Origin: Paragorgia papillata | Lineage: Eukaryota > Cnidaria > Anthozoa > Scleralcyonacea > Coralliidae | Assembly: GCA_035771165.1 (NCBI GenBank) | Contig: JAWNZC010000299.1 | Location: forward strand, 270,001-334,000 | Direction: 5' to 3' | DNA: 64,000 bases | Shown here: one piece after another, positions 1-64,000 of the stretch | Position numbering within the stretch: the stretch's first letter is position 1 | Layout: each line of letters starts with the position of its first letter | Translations under genes and position numbers: made by a program | The notes under the pieces: generated by a model | Database searches by the model: none | The model's input: only the letters and a program-made list of their open reading frames with translations | What the model was told of the DNA's origin: nothing

Positions 1-302
1 TAATTAAAGCGTTAGTGCTTGTCACGTGCGAAATTTGAAATCAGGTAATAAAACCTTCGTCAACGCGATTCAATATATTATTATTGTGCACTTTTTGCAT
101 TCAATTTCACTAATTTAAAACATTTGTAAGATCTTACTAAAATAATCAGTGAAAATATTAATGGCTTCATTTATCACTTTTTTTGCATTATATGTCTTAT
201 ATACACATACATACACACATACACACATACATACACACATACATATATGAAAGCGAGCAAGAGTACATAGTATAAACAACTGTATTGCTGTCGTGGCTGT
301 AG
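1..302. other. Non-coding AT-rich flank with CA/TA microsatellite
   Basis: No coding signal is visible here. A short imperfect microsatellite of TACA/CACA units lies at about 197-247. The rest is unremarkable AT-rich DNA downstream of the KDZ-like gene that ends at 713. Confidence 0.6.
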
Positions 303-563
303 AAGCGTTCCGAAAAATGTTGAGCAGTTCATTTTCTAAGTTTTACCAATTCATTTCATGAGTTCCTCGATTCTCCTGTTTTGAATTCTGTTTTGAATTT
401 GATTGGTTTCTGGGTTTTAAACAACCAATAAGAAACAGGATTATTTGCCAAACACCAATCAAATTCAAAACAGAATTCAAAACAGGAAGTTGTTCAAAGA
501 ACTCATCAAATGAATTGGTAAAAGTTAGGAAATGAACTGCTCAACATTTTTCGGAACGCTCCT
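303..563. repeat. Foldback (MITE-like) inverted repeat
   Basis: The outer arms begin GCGTTCCGAAAAATGTTGAG at about 304 and appear as the reverse complement ending at about 562. An inner pair (CCTGTTTTGAATTC at about 377 against GAATTCAAAACAGG near 473-486) continues the match. Arms are about 100 bp around a short spacer. No ORF lies inside. This is the layout of a foldback or MITE element; I found no clear TSD, so the exact ends are uncertain. Confidence 0.7.
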
Positions 564-712
564 ATTGCCGCGACTGTAAATAATATATAATGCATTAAAA
601 AATAGCATGATAAAATATTATTTTCATTTTCAATCTCGTTTAAATACCATTATATTAAAGTGCAGTTACATAATAACTAAATACTATCAAAAAGACGTTC
701 AGCTCAAAACAG

Positions 713-1688
713 TTATACATCTGGGTAAACTGTACGTGCGAGATTTCCAAATTCACGGACGTCGTTCGATTCTAAAGTCCAGACAAATTTGCAAAATTTG
801 TGACGGTTGCTTTTAGTACCAGAAACAAAAACGGCTCCTGATGGTGGATGTAGGTGAGAATCTACATAAAGAATGTTGTCATCTTTCACCAGAAATGCAG
901 ATGTGCGATCTTGTATTATCAGGAATGATACGCTTTTATCCCCACTCAGCAGCTCATTCAATTGCATTTCTACAGTTGAAGGTTTATGACTGTCCAAAAG
1001 TCTAACTGGTAATAACTCGATTACTTCTGAATTTATTAAACCAGATAATAAGTTTGAAGCTTCTTCAATCGAAAGATACCTATTAGGTAAGCTATCACGG
1101 AATGTATCATAAACCATGTTGCCAATTGTAATGCATTCACATAGCGTATTGACCCAGGAAAGACAAAGTGGTCGTTCAACATCACACGGGATATCCAGGT
1201 CGTTTTCCATGAACCTGTGGCCCAACAACGTTGCAATGATGCTACAGGCGTTACTTCCACTGTTTTCCGATAGCGTGCTCTGACTTACAGAAGAAGGAAA
1301 TTTCCAACAGATCACATCCTCGTCTGCCATTTCGCCGACAATTAAGTCCAAGTTGTTGTCCACTTCGTCGGAAAATATTAACAGAGTTCCATCTGTGCAA
1401 GAATCTTCGTCAGCAGAATCTTCACCGTCATTAATGTCGGTGGTTGAAGGGTTTCCCGTATCATCGTCTTCATTATCGAGTAACTGTTGATAAGGTCCAC
1501 TCCACCTTTAAAAGCGTCGGAAAAAGCATTGATTCCAAAAGATAATTGATCCACAGCAAAATCAACACCTTCATTTACCAGGGAAAGTTTACCACACAAT
1601 ATTTGGTTTCTGACTGACGAAGTAGAATACCTGTCCCTCTCCTCCGCACTAGAAGACAGTTCACGTTGTCCTTCTCCCATCTCTTCAT
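713..1688 (-). CDS. KDZ gene last exon: acidic linker plus candidate papain-like cysteine peptidase domain
   Basis: The exon starts after a TTTAG acceptor near 1689. The 5' part (about 1688-1500) reads EEMGEGQRELSSSAEERD; then the frame shifts near 1500 into an acidic stretch (DGEDSADEDSCTDGT) continuous with the long reading frame ending at 713. That part contains GSNACSIIATLLGHRF followed about 120 residues later by ILYVDSHLH. A Cys-then-His order with a SNAC/DSH pattern is what OTU-, UCH- or herpes tegument-type (C76) papain-fold peptidases show, and differs from the His-Asp-Cys order of Ulp1. The enzyme assignment is inference; the catalytic pair is only suggested by motif resemblance. 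Confidence 0.5.
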
Positions 1689-2132
1689 CTAAAGGAAACA
1701 AAAACAGACAAATATTATAAACTTGATCACTGACTTCGAAGGGAACAGTTAGTTTTGTTTTTCTTAAATTGAGTCTCGATGTTTTTTTTCGATACAAAGT
1801 CGAAAGAAACATCGAAACTCAAAGAAACATAAAACTAATTCAGTAAATGATATTTGAATAAACTGATGAATAATAACTGCAACAATAAGACCTACCGATA
1901 ACACCCACACATATCAACTGTTTGTAAACAACCCCCTATATGACGTAACGAGCCAGACACGAACATATAGACGAACCTGACAGTACTTTTCACTCGACTC
2001 TGAAAATGACCGCCGTTAAGGCCGAAATGTCAGTCACTACCACCAATTACATGCAGTTTTTTCTCAAGTCTAAAACCGACGATCAAACATTAAATGCTAT
2101 ACTATGTCTATGCATGCATAAGTAAATTGTAC

Positions 2133-2367
2133 CATTATTCATGATCGAAACCAGCTCGTCTTTCTGAAGTCGAAGACTCTTCATCAGATCTTTGTAGAAT
2201 GTCAGAAAGTTGGAAATATCTTCTTTCAACAGGCATTGCTCCTCTTCAAACCGCTTAGTTTCCATCCATTTTTCAGCCACAATGCGTTTTGTTCTCACAG
2301 GCAGATCTAAACTCAGAAAATCACTAATATTAGAAATAGCCGTAGCTGTTCTGTTTTTGTTACCATT
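2133..2367 (-). CDS. KDZ gene exon (C-terminal helical region)
   Basis: Bounded by an acceptor TATAG at about 2368 and a donor GTACAA at about 2132. It reads NRTATAISNISDFLSLDL, then VRTKRIVAEKWMETKRFEEE and LLKEDISNFLTFYKDLMKSL. It is helical and charged, like the region that follows the catalytic core in KDZ proteins, where an arginine-rich segment precedes EE..LL..DM-type heptads. Confidence 0.55.
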
Positions 2368-2782
2368 CTATATACTCAGAAAAGGATGATCAGAATCAGG
2401 TAATCCATCGTAGTAAAATAAAGTGGACTGCACATTATACCCTAATCCTTTGCAAATGTAGATCAGAACTTATATAACAGCAAGGATATGTTTTACATGC
2501 CAATATGAATTTGGGGAATAACATCTTCCTTCTTACCAATTTTAGTTTTCTTACAACTCTGTCAACTGATTTTATTGCAATGATTGTAGTAAAATGTGTA
2601 TCCAACAACTTTTTACAACGGCGGATTGCATTATCTGTACCTAGAGAATATCGCAATTTTTGGAAAATTAACAAACATGAATCTAACTAGTCAAAATTAT
2701 TCAAACCAATAAATCACAAACTTTCCGTATTACGCAGCAGCCATATAACAATGTTACATAGAGTGTGAAAATAAATTCTAAC

Positions 2783-2960
2783 CTTGATCCACAATCTCAG
2801 TCTGGGATTCATTAAGCCACTTAAAAACACCATTTGCAACCTCATCTATGTTTATTTCTTGTCCATCGTCCAATTTATTATAAAGTGTGACTGATTTCAG
2901 CAACGACGTCTTCTCATTGGTAATCTTTGCCCGTACACGCATTCGCTGTTTAGACGAATC
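2783..2960 (-). CDS. KDZ gene exon
   Basis: Reads SSKQRMRVRAKITNEKTSLL, VTLYNKLDD and VFKWLNESQ between an AAAG acceptor at about 2961 and a GTTAG donor at about 2782. KDZ proteins have an R.R....N..K.SL...V..YN pattern at this point, after the catalytic core. Confidence 0.6.
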
Positions 2961-3320
2961 TTTAATAAAAACACACAGGTCTACCCCTTATATACACTCT
3001 ATACGATCAATTTCAGTAAACTGCAGTTATCTTTAGTAGTGAACATTCAGTCCTATTCCATTTATCATGTGTATCTTATTATGTAAAAATTAGATAAGTA
3101 TTACTATTAGCAATTTTTTGTAGAGACACGTACGACATTGGAATGTTCTACCAGTACGCTATTACTGTATTATAGTCATGATAACGCCCACTTTGGATTT
3201 GACTGATAAATTCACTAGCTAGTACAGGGCTGACTGTTTGTATCTAAGACTAAAAAATTAACACTTCGTATCCGGAACATAAACTACTGTACCATTGTTT
3301 GATAGGTATATATTACTTAC

Positions 3321-3663
3321 CAGAGCACTTCCCCATATAATACGATAATTGCGCGATGGAATAATGCTTGAACATCATCAATCTTTGCAGGTTAGACAGA
3401 CACTTCACTTTCAATGTTTCTTGTCCCTTGCTTCTGGCAGTTTCGTCGTCATCCGGAGAGCACTTAGCCAGCAGGTCATTCTGTCCTCGAACATCGATAC
3501 CTTTTTTCTTAAGATTGTTGAATGCTTTTGGATACAACAAACTTACAACGTCACACAGCACTTGAACAACAGATGGAGCGGCATTTCCCAGTGTCAGTGA
3601 CTTAGCTATAGAAAATACTTTTCCTGGAATGTCATTGCCACTGGCTTGTTGGATAATTCCTGC
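3321..3663 (-). CDS. KDZ gene exon
   Basis: The open frame runs from about 3663 to a GTAAG donor at 3320 and includes GNAAPSVVQVLCDVVSLLYP and KAFNNLKKKGIDVRGQ. It has no catalytic motif of its own. Its assignment rests on frame, position and strand between two better supported exons. Confidence 0.5.
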
Positions 3664-3740
3664 TCTATTTCAAACCAGAAAACTATACACATTAGCGAGA
3701 CATAAAAGGCAGTATATACTAATGCATATCCAATAGTTAC

Positions 3741-3861
3741 CTTTGGCTACCTGCACCACATCATCGATCCAACCTGACATTTTTCTGTATATCTCATTGA
3801 TGTCAATTCCACCTGAGCATTCGATCATTTCAGTTCTTGCTTTCTGCCATTGATGTTTTAC
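3741..3861 (-). CDS. KDZ gene exon
   Basis: A short exon with acceptor AG at 3862-3863 and donor GTAAC at 3740. It encodes VKHQWQKARTEMIECSGGID followed by INEIYRKMSGWID. The borders keep the frame with the exons on each side. Confidence 0.5.
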
Positions 3862-4236
3862 CTAAATAGGTATACCGTTAATTAACTTTAACATGCACAG
3901 CCTGTTTCTTAAATCTTAAACTCTCCCTTAGCCAACATGCATGCATGTAGATAATTTTGTATCTGGATCGAGTCCTAAAAATGAAGCGCAGTACAACCAC
4001 AACGGAGAAAATAGCCATTTTAAAATGTAAAATTATACTTCTTCGGGACATCTAATGAACAACAAACTAGTTGACGAGATATATTTAATATACGATTACC
4101 AAATTGCCAAAAAAATATAGGTTTCATAAACATTTTAAATCTATAAAATAAAATAGAATAAAAGGAGACACATTCTTTGCCATAACAATTAACCATGACT
4201 AATTAATAATATATAACAATGATTCAAATTTCTAAC

Positions 4237-4328
4237 CTTTACGTAACGCTTCGACAAAGATGACGGCAATGCCACAATTTTCTTTTTATTCCAAGATAGG
4301 GCATGCTCCGTTAACAACTCTTCTCTTC
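4237..4328 (-). CDS. KDZ gene exon
   Basis: A short exon between acceptor AG (4329-4330) and donor GTTAG. It encodes ELLTEHALSWNKKK and ALPSSLSKRYVK. KDZ proteins have a similar R.D.LT.H..YWN..K segment just after the TTKHM block. Confidence 0.6.
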
Positions 4329-4515
4329 CTATGAAAATTAATAAATCACAATTAAAACTTGACTTAATTAATGTATTCAGGTTACGAAAATGACAGACAA
4401 AAAAGATTGTTCCATCTTCACTTTTTTTAAATTGTCGGCTGGTAATAAAATACATTTTTTACAAATTCACAGGTTCAAAAATTTAGTAACAAGACAAAAT
4501 AACAATTGGCCTTAC

Positions 4516-4634
4516 TTTCTGGAAGCATATGCTTTGTTGTTGTGCCAAGACGAGAAAAGTGGCTATTTATCAACTCTACTTCCTCTCCAGTAGTTGCACA
4601 CGCCCCTTCTTGCCATCTCCCACCCCACAGCACC
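4516..4634 (-). CDS. KDZ gene catalytic exon (GRWQEGA...TGEEVE)
   Basis: The exon begins VLWGGRWQEGACATTGEEVE and continues to NSHFSRLGTTTKHMLPESK. This is the most recognisable KDZ block (GR..G.G.T.GE.VEQ.NS...R....TK.M), containing a conserved glutamate. It follows directly, across one intron, from the SWSCQ end of the exon at 5979-6312. The splice acceptor is CTGGAG and the donor GTAAGG. Confidence 0.75.
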
Positions 4635-5229
4635 TCCAGTAAGAGAAACAACAGCATTCTCTAGATATTTGTACGTGAAGCATAATAGTTGCCAGATGAG
4701 AGTTCCTAATATTTATTATCATAGTCACATGTACTTAATCAAGCAGATGCATGTCAATTATTCACAGTGGTCGAACAAGAGCTTACTAGAGTATTCATTT
4801 CAACAAAAATTACCATTCAGAACAAATTATACATTTCTAGAAACAGCGCAATACATACATTTATTATATGGCTGGGTTTGATTTCCGGTCCGTACGCAAA
4901 ACGACGCACGCTGATTAGTTCCCGAGAGGTCGGGATTTTATCATTTTGACCGACCGGTCAATACGCTTTTTTCGCGGCCCTGTAAGTTTTGGCGGGAAAA
5001 TTTCTGAGTTGATTTGAATACAAATAAAAAAGAACTAGGTATTTTTATTCAAATATTCTGAACAATAAAATGTGTTGGAACATTACTGCTGGTTTTCTTT
5101 AAAGCTGTTTATCTAAAAAAACGACAAATAACAGCCGAACTGGTGTAAACAAAAAAGGCCAAGAGGCGACACGAAAAAGTTAACAGGTAAGGTAAACAGC
5201 ATACTCCGAAGACAAAAACAACGCTCGAA

Positions 5230-5690
5230 ACTTAAAAATAAAATGAGCCAATAGCCGTATAATAAATTCCTTTCTGTACTGGAAAGTATTTGCCCTCGAT
5301 TTTATCGTACAAACCTGAGGGTCCCGAAGTTCCGGTCTGTACTGGAAAGTATTTGCCCTCAGTTTTATCGTACAAACCTGAGGGTCCTGAAGGGTAAAAT
5401 GGGAACTGGGATTTGCTCATTTTTAGCGCTCGGAATTGGGATTTTCATGTTTTTTATCACTGGGAATGGGATTTTTTTTAATTGTCACTGGGAATGGGAA
5501 AGAAAATGTTGAGGACGGGACTGGGATTTCAAGATATTTTGTAAATGGAATGGGATTTCGTAACAAAATACGCTGGGAAAATGGGATCTGCACCCCCCCC
5601 CCTTCAGGACCCTCAAACCTCGCTCCTTCGTCGCTCGGTCTGTACCGAAAACCTCAGGCAAATACTTTCCCATAACCCTCGCACTCGGTT
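5230..5690. repeat. Low-complexity TGGGAATGGGATTT-type repeats inside a KDZ intron
   Basis: Two tandem copies of a TATTTGCCCTC...TTTATCGTACAAACCTGAGGGTCC block (about 5289-5400) are followed by a run of variants of CTGGGAATGGGATTT (about 5400-5590), a poly-C run and a GCAAATACTTTCCCATAACC block. Short ORFs across this stretch are compositional by-products. It lies in the intron between the YDIICHY and GRWQEG exons. Confidence 0.6.
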
Positions 5691-5923
5691 AGTAAGTCCT
5701 TAGTACTTTATACATATAAAATACCTGACATGACCATGAATTTGCTTTGGCATGCATCACAGACAACGCAGGTTTCATTGAGTGAACTGCTCCAGGATCA
5801 TGCTTAGTAAGCCATGGCCAATAGTGGCAAATAATATCATACCAAAGATATGACACTTTCTTTGGTTTTAAAGGTATTGTTTGCAAATAATGGGCATAAC
5901 CATACATTTCCCCAAATACTTTT
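5669..5923 (-). pseudogene. Tandem duplicate of part of the KDZ catalytic exon
   Basis: About 254 bp beginning CCATAACCCTCGCACTCGG is repeated immediately downstream from 5924. The copy repeats the 3' part of the exon (MYGYAHYLQTIPLKPKKVSY to MHAKANSWSCQ) with its donor GTATTTTATA, but lacks the LDETGLEIVGCRH part. One visible substitution is KHDPGAVHS against KHGPGAVHS. If both were spliced in, the YDIICHY block would be doubled, so this copy is likely skipped or disruptive. Confidence 0.75.
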
Positions 5924-5978
5924 CCATAACCCTCGCACTCGGTTAGTAAGTCCTTAGTACTTTATACATATAAAATAC

Positions 5979-6312
5979 CTGACATGACCATGAATTTGCT
6001 TTGGCATGCATCACAGACAACGCAGGTTTCATTGAGTGAACTGCTCCAGGACCATGCTTAGTAAGCCATGGCCAATAGTGGCAAATAATATCATACCAAA
6101 GATATGACACTTTCTTTGGTTTTAAAGGTATTGTTTGCAAATAATGGGCATAACCATACATTTCTCCACTGTACATGTTTACAGCATGTTGTGCAACAGC
6201 ATGACGACAACCAACAATTTCCAAGCCAGTCTCATCCAGGTTTTTTTTCTTTTTGACACTATTAGCTGCCGCACGCCATGTTGAAGCCCCGCAAGTATTG
6301 TTACAATAACTC
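5979..6312 (-). CDS. KDZ gene catalytic exon (DETG...CRH...YDIICHY)
   Basis: Begins after a TTTTGCAG acceptor. It contains CGASTWRAAANSVKKKKNLD, LDETGLEIVGCRHAVAQ, VNMYSGEMYGYAHYLQT, YLWYDIICHYWPWL and GAVHSMKPALSVMHAKA, and ends SWSCQ at a GTATTT donor. These are the defining KDZ transposase motifs (W.AA, LDE.G....CRH, YDI.C.Y, H...H...C). Confidence 0.8.
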
Positions 6313-6561
6313 TGCAAAATAAAAAAAATAATTGAGAAAGAAAGTTTGCATTAATTGTGTATGTTGCATTGTACAGCAGATATGGTTTAGGTCACTTTTT
6401 TGTGAGTCCAAGTTTAATAAGCTTTGTCAGAGTCCATGTCAGGTCACAATTAAGTCATTTTTCCTGTCACATGTCAATTTTCACAAGTCAAATCTAAATC
6501 AAGTCTAAGTTACATGACTCTAGTCTGCAACTTAGTTTGTCCACATATTCCTAAAACACAG

Positions 6562-6662
6562 TACCTCACTCGTTGTGTTTTTGTACACTTTCTGCAAATG
6601 CAAGTCAACTTTTGGCTTTGAAGCAATGAAAATCTCTTTGTAGTAAGATTCGCTCTGCTGTC
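6562..6662 (-). CDS. KDZ gene exon
   Basis: A short exon after GTTAACAG, with donor GTACTG. It encodes QQSESYYKEIFIASKPKVDL and LQKVYKNTTSE. Assignment is by frame and location only. Confidence 0.45.
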
Positions 6663-6720
6663 TGTTAACATAACATGTTCTGTTATTATTATTATTATTT
6701 ACACGAAATTAACCAGCCCT

Positions 6721-6945
6721 AACAAAAAATTGTGTATAGATGACCTATAGAGTAGTCTATAGGCCAACCTATAGCATTCTATAGGCTTCTATAGGCAATT
6801 GGAACATTTCCTATAGGCGACCTATAGGAATACAAGCCTATATGTAACCAACCTATAGATCTCTATAGGCACCAAGTGCATTTATATGCAATTGGAACGT
6901 TTTCTATCGGTTGCCTATAGGTGCCTATAGACTTTTCTCATAAGG
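6721..6945. repeat. CTATAGG-rich palindromic repeat cluster in a KDZ intron
   Basis: About a dozen CTATAGG/CCTATAG words occur in some 220 bp, in both orientations, and the block CAATTGGAAC[AG]TTT recurs at about 6798 and 6890. It is short and intronic, with no ORF. It resembles a MITE or a small satellite. Confidence 0.55.
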
Positions 6946-6959
6946 GGGAAAACACAAAC

Positions 6960-7138
6960 CTTCCAGCAGATTTAAAGCGATATAACTTCATGTTGCCATC
7001 AATGAGAGCTGAGTGTTGATTTGGACTGCAGGAAGGGCATACCATAAAATTCTTGTTCATCAGCTGGTCCAGTTCATACTTGCAAAATTTCCACTCTCGA
7101 AATGAACTGGCAAAGGTTGTAGGGTTAATAGTGCCTTC
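6960..7138 (-). CDS. KDZ gene exon (CPSC...DGNMKLYRF)
   Basis: Encodes NPTTFASSFREWKFCKYELD followed by NFMVCPSCSPNQHSALIDGN and KLYRFKSAGR. CP.C.........DGN..L.R is a highly conserved KDZ signature just before the catalytic domain. It ends at the donor AAG|GTTTGT. Confidence 0.75.
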
Positions 7139-7766
7139 CTATTCACAATGACAAAAAAACAACAAAAAAAGCCCAGACCTTTCGAAAGAGTTCAATATTT
7201 AATTTTGTTAATATTGACATGGGACAGTGCCAGTGAGTGTACCACATAGAATTGCTACTGAACATATGTAAGTTGGAGCTTGACTATAATTTGTAGACAT
7301 ACAAGAGCAGCTGTAATGTTTTGCTCAGAGGATGCATTCCTAGACTAGTTAATAACATGACGTATGTGTAGGCCAATTTGGAAAAAAATACATGTATATA
7401 TAGATCTTCACACTTAGAACACAAACTGTACACATTACGCTAATATACTGAATAACAAACACCAAAATCAGTCTAATGTGTACAAAAGTGAGTACCAAAG
7501 ACACAAGAGGTGTCCCAGCCAAAAATGTTGGAATCTGCATCCCTGAAATGCCATTTTAAAACCGAACTGCATTTTGGGTAAAGACTTTACAAAAATAGAT
7601 TATATAATTCAGTGTTTATATCAGAACAGGGGCTACCCAAACTTGTTTTCTTCCCAAAATTAGACAAATCAGAAAAAATTGTATGCTTTGAGGAGGGGCA
7701 AGGACATGGCAACATGTATTAAATATGCAACTGTGAAAAAAAACACACATTTAATTACAAACTAAC

Positions 7767-8005
7767 CCTCCCATTCTCACATGAGTAGTCTTCCAAAGAT
7801 TTGATGAAAGCCCTTTCAGCAGTTCCTGGCATGCGTTTCTGCATGAAATCCCACTGCTGAAATAAACCAATATCAAATAAATGAATAATGGTACTGGGAC
7901 TCCCAGGCCAATATCCAAACTTGATAAGCTTGTCCAAACACAAAGGAGACCACATGGAATGACAAGCAATACACTGGAAGTCTACTTTGTCTAAATCAAA
8001 TCTAC
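7767..8005 (-). CDS. KDZ gene exon (YWPGSPS region)
   Basis: Encodes RFDLDKVDFQCIACHSMWSP, then LIKFGYWPGSPSTIIHLFDI and LFQQWDFMQKRMPGTAERAF. G.WP..P......F...LL..F matches the conserved segment between the zinc cluster and the catalytic domain of KDZ transposases. The acceptor is CTAAAT/TTTAG and the donor GGTTAG. Confidence 0.7.
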
Positions 8006-8074
8006 CTAAAAAGAAGGCAAATGAGAGTATTAAGACTATTTATATACACTCACTTAGTACACAAACACTTACAC

Positions 8075-8291
8075 CAAAGCTTCTCTGCTAGGTTGCATTT
8101 TTCTCCTCTGGATTTGTATGCATTAGCTCGCTTTACAATAGACCACTCGATGTTACACTTGACATTTAATTGCATCTTTACTGTACCTTTTATTGTAACA
8201 ATTATACATTGACCATCAGAGGGTATTGGAACCATTGTTCCAAAGGACTTGCATGTGGGACACTGCTTCACACACTGTGGGAAGTAACGCT
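8075..8291 (-). CDS. KDZ gene exon with CxxC pair and a PLE-like tail
   Basis: Encodes ERYFPQCVKQCPTCKSFGTM, a short beta-rich stretch, then NIEWSIVKRANAYKSRGEKC. The last block closely resembles the GIY-YIG end of PLE-1 in this window (SIKWSIIKRAAVF...GKRCNL), so part of the exon may derive from a PLE fragment. The acceptor TATAG and donor TTTG|GTGTAAG are good. Confidence 0.5.
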
Positions 8292-8460
8292 CTATAAATA
8301 TATATTGTATATATAACAAATAATGGAATTATAGATTCATTTTTAGACCACAATGACACCAACAAAAGATCAGACAAAGTGGAACATTTCAGTAGCCTAA
8401 AGATTACAGAATACAGTGTTTTCATAATTATGTAAAATACAGTCCATAATATACTCTTAC

Positions 8461-8704
8461 GTATAGTAACCAGCTTGCCATCAGAACATATGGAAGATTT
8501 TGGAGCAAGTGCTTTGTAATACCCATGATAACTTCCTTTCCTGTCATGTAAAGGATATTTTTCATGCACCTCATTGTCACAAGCTGAACACAAATATGGA
8601 TCCACACATTCAAGGCATTTTATCACAGATTGGTTGGCTGCACATCTGGAGCATGTATGCTCGCGAACAGCAGCACAAGACAAAGAAGTTTCAAAAATTT
8701 GTTC
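8461..8704 (-). CDS. KDZ gene exon, downstream half (CxC2-like zinc cluster)
   Basis: The 3' part of an exon cut by hAT-1. It encodes HTCSRCAANQSVIKCLECVD, YLCSACDNEVHEKYPLHDR and YKALAPKSSICSDGK. The spacing of Cys and His (C..C...C..C...C..C...H....H) is that of the CxC2 treble-clef-like module of KDZ proteins. It joins the 12784-12917 half in the same frame once the hAT and one TSD copy are removed. Confidence 0.7.
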
Positions 8705-9503
8705 TCTGCATGCAGGGCCGCCGAGAGGGGGGGGCAGGGGGGGGCACTTTGCCCCGGGCCCCCAAGTGAGAGGGGCCCCCTAAAATCCCATAGTAGGAGG
8801 GGCCCCGGCCCCTAAAATAAATTTAACCCTTTCTCTCGCATCGTTGTGGAAAAACTTTATCTTTTTCTTTTACCTCTGTCTAACGTCACACGATTTTACT
8901 CGTCAAGCGAAGAGTATTGAAATATACAGAATGTTAATTATTTTTCTTTCTCGAATAAACTGTGATTCTTTTGGTCAAAAGCCTTCTCAGAATATTACGA
9001 GGTTTAATTATTAATATTTAACTAAAATCGCTTAAATACAAACTCACGTTATTTTTATTCAAAAAAAAAGATCGACTCGGTACGGATATAAGGATATTGA
9101 TCGGGACGGAGGAATTGGAGGATTTGATCATTTGAGAGGAGACTGGGGCGAGTCTGTCATTTATCAAGATGGCGGCTAGGAGTAGGACTTGCTGTAAGTA
9201 TGCTTTTCAATCCATATCAATCTTCATTCTCTTTTTAAAAAATGCGACTAATTGGTATCACAAAACTTTGTCAGTATATCTAGCGTCAGGTTTTACAGTA
9301 TATATAATATATATATTTATCGAATTCATTAATAATTCATGAAGAAAATTCAAAAGAAATGAATATTTAATGAATATCTGTAAATCGGTAAGAGATTCGT
9401 CCTGATTTACATAAACTTTCCGTTCGATTTTCTCGGTTAAAACAGCTTATATCTTTAAGATTGTTGATAAAACTGAACAGTTAGATGTGTGAATTCGATA
9501 AGT

Positions 9504-9603
9504 CAGATAAAACATTCGCAGTCGATCTTTATCTGATATACAAACTCCTGCCTTCGGCTCGAGTTTGTATATCAGATAAAGATCGACTGCGAATGTTTTA
9601 TCT
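9504..9603. repeat. Long perfect hairpin in hAT-1 5' region
   Basis: A 44-bp arm starting AGATAAAACATTCGCAGTCG is repeated as its exact reverse complement after a loop of about 12 nt rich in CCTTCGG. It lies 230 bp upstream of the transposase start. It could act at DNA level (transposase binding or cruciform) or as an RNA hairpin in the 5' UTR; the sequence does not decide which. Confidence 0.85.
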
Positions 9604-9833
9604 ATCACATATATATATATATTTTAAAATCCAACAACTAAAAAAGTTTATATTCAGTGCTAAAATAAAATATGTTTCTATTGTCACGACTCACGATAAA
9701 CTGAAAAATCGTATCTGTTTCTGGATCAGTACTGACAGTACATCACACATAAGAAGTAAGAACAACACTTTTCTGTTTAAATAGAGAGTGATTCAGAATT
9801 CCGGATGATAAATAAGAGCAGCGTTGTGCGACA

Positions 9834-12518
9834 ATGAAGAGAAAGTATCCAAGCGGTTATTCCAAAAAGAAGCAAAAAGAAATTCGATTCCAGAATGAAG
9901 CAAAAGGAAGACGAACATTGGAAGAATTTAATTGGGGAAAACCGAAAACGTCTGCTGAAAACTTAGTACCAGAAATACAGGATGTTCTAAATGACACAGG
10001 AAAGCCTTGTGAAGTAAATAAATTGCCTATGCAGGAGGAGAACGTGAATCATCCAAGGCCAAGCGAGGGTGAACTTAGCCCAACTAGTAGTACTGAGAAT
10101 AGTCCAACCAACGTTGAGAGATTAGAAGAATCGACAATGACTGCAGCTGATCTGCAATATCACGAACAATCTTCCATTGAGCCATCAAGATCCTCATCAT
10201 ATAAATCATCAGATGTAGAAAAATCAGTAACTGTGACTGTTGATGAGAGTCATGACACTATTGAATCTGCCGCAGCTACAGTCAGTAATGATGTCGCGAC
10301 GTGGAAAAAGCTCTCTAGTAAAGAGAGGGACGCCCTAGCTGTTATGGCACCTCAACCAATCCCTAAGGACTTACCAAAGGACACCAAGAACAGATCTTTT
10401 CCGATGAGTATATTTTCTAAGAGAATGCCCAATGGCGAAACAGTTGAGAGGGACTGGTTGGTATGGAGCGAAACAGGGAAATGTCTTTACTGCTTCTGTT
10501 GTTGCCTTTTCAGCACTAAACCACCCTCTTCGGCATTTTCTGAATTCAGTCATCCTCAATTAGGTTGTAAAGACAACTGGCGAAAACTGTACGAGAAAAC
10601 ACAGACACATGAAAGAAGTCAAATGCATATCTCCAACTACATGATATGGAGAGATTTTCTCGTGTCCGCGGAGAATAAGCGTGGAATTGACGCTCTTCAA
10701 CAACAAGCGTTGAGTGCAGAGAAGGAGAGATGGCGGCAAATTCTGAGATGTCTGCTTGAGGTGACGCTGTTTTTGGCTGAGAGAAATCTTCCATTCAGAG
10801 GCTCCAGTTCTACTGTGGGGGATTTGGACAACGGTTTGTTTCTTGGAACTCTAGAGCTCGTCAGTTCTTACAATCCAACCATCAAAGAGCATTTGGACAC
10901 AGTTAAGAAGTATCAAGAAAGGGGAGAGCGCATGCAAGCCCATTATTTGTCATGGCAAAGTCAAAATGAGTTCCTAAGTCTCTGTGCAAAGAAGATTATG
11001 AATAAGATTATATCTGAAATAGAACAGTCCTACTATTATGGTCTGATAGTGGACGGAACACCAGATGTTTCACATACAGAGCAACTCACCTTTGTTTTAC
11101 GATATGCTGTTCTCAAGAACGGCAATTGGGAAGTGGTGGAGAGATTTCTAACGATCAAAGATTTTGAGAAGAAGAAAGGAGAAGACATCTGTCAGGTTAT
11201 ATTCAGCATCCTTAAAGAACACAAGATCAACATCGACAGGTGTAGAGGGCAGGGTTATGATAATGCCTCTAATATGTCAGGATGCTACAAGGGAGTGCAA
11301 GCTTTGTTTTTGGAAAAAAATCCCCAAGCCTTTTATGCTCCATGCAGTGCCCACAGTTTGAACTTGTGTGGTGTGCATGCAGTTGAGGTGGCACCAGAAA
11401 TCAAGCTCTTTTTTGGCAATGTCCAAAAGCTGTATAATCTATTTTCTGCAAGTCCAGCTCGTTGGAAGATTCTGAAAGATACTACGGGAGTTTCATTGCA
11501 CAGCCTGTCAAAAACCAGATGGAGTGCAAGAATTGACGCAGTTAGACCACTGGTGAAGAATCACAAGAAGATGCTGGAGGCCCTTTCAAAATTGCAAACT
11601 GAGCTTGATTTAACAGCTGAAGCTTATAGTGATTCTGAATGTCTGCTGATGTGGATGAATTCATTTGAATACATTCTCATGGCGACCTTTTGGTTCAAGA
11701 CACTTCAGTGCATCGACGATGTCAACAAGATACTGCAGTTTGCAGATATTTCTATCGCTGAAGAGGCCAAGTATCTTGGATCCTTACACCAAGATGTCCA
11801 GACCCTTCGAGATTCGTGGGAAAATCTGCTCGAAGAGGCAAAGCTTGTTTCATCTGCACTGGACCAGACGACAACATTGCAAGAGAAACGTTCCAGAAAG
11901 ACAACGAGGAGAAATCCAAATGAAGCAGAAGAGCATGTTCATTCCACTCAAGAAGAAGCGTTTAAAGTTAACGTTTTCTACAAAGCATTAGATACTCTTT
12001 TGCTACAGCTTTCGGAAAGATTCAAAGCTGTTGAGGAACTTGCAGATATGTTTGAGTTCATTGTCAACCCTCCTGTGAATCCATCCAATGAAATTGTCAA
12101 GGAGCAAGCCAAACGACTTGCTGAGAGCTATCCCAATGATGTCATCGAAGAAGACCTGGAGGAGGAGCTTCGTCATTATGCCAAATTTTTTCAAGATCTT
12201 GGTGTTAAAGCAGTAGCTAAGAAAAACAAAGCTATAGCTTTGTTGAATTACATATTTGAGAAGAAGATCGAGTCCTTATATCCACAGATTTGCATTTGCC
12301 TTCGGATTTTTTTGTCTATCCCTGTATCAGTAGCATCAGGAGAACGTTCGTTCAGCAAACTTGCTTTGATAAAATCCAGACTGCGATCAACAATGACACA
12401 AGAAAGGATCGCAAATCTTATGGTACTGTCCATAGAGCATCGTTTGGCAAGATGTCTTAACTTTGAAGATTTAATTGACAGTTTTGCGGCTGAAAAAGCC
12501 AGAAAAAAGATTTTCTAG
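9834..12518 (+). CDS. hAT transposase, zf-TTF/DUF4371 (ZMYM1-like) type, intact 894 aa
   Basis: The N-terminal 150 residues are basic then Ser/Thr-rich. A TTF-type zinc finger follows at about 190-280 (DWLVWSETGKCLYCFCCCLF, KTQTHERSQMH). The DUF4371/RNase H-like core has VDGTPDVSHTEQLTFVLRYA (about 405, first Asp) and GQGYDNASNMSG (about 473, second Asp). The C-terminal hAT dimerisation block is SVASGERSFSKLALIKSRLR (about 832). No stop or frameshift is seen over 894 codons, about the full length for the family. A short upstream exon (ATGGCGGCTAGG at about 9171 followed by GTAAGT) may supply a 5' UTR or alternative start. It moves the element by cut-and-paste. Confidence 0.93.
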   Translation: MKRKYPSGYSKKKQKEIRFQNEAKGRRTLEEFNWGKPKTSAENLVPEIQDVLNDTGKPCEVNKLPMQEENVNHPRPSEGELSPTSSTENSPTNVERLEESTMTAADLQYHEQSSIEPSRSSSYKSSDVEKSVTVTVDESHDTIESAAATVSNDVATWKKLSSKERDALAVMAPQPIPKDLPKDTKNRSFPMSIFSKRMPNGETVERDWLVWSETGKCLYCFCCCLFSTKPPSSAFSEFSHPQLGCKDNWRKLYEKTQTHERSQMHISNYMIWRDFLVSAENKRGIDALQQQALSAEKERWRQILRCLLEVTLFLAERNLPFRGSSSTVGDLDNGLFLGTLELVSSYNPTIKEHLDTVKKYQERGERMQAHYLSWQSQNEFLSLCAKKIMNKIISEIEQSYYYGLIVDGTPDVSHTEQLTFVLRYAVLKNGNWEVVERFLTIKDFEKKKGEDICQVIFSILKEHKINIDRCRGQGYDNASNMSGCYKGVQALFLEKNPQAFYAPCSAHSLNLCGVHAVEVAPEIKLFFGNVQKLYNLFSASPARWKILKDTTGVSLHSLSKTRWSARIDAVRPLVKNHKKMLEALSKLQTELDLTAEAYSDSECLLMWMNSFEYILMATFWFKTLQCIDDVNKILQFADISIAEEAKYLGSLHQDVQTLRDSWENLLEEAKLVSSALDQTTTLQEKRSRKTTRRNPNEAEEHVHSTQEEAFKVNVFYKALDTLLLQLSERFKAVEELADMFEFIVNPPVNPSNEIVKEQAKRLAESYPNDVIEEDLEEELRHYAKFFQDLGVKAVAKKNKAIALLNYIFEKKIESLYPQICICLRIFLSIPVSVASGERSFSKLALIKSRLRSTMTQERIANLMVLSIEHRLARCLNFEDLIDSFAAEKARKKIF

Positions 12519-12783
12519 ATTCTGGACAATAAAGATCTTAAAATATTGATGTAGTTCATAAAGTTTTCGCAAGCTCTGACTCTGAGGAAGTCCTGAGTTA
12601 AACAGGACGAAAGCTTAGCTATAATAAAGCAATTATAAATTATACATGGTTGTATCCGCAAACTTTAATACTTTATGAACTATATCAATAAAGATTTTAC
12701 TGCCATGACGTCATCACTATGACGTCATCAGGGGCCCCAATCAATTTTTGCCCCGGGCCCCACAAAACCTCTCGGCGGCCCTG
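12519..12783. other. hAT-1 3' UTR and right TIR
   Basis: Contains AATAAAG-type signals shortly after the stop and imperfect repeats of an AAAGTTT...TTCATAAAG block. Two GACGTCAT palindromes lie near 12705-12727. It ends in the TIR CTCTCGGCGGCCCTG. No coding sequence is seen. Confidence 0.7.
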
Positions 12784-12917
12784 TCTGCATGATGCCCAGT
12801 TAGTGGACAAATTTTTCATTCTTTTTTCCCACTCTTTTTTATGTTCGTGTCCTGCAACTGTCTTCATATCAGCAAGCATTTTATCACATTCTTTTATCAG
12901 GATTGTCAAATCATCTT
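12784..12917 (-). CDS. KDZ gene exon, upstream half, cut by hAT-1
   Basis: Starts after a TTTTGCAG acceptor. It encodes KECDKMLADMKTVAGHEHKK and KRMKNLSTNWASC, then runs into the TSD. It is helical and charged. With the downstream half at 8461-8704 it forms one exon that stays in frame across the insertion site. Confidence 0.65.
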
Positions 12918-13107
12918 CTGCAAAACATTAAATTAAAATAGGATCAACTAACTCCTAACAGCTTAAACACCAATAAAAGTTTCTTGACTTATGTGTAACA
13001 TGAAATACCAACTCACCAACTTCCTAAAGTAAAATAAACAGAAGACAACTAGTGATGACTGTAGAGCTACTATATATGTATATAAATCACAAATTATACA
13101 CAATTAC

Positions 13108-13170
13108 CTGGTACATGTTCACTGTTAGATTCCTCGTTGTCTTGTATATCTTCTACGTGATGATCATCTT
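13108..13170 (-). CDS. KDZ gene small acidic exon
   Basis: A 63-nt exon with acceptor CAAACCAG and donor GTAATT. It encodes EDDHHVEDIQDNEESNSEHV. It is acidic and low in complexity, and is assigned by splice signals and frame. Confidence 0.4.
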
Positions 13171-13383
13171 CTGGTTTGTTCACATAAACAAAAAATAAAT
13201 AAATAAACATGACTACATAATTTATGTACAAATATGGACGTACATTTATATAAAATTAATTTTAGTTTAATACCATTACGTATATTTAATTATTTACAGT
13301 ATAACAAGACAAGAAATGGTTTACGAGACAAGTAGAAATATTCTAAAAAAAAGCTGTAACACAAGTTACTATAAATACCATCA

Positions 13384-13640
13384 GAACATGTTCCTTTCCT
13401 ATTGATAACTCGATCTCTTTCCATATTTGCGCTAGTATTTCTTGGTCGCCGTGGTCGACCATGAACCGGCCTTCCGGAATCATCAAGAAAAACCACATTG
13501 CATTGCTTCTTTTTCTTCTTTTTGGGTTGACGAAAATCCGGACTACTTTTAATCAATTCCTCCATTTTAGCAGAGAGACGCTCTTCCGACACACCACCTG
13601 TTTTAAACCTTACAGTTCGTCCACCTCTCTTGTCCGCCAT
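13384..13640 (-). CDS. KDZ gene first coding exon
   Basis: The likely start is MADKRGGRTVRFKTGGVSEE in a CCAATATGGCGGAC context. It has a lysine run (KKKKKKQ, a likely nuclear signal) and a GRPVHGRPRRPR basic, AT-hook-like patch. It ends at a GTATTT donor. A longer in-frame ATG exists upstream at 13724, but the CpG/GGCGG context around 13640 fits the start better. Confidence 0.5.
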
Positions 13641-13715
13641 ATTGGACGGGAAGCGCCGCATTAATCGCACTCGGTCCGAAAGCCTGGAACTCGAGTACAT
13701 AAAACATGCACACGT

Positions 13716-14100
13716 ATGATGCATTGCATCATAGAATTGGTATTGGTTGTATGTTGTATATCATCATACGGAACAAGAGACTGTGTTGACTCAGGGGTAC
13801 GAAGTGTCCTCACTTTTTTAGTGCGCATGTCACACGCCGCCATGTTCAAAGCAAGTAAACCCCAGCGGATCAACAAGGAACAACATGGCGGAAAACGAAG
13901 TCGGGTCACCAAAACGGCTCTAGCAGGAAAAGTTTTTGGACGATTTCCTTTTAACTTTGATATTTTACAAATGAAAGGTAAGCGACCAATTGACGTGCGG
14001 TTAGAAGGCATACAAACACGTTTTCGCGTGGAATTTAGCAACTTCTGAGCGATGACCTGCCCGCTCCTCAATGACTGAAGTGCGTCAGTCGGGTACGGTA
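13716..14100. promoter_or_regulatory. GC-richer divergent segment upstream of the KDZ gene
   Basis: An open but unrecognised reading frame (110 codons, + strand) covers 13716-14048 and a 136-codon frame lies opposite. Neither resembles a known protein. The block carries several GCCGCCATGTT/AACATGGCGG words in both orientations, a YY1-type core often found at animal promoters. I read it as promoter-proximal DNA rather than a gene. Confidence 0.3.
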
Positions 14101-16170
14101 TCTCGGTACATATTTCAAATTACAGAGAACTTTATCAAGAGTTTTTAAACATCATTTCACATCAGTTACATATTTTTAATTGAGAATTGCACAGTGAGTA
14201 AAGCGTGCTCTTGTTTTTACGAATATTTTAAGGATATTATAATATGCGCACTCACTCCAAACACTCACTCCAAATTTGTTACATGTATTAAAATTGATGA
14301 TCAAGTATTTTAGTCTGGTTCAGTTCAATGGGTAAAAATACCAATTCCACAGAATTCCATCTTTATGTGTTTGTTTACCTTCTAGTAACGTTCTTACTCC
14401 AATTGTTTGTCTGTTGTATTAAGTGAATTGTGATTGAAGACATTGAACAAGATTTATTTTTGTCATTAACCTACCATGACTAAAGTTGATACACTTGATA
14501 AGCTGTTGAAATGTTGATTTGATTTTGTTCTTTTCTTGTAATTTTAGTAAATAATTTGTTTGGATTGTGCGTGTATTTGGACATCACAACTTACAGGATG
14601 AAAATCAGAAGCTTCCATTAGAAAAGACACAGTTTGATGCCTGAATTGATGGAGGCTTTTATAAAACTCACGTGTTTTTGATTCACTTGTTTCACTTTTA
14701 AAGTGCCATTAATAGTCGAACTTTATTTGAGTATTGTTGTATTACTGGATTTTAAAAAGGAAAAACTGATAATAAACACCACCTAAAACTATTCAAGTGT
14801 ATATGTGTTGTCAGTTGTGATTGTGATGATGATATAATATTACTGCAGTACATATTAAAACTATCTGTTTCTGAAAGTCTCAAAACCCACACCTGTATTT
14901 GCTAGAGTATCAAAGGCTTGCATAGTGTACATTTCATTTAAAAGCATTATTTTAAATATGTCAAGTTGATGTGTAGATGATAAATTGCAAAAATGTTGAC
15001 AGCTGTTAACAGAAACAGCTGTTGGAAATGTGTTCCAAATTCTTAATGTAGATTAATTTAGGTATAAACCATCCACCCTATAATAAGAGGATATACTGTA
15101 CATTAGAGTTGTTGTTGGTATACATTTAAGCATTTGCATTATTTATATACATATTGGAAACCCCATATACCTGACTGTGTTTACCACTGACTACAAAACG
15201 TTTTTGCAAACAAGTTACAATGTTAACCAAACCCAATAAGTTTTAAACATTTATTTCATATATACAGTACAAAATAGGTAAAGGTCAGTTCTTTTGACCA
15301 CTAAATTTTACTGTTACAAGCTCTGTGTATACAAGATGCAAAATTAAGAAAATGTATTATTACCAGTTGCCCACCACAGGACAAATAGTAGTAACTGGTC
15401 CTTTACTATTTTACTGGCCAACACCCTATTAATTAAATTAACCAGTAGACCTTAAACCTTTTTTCCTTATTTATTATAAAGACATGAAATTAACACCTTT
15501 TTGTTCTTAAACATGAAGTAAGTAGAAAGTCTTTTGTTCAAAATGTTTACACTCAGTATGACTGAAGCTGTTGAAGAACATTTGCCACTATTCCTGTGTC
15601 AGTGGCCAGTGATGTGGGTCAGTGCTGTGGAGAATCCCCTCTTGATTTTCTACAGTTCATTGTTTCTTAAGATTTCATTTCAAATCTATTCTCAGCTAAA
15701 AAAGGAGAGAAACTATCAGAAGGTTGCACATCTATAATCTAGGTTAATCTTTTTATCAGCAGCAACGTTTACAAATATTAAATGAAATTGTAGAAATACT
15801 GGCATTTGTTTGTCAGCCTTCAACAAATATATGTCAAATCATAATTGCCTAAAATCCGTCCAAATAGAGAGCTATAGAGTTGCTTCGTTCTTCAAAATTG
15901 CTTGTCCGATTAAGATAGAACAACCAATACGTATAATTTTATCATTATACTTTAAATTTAAACTGTTTTTAAAGAGTTTCCTCACTTATTTATTCTTGAA
16001 AGTACAACTTCAAAAGTGGACGCGTAGCTCCAGCCGGACCGATTAACAAGATAATGAAATCGGAAATTTCCCGTTCAAATTTCGTTAAATATCTTCCTTA
16101 CCACAATAAATTTGACTACTTACCTTCACTTTCAATGTACTATCCGTCCCAAGAAATATTACCACCAAAA
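14101..16170. other. AT-rich DNA with no recognisable feature
   Basis: About 2 kb with only short ORFs (for example 67 codons at 15534 and 78 codons at 15810), none with recognisable motifs. No TIR, long repeat or RNA gene was found by eye. Confidence 0.5.
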
Positions 16171-16359
16171 TTTTGAGTTATAGCCATTTAAACGATCAGA
16201 ACGCACTTTTCGCCATATTGTTTACTGTTGAGAGTAGCTGCTTTTACTTGCTTTCAACATGGCCGTCAACATGCGCGAGGCGATCTGCGCGAGGACATAA
16301 ACATCAAAGGTTCCGACGAGAGTGGGCCTTCTGCTCAATATTTATTCTGTGGACCAAAT

Positions 16360-16585
16360 CCACAAAGGCCACCAAAAAAAAAATCCACAGAGGCCACCAG
16401 GCCAGGGACCGATCCCTGAAACGTCCACAAAGGCCACTTTTTCAGGGACCGAAAATCCACAATGGCCACATACACAAAAGGCCACTTGGAAAAAAAGTGG
16501 CCTTTGTGGAATGGCCTTTGTGGATTTTTATTCCGCAAAGTCCATCGCTGTTCCACAAAGGCCACTTTTTTTTCCAAGAACCTAG
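16360..16585. repeat. Clustered CCACAAAGGCCAC repeats in both orientations
   Basis: At least eight variants of TCCACAAAGGCCAC, or its complement GTGGCCTTTGTGGA, are packed into 220 bp. There is a palindromic core at about 16485-16515 (CCACTTGGAAAAAAAGTGGC) and two GGACCGA words near 16405-16450. ORFs across it are by-products. It abuts the truncated gypsy integrase. Confidence 0.75.
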
Positions 16586-16587
16586 CC

Positions 16588-17216
16588 CTAAGCACACATA
16601 CTGGTCAACAGATATTGATTGCCTGCCTTAGTCTTAGGTAATGGGCCAACACTTACTCTACTAAACGGCTCCTCGAAGGCTGGGATTGGCTGTAAATAGG
16701 CTTTTGGATTCACCTGATTTAGTTTTGCAACAACCTGACAAGTGTGGCAAGTTTTACAAAATTGCACTACATCTCGTCTAACATTAGGCCAGTAGAAATG
16801 ACTTGGTAACATCTAAATGGCCATGCAGAAACGGGGGTTTCATGTGCTAGGCTAAGCATGTCAGAACGGTAAGTTTTTGGCACAACAATCTGATATCTGA
16901 CAGTCCACTCATCATCTGCCGGAACATCAGGCAGTCTCCACTTTCTCATTAAAATATCGTTTTTAATAAAGTAGCAGACCGGATTCTTCGCAATTTCGGC
17001 CTCGTGAACTGCTTTATGAAATAAGACAGAGATCTCATGATCATTTTGTTGTGCATTAATAAGATTTGGCTTTGAAAAGGTTTCTTGAGACGATTCAGAT
17101 GTTGAACTAACGCCTTCGAAAGCTTGGCCAAGAAAAGTGTCTGACAAATCGATGACGTCTTCACTAGCGTCATGCTCTAATTGCTTCCATTCTACACCAA
17201 TAGCCGCTCCAACCAT
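16588..17216 (-). pseudogene. Ty3/gypsy retrotransposon polyprotein remnant (integrase zinc-binding and start of core)
   Basis: Two frames on the minus strand join near 16800. The upstream frame contains KRKW-like linker sequence and YQIVVPKTYRSDMLSLAHET; the downstream frame contains SHFYWPNVRRDVVQFCKTCH and CQVVAKLNQ. Together these form the H2C2 zinc-binding domain of a Metaviridae integrase, followed by VGPLPKTKAGNQYLL, the start of the catalytic core. The core is then cut by the GGCC repeat cluster. A frameshift lies in the H...GH segment. Its 5' end overlaps the first visible PLE-1 codons. Confidence 0.8.
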
Positions 17217-17467
17217 CCTCCTTCCATAATAAATCAGCTATCAACAACAGTAAACAGAAGAATCTCATCACTCTCATCAGATCAATCATCTTTCGATCAC
17301 CATTCATCATCATTTCATCAGCATTCTACGAGAACGCACTCCACTGTAGCAACTATAATATCAAACTGCAATATCTCCCAACAATAGCACCACCTCTACG
17401 ACCAATAAGAGAAAACGGCATAAATGTCATCTGATTCAACCCTCCCTACAGTAAGAACGTAAATACT
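17181..17467 (+). pseudogene. PLE-1 reverse transcriptase fragment (left part)
   Basis: Reads YTNSRSNHPPSIINQLSTTV and NRRISSLSSDQSSFD, then after a frameshift near 17310 YENALHCSNYNIKLQYLPT, and after a TGA in place of a tryptophan codon FNPPYSKNVNT. SNHPP, RIS.LS, Y..AL..S.YN and FNPPYS..V.TN are the order seen in Penelope-like and related GIY-YIG retroelements. It is interrupted by the LINE at 17468 and resumes at 18347. Confidence 0.75.
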
Positions 17468-18346
17468 TACGTATGAACAACAAAAGTATAAATCAACATT
17501 CATGAGTAAAACTCCTTGGAGTTGAAGTTGATGATACATTAAGTTGGAAGCCACATTGTGAGAAACTCCTTAAAGATTGTTCTAAGTGTCTTGGCCTACT
17601 ATATAGATTCAAGAAATACATACCACCAAAAGTTCTAAAGTTAATTGCTGAAACGTTAATACTATCTAAACTGAACTATTGTTGTACTGTTTGGGGTGCC
17701 GTATTAAACCAGGATTCGATAAATTATCTGCAAAAGCTTCAGAATAAGGTCGCTAGATTAATTTTAAATTATAAAGTTAATGAAATTTCTAGAAGAGACT
17801 TACATAGCGAAATAGGCTGGCTAACTGTCAGACAAAGGATTTATCTCCAAACTCTAATTATGTTACATAAATCATTATATACCTATGAGCCTTCCACCAT
17901 TTATATGCATCTTCATGTATTAGAAATTTTACATCAGCATAATACAAGGTTCTCAACAAGGTGTAGAAAGGATAAACTATTATTAAAGAAACCTAAATTT
18001 AAGAAGAAAACATTTTTAGCCCGGGCTTTTAGAGTTAGAGCAATTGAAATATGGAACAATCTCAATAGTGAAACTAAGAGTATAGCTTCTAAATCTCGGT
18101 TTAAATCGGCTTTTCGTAAGCAGCTTAGTTGGTTTATATAATTAGTGTTAACCCTCTAACTCGTAGAAAAATGTAATATATATGTAATTTACCATATATT
18201 TATATATTTATCCATTTAGAAGTTATACTCAAAATTTTAGTAAATATATTAATTATTTAAATTATTTATTTTAAGACCTTGTGTAAACTAGCACTAGCTA
18301 ACTGAGGATCTTATTAAATACAAATGCAAATACAAATACAAATACT
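17468..18346 (+). mobile_element. 5'-truncated LINE insertion in PLE-1, TSD AAATACT
   Basis: A non-LTR retrotransposon 3' end inserted in PLE-1. AAATACT lies at 17461-17467 and again at 18340-18346, merging with an (AAATAC)n 3' tail. On both sides PLE-1 coding resumes in the same frame. The length, about 0.87 kb, indicates 5' truncation, as is typical of target-primed insertion. Confidence 0.85.
17504..18141 (+). pseudogene. LINE ORF2 C-terminal fragment (reverse transcriptase thumb and tail)
   Basis: Reads LLGVEVDDTLSWKPHCEKLL, LSKLNYCCTVWGAVL, LQKLQNKVARLIL and ARAFRVRAIEIWNNLNSE. L G V ... D..L.W..H, L.YC..VWG and L...QNK..R.I are the classic end of Jockey/CR1/RTE-type ORF2 proteins. It is open to its natural stop; the RT catalytic motifs are missing by 5' truncation. 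Confidence 0.85.
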
Positions 18347-18491
18347 AACATCACACGAAACTTTCTAAGACTCGTTGACAAGCATTTCCCAAGAACAAAC
18401 CTTTTACACAAAATCTTTAACAGAAACACCATTAAAGTCAGTTACAGTTGCATGGAAAATATCAAGAGTACTATTTCTAAACATAACCGTG
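18347..18491 (+). pseudogene. PLE-1 fragment between the LINE and Polinton A
   Basis: Reads [20 protein letters not shown] and [20 protein letters not shown], then ISKHN at the Polinton junction. FL.L.DKHFP and KIFN.NT.KVSYSC are a hallmark of GIY-YIG-bearing PLE-type proteins between RT and linker. The next PLE-1 codons follow at 41420. Confidence 0.85.
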
Positions 18492-18870
18492 AGTAGTAAT
18501 ACCCCCCCATATAGGGATGAAAGGGATGCCGCCTCATTAATTATTCAATTTTTTATTTATTCAATCTCAGGCTCCTTTGAGACCTCTTAACCCTAACCTC
18601 ATTATTTCTCAGACTCCCTCAGGACACCCTAACCCTAATATCATTATTTATGCGTCATTATTTCTCAGGTTCCTTTGGGACGTAGTAACCCTAACTTCCC
18701 CCCTAACCCCAACTTTTATCCAACCCCCCGGTATTCATACGTCACTCCCGAATGGTCTCCGACTAATTTCCGAAGATCGTCTTATCAAAAGGCACTCGAC
18801 TTATATAAGTAATAGGAACCAAAATTTCATTTATACACTTTACCCTACTGATAGTCAACACTTGTGGGGT
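18492..18870. repeat. Element A left terminal inverted repeat
   Basis: Pairs with about 40945-41419. It contains spaced CCCTAACC/TAACCCTAA words and a repeated CTCAGGCTCCTTTGAGAC-like unit. The right copy has an extra internal repeat, so it is longer. A TTTATACACTTTACCC block just before the first gene is also shared with element C. Confidence 0.85.
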
Positions 18871-18892
18871 ACGTAGACGTTAAGAGCGTATC

Positions 18893-19273
18893 ATGGATAT
18901 TATTTACGATGAATTAAAGAAAAATAACATTGATATCGATAAAGACACTCTGTCTTTTCACTTAGAATCCTTACTTACCGAACAACAGGGGTTGTACGAA
19001 TGTGTAAACGGTCGAATCTGTGGAGATAACTTGGTGAATATTCACAGGGAGATGCATGCGACCAATTTTGGGCGTATTATTGCCTATTTAGCTTTAGTTC
19101 TTAAAGTAAGTGACTCCTGTGACGAAGAAACGATCAGAGAGGCCGTGAGAAGAACGATAAACGATTTGAGACGTATAGACTTGACAAAATATAAACGAAA
19201 TAAAACTATATCCCGATGGCTTGGTTCACTGCTTCTCAGACTGATATTTGCATACTTCCATGTACATTATTGA
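18893..19273 (+). CDS. Candidate Bcl-2-like protein of element A (126 aa)
   Basis: A small helical protein beginning MDIIYDELKKNNID. NFGRIIAYLALVLKV (about residues 58-72) resembles the BH1 signature (N-W/F-G-R-I/V) of Bcl-2-family proteins. The C-terminus WLGSLLLRLIFAYF is hydrophobic, as expected for a membrane tail. Bcl-2-like genes are known in several animal DNA viruses and have been reported in adintovirus-type Polinton relatives, where they would block host cell death. Homologues lie at both ends of element C and a decayed one at the other end of A. The assignment rests on one motif plus length, so it is tentative. Confidence 0.5.
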   Translation: MDIIYDELKKNNIDIDKDTLSFHLESLLTEQQGLYECVNGRICGDNLVNIHREMHATNFGRIIAYLALVLKVSDSCDEETIREAVRRTINDLRRIDLTKYKRNKTISRWLGSLLLRLIFAYFHVHY

Positions 19274-19461
19274 TGTTAATGACTCATTAAAAAGTCATTA
19301 GTATTTTAAACAAAAGAACGAGTCTGGGCGAGTCCGGGCGACGTCAGAACTTAGACAAAGAAATCCTGATTAATATGTGCGTAACCATAGAGAGTTGAAC
19401 AGCGTCACCTCGCTTGGTGTATCATTCGCTTACTGTTTGTCGTCAGAGTAAGATCATTGTA

Positions 19462-20055
19462 ATGGAGTGTCTTCACGGTAAACTTGCATCTAACTCAACA
19501 ACCAAGAATGGCTTATTCTGGTTCTGTGGACAAAAGCCTAGCTGTCAGTTTTTTTGCCCTGAAGAAGATTGTTATATGTTTGGCAAAGCCATAGATGCTT
19601 TTCGAACAAGTGGCTGTCTGCATCCAGTCTGTCCTACCCATCAGAAATTAGCGACACTTCGAATGGTTAAAGACAAAATGAGAGAAAGTTACGGGAGACC
19701 TTACTTCGTCTGTTCTGAGCGAGAGAATCCCTGCTCGTTTTGGCAATGGGGGGATGTCTTCGAGAGTCCAAAGCCTTTGTGTAAACACGGAATGGTTTGC
19801 CGTACTCGTAAAGTTAAGAAAGAAGGCGACAACCAAGGTCGTCTGTTTTACTCGTGTCCTAATGAAAGACAATATGCATGCGGATTCTTTGAATGGAAAC
19901 CTACAGAGAGCTCGCCACGAATTTATAACATTGGGTGTCTTTTCAGCAGTCCATTACAATATCAATACAAGAACGCAGAAACGGGCAAATCCTTTACAAG
20001 TAGAAAGAGTGACCCTATGAAGAATATATTTTTCAAAAAACTGTCGATGCATTGA
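19462..20055 (+). CDS. Triple GRF zinc-finger protein
   Basis: The start MECLHGKLA at 19462 is preferred over the upstream ATG at 19414 because it opens directly on the first finger. Three GRF-type fingers are visible: CLHGK...NGLFWFCGQ...C.FF, CPTHQKLA...GRPYFVCS...CSFWQWGD and CKHGMVCRTRKV...GRLFYSCP...CGFFEW. GRF fingers bind single-stranded DNA in topoisomerase III alpha, APE2 and related repair proteins. Next to integrase and in a protein-primed element whose replication exposes ssDNA, an ssDNA-binding role is a reasonable inference. The last 45 residues are not recognised. Confidence 0.75.
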   Translation: MECLHGKLASNSTTKNGLFWFCGQKPSCQFFCPEEDCYMFGKAIDAFRTSGCLHPVCPTHQKLATLRMVKDKMRESYGRPYFVCSERENPCSFWQWGDVFESPKPLCKHGMVCRTRKVKKEGDNQGRLFYSCPNERQYACGFFEWKPTESSPRIYNIGCLFSSPLQYQYKNAETGKSFTSRKSDPMKNIFFKKLSMH

Positions 20056-20307
20056 CTGAAGACTTGGGAAAACTAAACATTTGTTGAACTTATATAATTT
20101 TGTATTCTAATTTAATACGTAATAAATATGTCTGCATTTATATCGTGTCGTTGACTTCTCTTTATTCATTTACATCTAACCTTTGTCGCGTGAACATGAC
20201 GTGCTGTGGAGGTTTACCACAAATAGCCCTTCGTAATATTTTTCGAAAGATTCGCTGTATATCAGCGTGCTGTGGGGGAAAAATTGTGATACAGGCATCC
20301 GAATTAG

Positions 20308-21390
20308 ATGGCGGAACAGTACCTTCACGATCTGTATTACAAACCAAAAAGTCCGGCAAGTTTTGGCGGCGTAGATGCCTTATACCGTGTCGTAAAAAGT
20401 GACGGTAAATTCCAGATATCCCGAAACAAGATCAAAACATGGCTTAGACAACAAGATACCTATACTTTGCATAAACCCGTACGACATAATTTTAAGCGAA
20501 ATCGTGTTATTGTTGGAGCGATGGACGAGGAGTGGGAGGCTGATCTAGTAATTATGGATTCGCTTAGTAAAACAAATAATGGTTATAAATACGTTTTAAC
20601 TGTTATTGATGTACTGTCCAAATTTGCGTGGGTGGAACCATTAAAAACAAAGACTGCAGAGAGTCTGGTTAAAGCCTTTGAAAAGATACTAAAGAAAGGA
20701 ACGAAGCCTGAAACATTTCATACCGATAAAGGAACTGAATTTACCAACAAACGCTTTCAAAAGTTATTGAAGGACAAACATATTCGATTTTTTACAACAC
20801 ACAACGATACCAAGGCATCCATCGTTGAACGATTTAACCGAACCTTAAAGGGGAAAATGTGGAAATATTTTACAGCGAAGAATACGTTGAAATATACCGA
20901 TGTACTACAAAAATTAGTATATTCCTACAACCATTCGAGACACCGTACTATTGGGATGAGACCAGTTGATGTTAATCGAGAAAACGAAAGTACTGTATGG
21001 CAAAAACTGTATGGCGATGAGTCTAGCAAACCCATCAAATATAAATTCAACATTGATGACCAAGTTCGGATTAGCAAAGCAAGACGTACATTCAAGAAAG
21101 GCTACTTACCTAATTGGACCGAAGAGGTGTTCACCATCACGAAGCGAGTACCCAGACGACCGCCAGTGTACAAGATTGCTGATTATCACGGAGAAGAGTT
21201 ACAAGGAACATTTTACGAACAGGAATTGCAAAGAGTTACAAAGACAGATAGTGACTTTTATAGAATAGAAAGAGTAATTACGTCACGCATGCGTGGTAAA
21301 CGTAGAGAATATCTTGTAAAATGGTTAGGTTATCCTGAAGATTTTAATTCTTCGGTATCAGCCGATAATGTAAAAGATATAACGAAATAA
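20308..21390 (+). CDS. Polinton DDE integrase with C-terminal chromodomain
   Basis: A retroviral-type (rve) integrase of 360 residues. The N-terminal helical part reads DLYYKPKSPASFGGVDALYR. The catalytic triad sits in EEWEADLVIMDSL (about 80), ETFHTDKGTEF (about 140) and DTKASIVERFNRTLK (about 177). An SH3-like segment follows, then a chromodomain-like end, YRIERVITSRMRGKRREYLV and KWLGYPEDF. Polinton integrases create 6-bp TSDs, as seen at all three Polinton-type insertions here. The frame is intact, making it the likeliest source of integrase for the integrase-less element B. Confidence 0.93.
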   Translation: MAEQYLHDLYYKPKSPASFGGVDALYRVVKSDGKFQISRNKIKTWLRQQDTYTLHKPVRHNFKRNRVIVGAMDEEWEADLVIMDSLSKTNNGYKYVLTVIDVLSKFAWVEPLKTKTAESLVKAFEKILKKGTKPETFHTDKGTEFTNKRFQKLLKDKHIRFFTTHNDTKASIVERFNRTLKGKMWKYFTAKNTLKYTDVLQKLVYSYNHSRHRTIGMRPVDVNRENESTVWQKLYGDESSKPIKYKFNIDDQVRISKARRTFKKGYLPNWTEEVFTITKRVPRRPPVYKIADYHGEELQGTFYEQELQRVTKTDSDFYRIERVITSRMRGKRREYLVKWLGYPEDFNSSVSADNVKDITK

Positions 21391-21439
21391 AAAGGTGTGT
21401 ATTTTACAATTTGTGTTCATTTGTGTATTATTCTTCGAC

Positions 21440-22192
21440 ATGGCAACACAGTTTTATTTAACGCTTCCAAGCAATAGCTCTATGGAATATTTTCCAGATA
21501 ATACTGTAGCAAATTTTAAAGTGAAGCTTGCTGAAACTATACAACTGACAGGCGACTGGGAAGTAGCTTTATCAGAGTTATATTATCCCCATACATGGAG
21601 CACGATTCGAAAAGGTAGTCAACAAACGTTTCTCTATAACGCTGGAACAAAATACGACGATATGGGTATTATCCCAAATGGTTACTATAACACCATTGCT
21701 GATCTGGTGGGGGCTTTAAACCGTAGCATGAACAAAGAGGCACGAGCCAAGATAAATTTTACGTATAATCGGAGTACACGGAAAGTCACCGTCGATGTGA
21801 AAAATGGGGCAAACGTTTGGTTTAGTGGTGACATTGCTACAACATTGGGGTTTCAACAAGACACCTTTATTAAAAAGAAAACCCTAAGTCCTTACGTAGC
21901 AGATGTTAACGGTGGATTTTCAGCTATGTATGTATACACCGATATCGTGGATGCACAGTTTGTCGGTGATGTCAAAGTGCCCCTACTCAGAATTGTCAAT
22001 ACTCAAGGAAGCTATGGAGAAAACGTGAACGTCAGTCTCCGTAACCTGCAATATATTCCTGTCAAGGTAAAGTCCTTCGAAACAATTGAGCTGAATATAA
22101 AGGACGACAAAAACGAAAACGTATCATTTGGCTTCGGGAAGTCGATCGTGACATTTCACTTAAGACAGCGAAGATCTTCGTATTTCATTTAA
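21440..22192 (+). CDS. Penton-like minor capsid protein (Polinton PY-type)
   Basis: The start MATQFYLTLPSNSSMEYFPD is chosen over an upstream in-frame ATG because homologous Polinton proteins begin this way. It is 250 residues and beta-rich, with GDWEVALSELYYPHTW, NGYYNTIADLVGALN and TLGFQQDTF. In Polintons the gene next to MCP encodes a single jelly-roll penton. The order here (integrase, this gene, basic protein, MCP, protease) supports that role, though the fold is not provable by eye. Confidence 0.7.
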   Translation: MATQFYLTLPSNSSMEYFPDNTVANFKVKLAETIQLTGDWEVALSELYYPHTWSTIRKGSQQTFLYNAGTKYDDMGIIPNGYYNTIADLVGALNRSMNKEARAKINFTYNRSTRKVTVDVKNGANVWFSGDIATTLGFQQDTFIKKKTLSPYVADVNGGFSAMYVYTDIVDAQFVGDVKVPLLRIVNTQGSYGENVNVSLRNLQYIPVKVKSFETIELNIKDDKNENVSFGFGKSIVTFHLRQRRSSYFI

Positions 22193-22195
22193 AAA

Positions 22196-22675
22196 ATGAG
22201 ACATACAATTATTCCAGACGTAAAGCAGTTTCAACAGCATTATTTGAGAAAACAACAAGGTGGAAGTCAAGGTGGAAGTGGTTTTCGAGGTGCACGTATT
22301 CAGAAAGGTTACGGCATTGGAAGTTTTTTTAAAAGTATTGCACGCTTTGCAATACCCGTGGTGAAACGAGGAGCTCAAGCTATTGGAAGAAGAGCTGTGC
22401 AAGCTATAAAAGACGTTGGTCAAGATGTACTGGCAGGGAAGAATGTAAAGCAAGCGATAAAAGGGCGTGGTTCTGAAGCCGTGAAAGATCTTGCTCAAAA
22501 AGGGGTCCGTCAGATTACGAACCAAGCAGGAGCTGGTCGTAAACGCAAACGGGTGAATTCTCCTATAAAAGCCAACACAAGACGTAAAACCGTCAGTCGT
22601 TCGCAAACTGTGAAGAAGAAAACAACTGAGCCTACGGAAGCAAAGATTGGACCGTTTATAAAATATAAATCATGA
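22196..22675 (+). CDS. Basic pVI/PX-like minor virion protein
   Basis: 159 residues, overlapping the MCP start by 4 nt (ATGAG). It is Gly/Lys/Arg-rich with an amphipathic stretch KGYGIGSFFKSIARFAIPVV and a strongly basic C-terminal third (GRKRKRVNSPIK, TRRKTVSRS). Adenoviral pVI/pX-like proteins of Polinton and adintovirus relatives share this design: a membrane-active amphipathic helix with DNA-binding tails, matured by the adenain protease. Confidence 0.6.
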   Translation: MRHTIIPDVKQFQQHYLRKQQGGSQGGSGFRGARIQKGYGIGSFFKSIARFAIPVVKRGAQAIGRRAVQAIKDVGQDVLAGKNVKQAIKGRGSEAVKDLAQKGVRQITNQAGAGRKRKRVNSPIKANTRRKTVSRSQTVKKKTTEPTEAKIGPFIKYKS

Positions 22676-23166
22676 GTCAAGCTTTTAGTGCCCTACATAA
22701 AGATTCGTGTGAGTGTGCAAAATCAGAATTAGATTTATTTGTAATGCCTGCTACACAAGTAGAAATGAATAAAGGATTTTGGGAAGATATAGATCCAGTG
22801 TCGAGTATTGGAGCTTCAGACACCATAGAGTTTCTGTGTGCTGCAAATTCTGATGTGTATACCGATTTAGCAAACAGTTACCTACACGTGAAAGCAAAAA
22901 TAACCAACAACGACGGATCTAATCTCGATGAAAATGTTCAAGTCGGACCTGTAAATCTGTGGATGCATGCTTTATTTTCTCAAGTAGAAGTTTACCTGAG
23001 CAACAAACTTGTCACACCGTCGAGCACTGCTTATCCCTACCGATCATATATGGAGACTGTACTGAACTTTAGCAAAGACGCAAAATCATCTCATCTGACC
23101 TCAGCGCTGTTCTATAAAGATCAAGCTGGTCGAATGGATGTCGTGAACCCCGTGGCAGTAGATGCC
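22672..23166 (+). pseudogene. Element A major capsid protein, 5' part (split by element B)
   Basis: The N-terminal 163 codons of a double jelly-roll MCP: LDLFVMPATQVEMNKGFWED, PVNLWMHALFSQVEVYLSNK and YPYRSYMETVLNFS. ELDLF..P.TQ, the N.WLHALFS-like block and Y.YR...E match Polinton MCPs. The reading frame is cut at 23166 by element B and resumes at 33082; the removed length is a multiple of three. Confidence 0.88.
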
Positions 23167-23568
23167 AGTAGTACAAACATACCGATTCTGGCGATTTTTT
23201 AGATTTTACTTTAAAAACCGAGTTATCTCTTTCATTACAACACATCCGGTAATTTTAATTCATATTTTTAAAAAATATGAATTTCCCCATTTCCCCCAAA
23301 TTCCCTCATTTCCCTCAAATTCCCATTTTCCTAATTTTATGTTTCCGATTTCCCAATTTTCCGAATTTTTCACTCTTCGCCTTTTTGCTCCGTTCTGGTT
23401 TTCCAATGCCCGATCGCCAGTGTCTGAATTCCGTCTTCTAAAATTATTCGTTTGTCATCATCCGCCGAAAGTGCTATCTTGTTGATAAGTTCCGTAAATA
23501 TTTCATGCTGTCTACTCCGAAACGTATTCATACCTTTTAGTAATTTTTCCTGAGTGAATAAGCAGTTC
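23167..23568. repeat. Element B left TIR (overlaps PolB C-terminal codons)
   Basis: Matches 32668-33075 in inverted orientation. The outer 200 bp contain a GAATTTCCCCATTTCCCCCA pattern of short polypyrimidine repeats. The inner part encodes, on the minus strand, LLKGMNTFRSRQHEIFTELI and KIALSADDDKRIILEDGIQT, the conserved C-terminus of protein-primed PolB in this group. Confidence 0.85.
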
Positions 23569-23881
23569 TTATAATCCGCGAATGTTATTTCATTCTTAAC
23601 CACATTTTTCTTTGTTCCCTTACACTTCTTTTCCTCTACGCTTTCCCATTTTTGTGTTTCCTCGTTTAGCGCTTTGTCCATCTTGTAAGCGTATAGTTTA
23701 CTCCTCAGTCCAACAAATTCGGAAATTTGTTTTGCTCCCGTTTCGCTTTCATCATTCCAATTACCTTTTTGTTAATTCCAACTGGAATTCCACTTGGATG
23801 ACTTTTTCCGAAGTTACTCGTGTCAAACTTACTGCTAACATCTTTTGAGATGTCTTGAAAGAAATCCTGAGTCTTAATCTC
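23370..23881 (-). pseudogene. Element B PolB 3' part beyond the premature stop
   Basis: Downstream of the TAG at 23882-23884 the same frame stays readable for a while (EIKTQDFFQDISKD, GKSHPSGIPVG), followed by at least one frame change and the conserved C-terminus with KCKGTKKNVVKNEITFADY. In intact relatives these segments follow motif C directly, so the polymerase has been broken after that motif. The last part overlaps the TIR. Confidence 0.7.
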
Positions 23882-26800
23882 CTAACAAAGGCTGTCTGTG
23901 TCGGTAAATAACAGACTTGCCTTTTTCCCGTATTTTGGTTTGATGTAATTATAATGGAAGTCATACATTAGGGTCTTACTAAGATCTAGGATACTCATCC
24001 CAAGATATATTGGCTTATTGAGTTTAACTGAAGTCTTTTTCATGTGGACAGCCACAAGGTTTTCTGAAAAGATATTGACTCCGTTAAAGTTGGACTTGCA
24101 AGCTAGTTTTTCCAGTTGTGACTCATTGGTTACTAATCTTACATCTACTCTATTGCGTACATTTTCCATAGTCTTTCCGAAAACGGAGTTATTCATTAAT
24201 TTGAAGAAATCTTTTTCGAAATCTGAGGTGGCTTTTGTTCGTAAGTCAGTGTTTAACTTAATATATTCCTTTAACCACGGTTTTTCTACAAATGTTATTC
24301 CACGATGGATTTTGGTTAGTTTTAAACCAAGGGAGATACACTGTTTTAAACTTTGATGATGAATTACATATTTTTCTTTGTTGTTTAGATTTGGAATAAG
24401 TTTGTCCACTTTGTTAACTGTAACTCGTTCAGCGGCTAGTGGGTATTCATTATGTAACTCATGGAGTTTTTCTGGATACTCTAAATCTACTTCTAAAATA
24501 CATGGTATTTTTTCCCACCCATTTAGTTCATTTTCAGGAATCCAACTGAAGTTTTTGATTGGGAGGGGTTCTGACATAGCCCATCCATACAAATTGTTAG
24601 CATCCAAGTATGGGATGAATACATCCTCTTCTTCCTGGTTATGGTTTTCCATGTACTTGTTATTTGCCTTTGCATATCTTTTGGTGATGGTGCTGATTCC
24701 TCCTCGGATACCCTTCTCAACCATTAGGTACATATCTGGATCTGATATTAGGTCAAGTTCTACTCCTGTTAACTTGAGGGCGGCATCCCACGCCAATCCT
24801 GGTGATGTGAAATACCATAGTGGATCTAATCCATAGTTTTGTTTACAGACTTTTCTGAAGTTCTCCATAACGTCAGCTAGTAACAAAACGTCAGTTTTTA
24901 GGTAAAGATTGTGATAATCTCGCATAGTCTTACAACCAAAGGATGACCAAACATTTTTAGCGTGTTCGTAATCCTTATCCGAGATGTGTGTGTCAGTCAG
25001 TTTGGAGTAAAATTCCTCCTTTTCCGGTAAGGTGTTATGACTGAGTTTGCTAAATTCTGTCATGAATTCATAGGGAAAAACTCCCTTCTTTTTTAACAAA
25101 TTTACTTGTTCCTTACTGTGCATTCCACCCATCCCTTTTTCCACAGCTAAGAACTGGTCTGTTCCTAAATTTTTGACTAGTGCGTCTAACGAACTTAGGG
25201 TAAATCTTAGCGAGTCAAGAAATCTTAACTCGCATTTGGTTTCCCAAATTTTTCCCTTGCTGTTAATCCCTGTTTCCATTACCACTTTTTTCGAAAAACT
25301 GATGTACTTTTCATCCGTCTTTGGAATACAGTCGATCTTACCTTCGGACAGTCCCAAACTTTTCACAAACAGGTGAGAGTCGTATCCCTCTAAGTTATGG
25401 AAGAGTACAGGGATGAAAGTGGATTTTTTCATTCTTAGGTTACATAGGTTGTGAGCCGCACCTCGGTATTTTCCTGTTAGATGACAGTGGTCTCTAACTC
25501 GGTCGGTGTCTAAAGCTTTTCCACAAGCGTAACAGTTTTCTGCTTCTTGAAAGGAGTTTTCTTCCGCTCTGTTCATTTTGATCGGTTTGTCTACCTTTGT
25601 AATATTATATATTACCCGCATTTCCTTTTCTACAGATTCCACGAATTTTTTACCGATATCCTCTCCTTCTTTTTCCATTGTGTACAACACAGTTTTAGTC
25701 TTGTACACGGATTCATCTATACATTTAACTGTGTAACAGAACCCACTAGGTTGGTGTTTCTGATATGCAGTTGTATGACTTTTCTTGTTGTCTTTTTGCA
25801 CCGTGTCAATGGGAAGAATAAAGCTTTCAAAATCTGTGTAAATAACAAATGGAACATCAGCAGTTTTTTTATATTGTTTGAAGAACACTGTGGAACCCTC
25901 CTTAGGGTATATATGGTTTTGCGGTGTATGTGTATTACAGACTTCTACGTGTTTGGTTAACATTTCTTTACTTCCAAAGTTGTTAAGACAACGGATACAA
26001 ATGTGTGATTGGTGACCATATTTACTGAGCTGGTTACCAAGAAGTCTGCTTATGTTTTTGATAACACTGTAGTGATTGTCATAGAGGAATAGGGTTATAA
26101 TGTTTTTGCTTTCCTCTTTGCTAATTTTTAGTGGAAAGACTTTTTTGACTTCATCGTCGTAACTGAGAACGTTTATACAAAGTCCGTTTTCTTTTTCAAA
26201 CTTGGGGATATCCTTGATTGCTGTTGGGAATGGTGTTCTCCCCCAGTTGAGCTCCTTGGCTTGCTGTTTTAAAACCTTAGTTATATTTTCACCATCCTTT
26301 TCAACCGGATTGAGAGCTCTTGTAACGGCCCACTTAAAACACATGTTATCATTGTTTTTTAGGTTAATAATGGCTTTTTTGGATTGTATGAAGGTTGGTA
26401 ATGGTTTGTAGCTTTTCCCCTTCATTGGTTTGTATTTCACAATAAAGATTTCAAGTAAATCCACAGAGTGCAACCTCCATCCACTTCCGTTTCTTTGATG
26501 GACGGCTAAAGACTCTAACATCTTTTCCCTCATTTGTTCGTATTCTGTTTTTGTTTCCTCTTCCGTAATCATGGAGTGTGTGTAACTTCTAAAATAGACG
26601 GTGGAGATTTCGTCTTCACCTGTTTCTATGTTGTGTTTAATTAGTTTACAGGTGAGTACAGAGATTACTTTTTTCCCGATACTGTCTGTGTTGTTAATTA
26701 GTTTTTCCACAGCTGGAGTGGTGTTTTCTAAAAAGATATTTGGGTCTTTAATTCCGTTTCCTGGAATAGCCCATCTGGATGCCTTTCCTCTTAGGGCGTC

Positions 26801-27073
26801 TAAAACGAGTGTAGCGTGGGTGTTGGTGGACATGTTTTGTATTTTTTGTTTGTTGTTGTGAACGCTCCACAGCTTTTTGCTAAGTTTTTCTCGGACGTTT
26901 CCGAGTTTTTTGGATCCCTTCCACTGTTGGCCTTCTTCGAGATTAAACTGACGTTTTGATTCTTGTTTAATTTCTTTTCTCCATTTGATGGTTTCCTTGT
27001 GTTGTTTTTTCTTAAGTTCCTTAAGTTCTTGCTTGTTCCACGCTTTCTTTGCTTTTTCCAATGTTTTTTCCAA
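23882..27073 (-). CDS. Element B protein-primed DNA polymerase B (truncated by a stop after motif C)
   Basis: 1063 codons. The N-terminus is Lys/Gln/Glu-rich coiled coil and may start upstream of the ATG at 27073. A Cys/His domain (NNDNMCFKWAVTRAL ... LFLYDNHYSVIKN, about 240-345) is followed by a C2H2-like finger. Exonuclease motifs are YTDFES (about 412), HNLEGYDSHLF (about 555) and KTDVLLLADVM (about 724). An HNH/endonuclease VII-like finger, CYACGKALDT with VRDHCHLTGKYRGAAH, lies near 510-545. Polymerase motifs are YLDANNLYGWAM (A, about 819), KLMNNSVFGKTME (B, about 957) and LLFTDTDSL (C, about 1059). A TAG stop follows one codon later. Confidence 0.92.
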   Translation of the reverse strand: MEKTLEKAKKAWNKQELKELKKKQHKETIKWRKEIKQESKRQFNLEEGQQWKGSKKLGNVREKLSKKLWSVHNNKQKIQNMSTNTHATLVLDALRGKASRWAIPGNGIKDPNIFLENTTPAVEKLINNTDSIGKKVISVLTCKLIKHNIETGEDEISTVYFRSYTHSMITEEETKTEYEQMREKMLESLAVHQRNGSGWRLHSVDLLEIFIVKYKPMKGKSYKPLPTFIQSKKAIINLKNNDNMCFKWAVTRALNPVEKDGENITKVLKQQAKELNWGRTPFPTAIKDIPKFEKENGLCINVLSYDDEVKKVFPLKISKEESKNIITLFLYDNHYSVIKNISRLLGNQLSKYGHQSHICIRCLNNFGSKEMLTKHVEVCNTHTPQNHIYPKEGSTVFFKQYKKTADVPFVIYTDFESFILPIDTVQKDNKKSHTTAYQKHQPSGFCYTVKCIDESVYKTKTVLYTMEKEGEDIGKKFVESVEKEMRVIYNITKVDKPIKMNRAEENSFQEAENCYACGKALDTDRVRDHCHLTGKYRGAAHNLCNLRMKKSTFIPVLFHNLEGYDSHLFVKSLGLSEGKIDCIPKTDEKYISFSKKVVMETGINSKGKIWETKCELRFLDSLRFTLSSLDALVKNLGTDQFLAVEKGMGGMHSKEQVNLLKKKGVFPYEFMTEFSKLSHNTLPEKEEFYSKLTDTHISDKDYEHAKNVWSSFGCKTMRDYHNLYLKTDVLLLADVMENFRKVCKQNYGLDPLWYFTSPGLAWDAALKLTGVELDLISDPDMYLMVEKGIRGGISTITKRYAKANNKYMENHNQEEEDVFIPYLDANNLYGWAMSEPLPIKNFSWIPENELNGWEKIPCILEVDLEYPEKLHELHNEYPLAAERVTVNKVDKLIPNLNNKEKYVIHHQSLKQCISLGLKLTKIHRGITFVEKPWLKEYIKLNTDLRTKATSDFEKDFFKLMNNSVFGKTMENVRNRVDVRLVTNESQLEKLACKSNFNGVNIFSENLVAVHMKKTSVKLNKPIYLGMSILDLSKTLMYDFHYNYIKPKYGKKASLLFTDTDSLC

Positions 27074-27089
27074 TTTTTGTTGTAACTTT

Positions 27090-27235
27090 TGCTTGAGTTT
27101 TTCTTCTTGTCGTCGAAGTTTTTCTTGTTGAATTTTGTGTTTTTGTTCTTGTCGTTGAATTTGTCGTTGAAGTTTTTCTTCTTGTCGTCGTCTACACTTG
27201 TTAACGAAACCATTAATTTGCCACGAAAAAGTATG
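27090..27235 (-). CDS. Coiled-coil N-terminal extension of element B PolB
   Basis: In the PolB frame, upstream of the first ATG at 27073, codons continue without a stop as repeats of QEEKLQRQ, IQRQEQKHKIQQEKLRRQEE and KLKQKLQQKLEK. This is a long heptad-rich coiled coil. No ATG is in frame nearby, so the true start may lie in a spliced exon or have been lost. The region overlaps the start of the MCP-like gene on the other strand. Confidence 0.5.
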
Positions 27236-27652
27236 AAAGCTATTGTAATGCTGTTCACAAAGAAAACTCGTGGAGGATCAGAAGAGTTTGTTTTCCCAAA
27301 CATTGAAAATGTTAAAGTAACTGTTGAGGGCATTCCCAACAGCGTTTACTCACAGGGATTAGTCAAGCGAAGACTATTTGAAGAGGCAGAAAGACTTTTC
27401 AGCCAAGATACTAAAGCCGTTTCCGCAAGCAGCTTCTACACGGGTAACAAGTTCGCTCTAGTGATTGACCTTAGAACTATTAATGACAGTGATCTATATG
27501 GTCATGGAACAAAACTTCTATCAACGCAATCCGGTATTATGCTTGAAATTACCAAAAAAGCAACCGCGGTAAACTATAATTGTCATACCTTTGTACTTTC
27601 AGATGGACTTCTAAAGGTGCAGGCCGGTGAATTCCGAGGTGTGAGTTACTAA
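27232..27652 (+). CDS. Element B MCP-like protein (C-terminal jelly-roll portion, probably truncated)
   Basis: From ATG 27232: MKAIVMLFTKKTRGGSEEFV, NIENVKVTVEGIPNSVYSQG, FYTGNKFALVIDLRTIND and GIMLEITKKATAVNYNCHTF. These motifs occur in capsid-like proteins of virus-like elements in cnidarian and other invertebrate genomes. At about 139 residues it is too short for a double jelly-roll MCP; the missing N-terminal half would lie where the PolB coiled coil now starts, suggesting a deletion. Assignment as MCP is by resemblance and genomic position before the ATPase. Confidence 0.5.
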
Positions 27653-27808
27653 AATAATTAGTTAAAAAATCAAAAAAAAAAAATTCTAAAAAAAATTAAA
27701 AGATTCTAAAAATTCAAAAAAAACTTTCTGTAGAAAAATTAATTAGTCGTCTTTGACTCCGCTACGCTAAAAAATCATATGTTCAACAATATATGATTTT
27801 ATCAATAA
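27653..27808. terminator. AT-rich gap with hairpin between element B genes
   Basis: A-rich low complexity, then the inverted pair AAAATCATATGTT / AATATATGATTTT at about 27768-27800, immediately before the ATPase start. Comparable hairpins follow four other element B genes, so a transcription-end role is plausible. Confidence 0.5.
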
Positions 27809-28396
27809 ATGACACCTTTTAACATGATAATAGTTGGAATGACAAGCTGTGGAAAAACACACTACTTACTTAAAATGTTAGAAGAAAAGTATGTTAAACA
27901 GTTTGAAAACATTTTTTTAATTTGTCCAACATTTGAGTGGAACAAAACATATTTAGAATGGAGGCATATAAATGATCCTAATCTTTTTGTTATTCCCTGT
28001 AACCAAGATCAAACAGAGGACTATTTAAAATATGTGGTTGACTTCTGTAAGGGAAGCTTATCACTAATTATTCTAGATGATTGCGCATCTGGTCAGTCAG
28101 TAAAAAACCGTACTAGTGAGTTAGTCAAACTTGGGTTTGGGGCAAGGCATATGAATATAAGTACAATAGTGATAACTCAGCAACTCACATCTATTGCAAA
28201 ACCATACCGTGAAAATATTTCAAAACTAGTTTCATTTTACAATCCAAATAGGAAAGATATGCAAGTTATTCTAGATGATTACTTAGATATTAGTAAGGAA
28301 GAAGAAGAGAAAATAAAAGAAAAACTAAAAAATACTAAGTACAGCCGACTTGAGATTAATCTAATTCATCCATACAACCACGAAATAATATCATAG
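27809..28396 (+). CDS. Element B A32-like DNA packaging ATPase
   Basis: 195 residues. Walker A is IIVGMTSCGKTHYLLK (about 6-20), Walker B is LSLIILDDCASG (about 88-97) and a sensor-like block is STIVITQQLTSIAKPYREN (about 127-143). This is the FtsK/HerA-type packaging ATPase of Polintons, virophages and nucleocytoplasmic large DNA viruses, which pumps DNA into preformed capsids. It starts in an AATAAATG context and is followed by a hairpin with arms AAAATCATATGT / ACATATGATTTT. Confidence 0.9.
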   Translation: MTPFNMIIVGMTSCGKTHYLLKMLEEKYVKQFENIFLICPTFEWNKTYLEWRHINDPNLFVIPCNQDQTEDYLKYVVDFCKGSLSLIILDDCASGQSVKNRTSELVKLGFGARHMNISTIVITQQLTSIAKPYRENISKLVSFYNPNRKDMQVILDDYLDISKEEEEKIKEKLKNTKYSRLEINLIHPYNHEIIS

Positions 28397-28455
28397 CCAA
28401 ACAAAGTGTGTAAAATCATATGTAAATTAAAACATATGATTTTTTTTGAAAATAA
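28397..28455. terminator. Intergenic hairpin after ATPase
   Basis: AAAATCATATGT at about 28412 and ACATATGATTTT ending at about 28442 form a perfect 12-bp stem around an 8-nt loop, then GAAAATAAATG starts the next gene. Position and form match the other intergenic hairpins of element B. Confidence 0.6.
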
Positions 28456-29094
28456 ATGAGACTCATAAGAATTCTTATAACAAAGGAAGACAATTTTGAA
28501 ACCATTGTTAAATTTGATGAACCGCTGGTCATTGAAAATGAAACAATGACAGTAAAGTGTGTAAGTGTGTTTTGGGACTTTAACAACATCGAAAGACCTG
28601 TTCACATTGTAAGTGGGAAAAAGAAATTATGGTTCAAAACCGGATACTGGACGGCAAACATGATTATCGATAAACTTAAGGAAGTTAAGGCAAGTGCTGA
28701 GCTTGTTCATTACTCACAAAAAATAAAAATTACTCCAACTGAAAATATGTCATTACTTGAATTAGCTCCAATACTCGGATTCTCTGAAACTTGGCAACAT
28801 ATTCCGAAAGATTCTGGACGTATTGGAAATACCTCAGTTAATGTAAATCTTGGAATGAAGTACATTAGTATTAAATGTGATGCCGTTAACAAAACAAAAA
28901 CTTCATTTTCCGGGCAGCGCGATAACACAATTGCTATACTTCCAATTACAACAACCCAGTCGCTAAAAGGTTCTGTTACAAGATATAACAATATAAACAG
29001 CAAAACTGAACTAAATAACGGAATTTATAATGAACTTAAATTTTCAACAGATCAAAAAGTTGGAGACATTCTGTTAGAAATAATAATAAAATAA
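28456..29094 (+). CDS. Element B penton-like/minor capsid candidate
   Basis: 212 residues, predicted beta-rich. It contains LWFKTGYWTANMIIDKLKEV and LLELAPILGFSETW, which parallel the NGYYNTIADLVGAL...LGF block of the element A penton-like protein. No catalytic motif is present. Its place after the ATPase and before small virion-like genes supports a minor capsid role; the fold is inferred. Confidence 0.5.
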   Translation: MRLIRILITKEDNFETIVKFDEPLVIENETMTVKCVSVFWDFNNIERPVHIVSGKKKLWFKTGYWTANMIIDKLKEVKASAELVHYSQKIKITPTENMSLLELAPILGFSETWQHIPKDSGRIGNTSVNVNLGMKYISIKCDAVNKTKTSFSGQRDNTIAILPITTTQSLKGSVTRYNNINSKTELNNGIYNELKFSTDQKVGDILLEIIIK

Positions 29095-29607
29095 ATGGCT
29101 ATAAATTATGGTTATTCTGATGAGCTGGAAAAACTTCATAATGAAATAGAATGCATCAGAAAAAAACAAATATTGCAATATACGTTAAAATATTCTGCAC
29201 TAACATTAGACACAGCGGTATATCCAGAAAGAAAAACACAAGGGTATAAATATATATCAGCACAGGGGTTAAATTCTAAATCAACAATTACCCTTTTAAC
29301 TCACTCCTTTTCTACTTCAACGGGAGTGAACATAACTGGAGGAAAAATGATATACTCCTTTGAATTTTTAGATAAAAAGGGTAATTTTTCATACTTTCTG
29401 ATTGAGGAAATAAACATTGCTCCACTAAAGGTTCCAAAGTCTGGAAGAAAATACAATATGTTCTTACTGAACAAAACCTATGTTTTTTCAAATATCCTTA
29501 AAACCACTGACTTCTCAAATCTAACTATGTTTTCAGTATTTGTTACCCAAAAAACTGGAATATTATCTAATGATTCATCTGAACTAGAACTTCACATAAC
29601 TTTGTGA
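29095..29607 (+). CDS. Element B hypothetical beta-rich protein
   Basis: Begins directly after the preceding stop (TAAATGG). It is 170 residues with a short coiled N-terminus (YSDELEKLHNEIECIRKKQI), then alternating hydrophobic segments (MIYSFEFLDKKGNFSYFLIE). It is probably co-expressed with its neighbour and could be a virion protein. Not recognised. Confidence 0.55.
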   Translation: MAINYGYSDELEKLHNEIECIRKKQILQYTLKYSALTLDTAVYPERKTQGYKYISAQGLNSKSTITLLTHSFSTSTGVNITGGKMIYSFEFLDKKGNFSYFLIEEINIAPLKVPKSGRKYNMFLLNKTYVFSNILKTTDFSNLTMFSVFVTQKTGILSNDSSELELHITL

Positions 29608-29661
29608 AGTTAACTGTAATATCTTTTTACACTTGTAAAAAGATATTTTTTACACTAATAA
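29608..29661. terminator. Intergenic hairpin
   Basis: AATATCTTTTTACA / TGTAAAAAGATATT (about 29617-29646) forms a stem of about 13 bp between the 170-residue and 75-residue genes, followed by CTAATAAATGGG. Confidence 0.6.
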
Positions 29662-29889
29662 ATGGGTGATAACAAAAAGGAAGTAATTCAAGATTTATAC
29701 AATGCTGCACTAGTTACAGCAGGAGCTGTAGCCGTAAGTATGGCTTCTAAACGTTTAACAGGACAACCTTTAGCTGCACCAGCTAGTCTAAAGGAAACCG
29801 CAAAACTAGCTGTTGCTGTTGCAGTAGGTAGTTTCCTGATCAAAAAAGGACAAACTGCCGGGTACATTCCAAAAGAATTAAATTTATAA
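29662..29889 (+). CDS. Element B small membrane-type protein
   Basis: 75 residues with two Ala/Val-rich hydrophobic stretches (ALVTAGAVAVSMASKRLTG and TAKLAVAVAVGSFLIKKG). This fits a two-helix membrane or virion-interior peptide. It starts in an AATAAATG context. Not recognised beyond that. Confidence 0.55.
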   Translation: MGDNKKEVIQDLYNAALVTAGAVAVSMASKRLTGQPLAAPASLKETAKLAVAVAVGSFLIKKGQTAGYIPKELNL

Positions 29890-29895
29890 ATAAAT

Positions 29896-30297
29896 ATGGC
29901 TTCAATGGTAGCAGGAGGATTATTCAATGCAGTTGCTTTTGCAGGTGCGGGATATCTATTCTCAACATTTAACAAAAAAGGATATGAAAAAGAAATCAAC
30001 AGGCATAACCTTGCCATGGAAAAACTTTCAAATTCTAAAGAAGAATTTTTTGAACAAGAAACAAAAAGAAAAGACAGAGAAATGAAATTAAGAGCAGAAA
30101 TCTACAACGCAAAAAGCGATATGAAGAATACCGACAAAGCTTTCAATGAACTTAAAAAAATACTACAACAACGCGAAATACCACCTCCAAGGTTGGAAGA
30201 TTTTTACCAACCATCGAATGAAATGAAAAAATATCAAGTTATGGCTGTCGGATTAATAGGGGGAGGTGGTGGTTGGTTACTACACAAATTAATATAA
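29896..30297 (+). CDS. Element B TM-coiled coil-TM protein
   Basis: 133 residues. The N-terminal hydrophobic segment is VAGGLFNAVAFAGAGYLFST. A charged coiled coil follows (HNLAMEKLSNSKEEFFEQET to ELKKILQQREIPPPR), then LEDFYQPSNEMKKY and a C-terminal hydrophobic VMAVGLIGGGGGWLLHKLI. Proteins with the same layout (GG..NA.AF.G..YLFS ... R.RHDLA.EKL ... L.DFY.PS) occur in virus-like elements of cnidarian genomes. Function unknown; a virion or membrane-piercing role is conceivable. Confidence 0.6.
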   Translation: MASMVAGGLFNAVAFAGAGYLFSTFNKKGYEKEINRHNLAMEKLSNSKEEFFEQETKRKDREMKLRAEIYNAKSDMKNTDKAFNELKKILQQREIPPPRLEDFYQPSNEMKKYQVMAVGLIGGGGGWLLHKLI

Positions 30298-30299
30298 AC

Positions 30300-30350
30300 G
30301 GTCGTCAGACGTGAAAAAAATTCCTATTCAAAAGAATAGGAATTCATAAT
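30300..30350. terminator. Hairpin between convergent element B genes
   Basis: AATTCCTATTC / GAATAGGAATT (about 30320-30347) forms an 11-bp stem with a short loop, between the plus-strand TM protein and the minus-strand 83-residue gene. A nearly identical hairpin occurs at 31836-31861. Confidence 0.65.
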
Positions 30351-30371
30351 TTAAATTAATCATTTACATCT

Positions 30372-30623
30372 TTACCAGCCATCTGGCAATGGTTCAACTT
30401 CAATGCTTTCAAATTCGGATACTAAATCTAGATATTCCCAGTATTCTTTGCAATAGTATTCATCAAAGTTTTCCCGATCCATTTTACTGTACATTACCCA
30501 AAGTCTATAACCTTCATTACTTCCTTCTAAAATGTTGTAAATAAGTTTACCGATATCAAACCAGGTTTTGCTTTTAAATTCACATTTTGTTGCAAAGTTA
30601 ATAATTGTTTCATTAACTAACAT
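30372..30623 (-). CDS. PriCT-2-like small protein
   Basis: 83 residues. KTWFDIGKLIYNILEGSNEG, YRLWVMYSKMD and YYCKEYWEYL follow the PriCT-2 pattern (W..IG..I.....GS..GY.LW...S......Y....C...W). PriCT-2 domains sit at the C-terminus of archaeo-eukaryotic-type primases. Here the domain is alone. It is a paralogue of the first 70 residues of the next gene. The start is preceded by ACTATAATAAAAGAGA. Confidence 0.6.
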   Translation of the reverse strand: MLVNETIINFATKCEFKSKTWFDIGKLIYNILEGSNEGYRLWVMYSKMDRENFDEYYCKEYWEYLDLVSEFESIEVEPLPDGW

Positions 30624-30667
30624 TTCTCTCTTTTATTATAGTATTTTTTTAAAAACCATAAATCAAT

Positions 30668-31453
30668 TTAAACTTTTAGTTTAAGTAGTTTCTTTTCTCT
30701 ATTTCCAAGATGACCTTTTAGGTAAAATGGTTTGTTACCTTTATCATCTATTCTTTTTAACTGTCTCTTTGTTTTCTCAACCCATTCTAAGTTATTGGAG
30801 TAGTAATATTGAATTTTACAATACTCTTTTGTTAAATGTTCAATATAATTTTTTAATTTTTTTATTTGTTTATGATATTTTTCATCTTCACCATTATTTA
30901 ACCAATCAATAATATCATTTAATCCATACTGAGCTGGAAAGTATTTATGTCTCCAAGATGAAACAAATATGTTTTTTAATTTTACGTCCTTAATCCTTTT
31001 ACAAACATCATCTAATACATCCTCATCCTTTCCTGATGAAATATGATATAATGCAGAACATAAATTATTAAGAGCTTTCACGTTTCTCATTCTTCTTATT
31101 GAAAGTTTAGGTAAAAACACATCGTAAACAAGGTTTCTTACTTCTTCATCCTCAATCATCTGTTTGTGGTTGGGGTTATATACCGATCCACCATCTTCGT
31201 AAACAAAATTAACAATTGTATTAATTGAAATAAAATAATTGTTTTTCTTAAAAGATTCCCATTTCTTATCACATACATTTTTGTTATACTTTTTTATATC
31301 CTGTTCAGAAAACTTGTGCCAAAAATCATAACCTTCCTTACACCCCTTAGAAAGTTTAAAAATAGCATTACCAATAGTCCACCATGATTTTGAGTAAATT
31401 TCTGCACGTTTTGGTGAAAGTTGGTTAATGTAAAACTTTAATGTTCCGTTCAT
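30668..31453 (-). CDS. PriCT-2-like domain protein, 261 aa
   Basis: The N-terminus SWWTIGNAIFKLSKGCKEGY, DFWHKFSEQD and VCDKKWESF match the PriCT-2 signature. The remaining 190 residues are Lys-rich and helical, with no primase catalytic motif recognised. A replication role beside PolB is likely but unproven. The start follows ACTATAATAAAAGAGAC, almost identical to the upstream motif of the 83-residue paralogue. Confidence 0.6.
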   Translation of the reverse strand: MNGTLKFYINQLSPKRAEIYSKSWWTIGNAIFKLSKGCKEGYDFWHKFSEQDIKKYNKNVCDKKWESFKKNNYFISINTIVNFVYEDGGSVYNPNHKQMIEDEEVRNLVYDVFLPKLSIRRMRNVKALNNLCSALYHISSGKDEDVLDDVCKRIKDVKLKNIFVSSWRHKYFPAQYGLNDIIDWLNNGEDEKYHKQIKKLKNYIEHLTKEYCKIQYYYSNNLEWVEKTKRQLKRIDDKGNKPFYLKGHLGNREKKLLKLKV

Positions 31454-31870
31454 GTCTCTTTTATTATAGTAGTTTTACTACTTTAATAAAGCTATAAAAC
31501 ATGTATAAAATAGTTTATAAACTCACGGATACAATAACTCAAAACAAAATGCCTACTTTAAAAGTATAATTTGTAAAAAAAATTTCATTCCATTTAAGTC
31601 ACTTAAAAAATTTATGCTTTCATAGAGATGGTTCGGTACCATCCAAAACGGGAAAAACTCTCTATTGCATTAAGAACAATGTTTAAAATGTTTATAAATA
31701 ATATAATTTTTTTTTTCCAAGGACACATTACCAAATATAAGCTTGAATATCCAAAAAGGTAAAATCTAACGATTGTTTACAAATTAATAAAGATTGGATA
31801 TGTTGGTAAGAAAAAACCAAACAAGCATATCAAAAAATTCCTATTCTTTTAAATAGGAATTTAATTTTTC
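31454..31870. other. Element B non-coding region with hairpin
   Basis: About 400 bp of AT-rich DNA between divergent and convergent genes. It contains a short GGTTCGGTACCATCC block near 31629 and ends in the hairpin AAATTCCTATT / AATAGGAATTT at 31836-31862. No ORF with support; in particular there is no integrase. Confidence 0.5.
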
Positions 31871-32641
31871 AGTTAGGCTTGTGCATCACTCGCTTGTAAA
31901 ATTTTATGGGTTATCATATTTTTTTGTTTATGTTAACTATATCATCTGTTTCTAAAAATCCGCTAATTACTTTTATATCATATATCTCCCCTGTAAAAGG
32001 TTTTGATAATTCAATCTGTTCCTGTAAATCTTCGTTAACAAATTGTTCCACATGTTTCACCAATACTTCTTGGATTTGCAGAAAAATCTGAATCTACCGA
32101 CTTTACACCGTTAATGTACAAACAAACTTCCATTCAATAACCAATGACATGATATCAAATGTTTATCAAGAATGTTAACATCGCTTTGAATGGTGCAGTT
32201 ATATTCTTTAACTGGGAAGCCTCCTCCATACGATAACTGGTTTAGTGTGTTAGACTTGTATCCAATAAATTTATCGTAACCACCATTATCGTTACCAATA
32301 ATGTATGCCCACTTTCCTGAATTGTTGGTGTTGCCAATAACACGTAACACGATAAATATAGAAATGTTAATATTAACCATTTCTGGACATTTAAATATCA
32401 TAAAACACTTTCTGGTATTTTTAATAAAATCTAAACCAGGTATTGGTCCTCTTCTGTATTCATTTTGAAAAAGTGAGTATTCCCCATCTTGCACTCTACC
32501 AACTCTAACTCCTTTATCGGCTTGTCCGGATTTCACAGCTTTTAACATGTTAACATCAAAAACAGTTTTATATTGTTTTTGATCTGGTAATGTAACTTTA
32601 TGTTTATCATAATATTTGTCAAAACCATAGTGTATACTCAT
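31871..32641 (-). pseudogene. Candidate LamG/concanavalin-type lectin protein, frameshifted
   Basis: 176 codons are open (32641-32111). KCFMIFKCPEMVNINISIFI, WAYIIGNDNGGYDKFIGY and LISCHWLLNGSLF resemble LamG-like beta-sandwich lectins. Just after the stop another frame reads NGVKSVDSDFSANP and, further on, GEIYDIKVISGFLETDD, the expected end of such a domain, so a frameshift near 32110-32120 has broken the gene. In a virus-like element such a protein could be a receptor-binding or fibre protein. The assignment is by pattern only. Confidence 0.45.
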
Positions 32642-32667
32642 TTTTTATTTAAACCATTATTTTACAA

Positions 32668-33075
32668 AAAATGTTTGTTCACCAAGAAGAACATGCTAAA
32701 AGGAATGAACACATTCAGAAGCCGGCAGCATGAAATTTACACGGAAAGGGTAAACAAAATAGCGCTTTCGGCGAATGACGACAAAAAAGTAATTTGCGAA
32801 GACGGAATTCAGACATTAGCGATTGGGCACCGGAGCATAGCGGGGGCAAAGGCGCAAAGCGGAGAGTGAAAAAAATTTGTGGGAATTGGGAAATCGGAAA
32901 CATAAAATTAGGAAAATGGGAATTTGAGGGAAATGAGAGAATTTGGGGGAAATGGGGAAATTCATATTTTTTAAAAATATGAATTAAAATTACCGGATGT
33001 GTTGTAATGAAAGAGATAACTCGGTTTTTAAAGTAAAATCTAAAAAATCGCCAGAATCGGTATGTTTGTACTACT
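32668..33075. repeat. Element B right TIR
   Basis: The inverted copy of the left TIR, ending GTACTACT before the TSD GATGCC. It carries a plus-strand relic of the PolB C-terminus (LKGMNTFRSRQHEIYTERVN, KIALSANDDKKVICEDGIQT), diverged from the left copy by several substitutions. Confidence 0.88.
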
Positions 33076-33081
33076 GATGCC

Positions 33082-33926
33082 GATGCAAACAAGGGTTTGA
33101 AACTGCGGTATGTTCATGCAAGTCAAAGTAAGTCTGTGGCTATGGAAGGAAGAATCCATTCCGACCTGTTTGCACAAGATCGTTATATTCTTGGTGCTGT
33201 ACCAATCAAACTCAAGCTAGTGCGTTCGAGAAACCCATTTTCCCTGGTATCGTCAGCAGATCATCCTGACTTTAAAGTGGTTTTGGAAGAATGTGTATTT
33301 CGCGTTCGCCGTGTCAACGTCTCTTCTACCGTTATGTTGGCTCATACCCATGCCCTTCAACGGCCAAGTACCCTATCAATCGTGTCAGTTGTAAAGTCGT
33401 TTCTGTACCGAGAGGAAATATGTCCGCCAATCAACCAAATATATTTCAAGGCCCTCTACCTGATCGAGTGGTTATCGGAATGGTCGATGCAGATGCTTAT
33501 AATGGTACCTATAGTAAAAATCCTTTCAATTTCAAAAACTACGACATCACTTCTCTTGGTCTAACGGTAAATGGAGAGCATTTGCCTGGAAAACCCCTAC
33601 AACTGAAATTTGCTGCTGCGAGAGGAAGTAACTATGTGTCTGCGTTCCAAACCTTGTATGCTGGTACTAACAAGTTATTTCAAAATGATGGCAATGGTAT
33701 TACACGAGACGAGTATGCCAATGGGTACACTTTATTCGTGTTTGATCTGACAGCTGATCTGTGCCTGAGTGATCATATTCAACCGATTAAAAATGGAAAC
33801 GTATCGATAGAATGTCAATTTGGAACGGCTCTGACAACAGCTATAAATATCGTGGTGCTTGGAGAATTTCAAAGTCTTATCGAAATTGACGCCAACCGCA
33901 ACGTTCTATGTGACTTTAACAGTTAA
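33082..33926 (+). pseudogene. Element A major capsid protein, 3' part (frameshifted)
   Basis: Resumes in the frame of the 5' part with LKLRYVHASQSKSVAMEGRI and LGAVPIKLKLVRSRNPFSLV. Near 33350-33365 the frame changes by an indel to one reading YPINRVSCKVVSVPRGNMSA, FQGPLPDRVVIGMVDADAYN and NPFNFKNYDITSL, ending at 33926. PYPI.R...K...VP.GN and LP.R.V.G.VD..A.NG...PFNF are strongly conserved in Polinton MCPs. Besides the element B insertion, this frameshift independently inactivates the gene. Confidence 0.88.
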
Positions 33927-33927
33927 G

Positions 33928-34389
33928 ATGAATACTCTACAAATCCTGAACGTCCTGAAAAGTGATCCATTTACCAAGACCGTATTTAAAGACGTGTTAC
34001 CATCGGATCGTCTACCAAGTCAGATACCGAAAAGACCTAGAGGTTTTATTCTGAATGTGGATCCTAGTAATGGACCTGGTACGCATTGGGTAGCAATTTA
34101 TCTCACCTCAGATGGACAAGGGGAGTTCATGGACTCGTACGGACAAGGACCGGGCTTTTATAGCGAATTTTTTGAAACGTTTTTACTAGATCATACTAGC
34201 AGTTTTACTTGGAATGAACAGACTTTACAGTCATTAGGGTCTCGTGTGTGTGGACAATATTGTTTATTTTATGCTTTACATAGATGTAGAAATATACCCA
34301 TATCAACATTTGTTGGCATGTTTACTGATAATAAAGAATGGAATGATATGCTAGTTCGTGACTTTATGCGTAAATATTATTGTGTGTAA
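33928..34389 (+). CDS. Adenain-type maturation protease
   Basis: 153 residues from ATG 33928. The catalytic His is in PGTHWVAIYL (about 54), the acidic partner in GEFMDSYGQGPGF (about 69), and Gln/Cys in LQSLGSRVCGQYCLFYALH (about 105-118). This is the C5 (adenain/Ulp1-like) family protease of adenoviruses and Polintons, which processes pVI-like and core proteins. It lies 2 bp after the MCP stop, so it is probably co-transcribed with MCP. No break is seen. Confidence 0.92.
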   Translation: MNTLQILNVLKSDPFTKTVFKDVLPSDRLPSQIPKRPRGFILNVDPSNGPGTHWVAIYLTSDGQGEFMDSYGQGPGFYSEFFETFLLDHTSSFTWNEQTLQSLGSRVCGQYCLFYALHRCRNIPISTFVGMFTDNKEWNDMLVRDFMRKYYCV

Positions 34390-34458
34390 TAAATACAAGA
34401 CACTTAATATTGTAAAAATATTCTTTATTGTAATATCAAAGCTTTACAAGGAATAAAT

Positions 34459-35184
34459 TTATTTAACCCACTTATATGGATGTATGTTTTTGTCTCTTCG
34501 TTTTGTTCTTTTTGATGTTGCTGGGGCTACCTGTGACGTCAGGGGGGTGGTGTCTGAAATATCATTAGTCTTATATTCTCTTAACATACTCAAACGATTT
34601 TCATTTCTGATAATGCCTTCGGGTACATTCATGTTTCCTAATGCTTTTGTGAAAAGCTGCCATCCAGCAGGGTTGAAATTCTTTCGTTGACACAGAGAAT
34701 CGTTGACCAAGTCAACAACATTTGTACCTGGAATAGGTCGTCCTTTAAACACCATCTGTCCTTCGTCAGTCCACCCAATGAGGTCTTTATTCGCTTTAAG
34801 TTTCTTAACCAACTGTCGAGCTCTTGATTTCATTGTTACGGGTACACTTTCTAAAATGTCAGTTTCTATCTCTGCAGGCAACTCCGAGGGTGCTGTTTCA
34901 GCAGTCTCTTCTGTATTCGCTGGTTCTTCAAGAGTGGGTGTTGTAGGCTGTATGACGCTTACACGTACTGGGCTACTCATTCTTTTATCGTAATAACCCA
35001 GATAACGTTGCAGCGACTGATCGTACATTTTGACTTTCTCGTCTTGTGTTATATCTTGACGTTTAAGAAGATTTTGCATTTCTGAATCTAGTTCATTCAC
35101 CTGCGCTGTTAAAGGAGTGACCAAGGGTTTCTTTCGATCTGTCATATGTTCTGGAACTAGCACCAATCTCCTGACGTGTTTCAT
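34459..35184 (-). CDS. Conserved Polinton protein of unknown function, 241 aa
   Basis: Begins MKHVRRLVLVPEHMTDRKKP with a short coiled coil (VNELDSEMQNLLKRQD), an acidic Pro/Thr-rich linker, then RARQLVKKLKANKDLIGWTD, FKGRPIPGTNVVDLVNDSL and a basic C-terminus (SKRTKRRDKNIHP). Proteins starting RLVLVPE are common in invertebrate Polintons next to the following gene and the ATPase. It is convergent with the protease gene. Function not known; a DNA-binding core protein is possible. Confidence 0.65.
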   Translation of the reverse strand: MKHVRRLVLVPEHMTDRKKPLVTPLTAQVNELDSEMQNLLKRQDITQDEKVKMYDQSLQRYLGYYDKRMSSPVRVSVIQPTTPTLEEPANTEETAETAPSELPAEIETDILESVPVTMKSRARQLVKKLKANKDLIGWTDEGQMVFKGRPIPGTNVVDLVNDSLCQRKNFNPAGWQLFTKALGNMNVPEGIIRNENRLSMLREYKTNDISDTTPLTSQVAPATSKRTKRRDKNIHPYKWVK

Positions 35185-35519
35185 TATTTGGTTAAAAAAC
35201 TTGCCAGTTGTTCAAGTACAGGAGCTAAGAGAAACGGTAGAAAACCTTCACCTTCTTGTAGAATAACTTTCTTTCTTTTTGTTACTGGATGACGTTTATC
35301 AGCAACAAACTTGATATGATCGTTATAAGGGGCTAGTTTCCTTGCTGTTTTCGGAGTAATCTTAATTGTTTCACACCACACGTTCAAAAGACACTGTCTA
35401 ATGGCTTCTAATAAATCGTCGTCGGCAGCTTTTATAATTGCGTTTCGCAGTTGAGGATTACACTTTGCCAATACTTTTAAAACGTCGCAGTTCCTTCTTA
35501 TACAAGCAGACATTGTCAA
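35184..35519 (-). CDS. Conserved small Polinton protein, 111 aa
   Basis: Overlaps the next gene start by one base (TAATG-type overlap at 35184). The helical N-terminus reads VLKVLAKCNPQLRNAIIKAA and LLEAIRQCLLNVW; then KRHPVTKRKKVILQEG and a hydrophobic end GFLPFLLAPVLEQLASFL. The motif KRKK.L...G.GFLP.LLAP.L is widespread in Polinton-derived loci of invertebrates. Role unknown; the tail suggests membrane or capsid association. Confidence 0.65.
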   Translation of the reverse strand: MTMSACIRRNCDVLKVLAKCNPQLRNAIIKAADDDLLEAIRQCLLNVWCETIKITPKTARKLAPYNDHIKFVADKRHPVTKRKKVILQEGEGFLPFLLAPVLEQLASFLTK

Positions 35520-35548
35520 ATGATCGCATTGTAACTGAACAGCCCCTT

Positions 35549-36394
35549 TTATACTCTGGGCTGGTACACGTAGTGGGTGTCAGTCGGAAAGATCCCGGAT
35601 CTTACTCGGATTTCATCGGGACAGGTCGGAGTGAGATCGACAAACAAGTAGGAATATGGTTCTTTAGTCGCCATCTGGTAGGCTTGCTGAAAAAATGTTG
35701 TGTTCCTAGGATACAGTTGCTTGGCAAGATGAACTACTTGACTTGCATCGCGGACATTTTTGGTTAACACGAGATAACTAGCGTTTAGAGAGATGGTACG
35801 GTGATCTTTGCTTTGATGAAATAAGTTTTGCACGATATAAATTACACTGAGATTCCCATGGTGTGATTTTTTAGTAAAAAGTTTAGCGATTATTGCGTCT
35901 TTTTCTCCCATCATATCGTCAATGATAAATAGATTTCTTGTTTGGGGGTTAATGCTATCCAACTTCGATTGGGGCAAACCTTGGAGAAACTGAATCCCTG
36001 GAATTAGGGTTTCTATTTCGCCAAACGTATCTTGATACTCTGTATAAAAATACACGATGTTTTCCGGAGGTGGGTCGATCATAATGCTAGCATAAACCAA
36101 TAACTCTTTGACAAAAGTTGTTTTCCCACTTTTGGTGCCTCCAGAGACCAAGAGTCCAAACGGATGTGTCATTTGTATCGAGTACGTTTTCTGACTCTCA
36201 GGGGTGAATGTAGTTGTCATAGCAGTAAATGGGGCAGATGTTGTTACCCTATCACTGATAAACCTTTTGTGATGAAAAGATCTCATATGGCGTAGACGAT
36301 TACTTGATGTAGCGAATGATTTTTCGCAGACTTCACAAACGTAAGACATGTTCACCCAGTGACTGTCAATCATAAACTGATGTCGCTCTTTCAC
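35549..36394 (-). CDS. C2H2 zinc finger fused to Polinton packaging ATPase
   Basis: 281 residues. A classical C2H2 finger is at 19-42 (YVCEVCEKSFATSSNRLRHM followed by RSFHH). A HerA/FtsK-type ATPase follows: Walker A LLVSGGTKSGKTTFVKELL (about 80-95), Walker B RNLFIIDDMMGEKD (about 150-160) and SVIYIVQNLFHQSKDHRTIS (about 182-198). It packages the element's DNA. An N-terminal finger could confer DNA recognition. The frame is intact here; truncated copies of its first 130 residues lie in both arms of element C. Confidence 0.9.
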   Translation of the reverse strand: MKERHQFMIDSHWVNMSYVCEVCEKSFATSSNRLRHMRSFHHKRFISDRVTTSAPFTAMTTTFTPESQKTYSIQMTHPFGLLVSGGTKSGKTTFVKELLVYASIMIDPPPENIVYFYTEYQDTFGEIETLIPGIQFLQGLPQSKLDSINPQTRNLFIIDDMMGEKDAIIAKLFTKKSHHGNLSVIYIVQNLFHQSKDHRTISLNASYLVLTKNVRDASQVVHLAKQLYPRNTTFFQQAYQMATKEPYSYLFVDLTPTCPDEIRVRSGIFPTDTHYVYQPRV

Positions 36395-36406
36395 GCAACT
36401 GTTTTT

Positions 36407-36605
36407 TATAAGATTGAATCATCGAATCCTAAGACTGAATCATTGAATCCTAAGATTGAATCATCGAATCCTAAGATTGAATCATTGAATCGTAAGATTC
36501 AATCATTGAATCCTAAGATTGAATCATTGAATCATTAAAGCATAATATTGAATCATTGAATCCTAAGATTGAATCATTGAATCATTAAATGCAAGACTGA
36601 ATCCT
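36407..36605. repeat. ATTGAATC tandem array, element A
   Basis: Tandem variants of a roughly 20-bp unit, TTGAATCATTGAATCCTAAG, start right after the ATPase start codon region. The same array, expanded, lies at the equivalent place in both arms of element C. Unit length varies by insertion of extra TTGAATCA words. Confidence 0.9.
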
Positions 36606-36723
36606 AAGGGTTTTATATTCGCCCCGTTTGAATAATACATCATGTACCCTTTCTGATCCCTCAAGGAACCCCATGAAATTCCAATTTTTTATAAAGAGAA
36701 AATATAGAACCTTGAATGTACGC

Positions 36724-36797
36724 GCGAGGGTGGCCGAATGGTTAAGGCGCTGGGTTTAAAGTCCCAGAAGACATGGGTTCGAATCCCACACCTGGCA
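36724..36797 (+). tRNA. tRNA-like gene (UAA-type anticodon loop) in element A
   Basis: 74 nt. The D-arm region is TGGCCGAATGGTTAAGGC, the anticodon stem CTGGG/CCCAG and the T-arm TGGGTTCGAATCCCA. The anticodon loop is TTTAAAGT, 8 nt instead of 7; UAA (Leu) is the simplest anticodon reading. The variable arm is short (class I), unlike true Leu or Ser tRNAs, and the acceptor stem pairs only partly (two mismatches). In this copy the outermost T-stem pair is also lost (A for G). It could be a decayed tRNA captured by the Polinton or a specialised tRNA-like RNA. Confidence 0.6.
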
Positions 36798-37021
36798 ATT
36801 ATTTTTCTTCAAAACAAGACAACAGGTAGTGTTGATAAAAGATGTAATTTCAATTTACAATCACACACAAAATTTTTTAAATTATTTACAGACACGCAAA
36901 GTTAAAAATCTATTTTTAAAATCCATAAGGTAAAGTGTCAAAATTATCTACAATTACTCGTTTGTTATATACAACCCTATAATCTTTACTCTCGCTCCTA
37001 GTTAAAACACTCTTTTCATTT

Positions 37022-40000
37022 CTATCTACCAGGATTCTTCACGATTTGGTTCCGATCCAGCTGAATACCTTTGTTAGCAGCGTAGTCTGCGATGTACTGC
37101 GCCTTCTTCTCGTCTGTGTCGCAATCTACGGGAAAACCACTGGCTTCTTGCTTGATTTTGAGGAACGTATCCACATAATCCTTGAAATGACCGTCGGTGT
37201 GCTCTGGGAAATGCCACACCTCATCGACTTTGACCAAACGGTAGCCTTTTTCCAATGCTTTTTGGAGCTCCAAGGTGGCCCACGTTCCATGCAATGCTCT
37301 GTCGACTTCGAGGTGGTTACAGGTTCCTTGCTGAAGATTGTCAGCGCAGGTTCGACATAGCGGAAACATGAGTTTGCCTTGAGTGCGGTACGGCAGAACG
37401 GGATGGTAGAGGCCGCTAGGAGGAAGAACGGAACATTTCACCAGACCAAAGTACTCGTTGACCGGTTTGAAATTCTCGGTGATTATCTCTGGATGGCCAA
37501 TGGGATACACACCATACTTATTGCACCATGGATAGAGGCTGCAGAAATCCACGTAGTGAACCTTCTCGTCTGGCTGAGTCTGGTAGAAGAGGCGTGTGGC
37601 GTTGGTTCGTCCACCGAAGAAACTTTCTCTTGGTTCTAGGGGTTCGGAGATGTCAAAGTTCTCAAAGAATGCTTTCATGTTTGGGTCGGATTCAAGTTGC
37701 CGTGCGATGTCGCAGGTCCATATTTCCACGACGTTATAGCCGTTGTCTTTTAGGAACTGTACTTTTTCCAGGGTTCTCTGATGAAGTTCGTGCATGGTTA
37801 ATTCATTGACGGGGTTAATGGTATCTCTGGCGTAGCAGCGTTCACAACCATGCCAAATACAGCCTTGAACTTCCCACACCGTGTTCGTTTCGGCGTTGTA
37901 CCCATCGATGAGATATTTGCCGATGCGTTGTTCTCCATGATTGCGAGCGTGTCGAATGGCGATATCATCACGTTGTGCGATGTAAGCAAGCATTTTCAGA
38001 GCGATGACAGACTGTTTGTTTTCTGGTTTGTAACCACATGGCGGGATGACTGCGATAGTGTTCTCCTTAAGGAATGACTTCCTAAACACGAGATTACAGG
38101 CGGAGGCGATGGTCAGGCAAGAGGCGAACGGATCAATGTCAGTGACTTCACGGAAGAGTTCGCGAAACTCCAAACAACAGCGACGAAGGATGTTAACATC
38201 CGACTGGCAGTAGCGCAGGATTTCGGCTTGAAAGTCGAAGACATACTCTTGATTCTGAAGCTCGTTGTACCACACGTAAAACTTCTCTCGATCACCAGGA
38301 CTCGTACCATCAGGATCGTAGAATTTGGCTTCAGGAAGGGGTCCAACATAGTCTTGGTTCTCGGCGCGGTTAAAAAAATGTGGAAAGTAGCCTTTCTGGA
38401 GTTCGGTTATACCAAACGTTTTTGGGAAGTTGGCCAAACGCATTGGAATAAAACATAACGAGTCTATAAACTTGATATTCCTTTCTGGCACGGAGAGAGA
38501 CAAGATTTTGGCACCGCGGGTAATCACTTCAGGGACGATACCGTTCTTGTACAAGTACTGAAGGATAAAGTACCCATCATACGCCTGAAAATTGTGCGCG
38601 ATGAACGTAGTATTGGCGTTCTCCTTGAAGAGCCATTCGCAGAATTCCTCCTTGGTGTTTGGACCAGAAAACACGATCTCATCACCGCTTTCGTTCTGGA
38701 CCACGCAGAGATTGGGAATGTGTTGTCCGTCGTCTTGTGTACATTCGAACTCGAAGAACATTAAGGTCTGGTCTCTTTCGTCGCCACCATTCTCACCGTC
38801 CACAGCGACTTCATCGTGAAGAAACTCGTTACTGGTACTTTCTTGGGCAGGTTGTCGGTTCCTCTCAACTATGGGCTGAATATAGCACTGGTGGTTGTCA
38901 GGTTTCACGTATTTTTGGCAAACGGAGCAGCGCACTAGGCCATAATGATGACCATGGATGCTGGCGCTTGTCACGACGCGTTGGCACTTTTTGCATTTTG
39001 TCAGGGAACTACAGAGGGCTTTCTTGTTGTCGGTGGTTTCTTTGTGGCGGGCAAAGCAGTCGTCGCTCTTAAAAAATCGGTTACAGTCTTGGCAGTACTT
39101 CCACTTGACCACGGGACAGTTCTGTGTATTGCACAGTTTACACAAATCGCCACATGGGTGGTCGGTGATCTTGTCGTACCCTTTTTTACAAGTGTGACAG
39201 TATTGCTTTCGAGCGAGGAAGGCAGGCATACTCGTGATGACATCGTAGTGGTTGTCGTGGTGGTAGAGGTAAAGGTGTTTGTCGGCTTCGGGACCCGAAT
39301 AAATAATAGCGTTCAAATGTTCCTTGGAGACGACGTTGATTTGGTAACCAGGGAGGACAGCTTGGAACTTCTTGACTTCGGGGATCCCACAGGAATCAAA
39401 GGGGACACCAGCGTTTTCGTGGAGTTCGCGGGCTAAATGCGCCTGAAGAGATGTCCCTGGTTTTCGGATAGACTCGTACTGGGGGTCTTTATCCAATTTT
39501 GCCTTCGCAACCACGATAGCTCGTGCACAACAAAGTTCATCTTTGTTTTTAATCTGAATGAAACAACGTTTTTTGTTGAGATAGCTTTGTAAGTTGACCA
39601 CATTTCGCTTTCGACCGGTTCCACCTTGAGGCATTTCGACGTGGACGACGTTGACGTTGACTGACTCGTCCAAGGTAAACTGTGTATTGGACTGTACAAC
39701 TCTCTCTACTGTGGCCAGCAAACGCTCGGGAGTTAGGCGGTCTCGGGAAAGGAAAGGCAAGGAAATAGGTCGGTCTAGCTGGTGGGAGTTAAGGATGAGA
39801 CGGACTTGATCATGAGGGGACATGTCATCAGTTAAACGATCGAACAAATGCTTAAAAGCACGGTTTAATACTGACATAACATCAGATACTCCATGTATAC
39901 TTAAATCGCAAAACTGAACAGTATAGTCAGTACCTGTGGTTTTGAATTTCCTGACGTTCACTTGTCTGACCGATTTGATCGTAAAATACTCCTCGGGTTT

Positions 40001-40480
40001 CAGGCGCTTCGGAGTAGACTCGGTGTCGTCGCCGCGCTTTCTCTTGCTCCCTTCGCCCACTTGGTTCTCCATAGGTTCGTCCATGGCGGAATCGACTTGT
40101 TCGGCTTCCTCGTCTGGACACAAGAACTCGTTATTGGCCCAATCCTCGTTGAATTGGCGCCGTTCTTCGTCGGACCAGTTAACCATCATTTCGGGTACAA
40201 CATCTGCTGGTGTTTCGATCTCCCGTTGAAGATCATCGGCCATAGCGTTCGTCCAAAAAATAATTTTCTGCTGTAAAACAGCCCGTTTCTGCTCCTCAGT
40301 GAGCACAAACGACTCTTCGAGAAACTCTAGAGCACTCTCACTCTCACAAGCCTTAATCAGGTCAATCATATCAATCTAGAAACATAAGAGGGAAATTCGT
40401 AAATACACACTCAAGTTTCCATTCGAATATAAAACAAATCAAATATAACGTTCAAAGCATAAACTTACCGTTTGAGACAT
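37022..40480 (-). pseudogene. Element A protein-primed DNA polymerase B, spliced, 3' part deleted
   Basis: Exon 1 is 12 nt (MSQT, 40480-40469) with donor GTAAGT; exon 2 starts at 40375 after TTTCTAG. 1115 codons follow the ATG at 40369. A Cys/His domain (NKDELCCARAIVVAKAK ... LYLYHHDNHYDVITS, about 275-385) precedes a cluster of CxxC fingers (about 390-500). Exonuclease motifs are FFEFECTQ (about 538; the usual first Asp is Glu, GAG at 38750-38752), FIAHNFQAYDGYF and YCQSDVNIL. Motif A is VDFCSLYPWCN (about 941). After NQIVKNPG an internal deletion jumps to the last codons (NEKSVLTR...NFDTLPYGF at 37019-36916), removing motifs B and C. It is therefore defective. Confidence 0.92.
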
Positions 40481-40944
40481 ATTAATCATTACCAAAATAG
40501 AGAATAAATTCCAAAGAACACTTTCCACAACACTTTCCAAAGACTTTCGATGTTACTCGTAAGAGAACAGAATTCAAATGAAACGACGCGATGCTGTACA
40601 TTCTCTATGGTTACAGCACTGATCGCCCAAACACGTCTCATTGTTTTATTCTTTAATGACCTTTTAATGATCTCCTAATGAGATTTTACACATGGCTTAT
40701 GCAAATATCAATCTTAGTAACAGAAACCGTAGCAACGCTTTCAAAGTAATAAATCGCTTTGCCTTTATATTCAGACATTTAAACTGTTCAAAACTCTCTA
40801 TTCCTCCAGACAAGGTTTCAGATAAAAAATATAAAGTGTCTCTATCAATTTCTCTTTAGTTCCTTGGAAAGAACGTCTATTTTCTTAAATTTTACTGTAC
40901 GCATGCTCTGTACACCTACAGGTCCCACAACTGTTTGACTATCA
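40481..40944 (-). pseudogene. Decayed Bcl-2-like copy and PolB leader region at the right end of element A
   Basis: By order and residual identity this segment corresponds to the Bcl-2-like gene plus flank at the left end of A and in element C (for example the ACCATAGAGAAT...ACAGC...CGTCGTTTCAT block upstream of PolB and the GATATTTGCATA block). The reading frame is lost. It shows that both ends of A once carried this gene. Confidence 0.65.
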
Positions 40945-41419
40945 GTAGGGTAAAGTGTATAAATTAAAAGCTAATTACTATTACTTGTAAGTAAGTCCAG
41001 TGCCTTTTGATAATGGCGAACTTCGGAAATCAGTCGGAGAGCTATCGGTTATGACGTATTTGCACGGGGGGTTGGATAAAAGCTAGGGTCTAGGGGGAAA
41101 GTTAGGGTTACTACGTCCCAAAGGAGCTTGAGAAGTAATGACGTATGTATAAATAATAGTCGGTTATGACATAATAAAAACCAGGGGATTGAGTAACAGT
41201 TAGGGTTTAGGGGGAAGTTAGGGTTACTACGTCCCAAAGGAGCCTGAGAAATAACGACGCATAAATAATGATATTAGGGTTAGGGTGTCCTGAAGGAGTC
41301 TGAGAAATAATGAGGTTAGGGTTAAGAGGTCTCAAAGGAGCCTGAGATTGAATAAATAAAAAATTGAATAATTAATGAGGCGGCATCCCATTCATCCCTA
41401 TATGGGGGGTATTACTTCT
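40945..41419. repeat. Element A right terminal inverted repeat
   Basis: The reverse complement matches 18492-18870 closely over the outer 250 bp. Two copies of a roughly 110-bp unit with GGGGGAAAGTTAGGGTTACT and GTCCCAAAGGAGC give it extra length. It contains TTAGGGTTAGGG at about 41274. It ends ...GTATTACTTCT before TCCGTG. Confidence 0.85.
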
Positions 41420-41953
41420 TCCGTGTCCTCACGAAAACGACAACCCCGTTAGAGGCCAGAAAATGCAACTGCAGAATTCCTAATGAATGCCCACTCCAGA
41501 GAAATTGCCTGGCGAAAATCATTATTTACAAAGCCCAAGTGAAAACGGAAGATGGGGAGATGAAACAGTACATCGGAATGACGGCAAACACGTTTAAAGA
41601 GCGATATGGTAACCACAAGAAATCTTTCAAGGACGTGGTTTATTCTAACGAGACCGAGCTTTCGAAACACGTATGGAAATTGAAAGAGCACCATTTTCTA
41701 TCAAGTGGTCCATAATAAAACGAGCTGCTGTGTTTACGGTTGGTGGAAAGCGTTGTAACCTTTGTCTCGAGGAGAAATTGTGTCTAATGAAATCAGACAA
41801 AAGCAGAACGCTGAATAAAAGATCGGAAATATTGGCGAAATGCCGTCACCAATGCAAATTCATCGCGGGAAGATTCAAACGCACGCGACGGATGAACGTC
41901 ACATGTCAACGAACCGTTAACGAGTTAGCGTCATCACACAACGAACTGAGTCA
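41420..41953 (+). pseudogene. PLE-1 linker zinc finger and GIY-YIG endonuclease fragment
   Basis: Continues PLE-1 in frame: VLTKTTTPLEARKCNCRIPN and ECPLQRNCLAK, then a GIY-YIG domain with KQYIGMTANTFKERYGNHKK and NETELSKHVWKLKE. A frameshift near 41670 leads to SIKWSIIKRAAVFTVGGKRC and LCLEEKLCLMKSDKSRTLNK, the conserved end of this domain. GIY-YIG nicks the target for retrotransposition. It is broken by Polinton A on the left and hAT-2 on the right. Confidence 0.85.
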
Positions 41954-42350
41954 CAGTGGCGTCATGGCCAGGGGGGACCGTGGCGCCCCCTAATGTCGTT
42001 CAACACAGTTTTGTCGGAATTGGGGCATAAGCTTTTCGCGGTTAGTAGTGATACCCCCCCATATAGACTACAAAGGGATGCCGCCTCATTAAATATTCAT
42101 TTTTTATTTATTCATTCTCAGGCTCCTTTGGGACCCTCTAACCCTAATCTCATTATTTCTCAGGCTCCTTTGGGACATAGTAACCCTAACTTCCCCCTAA
42201 ACCCTAGTTGTTACTCAATCCCCGGTTTTTATTACGTTATAACCGACTATTTATGCATACGTCATCACAACCGACAGCTCTCCGAGTATTTTGGCACTCC
42301 ACTTATATAAGTAATAGTAACCAACTTTCATTTATACACTTTACCCAAAA

Positions 42351-42760
42351 ATGGATATTATTTACGACGAACTAAGGAAAAATAACATTGGCATCGATAA
42401 AGACACTTTATCGTTTCATATCAATACATGTCTAGAAGAACATCAAATATTGTTCAACAGTCTAAGCGGTCAAACAAATAGACTAAGTCTTCAACAGGTT
42501 TATAATGAAATGAGTCTTAACAACTTTGGTCGAATTATCGCTTATCTAACTCTAGTGTATAGAGTAAACGAATCCTTGGACGAAGAAACAGTTCGAGAAG
42601 GCGTGGAAGAACGAGCAATGATTTCAAATGTATTGACTTGTCTAAATACAGACGAAATGTTACTTTATCCCGATGGCTTGGTTCACTGTTTTTCATGCTG
42701 ATATTTGCATACTTCCATGTGGAAAAACTCGTTAGGAGATCATTAAAAACTCATTAAGAA
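42351..42760 (+). pseudogene. Bcl-2-like gene, element C left arm (frameshifted)
   Basis: Starts MDIIYDELRKNNIGIDKD. The BH1-like block NNFGRIIAYLTLVYRVNE is present. A frameshift at about 42605 changes the C-terminal third (the right-arm copy at 53181-53588 is open and ends with SRWLGSLFFMLIFAYFHVE). The position just inside the TIR is the same as in element A. Confidence 0.5.
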
Positions 42761-42922
42761 ATAATACAAAAGAACATGTTTGGGCAACCAGAGGTGTTAC
42801 CATAGAGAAAGTACAGCGTCGCGTCGTTTCATTCGAATTCTGTTCTCTTACGAGTAACGTCGAAAGTCTTTTGGAGTGTGTTTTGGAAAGTGTTTTTGGA
42901 TTTATTCTTGGCAGTGATTAAA

Positions 42923-45339
42923 ATGTCTCAAACGGTAAGCTTGTGTTTTGAACATTTATGAAACGTTTGGTCGAATAAAACTAGGCTGTATATTTACAAA
43001 TTTCTCATCTGTTTCCAGATTGATATGATTGACCTCATCAAGTCTTGCGAGACTGAGAGTGCTCTCGAGTTTCTCGAAGAATCGTTTGTGCTCACTGAGG
43101 AGCAGAAACGGTCTGTTTTACAGCAGAAGATTGTCTTCTGGACGAACGCTATGGCTAACGAGCTTCAGTGCGAGATCGAAACACCAGCAGGTGTTGTACC
43201 CGAATTGATGACTAACTGGTCCGACGAAGAACGGCGCCAATTCAACGAAGATTGGAACAACGACGAGTTCTTGGTTCCAGTCGACGACACCGAACAACCT
43301 GAGATCCCTGAACCGATCGAAAGCCAAGTTGGTGAAGGCAGCAAGCGAAAACGTGTCGACGATACCGAGTTTACTCCTAAGCACCTAAAACCTGATGATT
43401 ACTTCACGATCAAGTCTGTCAAGCAAGTCAACGTCCGAAAGTTCAAGACCACAGGTAAAGACTATACTGTACAGTTTTTACCTTTAAATATACATGGGGT
43501 TTCTGATGTTATGTCAGTGTTGAACAGTGCTTTTAAGCACTTATTTGATCGGTTAACCACCGATATGGCTCCTCACGATCAAGTTCGTTTGATCATGAGT
43601 TCCCACCAGTTAGACCGTCCCATTTCCTTGCCTTTCCTTCAACGAGACCGCCTAACTCCCGAGCGTTTCCTGGCCGCAGTGGAACGTGTCGTCCAATCGA
43701 ATACACAGTTTACGTTGGATGAAACCGTCAACGTCAACGTAGTTCACGTCGAGATGCCTCAAGGTGGTGCGGGAAAACGGCGAGATGTAGTCAACCTACA
43801 GAGTTACCTCGACAAGAAACGATGTCTTCTCCAGATCAAGAACAAAGACGAACTGTGTTGTGCTCGTGCGATCGTGGTTGCCAAGGTGAAGTTGGACAAA
43901 AGTCTACCATTCAAAAGTATCGTTGCTCCTCGAGGAACACTTCAAGGTCGTTTGGCCCGCGAACTCCACGAGGCCGCAGGTGTTCCCCTTGGTCCCTGTG
44001 GGATCCCCGAGGTCAAGAGGTTCCAAGCTGTCCTCCCTGGTTACCAGCTCAATGTGGTTTCCAAGGAACACTTGAATGCCCTAATTTATTCTGGTCCCGA
44101 AGCCGATAAATGTTTGTACCTTTACCACCACGACAACCACTACGACGTGATTACGAGCATGCCTGCCTTCCTTGCCAGGAAACAATACTGCCATACGTGC
44201 AAGAAGGGCTACGACAAGATCACCGACCATCCGTGTGGCGATCTCTGCAAACTGTGTCATATACAGAACTGCCCAATGGTCCAGTGGAAATACTGCAAGG
44301 ACTGCAATCGGTTCTTTAAGAGCGACGAATGCTTTGCCCGCCACAAAGCCTCTACCGACAACAAGAAAGCCCTATGTTCTTCGCTCACCAAGTGCCAGAA
44401 ATGTCAACGTGTCGTCACCCGAGCCAGTTTCAACGATCATCATTGTGGCCTAGTGCGATGTTCAGTTTGCACCAAGTACGTTAAACCAGAGAACCACCAA
44501 TGTTACATTCAGCCTATCGGCCAAAAGAAACAGCGACAAGCCAACGAAAGCACAAATAATGAGTTTCTTGACGATGATGTCGCAGTGGACAACGACGTCG
44601 CAGAGCGCAGCGACCAGAATCTGATGTTTTTCGATTTTGAATGCACCCAAGATAACGGCCAACACGTCCCAAACCTCTGCGTGGTCCAGAACGAGAGTGG
44701 CGACGAGTTCGTGTTTTCCGGTCCCAATACCAAAGACGAGTTCTGCAACTGGCTCTTTCAGATTGAGAACGCCAACACCACCTTCATCGCCCATAACTTC
44801 CAGGCATACGACGGTTACTTTATCCTTCAGTACTTGTACAAGAACGGTGTAACTCCTGAGGTGATTACTCGAGGTGCAAAGATCCTTTCTCTCTTCGTGT
44901 CAGAGTTAAAAATTAAGTTCATCGACTCGCTCTGCTTTATCCCTATGCGTCTGGCTGATTTCCCCAAGACGTTTGGTCTCACTGAGCTACAGAAAGGTTA
45001 CTTTCCCCACTTCTTCAATCGCGCCGAGAACCAGAGCTACGTGGGACCACTACCTGACGCTAAGTGCTATGATCCAGATGGTATGAGCCCCAGTGATCGC
45101 GAGAAATTTCACGTATGGTACAACGATCTTGCCAATCAAGATTATGTCTTCGACTTCCAAGCCGAAATCCTGCGTTACTGCCAGTCTGACGTCGACATCC
45201 TTCGTCGCTGTTGCCTTGAATTACGTGAACTGTTTCGTGATGTGACCGATGTGGACCCCTTCGCCTCTTGCCTCACTATCGCCTCCGCTTGCAATCTTGT
45301 TTTTCGCAAAACATTCCTGAAGGAAAACACTATCGCCAA
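42923..45339 (+). pseudogene. PolB 5' half, element C left arm
   Basis: Exon 1 is MSQT (42923-42934), the intron is GTAAGC...TTTCCAG, and exon 2 starts at 43019. The Cys/His domain, CxxC fingers and exonuclease motifs are intact, with FFDFECTQ keeping the catalytic Asp that element A has lost; then FIAHNFQAYDGYF and YCQSDVDIL. After LVFRKTFLKENTIA it is joined at a 4-bp TCGC overlap to inverted ATPase sequence; the ORF runs on to 45420 in antisense ATPase codons. All polymerase motifs are missing. Confidence 0.9.
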
Positions 45340-45709
45340 ACGTATCTTGATACTCTGTATAAAAATACACGATGTTTTCCGGAGGTGGGTCGATCATAAT
45401 GCTAGCATAAACCAATAACTCTTTGACAAAAGTTGTTTTCCCACTTTTGGTGCCTCCAGAGACCAAGAGTCCAAACGGATGTGTCATTTGTATCGAGTAC
45501 GTTTTCTGACTCTCGGGGGTGAATGTAGTTGTCATAGCAGTAAATGGGGCAGATGTTGTTACCCTATCACTGATAGACCTTTTGTGATGAAAAGATCTCA
45601 TATGGCGTAGACGATTACTTGATGTAGCGAATGATTTTTCGCAGACTTCACAAACGTAAGACATGTTCACCCAGTGACTGTCAATCATAAACTGATGTCG
45701 CTCTTTCAC
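45334..45709 (-). pseudogene. Packaging ATPase 5' fragment, element C left arm
   Basis: Carries the C2H2 finger and Walker A (SGGTKSGKTTF) up to EYQDTFG, where the PolB junction begins. The Walker B half is missing. About 97% identical to the element A gene in the shared part. Confidence 0.9.
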
Positions 45710-45723
45710 GCAACTGTTTTTTA

Positions 45724-46474
45724 TAAGATTGAATCATCGAATCCTAAGACTGAATCATTGAATCCTAAGATTGAATCATCGAATCCTAAGATTGAATCAT
45801 TGAATCATTGAATCCTAAGATTGAATCATTGAATCCTAACATTGAATCATTGAATCCTAACATTGAATTATTGAATCATTAAAGCATAAGATTGAATAAT
45901 TGAATCCTAAGATTGAATCATTGAATCCTAAGATTGAATCATTGAATCCTAAGATTGAATCATCGAATCCTAAGATTTAATCATTGAATCATTGAATCAT
46001 TGAATCATTGAATCCTAAGATTGAATCATTGAATCCTAACATTGAATCATTGAATCCTAACATTGAATCATTGAATCATTAAAGCATAAGATTGAATCAT
46101 TGAATCCTAAGATTGAATCATTGAATCCTAAGATTGAATCATTGAATCCTAAGATTGAATCATTGAATCATTGAATCATTGAATCATTGAATCATTGAAT
46201 CATTGAATCCTAAGATTGAATCATTGAATCCTAAGATTGAATCATTGAATCCTAACATTGAATCATTGAATCATTAAAGCATAAGATTGAATCATTGAAT
46301 CCTAAGATTGAATCATTGAATCCTAAGATTGAATCATCGAATCCTAAGATTTAATCATTGAATCATTGAATCCTAAGATTGAATTATTGAATCCTAAGAT
46401 TGAATCATTGAATCGTAAGATTGAATCATTGAATCCTAAGATTGAATCATTGAATCATTAAATCCAAGACTGAA
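45724..46474. repeat. Expanded ATTGAATC array, element C left arm
   Basis: About 750 bp of variants of TTGAATCATTGAATCCTAAG, with higher-order units ending CATTAAAGCATAAGATTGAA. It is longer than in element A (about 200 bp) and than in the right arm (about 580 bp), so copy number has drifted after the palindrome formed. Confidence 0.92.
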
Positions 46475-46596
46475 TCCTAAGGGTTTTATATTCGCCCCGT
46501 TTGAATAATACATCATGTACCCTTTCTGATCCCTCAAGGAACCCCATGAAATTCCAATTTTTTATAAAGAGAAAATATAGAACCTTGAATGTACGC

Positions 46597-46670
46597 GCGA
46601 GGGTGGCCGAATGGTTAAGGCGCTGGGTTTAAAGTCCCAGAAGACGTGGGTTCGAATCCCACACCTGGCA
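46597..46670 (+). tRNA. tRNA-like gene, element C left arm
   Basis: 74 nt with the same D-arm, CTGGG/CCCAG anticodon stem, 8-nt loop TTTAAAGT and T-arm GTGGGTTCGAATCCCAC (a full 5-bp T-stem here). The 5' end GCGAGGG pairs only partly with ACCTGGC. Confidence 0.6.
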
Positions 46671-46788
46671 ATTATTTTTCTTCAAAACAAGACAACAGGT
46701 AGTGTTGATAAAAGATGTAATTTCAATTTACAATCACACACAAAATTTTTAAAATTATTTACAGACACGCAAAGTTAAAAATCTATTT

Positions 46789-47031
46789 TTAAAATCCATA
46801 AGGTAAAGTGTCAAAATTATCTACAATTACTCGTTTGTTATATACAACCCTATAATCTTTACTCTCCCCCCTAGTGAGCACATTCTTTTCATTTCTATCT
46901 CGTACAATCTTAAATGGAATATTTACAGAAACTGGATCAGCTACATCACACATTGTACTTAGATACACCATATCACACATAACATCAAAAGGAGGAAAAA
47001 GGGGGTTAGGCGAATGCGAAAATGTATACAT
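46789..47031 (-). pseudogene. PolB C-terminal fragment, element C left arm
   Basis: Encodes FDVMCDMVYLSTMCDVADP, IPFKIVRDRNEKNVLTRGES and ends VDNFDTLPYGF. The last 34 codons are the same as the stub after the deletion in element A PolB, and this copy shows what precedes them. The first 15 codons come from other sequence. Confidence 0.75.
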
Positions 47032-47218
47032 TTTTAGGCGGAAACATGGTAACGAGGCTTATGCGCTTAGCGTCGCTTGGATGCACGCATACATTAACAA
47101 GACATGGATTAAATTTCTTTTATTTCGATAATTAACAGGCTTACAGTGACAGCTATAATATTACAATTAGCCTACAAATGTTCTTAAATATATTGTTCGA
47201 TAAATAATATAACGTTTT

Positions 47219-47611
47219 TTAGGTTAGCCACTTCTTAAATATATCGTCTCCTTCTTCCTCTCCGAAGCAAATCGTTGTCTTCGTATTTGATTTTGCCTTC
47301 TTAATGGAAGATTTGGGCATTCTCTGCTTCTGTCTCTTATTAATTAAAACTGCCTTCCCTCTTAGAAAATTATTAAACTGTTTCGCCATTTCCTCTTGCC
47401 GTTGTATTAACCATTCTAAAGTTGTTCCCATGCTGTCGTTTGCTGGGTTATAGTCATCCAACGGGACACATATTCCAATTTTACCCCACTTTAACCATTT
47501 AGCGCGTTCTTTCATATCCATACCATGTACTTGGTCGAGATGATTTGCTAGTCTTGCGAGATTAGTGCTTCCACAACCAAAAACAGGACAGTTTCTTCGT
47601 GTACGACCCAT
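47219..47611 (-). CDS. C2H2 zinc-finger protein, element C left arm
   Basis: 130 residues: RRNCPVFGCGSTNLARLANH and LDQVHGMDMKERAKWLKWG form one C2H2 finger with a trailing helix (C..(4)C...H....H). The middle is IQRQEEMAKQFNNFLRGK and the Lys-rich part QRMPKSSIKKAKSNTK is a likely nuclear signal. The NCPV.GC....L.RL.NHL..VH pattern recurs in cnidarian and Polinton-associated loci. The right-arm copy differs at a few residues (MKERA/MEERA, LEWLI/LERLI). Probably DNA-binding. Confidence 0.65.
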   Translation of the reverse strand: MGRTRRNCPVFGCGSTNLARLANHLDQVHGMDMKERAKWLKWGKIGICVPLDDYNPANDSMGTTLEWLIQRQEEMAKQFNNFLRGKAVLINKRQKQRMPKSSIKKAKSNTKTTICFGEEEGDDIFKKWLT

Positions 47612-48017
47612 AACGCAAGTAGCTCTTTACTCCACCGAAGTCTAGGAGTTTTTAATGTTTTCTTGCATTGCAGAACTTATTATTTGACCCGTTTAGGCCC
47701 GAAATGGCCTTTTTTGGCCCGAATGGGCCTTTTGGCCCGATAGCTACTAGGCGTCCTTCGCCTGGGCAAGCCCAGGCAAACCTGGGCGAACACCGCGGTT
47801 GCTCTTGTGACGTCACAATGAAAAGTGATTAGCTTGCAAAATCGCGCGTTAAGTTAAGCGTTTCTCGCAACTTTTTCTCATTCTGTGTAACAACTTCGAA
47901 CTGTTAACATCTCTTGGGAAATATCTTACTGTACTTAGCAATATGCAAGCTTTAGGCCTTTTTTCTCGTCGTGCCATTCTTGGTCGTTCGAACAAGAGCA
48001 CTGTAGTTCTGGAGAAG
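47612..48017. other. Element C inner left arm with GGCC-rich inverted words
   Basis: Contains GGCCCGAAATGGCC, GGCCCGAATGGGCC and GGCCCGATAG in series at about 47695-47745, then CTGGGCAAGCCCAGG and GCCTGGGCAAGC palindromes near 47760-47790. No ORF except the start of a 79-codon frame crossing the centre. It may be promoter or replication-related DNA of the parent Polinton. Confidence 0.5.
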
Positions 48018-48099
48018 ATTGCAAAAGCGAATTCTCTAAACAAGACTGGTGCTGTTAACTTTAACAAGTACGGGAAGCAAGACAACATCGGTTTTACGT
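48018..48099. other. Unpaired 82-nt centre of the element C palindrome
   Basis: The left arm ends GTAGTTCTGGAGAAG and the right arm starts CTTCTCCAGAACTAC; only the 82 nt between them are not inverted. A 79-codon ORF (47943-48182) crosses it but its second half is the inverted arm read in antisense, so it is not a normal gene. Confidence 0.8.
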
Positions 48100-48505
48100 C
48101 TTCTCCAGAACTACAGTGCTCTTGTTCGAACGACCAAGAATGGCACGACGAGAAAAAAGGCCTAAAGCTTGCATATTGCTAAGTACAGTAAGATATTTCC
48201 CAAGAGATGTTAACAGTTCGAAGTTGTTACACAGAATGAGAAAAAGTTGCGAGAAACGCTTAACTTAACGCGCGATTTTGCAAGCTAATCACTTTTCATT
48301 GTGACGTCACAAGAGCAACCGCGGTGTTCGCCCAGGTTTGCCTGGGCTTGCCCAGGCGAAGGACGCCTAGTAGCTATCGGGCCAAAAGGCCCATTCGGGC
48401 CAAAAAAGGCCATTTCGGGCCTAAACGGGTCAAATAATAAGTTCTGCAATGCAAGAAAACATTAAAAACTCCTAGACTTCGGTGGAGTAAAGAGCTACTT
48501 GCGTT
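48100..48505. other. Element C inner right arm
   Basis: An inverted copy of 47612-48017, including the GGCC-rich words (about 48375-48425). Nothing else is coding. Confidence 0.6.
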
Positions 48506-48898
48506 ATGGGTCGTACACGAAGAAACTGTCCTGTTTTTGGTTGTGGAAGCACTAATCTCGCAAGACTAGCAAATCATCTCGACCAAGTACATGGTATGGA
48601 TATGGAAGAACGCGCTAAATGGTTAAAGTGGGGTAAAATTGGAATATGTGTCCCGTTGGATGACTATAACCCAGCAAACGACAGCATGGGAACAACTTTA
48701 GAACGGTTAATACAACGGCAAGAGGAAATGGCGAAACAGTTTAATAATTTTCTAAGAGGGAAGGCAGTTTTAATTAATAAGAGACAGAAGCAGAGAATGC
48801 CCAAATCTTCCATTAAGAAAGCAAAATCAAATACGAAGACAACGATTTGCTTCGGAGAGGAAGAAGGAGACGATATATTTAAGAAGTGGCTAACCTAA
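48506..48898 (+). CDS. C2H2 zinc-finger protein, element C right arm
   Basis: The inverted copy of the left-arm gene, 130 residues, open. It has the same finger (NCPVFGCGSTNLARLANHLD) and Lys-rich tail. Confidence 0.65.
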   Translation: MGRTRRNCPVFGCGSTNLARLANHLDQVHGMDMEERAKWLKWGKIGICVPLDDYNPANDSMGTTLERLIQRQEEMAKQFNNFLRGKAVLINKRQKQRMPKSSIKKAKSNTKTTICFGEEEGDDIFKKWLT

Positions 48899-49085
48899 AA
48901 AACGTTATATTATTTATCGAACAATATATTTAAGAACATTTGTAGGCTAATTGTAATATTATAGCTGTCACTGTAAGCCTGTTAATTATCGAAATAAAAG
49001 AAATTTAATCCATGTCTTGCTAATGTATGCGTGCATCCAAGCGACGCTAAGCGCATAAGCCTCGTTACCATGTTTCCGCCTAAAA

Positions 49086-49328
49086 ATGTATACATTTTCG
49101 CATTCGCCTAACCCCCTTTTTCCTCCTTTTGATGTTATGTGTGATATGGTGTATCTAAGTACAATGTGTGATGTAGCTGATCCAGTTTCTGTAAATATTC
49201 CATTTAAGATTGTACGAGATAGAAATGAAAAGAATGTGCTCACTAGGGGGGAGAGTAAAGATTATAGGGTTGTATATAACAAACGAGTAATTGTAGATAA
49301 TTTTGACACTTTACCTTATGGATTTTAA
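49086..49328 (+). pseudogene. PolB C-terminal fragment, element C right arm
   Basis: An identical 80-codon inverted copy of the left-arm fragment, ending VDNFDTLPYGF. Confidence 0.75.
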
Positions 49329-49446
49329 AAATAGATTTTTAACTTTGCGTGTCTGTAAATAATTTTAAAAATTTTGTGTGTGATTGTAAATTGAAATTAC
49401 ATCTTTTATCAACACTACCTGTTGTCTTGTTTTGAAGAAAAATAAT

Positions 49447-49520
49447 TGCCAGGTGTGGGATTCGAACCCACGTCTTCTGGGACTTTAAACCCAGAGCCTT
49501 AACCATTCGGCCACCCTAGT
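49447..49520 (-). tRNA. tRNA-like gene, element C right arm
   Basis: The third copy. It has the same anticodon stem, 8-nt loop and T-arm; the acceptor 5' strand is ACTAGGG instead of GCGAGGG and GGCGC becomes GGCTC after the D-arm. Changes are concentrated in the acceptor stem, the loop is unchanged. Confidence 0.6.
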
Positions 49521-49646
49521 GCGTACATTCAAGGTTCTATATTTTCTCTTTATAAAAAATTGGAATTTCATGGGGTTCCTTGAGGGATCAGAAAGGGTAC
49601 ATGATGTATTACTCAAACGGGGCGAATATAAAACCCTTAGGATTCA

Positions 49647-50227
49647 GTCTTGGATTTAATGATTCAATGATTCAATCTTAGGATTCAATGATTCAATCTT
49701 ATGATTCAATGATTCAATCTTAGGATTCAATGATTCAATCTTAGGATTCAATGATTCAATGATTAAATCTTAGGATTCGATGATTCAATCTTAGGATTCA
49801 ATGATTCAATGTTAGGATTCAATGATTCAATCTTAGGATTCAATGATTCAATCTTATGCTTTAATGATTCAATGATTCAATGTTAGGATTCAATGATTCA
49901 ATCTTAGGATTCAATGATTCAATCTTAGGATTCAATGATTCAATGATTCAATGATTCAATGATTAAATCTTAGGATTCGATGATTCAATCTTAGGATTCA
50001 ATGATTCAATCTTAGGATTCAATGATTCAATCTTAGGATTCAATGATTCAATCTTATGCTTTAATGATTCAATGATTCAATGTTAGGATTCAATGATTCA
50101 ATGTTAGGATTCAATGATTCAATCTTAGGATTCAATGATTCAATGATTCAATGATTCAATCTTAGGATTCGATGATTCAATCTTAGGATTCAATGATTCA
50201 GTCTTAGGATTCGATGATTCAATCTTA
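49647..50227. repeat. ATTGAATC array, element C right arm
   Basis: The reverse-complement array (TTAGGATTCAATGATTCAA units), about 580 bp, with the same higher-order units as the left arm but fewer copies. Confidence 0.92.
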
Positions 50228-50241
50228 TAAAAAACAGTTGC

Positions 50242-50621
50242 GTGAAAGAGCGACATCAGTTTATGATTGACAGTCACTGGGTGAACATGTCTTACGTTTG
50301 TGAAGTCTGCGAAAAATCATTCGCTACATCAAGTAATCGTCTACGCCATATGAGATCTTTTCATCACAAAAGGTCTATCAGTGATAGGGTAACAACATCT
50401 GCCCCATTTACTGCTATGACAACTACATTCACCCCCGAGAGTCAGAAAACGTACTCGATACAAATGACACATCCGTTTGGACTCTTGGTCTCTGGAGGCA
50501 CCAAAAGTGGGAAAACAACTTTTGTCAAAGAGTTATTGGTTTATGCTAGCATTATGATCGACCCACCTCCGGAAAACATCGTGTATTTTTATACAGAGTA
50601 TCAAGATACGTTTGGCGATAG
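50242..50621 (+). pseudogene. Packaging ATPase 5' fragment, element C right arm
   Basis: C2H2 finger and Walker A up to TEYQDTFG, then the same TCGC junction into antisense PolB. The ORF continues to 50883 through PolB antisense codons and is not a real extension. Confidence 0.9.
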
Positions 50622-53015
50622 TGTTTTCCTTCAGGAATGTTTTGCGAGAAACAAGATTGCAAGCGGAGGCGATAGTGAGGCAAGAGGTCCACATCGGTCA
50701 CATCACGAAACAGTTCACGGAATTCAAGGCAACAGCGACGAAGGATGTCGACGTCAGACTGGCAGTAACGCAGGATTTCGGCTTGGAAGTCGAAGACATA
50801 ATCTTGATTGGCAAGATCGTTGTACCATACGTGAAATTTCTCGCGATCACTGGGGCTCATACCATCTGGATCATAGCACTTAGCGTCAGGTAGCGGTCCC
50901 ACGTAGCTCTGGTTCTCGGCGCGATTGAAGAAGTGGGGAAAGTAACCTTTCTGTAGGTCAGTGAGGCTAAACGTCTTGGGGAAATCAGCCAGACGCATAG
51001 GGATAAAGCAGAGCGAGTCGATGAACTTAATTTTTAACTCTGACACGAAGAGAGAAAGGATCTTTGCACCTCGAGTAATCACCTCAGGAGTTACACCGTT
51101 CTTGTACAAGTACTGAAGGATAAAGTAACCGTCGTATGCCTGGAAGTTATGGGCGATGAAGGTGGTGTTGGCGTTCTCAATCTGAAAGAGCCAGTTGCAG
51201 AACTCGTCTTTGGTATTGGGACCGGAAAACACGAACTCGTCGCCACTCTCGTTCTGGACCACGCAGAGGTTTGGGACGTGTTGGCCGTTATCTTGGGTGC
51301 ATTCAAAATCGAAAAACATCAGATTCTGGTCGCTGCGCTCTGCGACGTCGTTGTCCACTGCGACATCATCGTCAAGAAACTCATTATTTGTGCTTTCGTT
51401 GGCTTGTCGCTGTTTCTTTTGGCCGATAGGCTGAATGTAACATTGGTGGTTCTCTGGTTTAACGTACTTGGTGCAAACTGAACATCGCACTAGGCCACAA
51501 TGATGATCGTTGAAACTGGCTCGGGTGACGACACGTTGACATTTCTGGCACTTGGTGAGCGAAGAACATAGGGCTTTCTTGTTGTCGGTAGAGGCTTTGT
51601 GGCGGGCAAAGCATTCGTCGCTCTTAAAGAACCGATTGCAGTCCTTGCAGTATTTCCACTGGACCATTGGGCAGTTCTGTATATGACACAGTTTGCAGAG
51701 ATCGCCACACGGATGGTCGGTGATCTTGTCGTAGCCCTTCTTGCACGTATGGCAGTATTGTTTCCTGGCAAGGAAGGCAGGCATGCTCGTAATCACGTCG
51801 TAGTGGTTGTCGTGGTGGTAAAGGTACAAACCATTTATCGGCTTCGGGACCAGAATAAATTAGGGCATTCAAGTGTTCCTTGGAAACCACATTGAGCTGG
51901 TAACCAGGGAGGACAGCTTGGAACCTCTTGACCTCGGGGATCCCACAGGGACCAAGGGGAACACCTGCGGCCTCGTGGAGTTCGCGGGCCAAACGACCTT
52001 GAAGTGTTCCTCGAGGAGCAACGATACTTTTGAATGGTGGACTTTTGTCCAACTTCACCTTGGCAACCACGATCGCACGAGCACAACACAGTTCGTCTTT
52101 GTTCTTGATCTGGAGAAGACATCGTTTCTTGTCGAGGTAACTCTGTAGGTTGACTACATCTCGCCGTTTTCCCGCACCACCTTGAGGCATCTCGACGTGA
52201 ACTACGTTGACGTTGACGGTTTCATCCAACGTAAACTGTGTATTCGATTGGACGACACGTTCCACTGCGGCCAGGAAACGCTCGGGAATTAGGCGGTCTC
52301 GTTGAAGGAAAGGCAAGGAAATGGGACGGTCTAACTGGTGGGAACTCATGATCAAACGAACTTGATCGTGAGGAGCCATATCGGTGGTTAACCGATCAAA
52401 TAAGTGCTTAAAAGCACTGTTCAACACTGACATAACATCAGAAACCCCATGTATATTTAAAGGTAAAAACTGTACAGTATAGTCTTTACCTGTGGTCTTG
52501 AACTTTCGGACGTTGACTTGCTTGACAGACTTGATCGTGAAGTAATCATCAGGTTTTAGGCGCTTAGGAGTAGACTCGGTATCGTCGACACGTTTTCGCT
52601 TGCTGCCTTCACCAACTTGGCTTTCGATCGGTTCAGGGATCTCAGGTTGTTCGGTGTCGTCGACTGGAACCAAGAACTCGTCGTTGTTCCAATCTTCGTT
52701 GAATTGGCGCCGTTCTTCGTCGGACCAGTTAGTCATCAATTCGGGTACAACACCTGCTGGTGTTTCGATCTCGCACTGAAGCTCGTTAGCGTTCGTCCAG
52801 AAGACAATCTTCTGCTGTAAAACAGACCGTTTCTGCTCCTCAGTGAGCACAAACGATTCTTCGAGAAACTCGAGAGCACTCTCAGTCTCGCAAGACTTGA
52901 TGAGGTCAATCATATCAATCTGGAAACATATGAGAAATTTGTAAATATACAGCCTAGTTTTATTCGACCAAACGTTTCATAAATGTTCAAAACACAAGCT
53001 TACCGTTTGAGACAT
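50617..53015 (-). pseudogene. PolB 5' half, element C right arm (frameshifted)
   Basis: Exon 1 MSQT is at 53015-53004; the main frame runs from 52913. Compared with the left arm it lacks two codons near 52790 (WTNANELQ against WTNAMANELQ). A frameshift at about 51830 follows EADKW; the remaining frame resumes at 51829 (MYLYHHDNHYDVITS). FFDFECTQ is kept. A second frame change near 50690 disturbs the last codons (DVDLLPHYRLR). It ends at the same junction with ATPase. Confidence 0.88.
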
Positions 53016-53180
53016 TTTAATCACTGCCAAGAATAAATCCAAAAACACTTTCCAAAACACACTCCAAAAGACTTTCGACGTTACTCGTAAGAGAACAGAA
53101 TTCGAATGAAACGACGCGACGCTGTACTTTCTCTATGGTAACACCTCTGGTTGCCCAAACATGTTCTTTTGTATTATTTC

Positions 53181-53588
53181 TTAATGAGTTTTTAATGATC
53201 TCCTAACGAGTTTTTCCACATGGAAGTATGCAAATATCAGCATGAAAAACAGTGAACCAAGCCATCGGGATAAAGTAACATTTCGTCTGTATTTAGACAA
53301 GTCAATACATTTGAAATCATTGCTCGTTCTTCTCACGCCTTCTCGAACTGTTTCTTCGTCCAAGGATTCGTTTACTCTATACACTAGAGTTAGATAAGCG
53401 ATAATTCGACCAAAGTTGTTAAGACTCATTTCATTATAAACCTGTTGAAGACTTAGTCTATTTGTTTGACCGCTTAGACTGTTGAACAATATTTGATGTT
53501 CTTCTAGACATGTATTGATATGAAACGATAAAGTGTCTTTATCGATGCCAATGTTATTTTTCCTTAGTTCGTCGTAAATAATATCCAT
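53181..53588 (-). CDS. Bcl-2-like protein, element C right arm, open (135 aa)
   Basis: MDIIYDELRKNNIGIDKDTL, the BH1-like NNFGRIIAYLTLVYRVNE, EETVREGVRRTSNDF and the hydrophobic end SRWLGSLFFMLIFAYF. It is the intact version of the frameshifted left-arm copy and about 60% identical to the element A protein. The same caveat applies: the Bcl-2 link rests on the BH1-like motif, helical content and tail. Confidence 0.5.
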   Translation of the reverse strand: MDIIYDELRKNNIGIDKDTLSFHINTCLEEHQILFNSLSGQTNRLSLQQVYNEMSLNNFGRIIAYLTLVYRVNESLDEETVREGVRRTSNDFKCIDLSKYRRNVTLSRWLGSLFFMLIFAYFHVEKLVRRSLKTH

Positions 53589-53936
53589 TTTTGGGTAAAG
53601 TGTATAAATGAAAGTTGGTTACTATTACTTATATAAGTGGAGTGCCAAAATACTCGGAGAGCTGTCGGTTGTGATGACGTATGCATAAATAGTCGGTTAT
53701 AACGTAATAAAAACCGGGGATTGAGTAACAACTAGGGTTTAGGGGGAAGTTAGGGTTACTATGTCCCAAAGGAGCCTGAGAAATAATGAGATTAGGGTTA
53801 GAGGGTCCCAAAGGAGCCTGAGAATGAATAAATAAAAAATGAATATTTAATGAGGCGGCATCCCTTTGTAGTCTATATGGGGGGGGGGGGGGGTATCACT
53901 ACTGCGGTTTCTGGTCATGTCTATCACTTTTGAGTT

Positions 53937-54098
53937 ATGCCACAAACGAAACGTCGGAAAGTTGAATGTCTGCTCTGCAAGAAGGCATTTGACAGTGATC
54001 ATCGATCTTGCCATAACAATAAATATCATTTGGATAGAGTAAAGAAACACCAACATATTCCATACAAACATGCTGGTGCTCCTGCGAATCCTTTCCAG
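53937..54098 (+). CDS. hAT-2 transposase first exon
   Basis: MPQTKRRKVECLLCKKAFDS, DHRSCHNNKYHLDRVKKHQH, ending at the donor CCAG|GTTTGT. A basic start and a C..C...H...H arrangement suggest a small zinc finger at the N-terminus of a ZMYM-like hAT protein. It lies just after element C; no transcript evidence. Confidence 0.5.
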
Positions 54099-54782
54099 GT
54101 TTGTCTTTTGACTTTTTTGTCATTTCAGTATTTAATTCACTAGTAGCGGTTGTGTGCAGCATAGCAGCACGCTTTGTCGCTTTAATACGCCTGTTTTATA
54201 CTTTGGGCAATCGTCAAATTTAATTCAGAATTAAGTATGTTTTATTGTTTATGCGAAGCTAATTGCCTAATTCTTCTAATATGAATTAAATTTAAAATTT
54301 GTCTAAAATAAATCGCAAGATCCATGACAATGGCTGTTGTCGCTATTCTCTGGCAAGTGGCACAGTGGATGTCGATCGATCTATGTCTCCACTAAACCAA
54401 GAGGCGAGAGTCGCGACTGTCGCGAGACTATATTTGTCTATATTTGTCTATTCAAGGAATAAAACGAGCGTGTTCTACATACAATTGCGTTGCCGCGCAA
54501 GATATGAATACATGTGTGATTTTCTGTGACATGAATTCTCTCTCTGTATCGCGTCAGACGCAATGAAATTTGATTCGTGTTGCCGGGCTTAAGTTAATAG
54601 TTAATACGTTAATATTAGCCTGAGAATTAAACAGATCCACACGCGTCTGAGAGGGCTCCTCTACACTTACCTGCAATCTTGTAACGTTACAGTATGTGGA
54701 CTGAAGGTTTTTCTTATGCACTCTTTATTGAAGTTATAATCATATTACTAAATACCTATATATTTTAATATTTACTTATGAA
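54099..54782. other. hAT-2 intron, non-coding
   Basis: AT-rich, with scattered short ORFs only. It ends at a TTATGAAG acceptor before a Ser-rich coding stretch. Nothing else was recognised. Confidence 0.4.
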
Positions 54783-56440
54783 GGCTGTAACTGCTGCTGT
54801 TCATTATCATCGACCTCCCATCAAGAATCTGCCTCGAGCGATCAGGCGCAAGTTAGTCATGAAGTTACACAGTCATATGAAACTAACATGCAACCCAGAG
54901 AATGTCCATCAACATCATCGACCTCCCACTTCGACTCCCAGCAAGAACCTGCTTCCAGTTACCAGGCGGAGATTATTCAGGATAGCGACGCCGAAACTCC
55001 ACAGTCTAACGTACAACTAACTACTTGTGCTGTCACTGTTAGAGAAACGGAAAGTTGCGAGGAAGAACAATTAGAACATACTTTCCTAAGCTCAAAGTTA
55101 TTGACACCGACGCCACAACCTGAAGTAAACCCATCAAGTGAAAGCTGCGCCCACAGTTTAGAAAACTTGTCTTTCGTTGATGCCGAAAAGACAGTGTCAG
55201 ACTCAGAAGAATTAGTTAATGCAATTGCAGCAGCCGTTACAGCCTGATAAACCGACATGGTCGATCCTGTCACATACTTAGACAAAGTTAATGAGCTTGA
55301 TACTGTCCTTAGAAAGCGATTGATTTTGCGAGGATCATTCCAGCCCAAAGCAAATGAAATGACGAGTAAGCAATTCCCCAAATCAAGATGTGGTTCTCAT
55401 GATCGCTGTTTCAATGAAAGCTGGTACCAATCAGGAGTCGGAAAAAAATAGTTTTGAAAGAAAGTGGCTTTCGTATTCTCCAACAAAAGATGCAGTTTTT
55501 TGTCACTTTTATATTTTTTAGTGCCAATAATAAAGAAACAACATTCACGAATATCGGATATCGTGATTGGAAAAAGGCCAATGAAAAATTTGAAAAACAC
55601 GAGAAATCTCAATGCCATATTGATGCAACAGTGGATTTTACAAATTTTTGTTCTCACACTGCCATCAATGAACAACTTTCTAATGAAGCAGCAAGGATGG
55701 AGACAGCAAGACAGGAGAAGGTTAGAAAGAACAGGGAGATCATGAAAAGACTTATCAATATAACACTATGTTTAGTTGAACAAGGTATTGCTTTCAGAGA
55801 TCATCGCGAAGAGTCTTCAAGCACGGAGGAAGAGCCAACAAGCTCAGGAAATTTTCTTGCTATGGTCAACCTTCTCTCAAAGTATGATGAAGCACTAGCT
55901 ACTCACTTAAGAGAAGTGAGAAATGCAAAGTTGAAGAGAACAAAAAGGAAAGCGGGAAAACGAAAGGGAAAAAATCAAAAAGTGGAAGGGGAGATCTTGT
56001 CTCATTTATGAGTGCAGATTCGCAAAACAAGATAATAAATAGCATTGGAAGTCAACTCTTGAAAGTCATCGTCAATGAAATAAAAACTGCCGGGATCTAC
56101 AGCATTGCTATGGATTGCACCACCGACAGTTCTCACGCAGATCAACTATCCTTAATAATCCGATACTTGAATAAGTCTTTGGACATTGTTGAACGGTTAG
56201 TATGCATTGAGCGAGTAAAGGAGTCATCCGCCGAAGGATTATTCAAGACTCAACAGGTTTTGAACAAGAGAAGTCTAAGTTGGAGTGACGCTGTCGGACA
56301 GTCCTATGATGGTGCATCTGTCATGACAGGGAAGTACAAAGGAGTGAAAATACTCGTCCAGAAAGAGAATCCACAATGTCTGTTCATCTGGACATTTGAC
56401 CATATGTTGAATCTTGTCATAATGGAAGCTTGTGGGTCCT
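54783..56440 (+). pseudogene. hAT-2 transposase, zf-TTF and first half of catalytic core (broken)
   Basis: The Ser/Gln-rich N-terminal region has a repeated STSH..SQQEPASS-like unit (about 54800-54990). A frame change near 55245 and another near 55440 interrupt the TTF finger (FPKSRCGSHDRCFNESWY, GYRDWKKANEKFEKHEKSQC). The DUF4371 part reads REIMKRLINITLCLVEQGIA and NLLSKYDEALATHL, and after a frame change near 56000 AMDCTTDSSHADQLSLIIRY (first Asp) and GQSYDGASVMTGKYKG (second Asp). It ends at the 12-bp TSD of the PLE-2 cluster inside MEACGS and continues at 62465. Confidence 0.85.
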
Positions 56441-56502
56441 ATTTATGAATATAATAGCCCAGCATAAAACACGAAGCAGTGGCATTTAAATTATTTATTA
56501 AG

Positions 56503-56541
56503 ATCTAACGTTTCGTTGTATTACGTACAACATCTTCAGAG
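56503..56541 (-). ncRNA. Possible hammerhead ribozyme-like motif, PLE-2 left end
   Basis: On the minus strand: CTGAAGATGTTGTACGTAAT followed by ACAACGAAACGTTAGATC. The CUGANGA core, a stem (TTGTA/TACAA) and GAAAC are the conserved pieces of hammerhead ribozymes, which are known in Penelope-like element terminal repeats. Stems I and III are not clearly formed by eye. Confidence 0.35.
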
Positions 56542-56745
56542 ACTAAATTACAATCACCGTAAAACGAGATATTTGAATTTACATACAAAAGGTCTTAACC
56601 AATAAAAAGCGAGAATAAAATAATCTTATAGTAAAATAATAAAGGTGAGAAAAGAGGAAGGATTAAATGGCCATGGTTGGTGACAGACAAAATCAAAACA
56701 AGTAGAGTGGCGCAGAACCTATGTTAGCATTTAAGGAAGGTTTAA

Positions 56746-57690
56746 AGTGCCTATGTCATCCTTAGGGACTTTACATATTTGTACTAATTGGAACATTCTG
56801 AGAAGATTTGTAATATATCTTCCCAGGCGAAAATTTCATCTTCATGGACTTTTTCGCTGTTAAATTTGGCGATTTTGACGTTAGCCGCGGGAACAAAAAA
56901 ACTGGGAAGCGGAAGCGGAAGTGACGTAGAATGGGGAAGCGGGTTTCAGACCAAAACAGTGTTTTATAACGAACGCGAGGAAAGCTGAATAATCTTGGGG
57001 TTTTCCCGCCGTATTACTGTTTGGATTCGCTCAAAAGTTCATCGAAATATAGTTCACAGTGTCCTCTACCGCTACTGATCGAGATAACAGCCAGAATGAC
57101 TCGGATACAAACTTTATTCCGGGATACGTCCTGGAGGTCGAAGACGACGCAAACATGTCTACCACTGACTGATGATCACAAATGAGGATGAATTGGTTTG
57201 TCCAACCGTATATCAAGACGAGCCAATTGCTGATACAGAGTAGATCGAGAGCCGAGAGGTATAATGAGCAAAGAAGACTCGAAGAAGATAGAATACAAAG
57301 GCTACAAACTCGCTTAGATAGACGCGCTGTAAGTGTATTTAATAGTGTAATATTTTAATGTCTATCAAATCGTTTATGTTTTGCGTCGAATTGTATTTAC
57401 ATTATTTGTGTCATTTGTATATTGTCGATGGATTCACGGGTTCATACTCGCTATATTTTTCCCAACATGTGTAAATGTGGAAATTGCAGTACAAAACTGC
57501 TTGTGAATGCGAAAGAATGTCGATGTTGCATGGAGATCGAAGCTTGCGTTGAAGCGGTTAACAGTGAACAAAAGTAGCTTGCTGCGTAGGCAGTGTTGAA
57601 ACAACAATCGAAATATTACTATATTTCTAGGTTAGATATACTGCCAAAACAGAGGACGTAGTAGTCTAACGGAGAAACTTTCAGAGAGAA
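56746..57690. repeat. Left arm of the PLE-2 palindrome (pLTR/5' region)
   Basis: GTGCCTATGTCATCCTTAGG near 56747 through CGTGACG near 57696 is repeated inverted in 57720-57959 plus 59883-60560. It includes GATTCACGGGTTCATACTCG and AACATGTGTAAATGTGG. It has no intact ORF. A short RT-upstream-like reading (SRAEEYNEQRRLEEDRIQ) is visible in both arms. Confidence 0.8.
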
Positions 57691-57725
57691 ACGTGACGAA
57701 GGGCCTTCGCTCGAAACGTTAGCCT
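57691..57725 (+). ncRNA. Hammerhead-like motif at the centre of the PLE-2 palindrome
   Basis: GTGACGAAGGGCCTTCGCTC followed by GAAACGTTAGC. GACGA, a GGGC/GCTC-type stem II with CUUC loop, and GAAAC match the hammerhead core except that the first core base appears as G. It sits in the roughly 80-nt loop of a 25-bp hairpin (GGTTAGATATACTGCC at 57630 / GGCAGTATATCTAACC at 57745-57760), which could serve as helix I. Confidence 0.4.
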
Positions 57726-60560
57726 CCAATACATTCTCTGTTTCGGCAGTATATCTAACCTTACTATATTTTGATTGTTGTTTCAATGCTGCCTACGCAG
57801 CACGCTACTTTTGTTCACTGTTTATAACAGATTCAACACAAGCTTCGATCTCCACGCAACCAATGCAACATCGACATTACTTCGCATTCACAAGCAGTTT
57901 TGTACTGCAATTTCCACATTTACACATGTTGGGGAAAATATAGCGAGTATGAACCCGTGCAGGGGCGGATCTAGGGTACGTCAAACACGTCAAGCGACTA
58001 ACGTAAAAAAAAATGACTAATTAATTCAATTTTAAAAAGCTGACTAATTAATTCAATAAAAAATGGCTAAATATTTATTACTTTCCAAATTTTTAAAATT
58101 TTATTTTAAAACCGATTTCGAGGAGCGAATGCGAGCGCAATAACGTAATAAATCTCTCTACGTCCGGTCCTATTCATTCCCCCGTGTTGATTGCACGTGA
58201 GCTAACTATGCACCAGACCACTAGAGCAGTCTTATACGCTCGGCCTAGGGATAGAGGTGTAAATCTTTACAAATGGGTACAATTTTATACGTCGAACTGG
58301 CCGAAATACGTCGAAATAACGAGCGCTGATTGGTCGAAAACAATGCAAATACGTCGGAAGTGCATGCAATTACGTCGGAAGTAAAGTTTCTTGACGCACT
58401 TGGGTTTTGATTGGCTGATACAGGACGGTTTGACTAACTTCGCCGCATTTGCAGCATTTGCAGCATCATAAACAGGATTGCTACTCGACTTCAAGCTTAT
58501 GTTTGGAAGCCTGCAAAATGCGGTCTGCAAGGTCTTCGTTCAGTCTAATTCTGTTCGATCGATTCATGGCTTTTACAAGCTTGTTAGATCGTGCGTTGTG
58601 TGCTTTAAAAAGCAGCGATGATGTTCTTTTGCGGCAAATGTATGTTGATTTGTCTGTGAGAATCAGTGCTTGTCGAGTACTGGCGGCCGGAGAGCATTTC
58701 CCCAAGATTGGGAAGACATCGACGGTGCTGAGACGTACGGTCTGTTTGCCACAACACATGAAGGCGGACAAGCTAGAGTATTAAAGCCATATGTCGCTCT
58801 AAGGTAAGCTTATAGGTACAGTAGTTCATCAATATGGATTCAATATCGATGTTAGTCTGTTGTCATGTTACTTCCCTAACCTTTGTTGATATCCGTTCCA
58901 TATTAGCATAATCTGCGTTGAGCACACTGGTATAAACCAATGCTATTAAATGCTTCATGTAGTACTATAAGCACTACTTAGGTAGTGTTTCAATTCTAGA
59001 TACTCACTATAGTATGTCATAATCATGATGCAGAGTCAGATTGCCTTTCCACAGTAGTTTACATAATACATTCGTCCTCAGTTCATGTTTATACAAGTCA
59101 GTTAATTGTCTATATACTGTATATAACATATGGTATTATAAGTAATAACTTTTTAACATATAAGTAATAAGGTCTGGGCCTGGGGAAACAGATCAAAAGC
59201 CAAGCAATAAATATCTACATGACATTTCTACAAATTTCCATGTATTATCGTTATACATCAAGTAAGCATTCTTCTCACATGTGGCTATTATGAAATTTTA
59301 ATCTGATAATTGCACTGGACAGGAATTGAACTTGAATATACCATAGAATTGAACTACCATAGAAGGTAGCTAACCTTGCTCTAGGTTATGCAGAATGTTA
59401 AATTCAGCTAGACCTTCACTTGTGTGTTGGTCAGGCTGTCCATGTTGGATTCACTGGCTGAAACAATGTAACTGTGTCTCCTATGCATGCTGATGAACTT
59501 TGACATAGAGCGAAACAGACAACTTTTTTATATTAGAATGTGACCACATATCTATCTACTGTTTATTGGATTTCCCCACCCTCATTCATGGAAAAACTTA
59601 GCCTTACACACTTGCAAACTATCACAAGGTTTCTAAGACAACAAGAAAATATCAATTAAAGTCCAATTTAGATAAAATGTTTCTTGAAAATGATAAAATG
59701 TCCAATAAAAACATGTTTTAAAACATTTAAAATTTTGCTCAAATGTGCTGTCAGAATGCAGGAAATGCCATTTCAGAAATCCAAATTTAAATTTCCAGGG
59801 GGGGCACCGGACCCTAGAAATATGGGCCCACAGCAACTTTGACTAAGGTATCAAAATTCCTAGATCCGCCCCTGAACCCGTGAATCCATCGACAATATAC
59901 AAATGACACAAATAATGTAAATAAATACAATTCGACGCAAAACATAAACGATTTGATAGACATTAAAATATTACACTAAATAATACACTTACCAACTGTC
60001 TACCTCAGCGCGTCTATCTAAGCGAGTTTGTAGCCTTTGTATTCTGTCTTCTTCGAGTCTTCTTTGCTCATTATACCTCTCGATCTACTCTGTATCAGCA
60101 ATTGGCTTGTCCTCATTTGTGATCGTGTCAGTGGTCGACATGTTTGCGTTGTCTTCGACCACCAGGACGTATCCCGGAATAAAGTTTGTATCCGAGTCAT
60201 TCTGGCTGTTATCCTGATCAGTAGCGCTAGAGGACACTGTGAACTATATTCCGATGAACTTTCGAACGAATCCAAACAGTAATACGGCGAAAAAAACCAG
60301 AGATTATTCAGCTTGCCTCGTGTTCGCTATATAAACACTGTTTTGGTCTGAAACCGCTTCCCCATTCTACGTCACTTCCGCTACTAGACCCCAGTTTTTT
60401 TGTTCCCGCGGCTAACATCAAAATCGCCAACTTTAACAGCGAAAAAGTCCATGAAAAAGTCCATGAAGATGAAATTTTCGCCTGAGAAGATATATTACAA
60501 ATCTTCTCAGAATTGTTTCAATAAGTATAAATATGTAAAGTCCCTGAGGATGACATAGGC
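57720..60560. repeat. Right arm of the PLE-2 palindrome, split by hAT-N
   Basis: The inverted copy of 56746-57690. It is interrupted at 57959 by a hAT-type insertion and resumes after the TSD at 59883 with GAATCCATCGACAATATAC. Small indels and substitutions separate the arms, so this is not an exact assembly duplicate. Confidence 0.8.
57960..59874. mobile_element. hAT-N: non-autonomous hAT element, TSD AACCCGTG
   Basis: The TIR CAGGGGCGGATCTAGG at 57960 matches its reverse complement ending at 59874. The exact 8-bp TSD AACCCGTG lies at 57952-57959 and 59875-59882. At 1.9 kb it has no recognisable transposase; the largest frame (58449-58784, 111 codons) has no known motif. Probably mobilised by a related hAT transposase. 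Confidence 0.9.
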
Positions 60561-61714
60561 ACTTTAAGTTTAGCAATAAGCAAACTTTCACGTAAAAGAA
60601 GTTCAGATTCAAAAGAACAAGAGTTAATAATTTTAAAGTCGTCGAAAGAAATGGGGTGTCCAGTGTCAAGATAGTTTGAGAGAATGCTAGTTGGAGGAGG
60701 ATTTTTGCGTTTTCTTCCAGTAAGAGCCGAAATGCCCATATGCTCTGAGACTCGCGTGTAAATGTGCCGGATTGTTTCACCGACATACAAGGCTCCACAG
60801 CCTTGACACGTAAATTTGTAAACAACATGCGATCTCAGACGTGTGGGAATACGATCCTTAAAGGAAAAATAGTTACAGAACCTTAGCATAGGACGAGAGG
60901 CAAAACGAATAGTGATGTGAGGAAAGGCAGAAGAGAACAGTTTTCGTAACTGATCATGAGTTTGCACTTGTAAAAAATGTGAACCAGTGAAGGGCAACGT
61001 AAAGTAAATAAGGCGCTTGGAAACAGTAGATGGTTTTTCAGAAGGAGAAAATATTTTGTGTAAGAATGAATTGAAACAACTGTCAATAAGTCTTGCCGGA
61101 AAGGCGTTAGACCGAAAAATTATTTTAAGCTTTTCAAGCTCAGCTTGAAAAATAGAGTAAGTAGAGCCTATACGGAAACAACGATTAACAAGAGAGAATA
61201 CTAATCCTTTCTTGTACGCGAAAGGAATAAAAGAGTTGACATTTGTGAGAAGGCCAGTAAAAGTGGGTTTGCGGTAGACAGACGGAGAAAAGGTACCAGA
61301 AGAACGGTTAATAAGAATGTCAAGGAAAGGCAGACGATTATTATTTTCCAGTTCATGAGTAAACTTGATATTTTGGTGTTGAGAATTTAAGTAATTAAGA
61401 AATGGTAAGACATGATCAGGAGAGCGAAACAGAACAAAACAATCATCAACATAACGGCGATAGAAAAGTGGCCTCAATTCTGGAGGGCAATTACATAACC
61501 AACTAGATTCATGAGTAGAAAGAAAGATATTGGCGAACAAGGGACCTAAAGGCGAGCTCATGGCAACACCATCAACTTGTTCGTACATAAATAATACCAT
61601 TAAACAGAAAATGACAGTTTCTACCGCAAGATTAAGTAGCTTACGGAAATTATAAATGGAAAAGCTATTTAAAATGAGTGCTGGTGTTGAAAAGTCGTTG
61701 AATAATAATGTCAA
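60518..61714 (-). pseudogene. PLE-2 reverse transcriptase and GIY-YIG ORF (398 codons open)
   Basis: DGVAMSSPLGPLFANIFLST (about 50-66), the catalytic FYRRYVDDCFVLF (about 85-97), NNRLPFLDILI, SVYRKPTFTGLLTNVNSF, a linker with CNYFSFKDRIPTR, and a GIY-YIG block YKFTCQGCGALYVGETIRH with SEHMG. This is a canonical Penelope-like order. The natural end (LLRESLLIAKLK) runs straight into the 5' sequence of another copy (GTGCCTATGTCATCC), so the last residues are foreign. Confidence 0.9.
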
Positions 61715-62078
61715 TAGTTTCGTCTAGTGGAATGTTCGTAAAGAGAGACGTTATGTCAAAGCTAGCCATAAATACATGATCATGAGTGTTAAAATCTAAA
61801 GAGTGTAATTCTTGAACAAAAGAAAATGTATCGTTAATGGAGTACTGGTTACTAGAGACAGGATGGAGAAGGGAAACAAGAAATTTAGCGATATTATAGG
61901 AATGTGAACTAATAGAGGAGAGTATAGGCCTAAGTGGGATGTTACATTTATGAAGACCATATAGTATACCTGGACGAAAGCCAGTAGGTCTAAGCTTATT
62001 ATAAAGCTCATCGTCAATAACGTTCTCCTTTTTAAATTCCAGTAGAAAGTTCTTAGTGTGGTTTTCTCTTTTTTCTTC
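61715..62078 (-). pseudogene. PLE-2 RT N-terminal part (other frame)
   Basis: Minus-strand frame ELYNKLRPTGFRPGILYGLH, IPLRPILSSISSHSYNIAKF and ASFDITSLFTNIPLDETI supplies RT motifs 1-3. It must shift frame near 61715 to join the 398-codon ORF. The 5' end is truncated at about 62078, where the inverted 3' end of another copy starts. Confidence 0.8.
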
Positions 62079-62452
62079 TTTTACGTGAAGGTTTGCTTAT
62101 TGCTAAACTTAAACCTTTCTTAAATGCCAACATAGGTTCTGCGCCACTCTACTTGTTTTGATTTTGTCTGTCACCAACCTTGGCCATTTAATCCTTCCTC
62201 TTTTCTCATCTTTATTATTTTAATATAAGCTTATTTTATTCTCGCTTTTTATTGGTTAAGACCTTTTGTATGTAAATTCAAATATCTAGTTTTACTGTGA
62301 TTGTAATTTAGTCTGAAGATGTTGTACGTAATACAATGAAACGTTAGATCTTAAGAAATATTTTAAAAAATGCCACTACCTCGTGTTTTATGCTGGGCTC
62401 TTATATTCATCAATAGATTACGCTTTCCGCCTGGTCAATCTATAGCAAATAT
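62079..62452 (+). pseudogene. PLE-2 3' end in plus orientation
   Basis: Codons REGLLIAKLKPFLNANIGSA are the natural C-terminus of a Penelope-like protein, followed by a 3' UTR with CTGAAGATGTTGTACGTAAT and GAAACGTTAGATC (62313-62349; possible hammerhead core). An inverted match lies at 56441-56745. Confidence 0.75.
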
Positions 62453-63667
62453 CTTGTGGGTCCTCGTTAGCGTCAAAATCTCTGTTTGGTGTGTTAGAGA
62501 AATTGTACGCCTTTTTTTCGCACTCACGGAAGCGCAGCGACATCCTTGACGAGAAGCAGCAAGAATCCAAGATCTCACAAATTCATCGACCTCAGAGAGT
62601 TTCAACAACAAGATGGTGGTCGCATCAAAAAGCCTTAGAGAATGTTTTCTTTGCACAGAACGGTAGCTTGTTCGACTGTCTCATCGACACTCTTCAAGAA
62701 TGCCAATCACCAATTCAAAGCAAGGAGACAATCACCGACGCTGGAGCTTTGGAACAAAAGTTAACGACTTTTGAAACGATTTTAACAGCGCATATTTTCA
62801 ACCAGATATTTGCTATCACTGATCCCGCCTCTCAGTATTTACAATAAAAAAATATTGACCTCCTGACAGCTATCCGATTGGTTGAAACAGCTGAGTCACA
62901 GCTCGATCAGCTCCGTGGTTCATGCGCTCGCAAAAACATTTTGTGAAAAGCATGATCTAGAGCAGCAAGATTTTGTTACGAAGCGCGTACGAAGAAGGAA
63001 ACGACTTCCACATGAATTGTGCAACGACGATATTGAAGAAAATCAGACGAGTAGATATCGACGGGAAACCTTTATCCACGCCATTGGTGTAGCTATCATG
63101 TCAATCAGAGAACGTTTCTCATCCCACAAAGCCATTCTTGCCGACTTCTCTTTACTTGACACCGAGAGGCTCCAAGATATCAACACCAGCAAGTTGTTGC
63201 CACCAGATGCTGTTCAAAATGTAGCTCGAAATTATGGTTTTGATGATAGAAAGCTAAAGGAAGAACACATGTCGTTCATAGACAACTACCCAAAGCTCAA
63301 AGAACCGGGGAAAGACCGTTCTCCAAATGAAAGCAGCAATCGTGATGTGAATCGAGAAAATTACATTACCGTATTAAAAGTTCTGGCCAAGTTTAACCTC
63401 CAGAGTGCATTTCCACAGTTGTACAGCTTGTACAGGACACTTGTCACTCTGCCTATTGGTTCCACAAAGTGTGAACGTTCATTCTCGAAACTTAAATACC
63501 TAAAAAACAAGTTAAGATCTAGCATGGGACAGCAGCGTTTGAAATATTTAATGCTTATAAACGTCGAACGTGAGCTGACAAAATTTTTAGATCACGAAGA
63601 GCTGCACACCACTGCTGCGAAGACTATTACAGTGTTAATATGTGTGTATATTTTGTGTATTTATTAA
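62453..63667 (+). pseudogene. hAT-2 transposase, C-terminal part (broken)
   Basis: Resumes with ASKSLFGVLEKLYAFFSHSR, RVSTTRWWSHQKALENVF and ITDPASQYLQ, then a TAA, an open stretch IDLLTAIRLVETAESQLD, a frame change near 62940 and FVTKRVRRRKRLPHELCND. The hAT dimerisation block is GSTKCERSFSKLKYLKNKLR (about 63453-63512) with RLKYLMLINVEREL. Same family as hAT-1 but a different lineage, and inactive. Confidence 0.88.
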
Positions 63668-63975
63668 GTATACCGTATACGATGAAAGGACTCTTGCCCA
63701 CATTCTATTTCCATTTCTTGTTCGAATAGTCTTATATAAAGTAATGTAATCTCGTTTAATTAAAGATCTATCCTTTTGAAGCCTTGTGATAACGGTTTTC
63801 TCTGAAATGATACTATTAATAATATTATTAATTTATTACATGGATTTTTACTTCATATTTAATGAAGGTGTTTTTCTATACATGTATATATGTGATATGT
63901 CGGAAAAACCTTGTTGTTTGTCGGAAACATTGTGCTCTTCGCCACCCCTAAAATCTCTGAGCCACGACGCCCCTG
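63668..63975. other. hAT-2 3' UTR and right TIR
   Basis: Non-coding and AT-rich, ending AGCCACGACGCCCCTG. The CTGAGTCA TSD follows. The last 17 bases of the window (63984-64000) should be the continuation of the DNA interrupted at 41953. Confidence 0.7.
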
Positions 63976-64000
63976 CTGAGTCAATCGCATACAGTTGCCT

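What the first reader, a model, noticed from the sequence alone, without database searches (positions are those of the whole stretch)
42044..53903. Giant palindromic Polinton derivative resembling a defective-interfering genome, integrated with a clean TSD
Element C is two head-to-head copies of one rearranged Polinton end, joined by only 82 nt, with Polinton termini at both outer ends and an exact 6-bp TSD GCGGTT. Each arm carries the same internal junction (PolB joined to inverted ATPase at a TCGC overlap), so the arm was rearranged first and then duplicated by a hairpin or template-switch event. Protein-primed linear genomes (adenoviruses, linear plasmids) are known to yield such terminal palindromes as defective genomes. 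That a palindromic one was integrated like a normal Polinton would be new to me. Arms differ by substitutions and array length, which argues against a simple assembly duplicate.
Basis: partly seen in the sequence, partly recalled or inferred. Interest (0 to 1): 0.88.

Follow-up and report, generated by a model that had tools for sequence, protein, structure and literature searches.

The report
Palindromic, chimeric Polinton with target-site duplication
A 12-kb virus-like jumping element looks as if it was copied into a mirror image of one of its own rearranged ends and then inserted into the host chromosome like a normal element, which would be a rare fossil of defective genomes made while such elements copy themselves outside the chromosome.

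Summary
The palindrome is confirmed. Element C (42044-53903) has arms of 5,975 and 5,805 nt around an 80-nt centre. It ends in AGTAGT termini and is flanked by an exact 6-bp duplication, GCGGTT. Two neighbouring Polintons have terminal repeats of only about 200 bp.

(1) In the PolB fragment the arms differ at 2 silent and 8 replacement sites, as expected without selection; PolB against neighbour B shows 300 silent and 176 replacement differences (dN/dS 0.08). So the arms look like one sequence that diverged after PolB lost function. (2) Each arm is a chimera: TIR, Bcl-2/E1B-19K-like ORF and PolB are 78-88% identical to B, but the inverted ATPase/tRNA-like block matches B at 774 of 778 positions (left arm, minisatellite excluded). 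(3) B's own PolB also lacks motifs B and C.

Best reading: a snap-back defective genome, made by template switching between two related Polintons during linear replication, then integrated by an integrase supplied in trans. Formation inside the chromosome is not excluded. No reads, host genome or relatives could be reached: one locus, no independent copy.

The parts
42038..42043 (.). target-site duplication GCGGTT, left copy
42044..42346 (+). left terminus and TIR-like region (AGTAGTGATACCCC...), 246/281 identical to B's left end
42351..42701 (+). 116-aa Bcl-2/E1B-19K-like ORF, open in left arm (Pfam Adeno_E1B_19K E=0.00098 and Bcl-2 E=0.011, both below the curated cut-offs)
42699..42711 (+). 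junction J1: 13-bp motif TGATATTTGCATA shared by B's left end, B's right end and both arms
43025..45336 (+). 5' part of the PolB gene (no motif A, B or C), open frame in left arm, 1857/2273 identical to B
45333..45336 (+). junction J2: 4-bp TCGC overlap, PolB joined to inverted ATPase
45337..45723 (-). N-terminal part of packaging-ATPase gene, inverted, 385/387 identical to B
45724..46463 (.). 21-bp minisatellite (TAAGATTGAATCATTGAATCC), longer in left arm than in right
46597..46670 (+). tRNA-like gene, anticodon undetermined (Rfam tRNA 53.6 bits)
46864..46900 (+). junction J3 zone: identity to B falls from 774/778 to 31/37, then ends
46901..48018 (+). inner part of left arm with no significant match in the neighbouring Polintons (best E of its ORFs 0.026); contains 128-aa ORF 47222-47605 (-) and the start of an ORF running into the centre
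48019..48098 (.). 80-nt non-palindromic centre (fold-back junction J4)
48099..53903 (-). right arm: inverted copy of 42044-48018, with a PolB frame broken by a 1-nt insertion and an 8-nt deletion and a Bcl-2-like frame changed by a 1-nt insertion
53904..53909 (.). target-site duplication GCGGTT, right copy
18492..41419 (.). neighbouring Polinton B (yardstick and near relative of the chunk donor); its PolB 37022-40369 (-) ends KNPGR* before motifs B and C

Best explanation
Element C is an integrated snap-back (palindromic) defective Polinton genome. Shown in the sequence: both outer ends are the same Polinton terminus, the whole unit lies in one 6-bp target duplication, and the two arms carry the same internal junctions and look descended from one sequence. 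Inferred: Polintons copy themselves as linear DNA by protein priming. During such replication, in a cell holding two related lineages, the nascent strand switched template (PolB of lineage C to inverted ATPase block of a B-like element at TCGC, then back within a homologous stretch). It then folded back about 6 kb from the end and copied its own strand outward, giving a molecule with an identical origin and integrase site at each end. An integrase supplied in trans inserted it like a normal Polinton. Since then both arms have decayed without constraint.
For: Arms about 6 kb against TIRs of about 200 bp in A and B. AGTAGT termini and exact 6-bp TSD GCGGTT with unlike flanks. Both arms share the J1 motif, J2 and the block up to J3. 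In the PolB fragment, 2 silent and 8 replacement differences between arms: neutral expectation 27.6% silent, P=0.74; different from the lineage pattern 300:176, Fisher P=0.008. Chimerism: PolB 1857/2273 against chunk 774/778 identical to B in the left arm; right arm 767/775. Over the outer 965 bp the right end copies the left without a substitution, apart from poly-C length and one 1-nt indel. None of the five C ORFs scanned with Pfam has an integrase core, no arm ORF matched B's integrase at E up to 1, and no PolB motif A, B or C lies in C, so it would need help in trans.
Against: One locus only; no reads, no second copy and no host-genome search could be had. Rearrangement in the chromosome could give the same product. 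The arm-difference test rests on 10 sites. The source of 46901-48098 is unknown. The outer 965 bp carry no substitutions (P=0.02 under uniform spread, judged after the fact), which could mean later exchange between arms.
Confidence: 0.6

Rival explanations
1. Formation in place: an ordinary C-type Polinton was inserted at GCGGTT; later a broken fork or break repair inside the chromosome copied one half over the other through the terminal repeats, using nearby B as one template.
For: B lies only 624 bp away (41419 to 42044) and its block 36022-36990 has the same orientation as the left-arm chunk and 774/778 identity. TIRs give a place to rejoin the right flank.
Against: Needs two template jumps, a fold-back and a return exactly at the terminus. 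B's own two ends differ within the first 200 columns (5 of 199 aligned positions and one gap), so an original right end of such a family should leave traces, while C's ends have no substitution between them over 965 bp. Whether C's family had unequal ends is not known.
Confidence: 0.18
2. Assembly artefact: haplotypes or repeats were joined into a false palindrome.
For: Palindromes and 99% repeats are classic assembly traps; no reads were available.
Against: Flanks differ and begin exactly at the Polinton terminus with an exact TSD (chance about 0.0003). Arms differ at 19 of 5,235 sites, 14 of them transitions, and by array length. The block repeated in B and C ends sharply at TCGC, which a misjoin inside a repeat would not produce.
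Confidence: 0.12
3. A stable non-autonomous palindromic (foldback-type) Polinton family with many copies, of which this is one.
For: The structure looks like a usable integrase substrate; it could have spread after it formed (inference).
Against: No other copy in the 64-kb window (matches of 80 nt or more); the genome could not be searched.
Confidence: 0.07
4. End-to-end joining of two different broken Polinton copies.
For: An 80-nt offset at the centre is compatible with two ends broken at different places.
Against: Both arms share the same junctions, and their differences look unconstrained rather than inherited from two working parents (10 sites).
Confidence: 0.03

Closest known systems
Polinton/Maverick (adintovirus-type) elements
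   Same: AGT-repeat termini and 6-bp TSDs, as given for vertebrate Mavericks in passages of PMC8097293; PolB and ATPase sequences; neighbour B has an integrase with chromodomain, named in passages of PMC11071296 as an adintovirus trait
   Different: C has no integrase or capsid hit among the ORFs scanned, a PolB cut before its polymerase motifs, and arms about 30 times longer than the TIRs of A and B
Palindromic or snap-back defective genomes of protein-primed linear replicons (adenoviruses, yeast linear plasmids; recalled, not from a call)
   Same: inverted doubling of one end, short asymmetric centre, loss of replication genes, two copies of one origin
   Different: integrated in a chromosome with a target duplication; helper dependence and interference untested; the arm joins two lineages
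Foldback-type transposons with giant TIRs (recalled)
   Same: long inverted arms, little coding capacity
   Different: ends, TSD length and contents are Polinton's

Membership tests
Polinton/Maverick | AGT-repeat termini and exact 6-bp TSD | tested here: met
   AGTAGT at both ends, GCGGTT twice
Polinton/Maverick | complete protein-primed PolB gene | tested here: not met
   only a fragment; no motif A, B or C in C. C is therefore filed as a derivative, not as a full Polinton
Polinton/Maverick | retrovirus-type integrase | tested here: not met
   none in the five C ORFs scanned, no arm ORF of 35 aa or more matched B's integrase; B has rve plus chromo at 20308-21387
Polinton/Maverick | capsid genes | tested here: inconclusive
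   no capsid match in the C ORFs scanned; capsids are often missed by sequence
snap-back defective genome | inverted duplication of one genome end around a short asymmetric centre | tested here: met
snap-back defective genome | lacks genes needed to replicate alone, keeps cis ends | tested here: met
snap-back defective genome | replicated by a helper and interferes with it | not testable with these tools
   needs cells
snap-back defective genome | arms derive from a single molecule | tested here: inconclusive
   favoured by shared junctions and unconstrained divergence (10 sites), not proved

The most novel reading that the evidence does not exclude
Polintons of this animal-like genome throw off defective genomes of both classic classes during extrachromosomal, protein-primed replication: a snap-back one (C, chimeric between two co-replicating lineages) and an internally deleted one (B, PolB cut before motifs B and C). 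Their integrase inserts such genomes in trans, so chromosomes keep a fossil record of Polinton replication and co-infection.
Probability: 0.35. Interest if true: 0.82.

Novelty: new variant of a known kind. Interest (0 to 1): 0.64.

Why it matters
As far as I know (recalled), protein-primed linear replication of Polintons is inferred from gene content. A palindromic derivative with two identical ends, inserted with a normal target duplication, is the kind of by-product expected from that replication and would be indirect physical evidence for it. It would also suggest that integrase acts in trans on defective genomes and that different Polinton lineages recombine in one cell. The idea can be tested directly by searching host genomes for other palindromes with other target duplications.

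Tried and rejected
Simple assembly duplicate: disfavoured by TSD, flanks and arm differences, but not excluded without reads. Two different parents joined: disfavoured. Chunk taken from an undeleted B-like element rather than B itself: considered because the arm continues past B's junction, but the last 37 bp (31/37 identical) look like a crossover into another lineage, so B itself remains possible. Relatives: PolB and integrase gave no relative in viral contigs, the PolB alignment none in genome contigs, PolB none in phages; three PolB-type proteins matched no NCBIfam family. The structure of the Bcl-2-like ORF was too poor to use (mean pLDDT 49.5), so no fold search was made. Solved-structure searches of four proteins gave nothing. 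TIR-based dating of B was dropped: B's ends differ at 5 of 199 aligned positions in the first 200 columns and more inside, while its integrase, ATPase and PolB ORFs are open, so the difference may predate insertion. The first whole-arm alignment counts 32 substitutions; 9 of them fall in the forced alignment of the centre and 4 in the minisatellite, and these are left out of the 19.

Full report
What is there. The window holds three Polinton-type elements. A (23167-33075) has an exact TSD GATGCC and lies nested inside B (18492-41419; TSD ACCGTG/TCCGTG, 5 of 6). C (42044-53903) has TSD GCGGTT. C is an inverted duplication: left arm 5,975 nt, centre 80 nt, right arm 5,805 nt. TIRs of A and B keep high identity for only about 190-220 bp before falling apart, so C's arms are about 30 times longer than a terminal repeat of its neighbours.

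Anatomy of one arm, from outside to inside. First a TIR-like region and a small ORF with weak Bcl-2/E1B-19K similarity (below the curated Pfam cut-offs); both resemble B's left end. At a 13-bp motif found exactly four times in the window the arm switches to sequence like B's right end: PolB with its upstream sequence. PolB stops at about B codon 772, before motif A. At TCGC (45333-45336) an inverted block follows: ATPase N-terminus, minisatellite, tRNA-like gene. From 46864 identity to B drops, and from 46901 there is no significant match to B or A (best ORF E-value 0.026; no blastn match). A reading frame that starts in the arm runs on into the 80-nt centre.

Two lineages in one arm. Against B, the TIR is 246/281, the Bcl-2-like ORF 259/334, PolB upstream 250/293 and PolB 1857/2273 identical, while the ATPase and tRNA blocks are 774/778 identical in the left arm and 767/775 in the right. 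PolB has dN 0.105 and dS 1.31 (one of four quarters saturated, so dS is rough). Such a contrast within one arm is hard to explain without recombination between diverged Polintons. The 37 bp at the inner edge of the block are 31/37 identical, close to the lineage distance (Fisher P=1e-6 against the rest), which suggests the return crossover lies near 46863.

When the arms parted. Outside the minisatellite the arms differ at 19 of 5,235 positions, 14 of them transitions. In the PolB coding fragment 2 differences are silent and 8 replace an amino acid; random mutation predicts 27.6% silent (P=0.74), and the pattern differs from the lineage comparison, 300 silent and 176 replacement (Fisher P=0.008). 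Numbers are small, but they suggest that the arms diverged after PolB ceased to be selected. With B as outgroup, changes in the PolB region fall on both arms (4 left, 4 right, 3 unresolved); in the chunk, minisatellite included, 2 left, 4 right, 4 unresolved. The right arm carries frame-changing indels in PolB and in the Bcl-2-like ORF. The outer 965 bp hold no substitution (P=0.02, chosen after seeing the data); later exchange between arms is possible.

B is damaged too. B's PolB has motif A (37540), but a six-frame scan of the window finds DTDS only in A, and the two matches to the motif-B pattern also lie in A, one of them among stops. B's PolB ends KNPGR* at 37022, at the inner edge of the B-C homology (37027). 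The motif names are recalled. Whether B lost this part before or after insertion cannot be told.

How it most likely works. Inferred: linear protein-primed replication, template switching between two related genomes, fold-back near 48019-48098, copying out to the end, integration in trans. Shown: the product, its termini, TSD, shared junctions, chimerism and divergence without visible constraint. Not excluded: formation in the chromosome with B, 624 bp away, as donor.

Literature. 'polinton' with 'palindrom' gave 44 papers, of which I saw 20 listed with abstract starts; none of those 20 is about a palindromic Polinton by title. 'Polinton', 'Maverick', 'defective' and 'terminal inverted repeats' gave 12, all listed. 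'polinton' with 'head-to-head' gave 4, all listed. 'adintovirus' gave 29, 12 listed. In the main texts of PMC8097293, PMC11071296, PMC6431247 and PMC12721341 the term search counts 'palindrom' 0 times; I saw passages of these four, not the whole texts. In the passages seen, PMC8097293 uses 'defective' for degraded Maverick copies, for instance with PolB broken by stop codons or frameshifts. Within these searches of this library I found no report of an integrated palindromic Polinton; 24 of the 44 papers were not looked at. Palindromic defective genomes of adenoviruses and linear plasmids are recalled; three searches aimed at them listed nothing I used, and I opened none of their papers.

Limits. 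One locus, host unnamed, no reads, no genome search, no protein database.

Noticed in passing
23167-33075: Element A: Polinton-type element nested in B with exact TSD GATGCC and a TIR of about 190 bp; PolB-like ORF with an endonuclease VII domain and a stop right after TDTDSLC, an A32-like ATPase, a PriCT-2 primase-type domain; no integrase core in the six ORFs of A that were scanned.
   Followed up: partly
37022-40369 (-): B's PolB is open for 1115 codons but lacks motifs B and C and ends where homology to the C arms ends: looks like an internally deleted Polinton.
   Followed up: partly
36724-36797, 46597-46670, 49447-49520: tRNA-like gene with undetermined anticodon beside a 21-bp minisatellite inside B and both arms of C.
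   Followed up: no
19242, 40698, 42699, 53227: 13-bp motif TGATATTTGCATA (contains the octamer ATTTGCAT): upstream of PolB at B's right end, after the Bcl-2-like ORF at B's left end, and in both arms; 4 exact copies against 0.01 expected.
   Followed up: partly
41420-41990 and 60518-61714 (-): GIY-YIG-like sequence between B and C (by eye in the ORFs) and a 398-aa ORF with weak GIY-YIG similarity (E=0.0051, below cut-off), perhaps Penelope-type retroelement remnants (name recalled).
   Followed up: no
9834-12518 (+): open 894-aa hAT-type transposase ORF (DUF4371 and hAT dimerisation domain).
   Followed up: no
57435-57959, 285-579: two small inverted repeats with 97-nt and 86-nt arms, outside the Polintons.
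   Followed up: no
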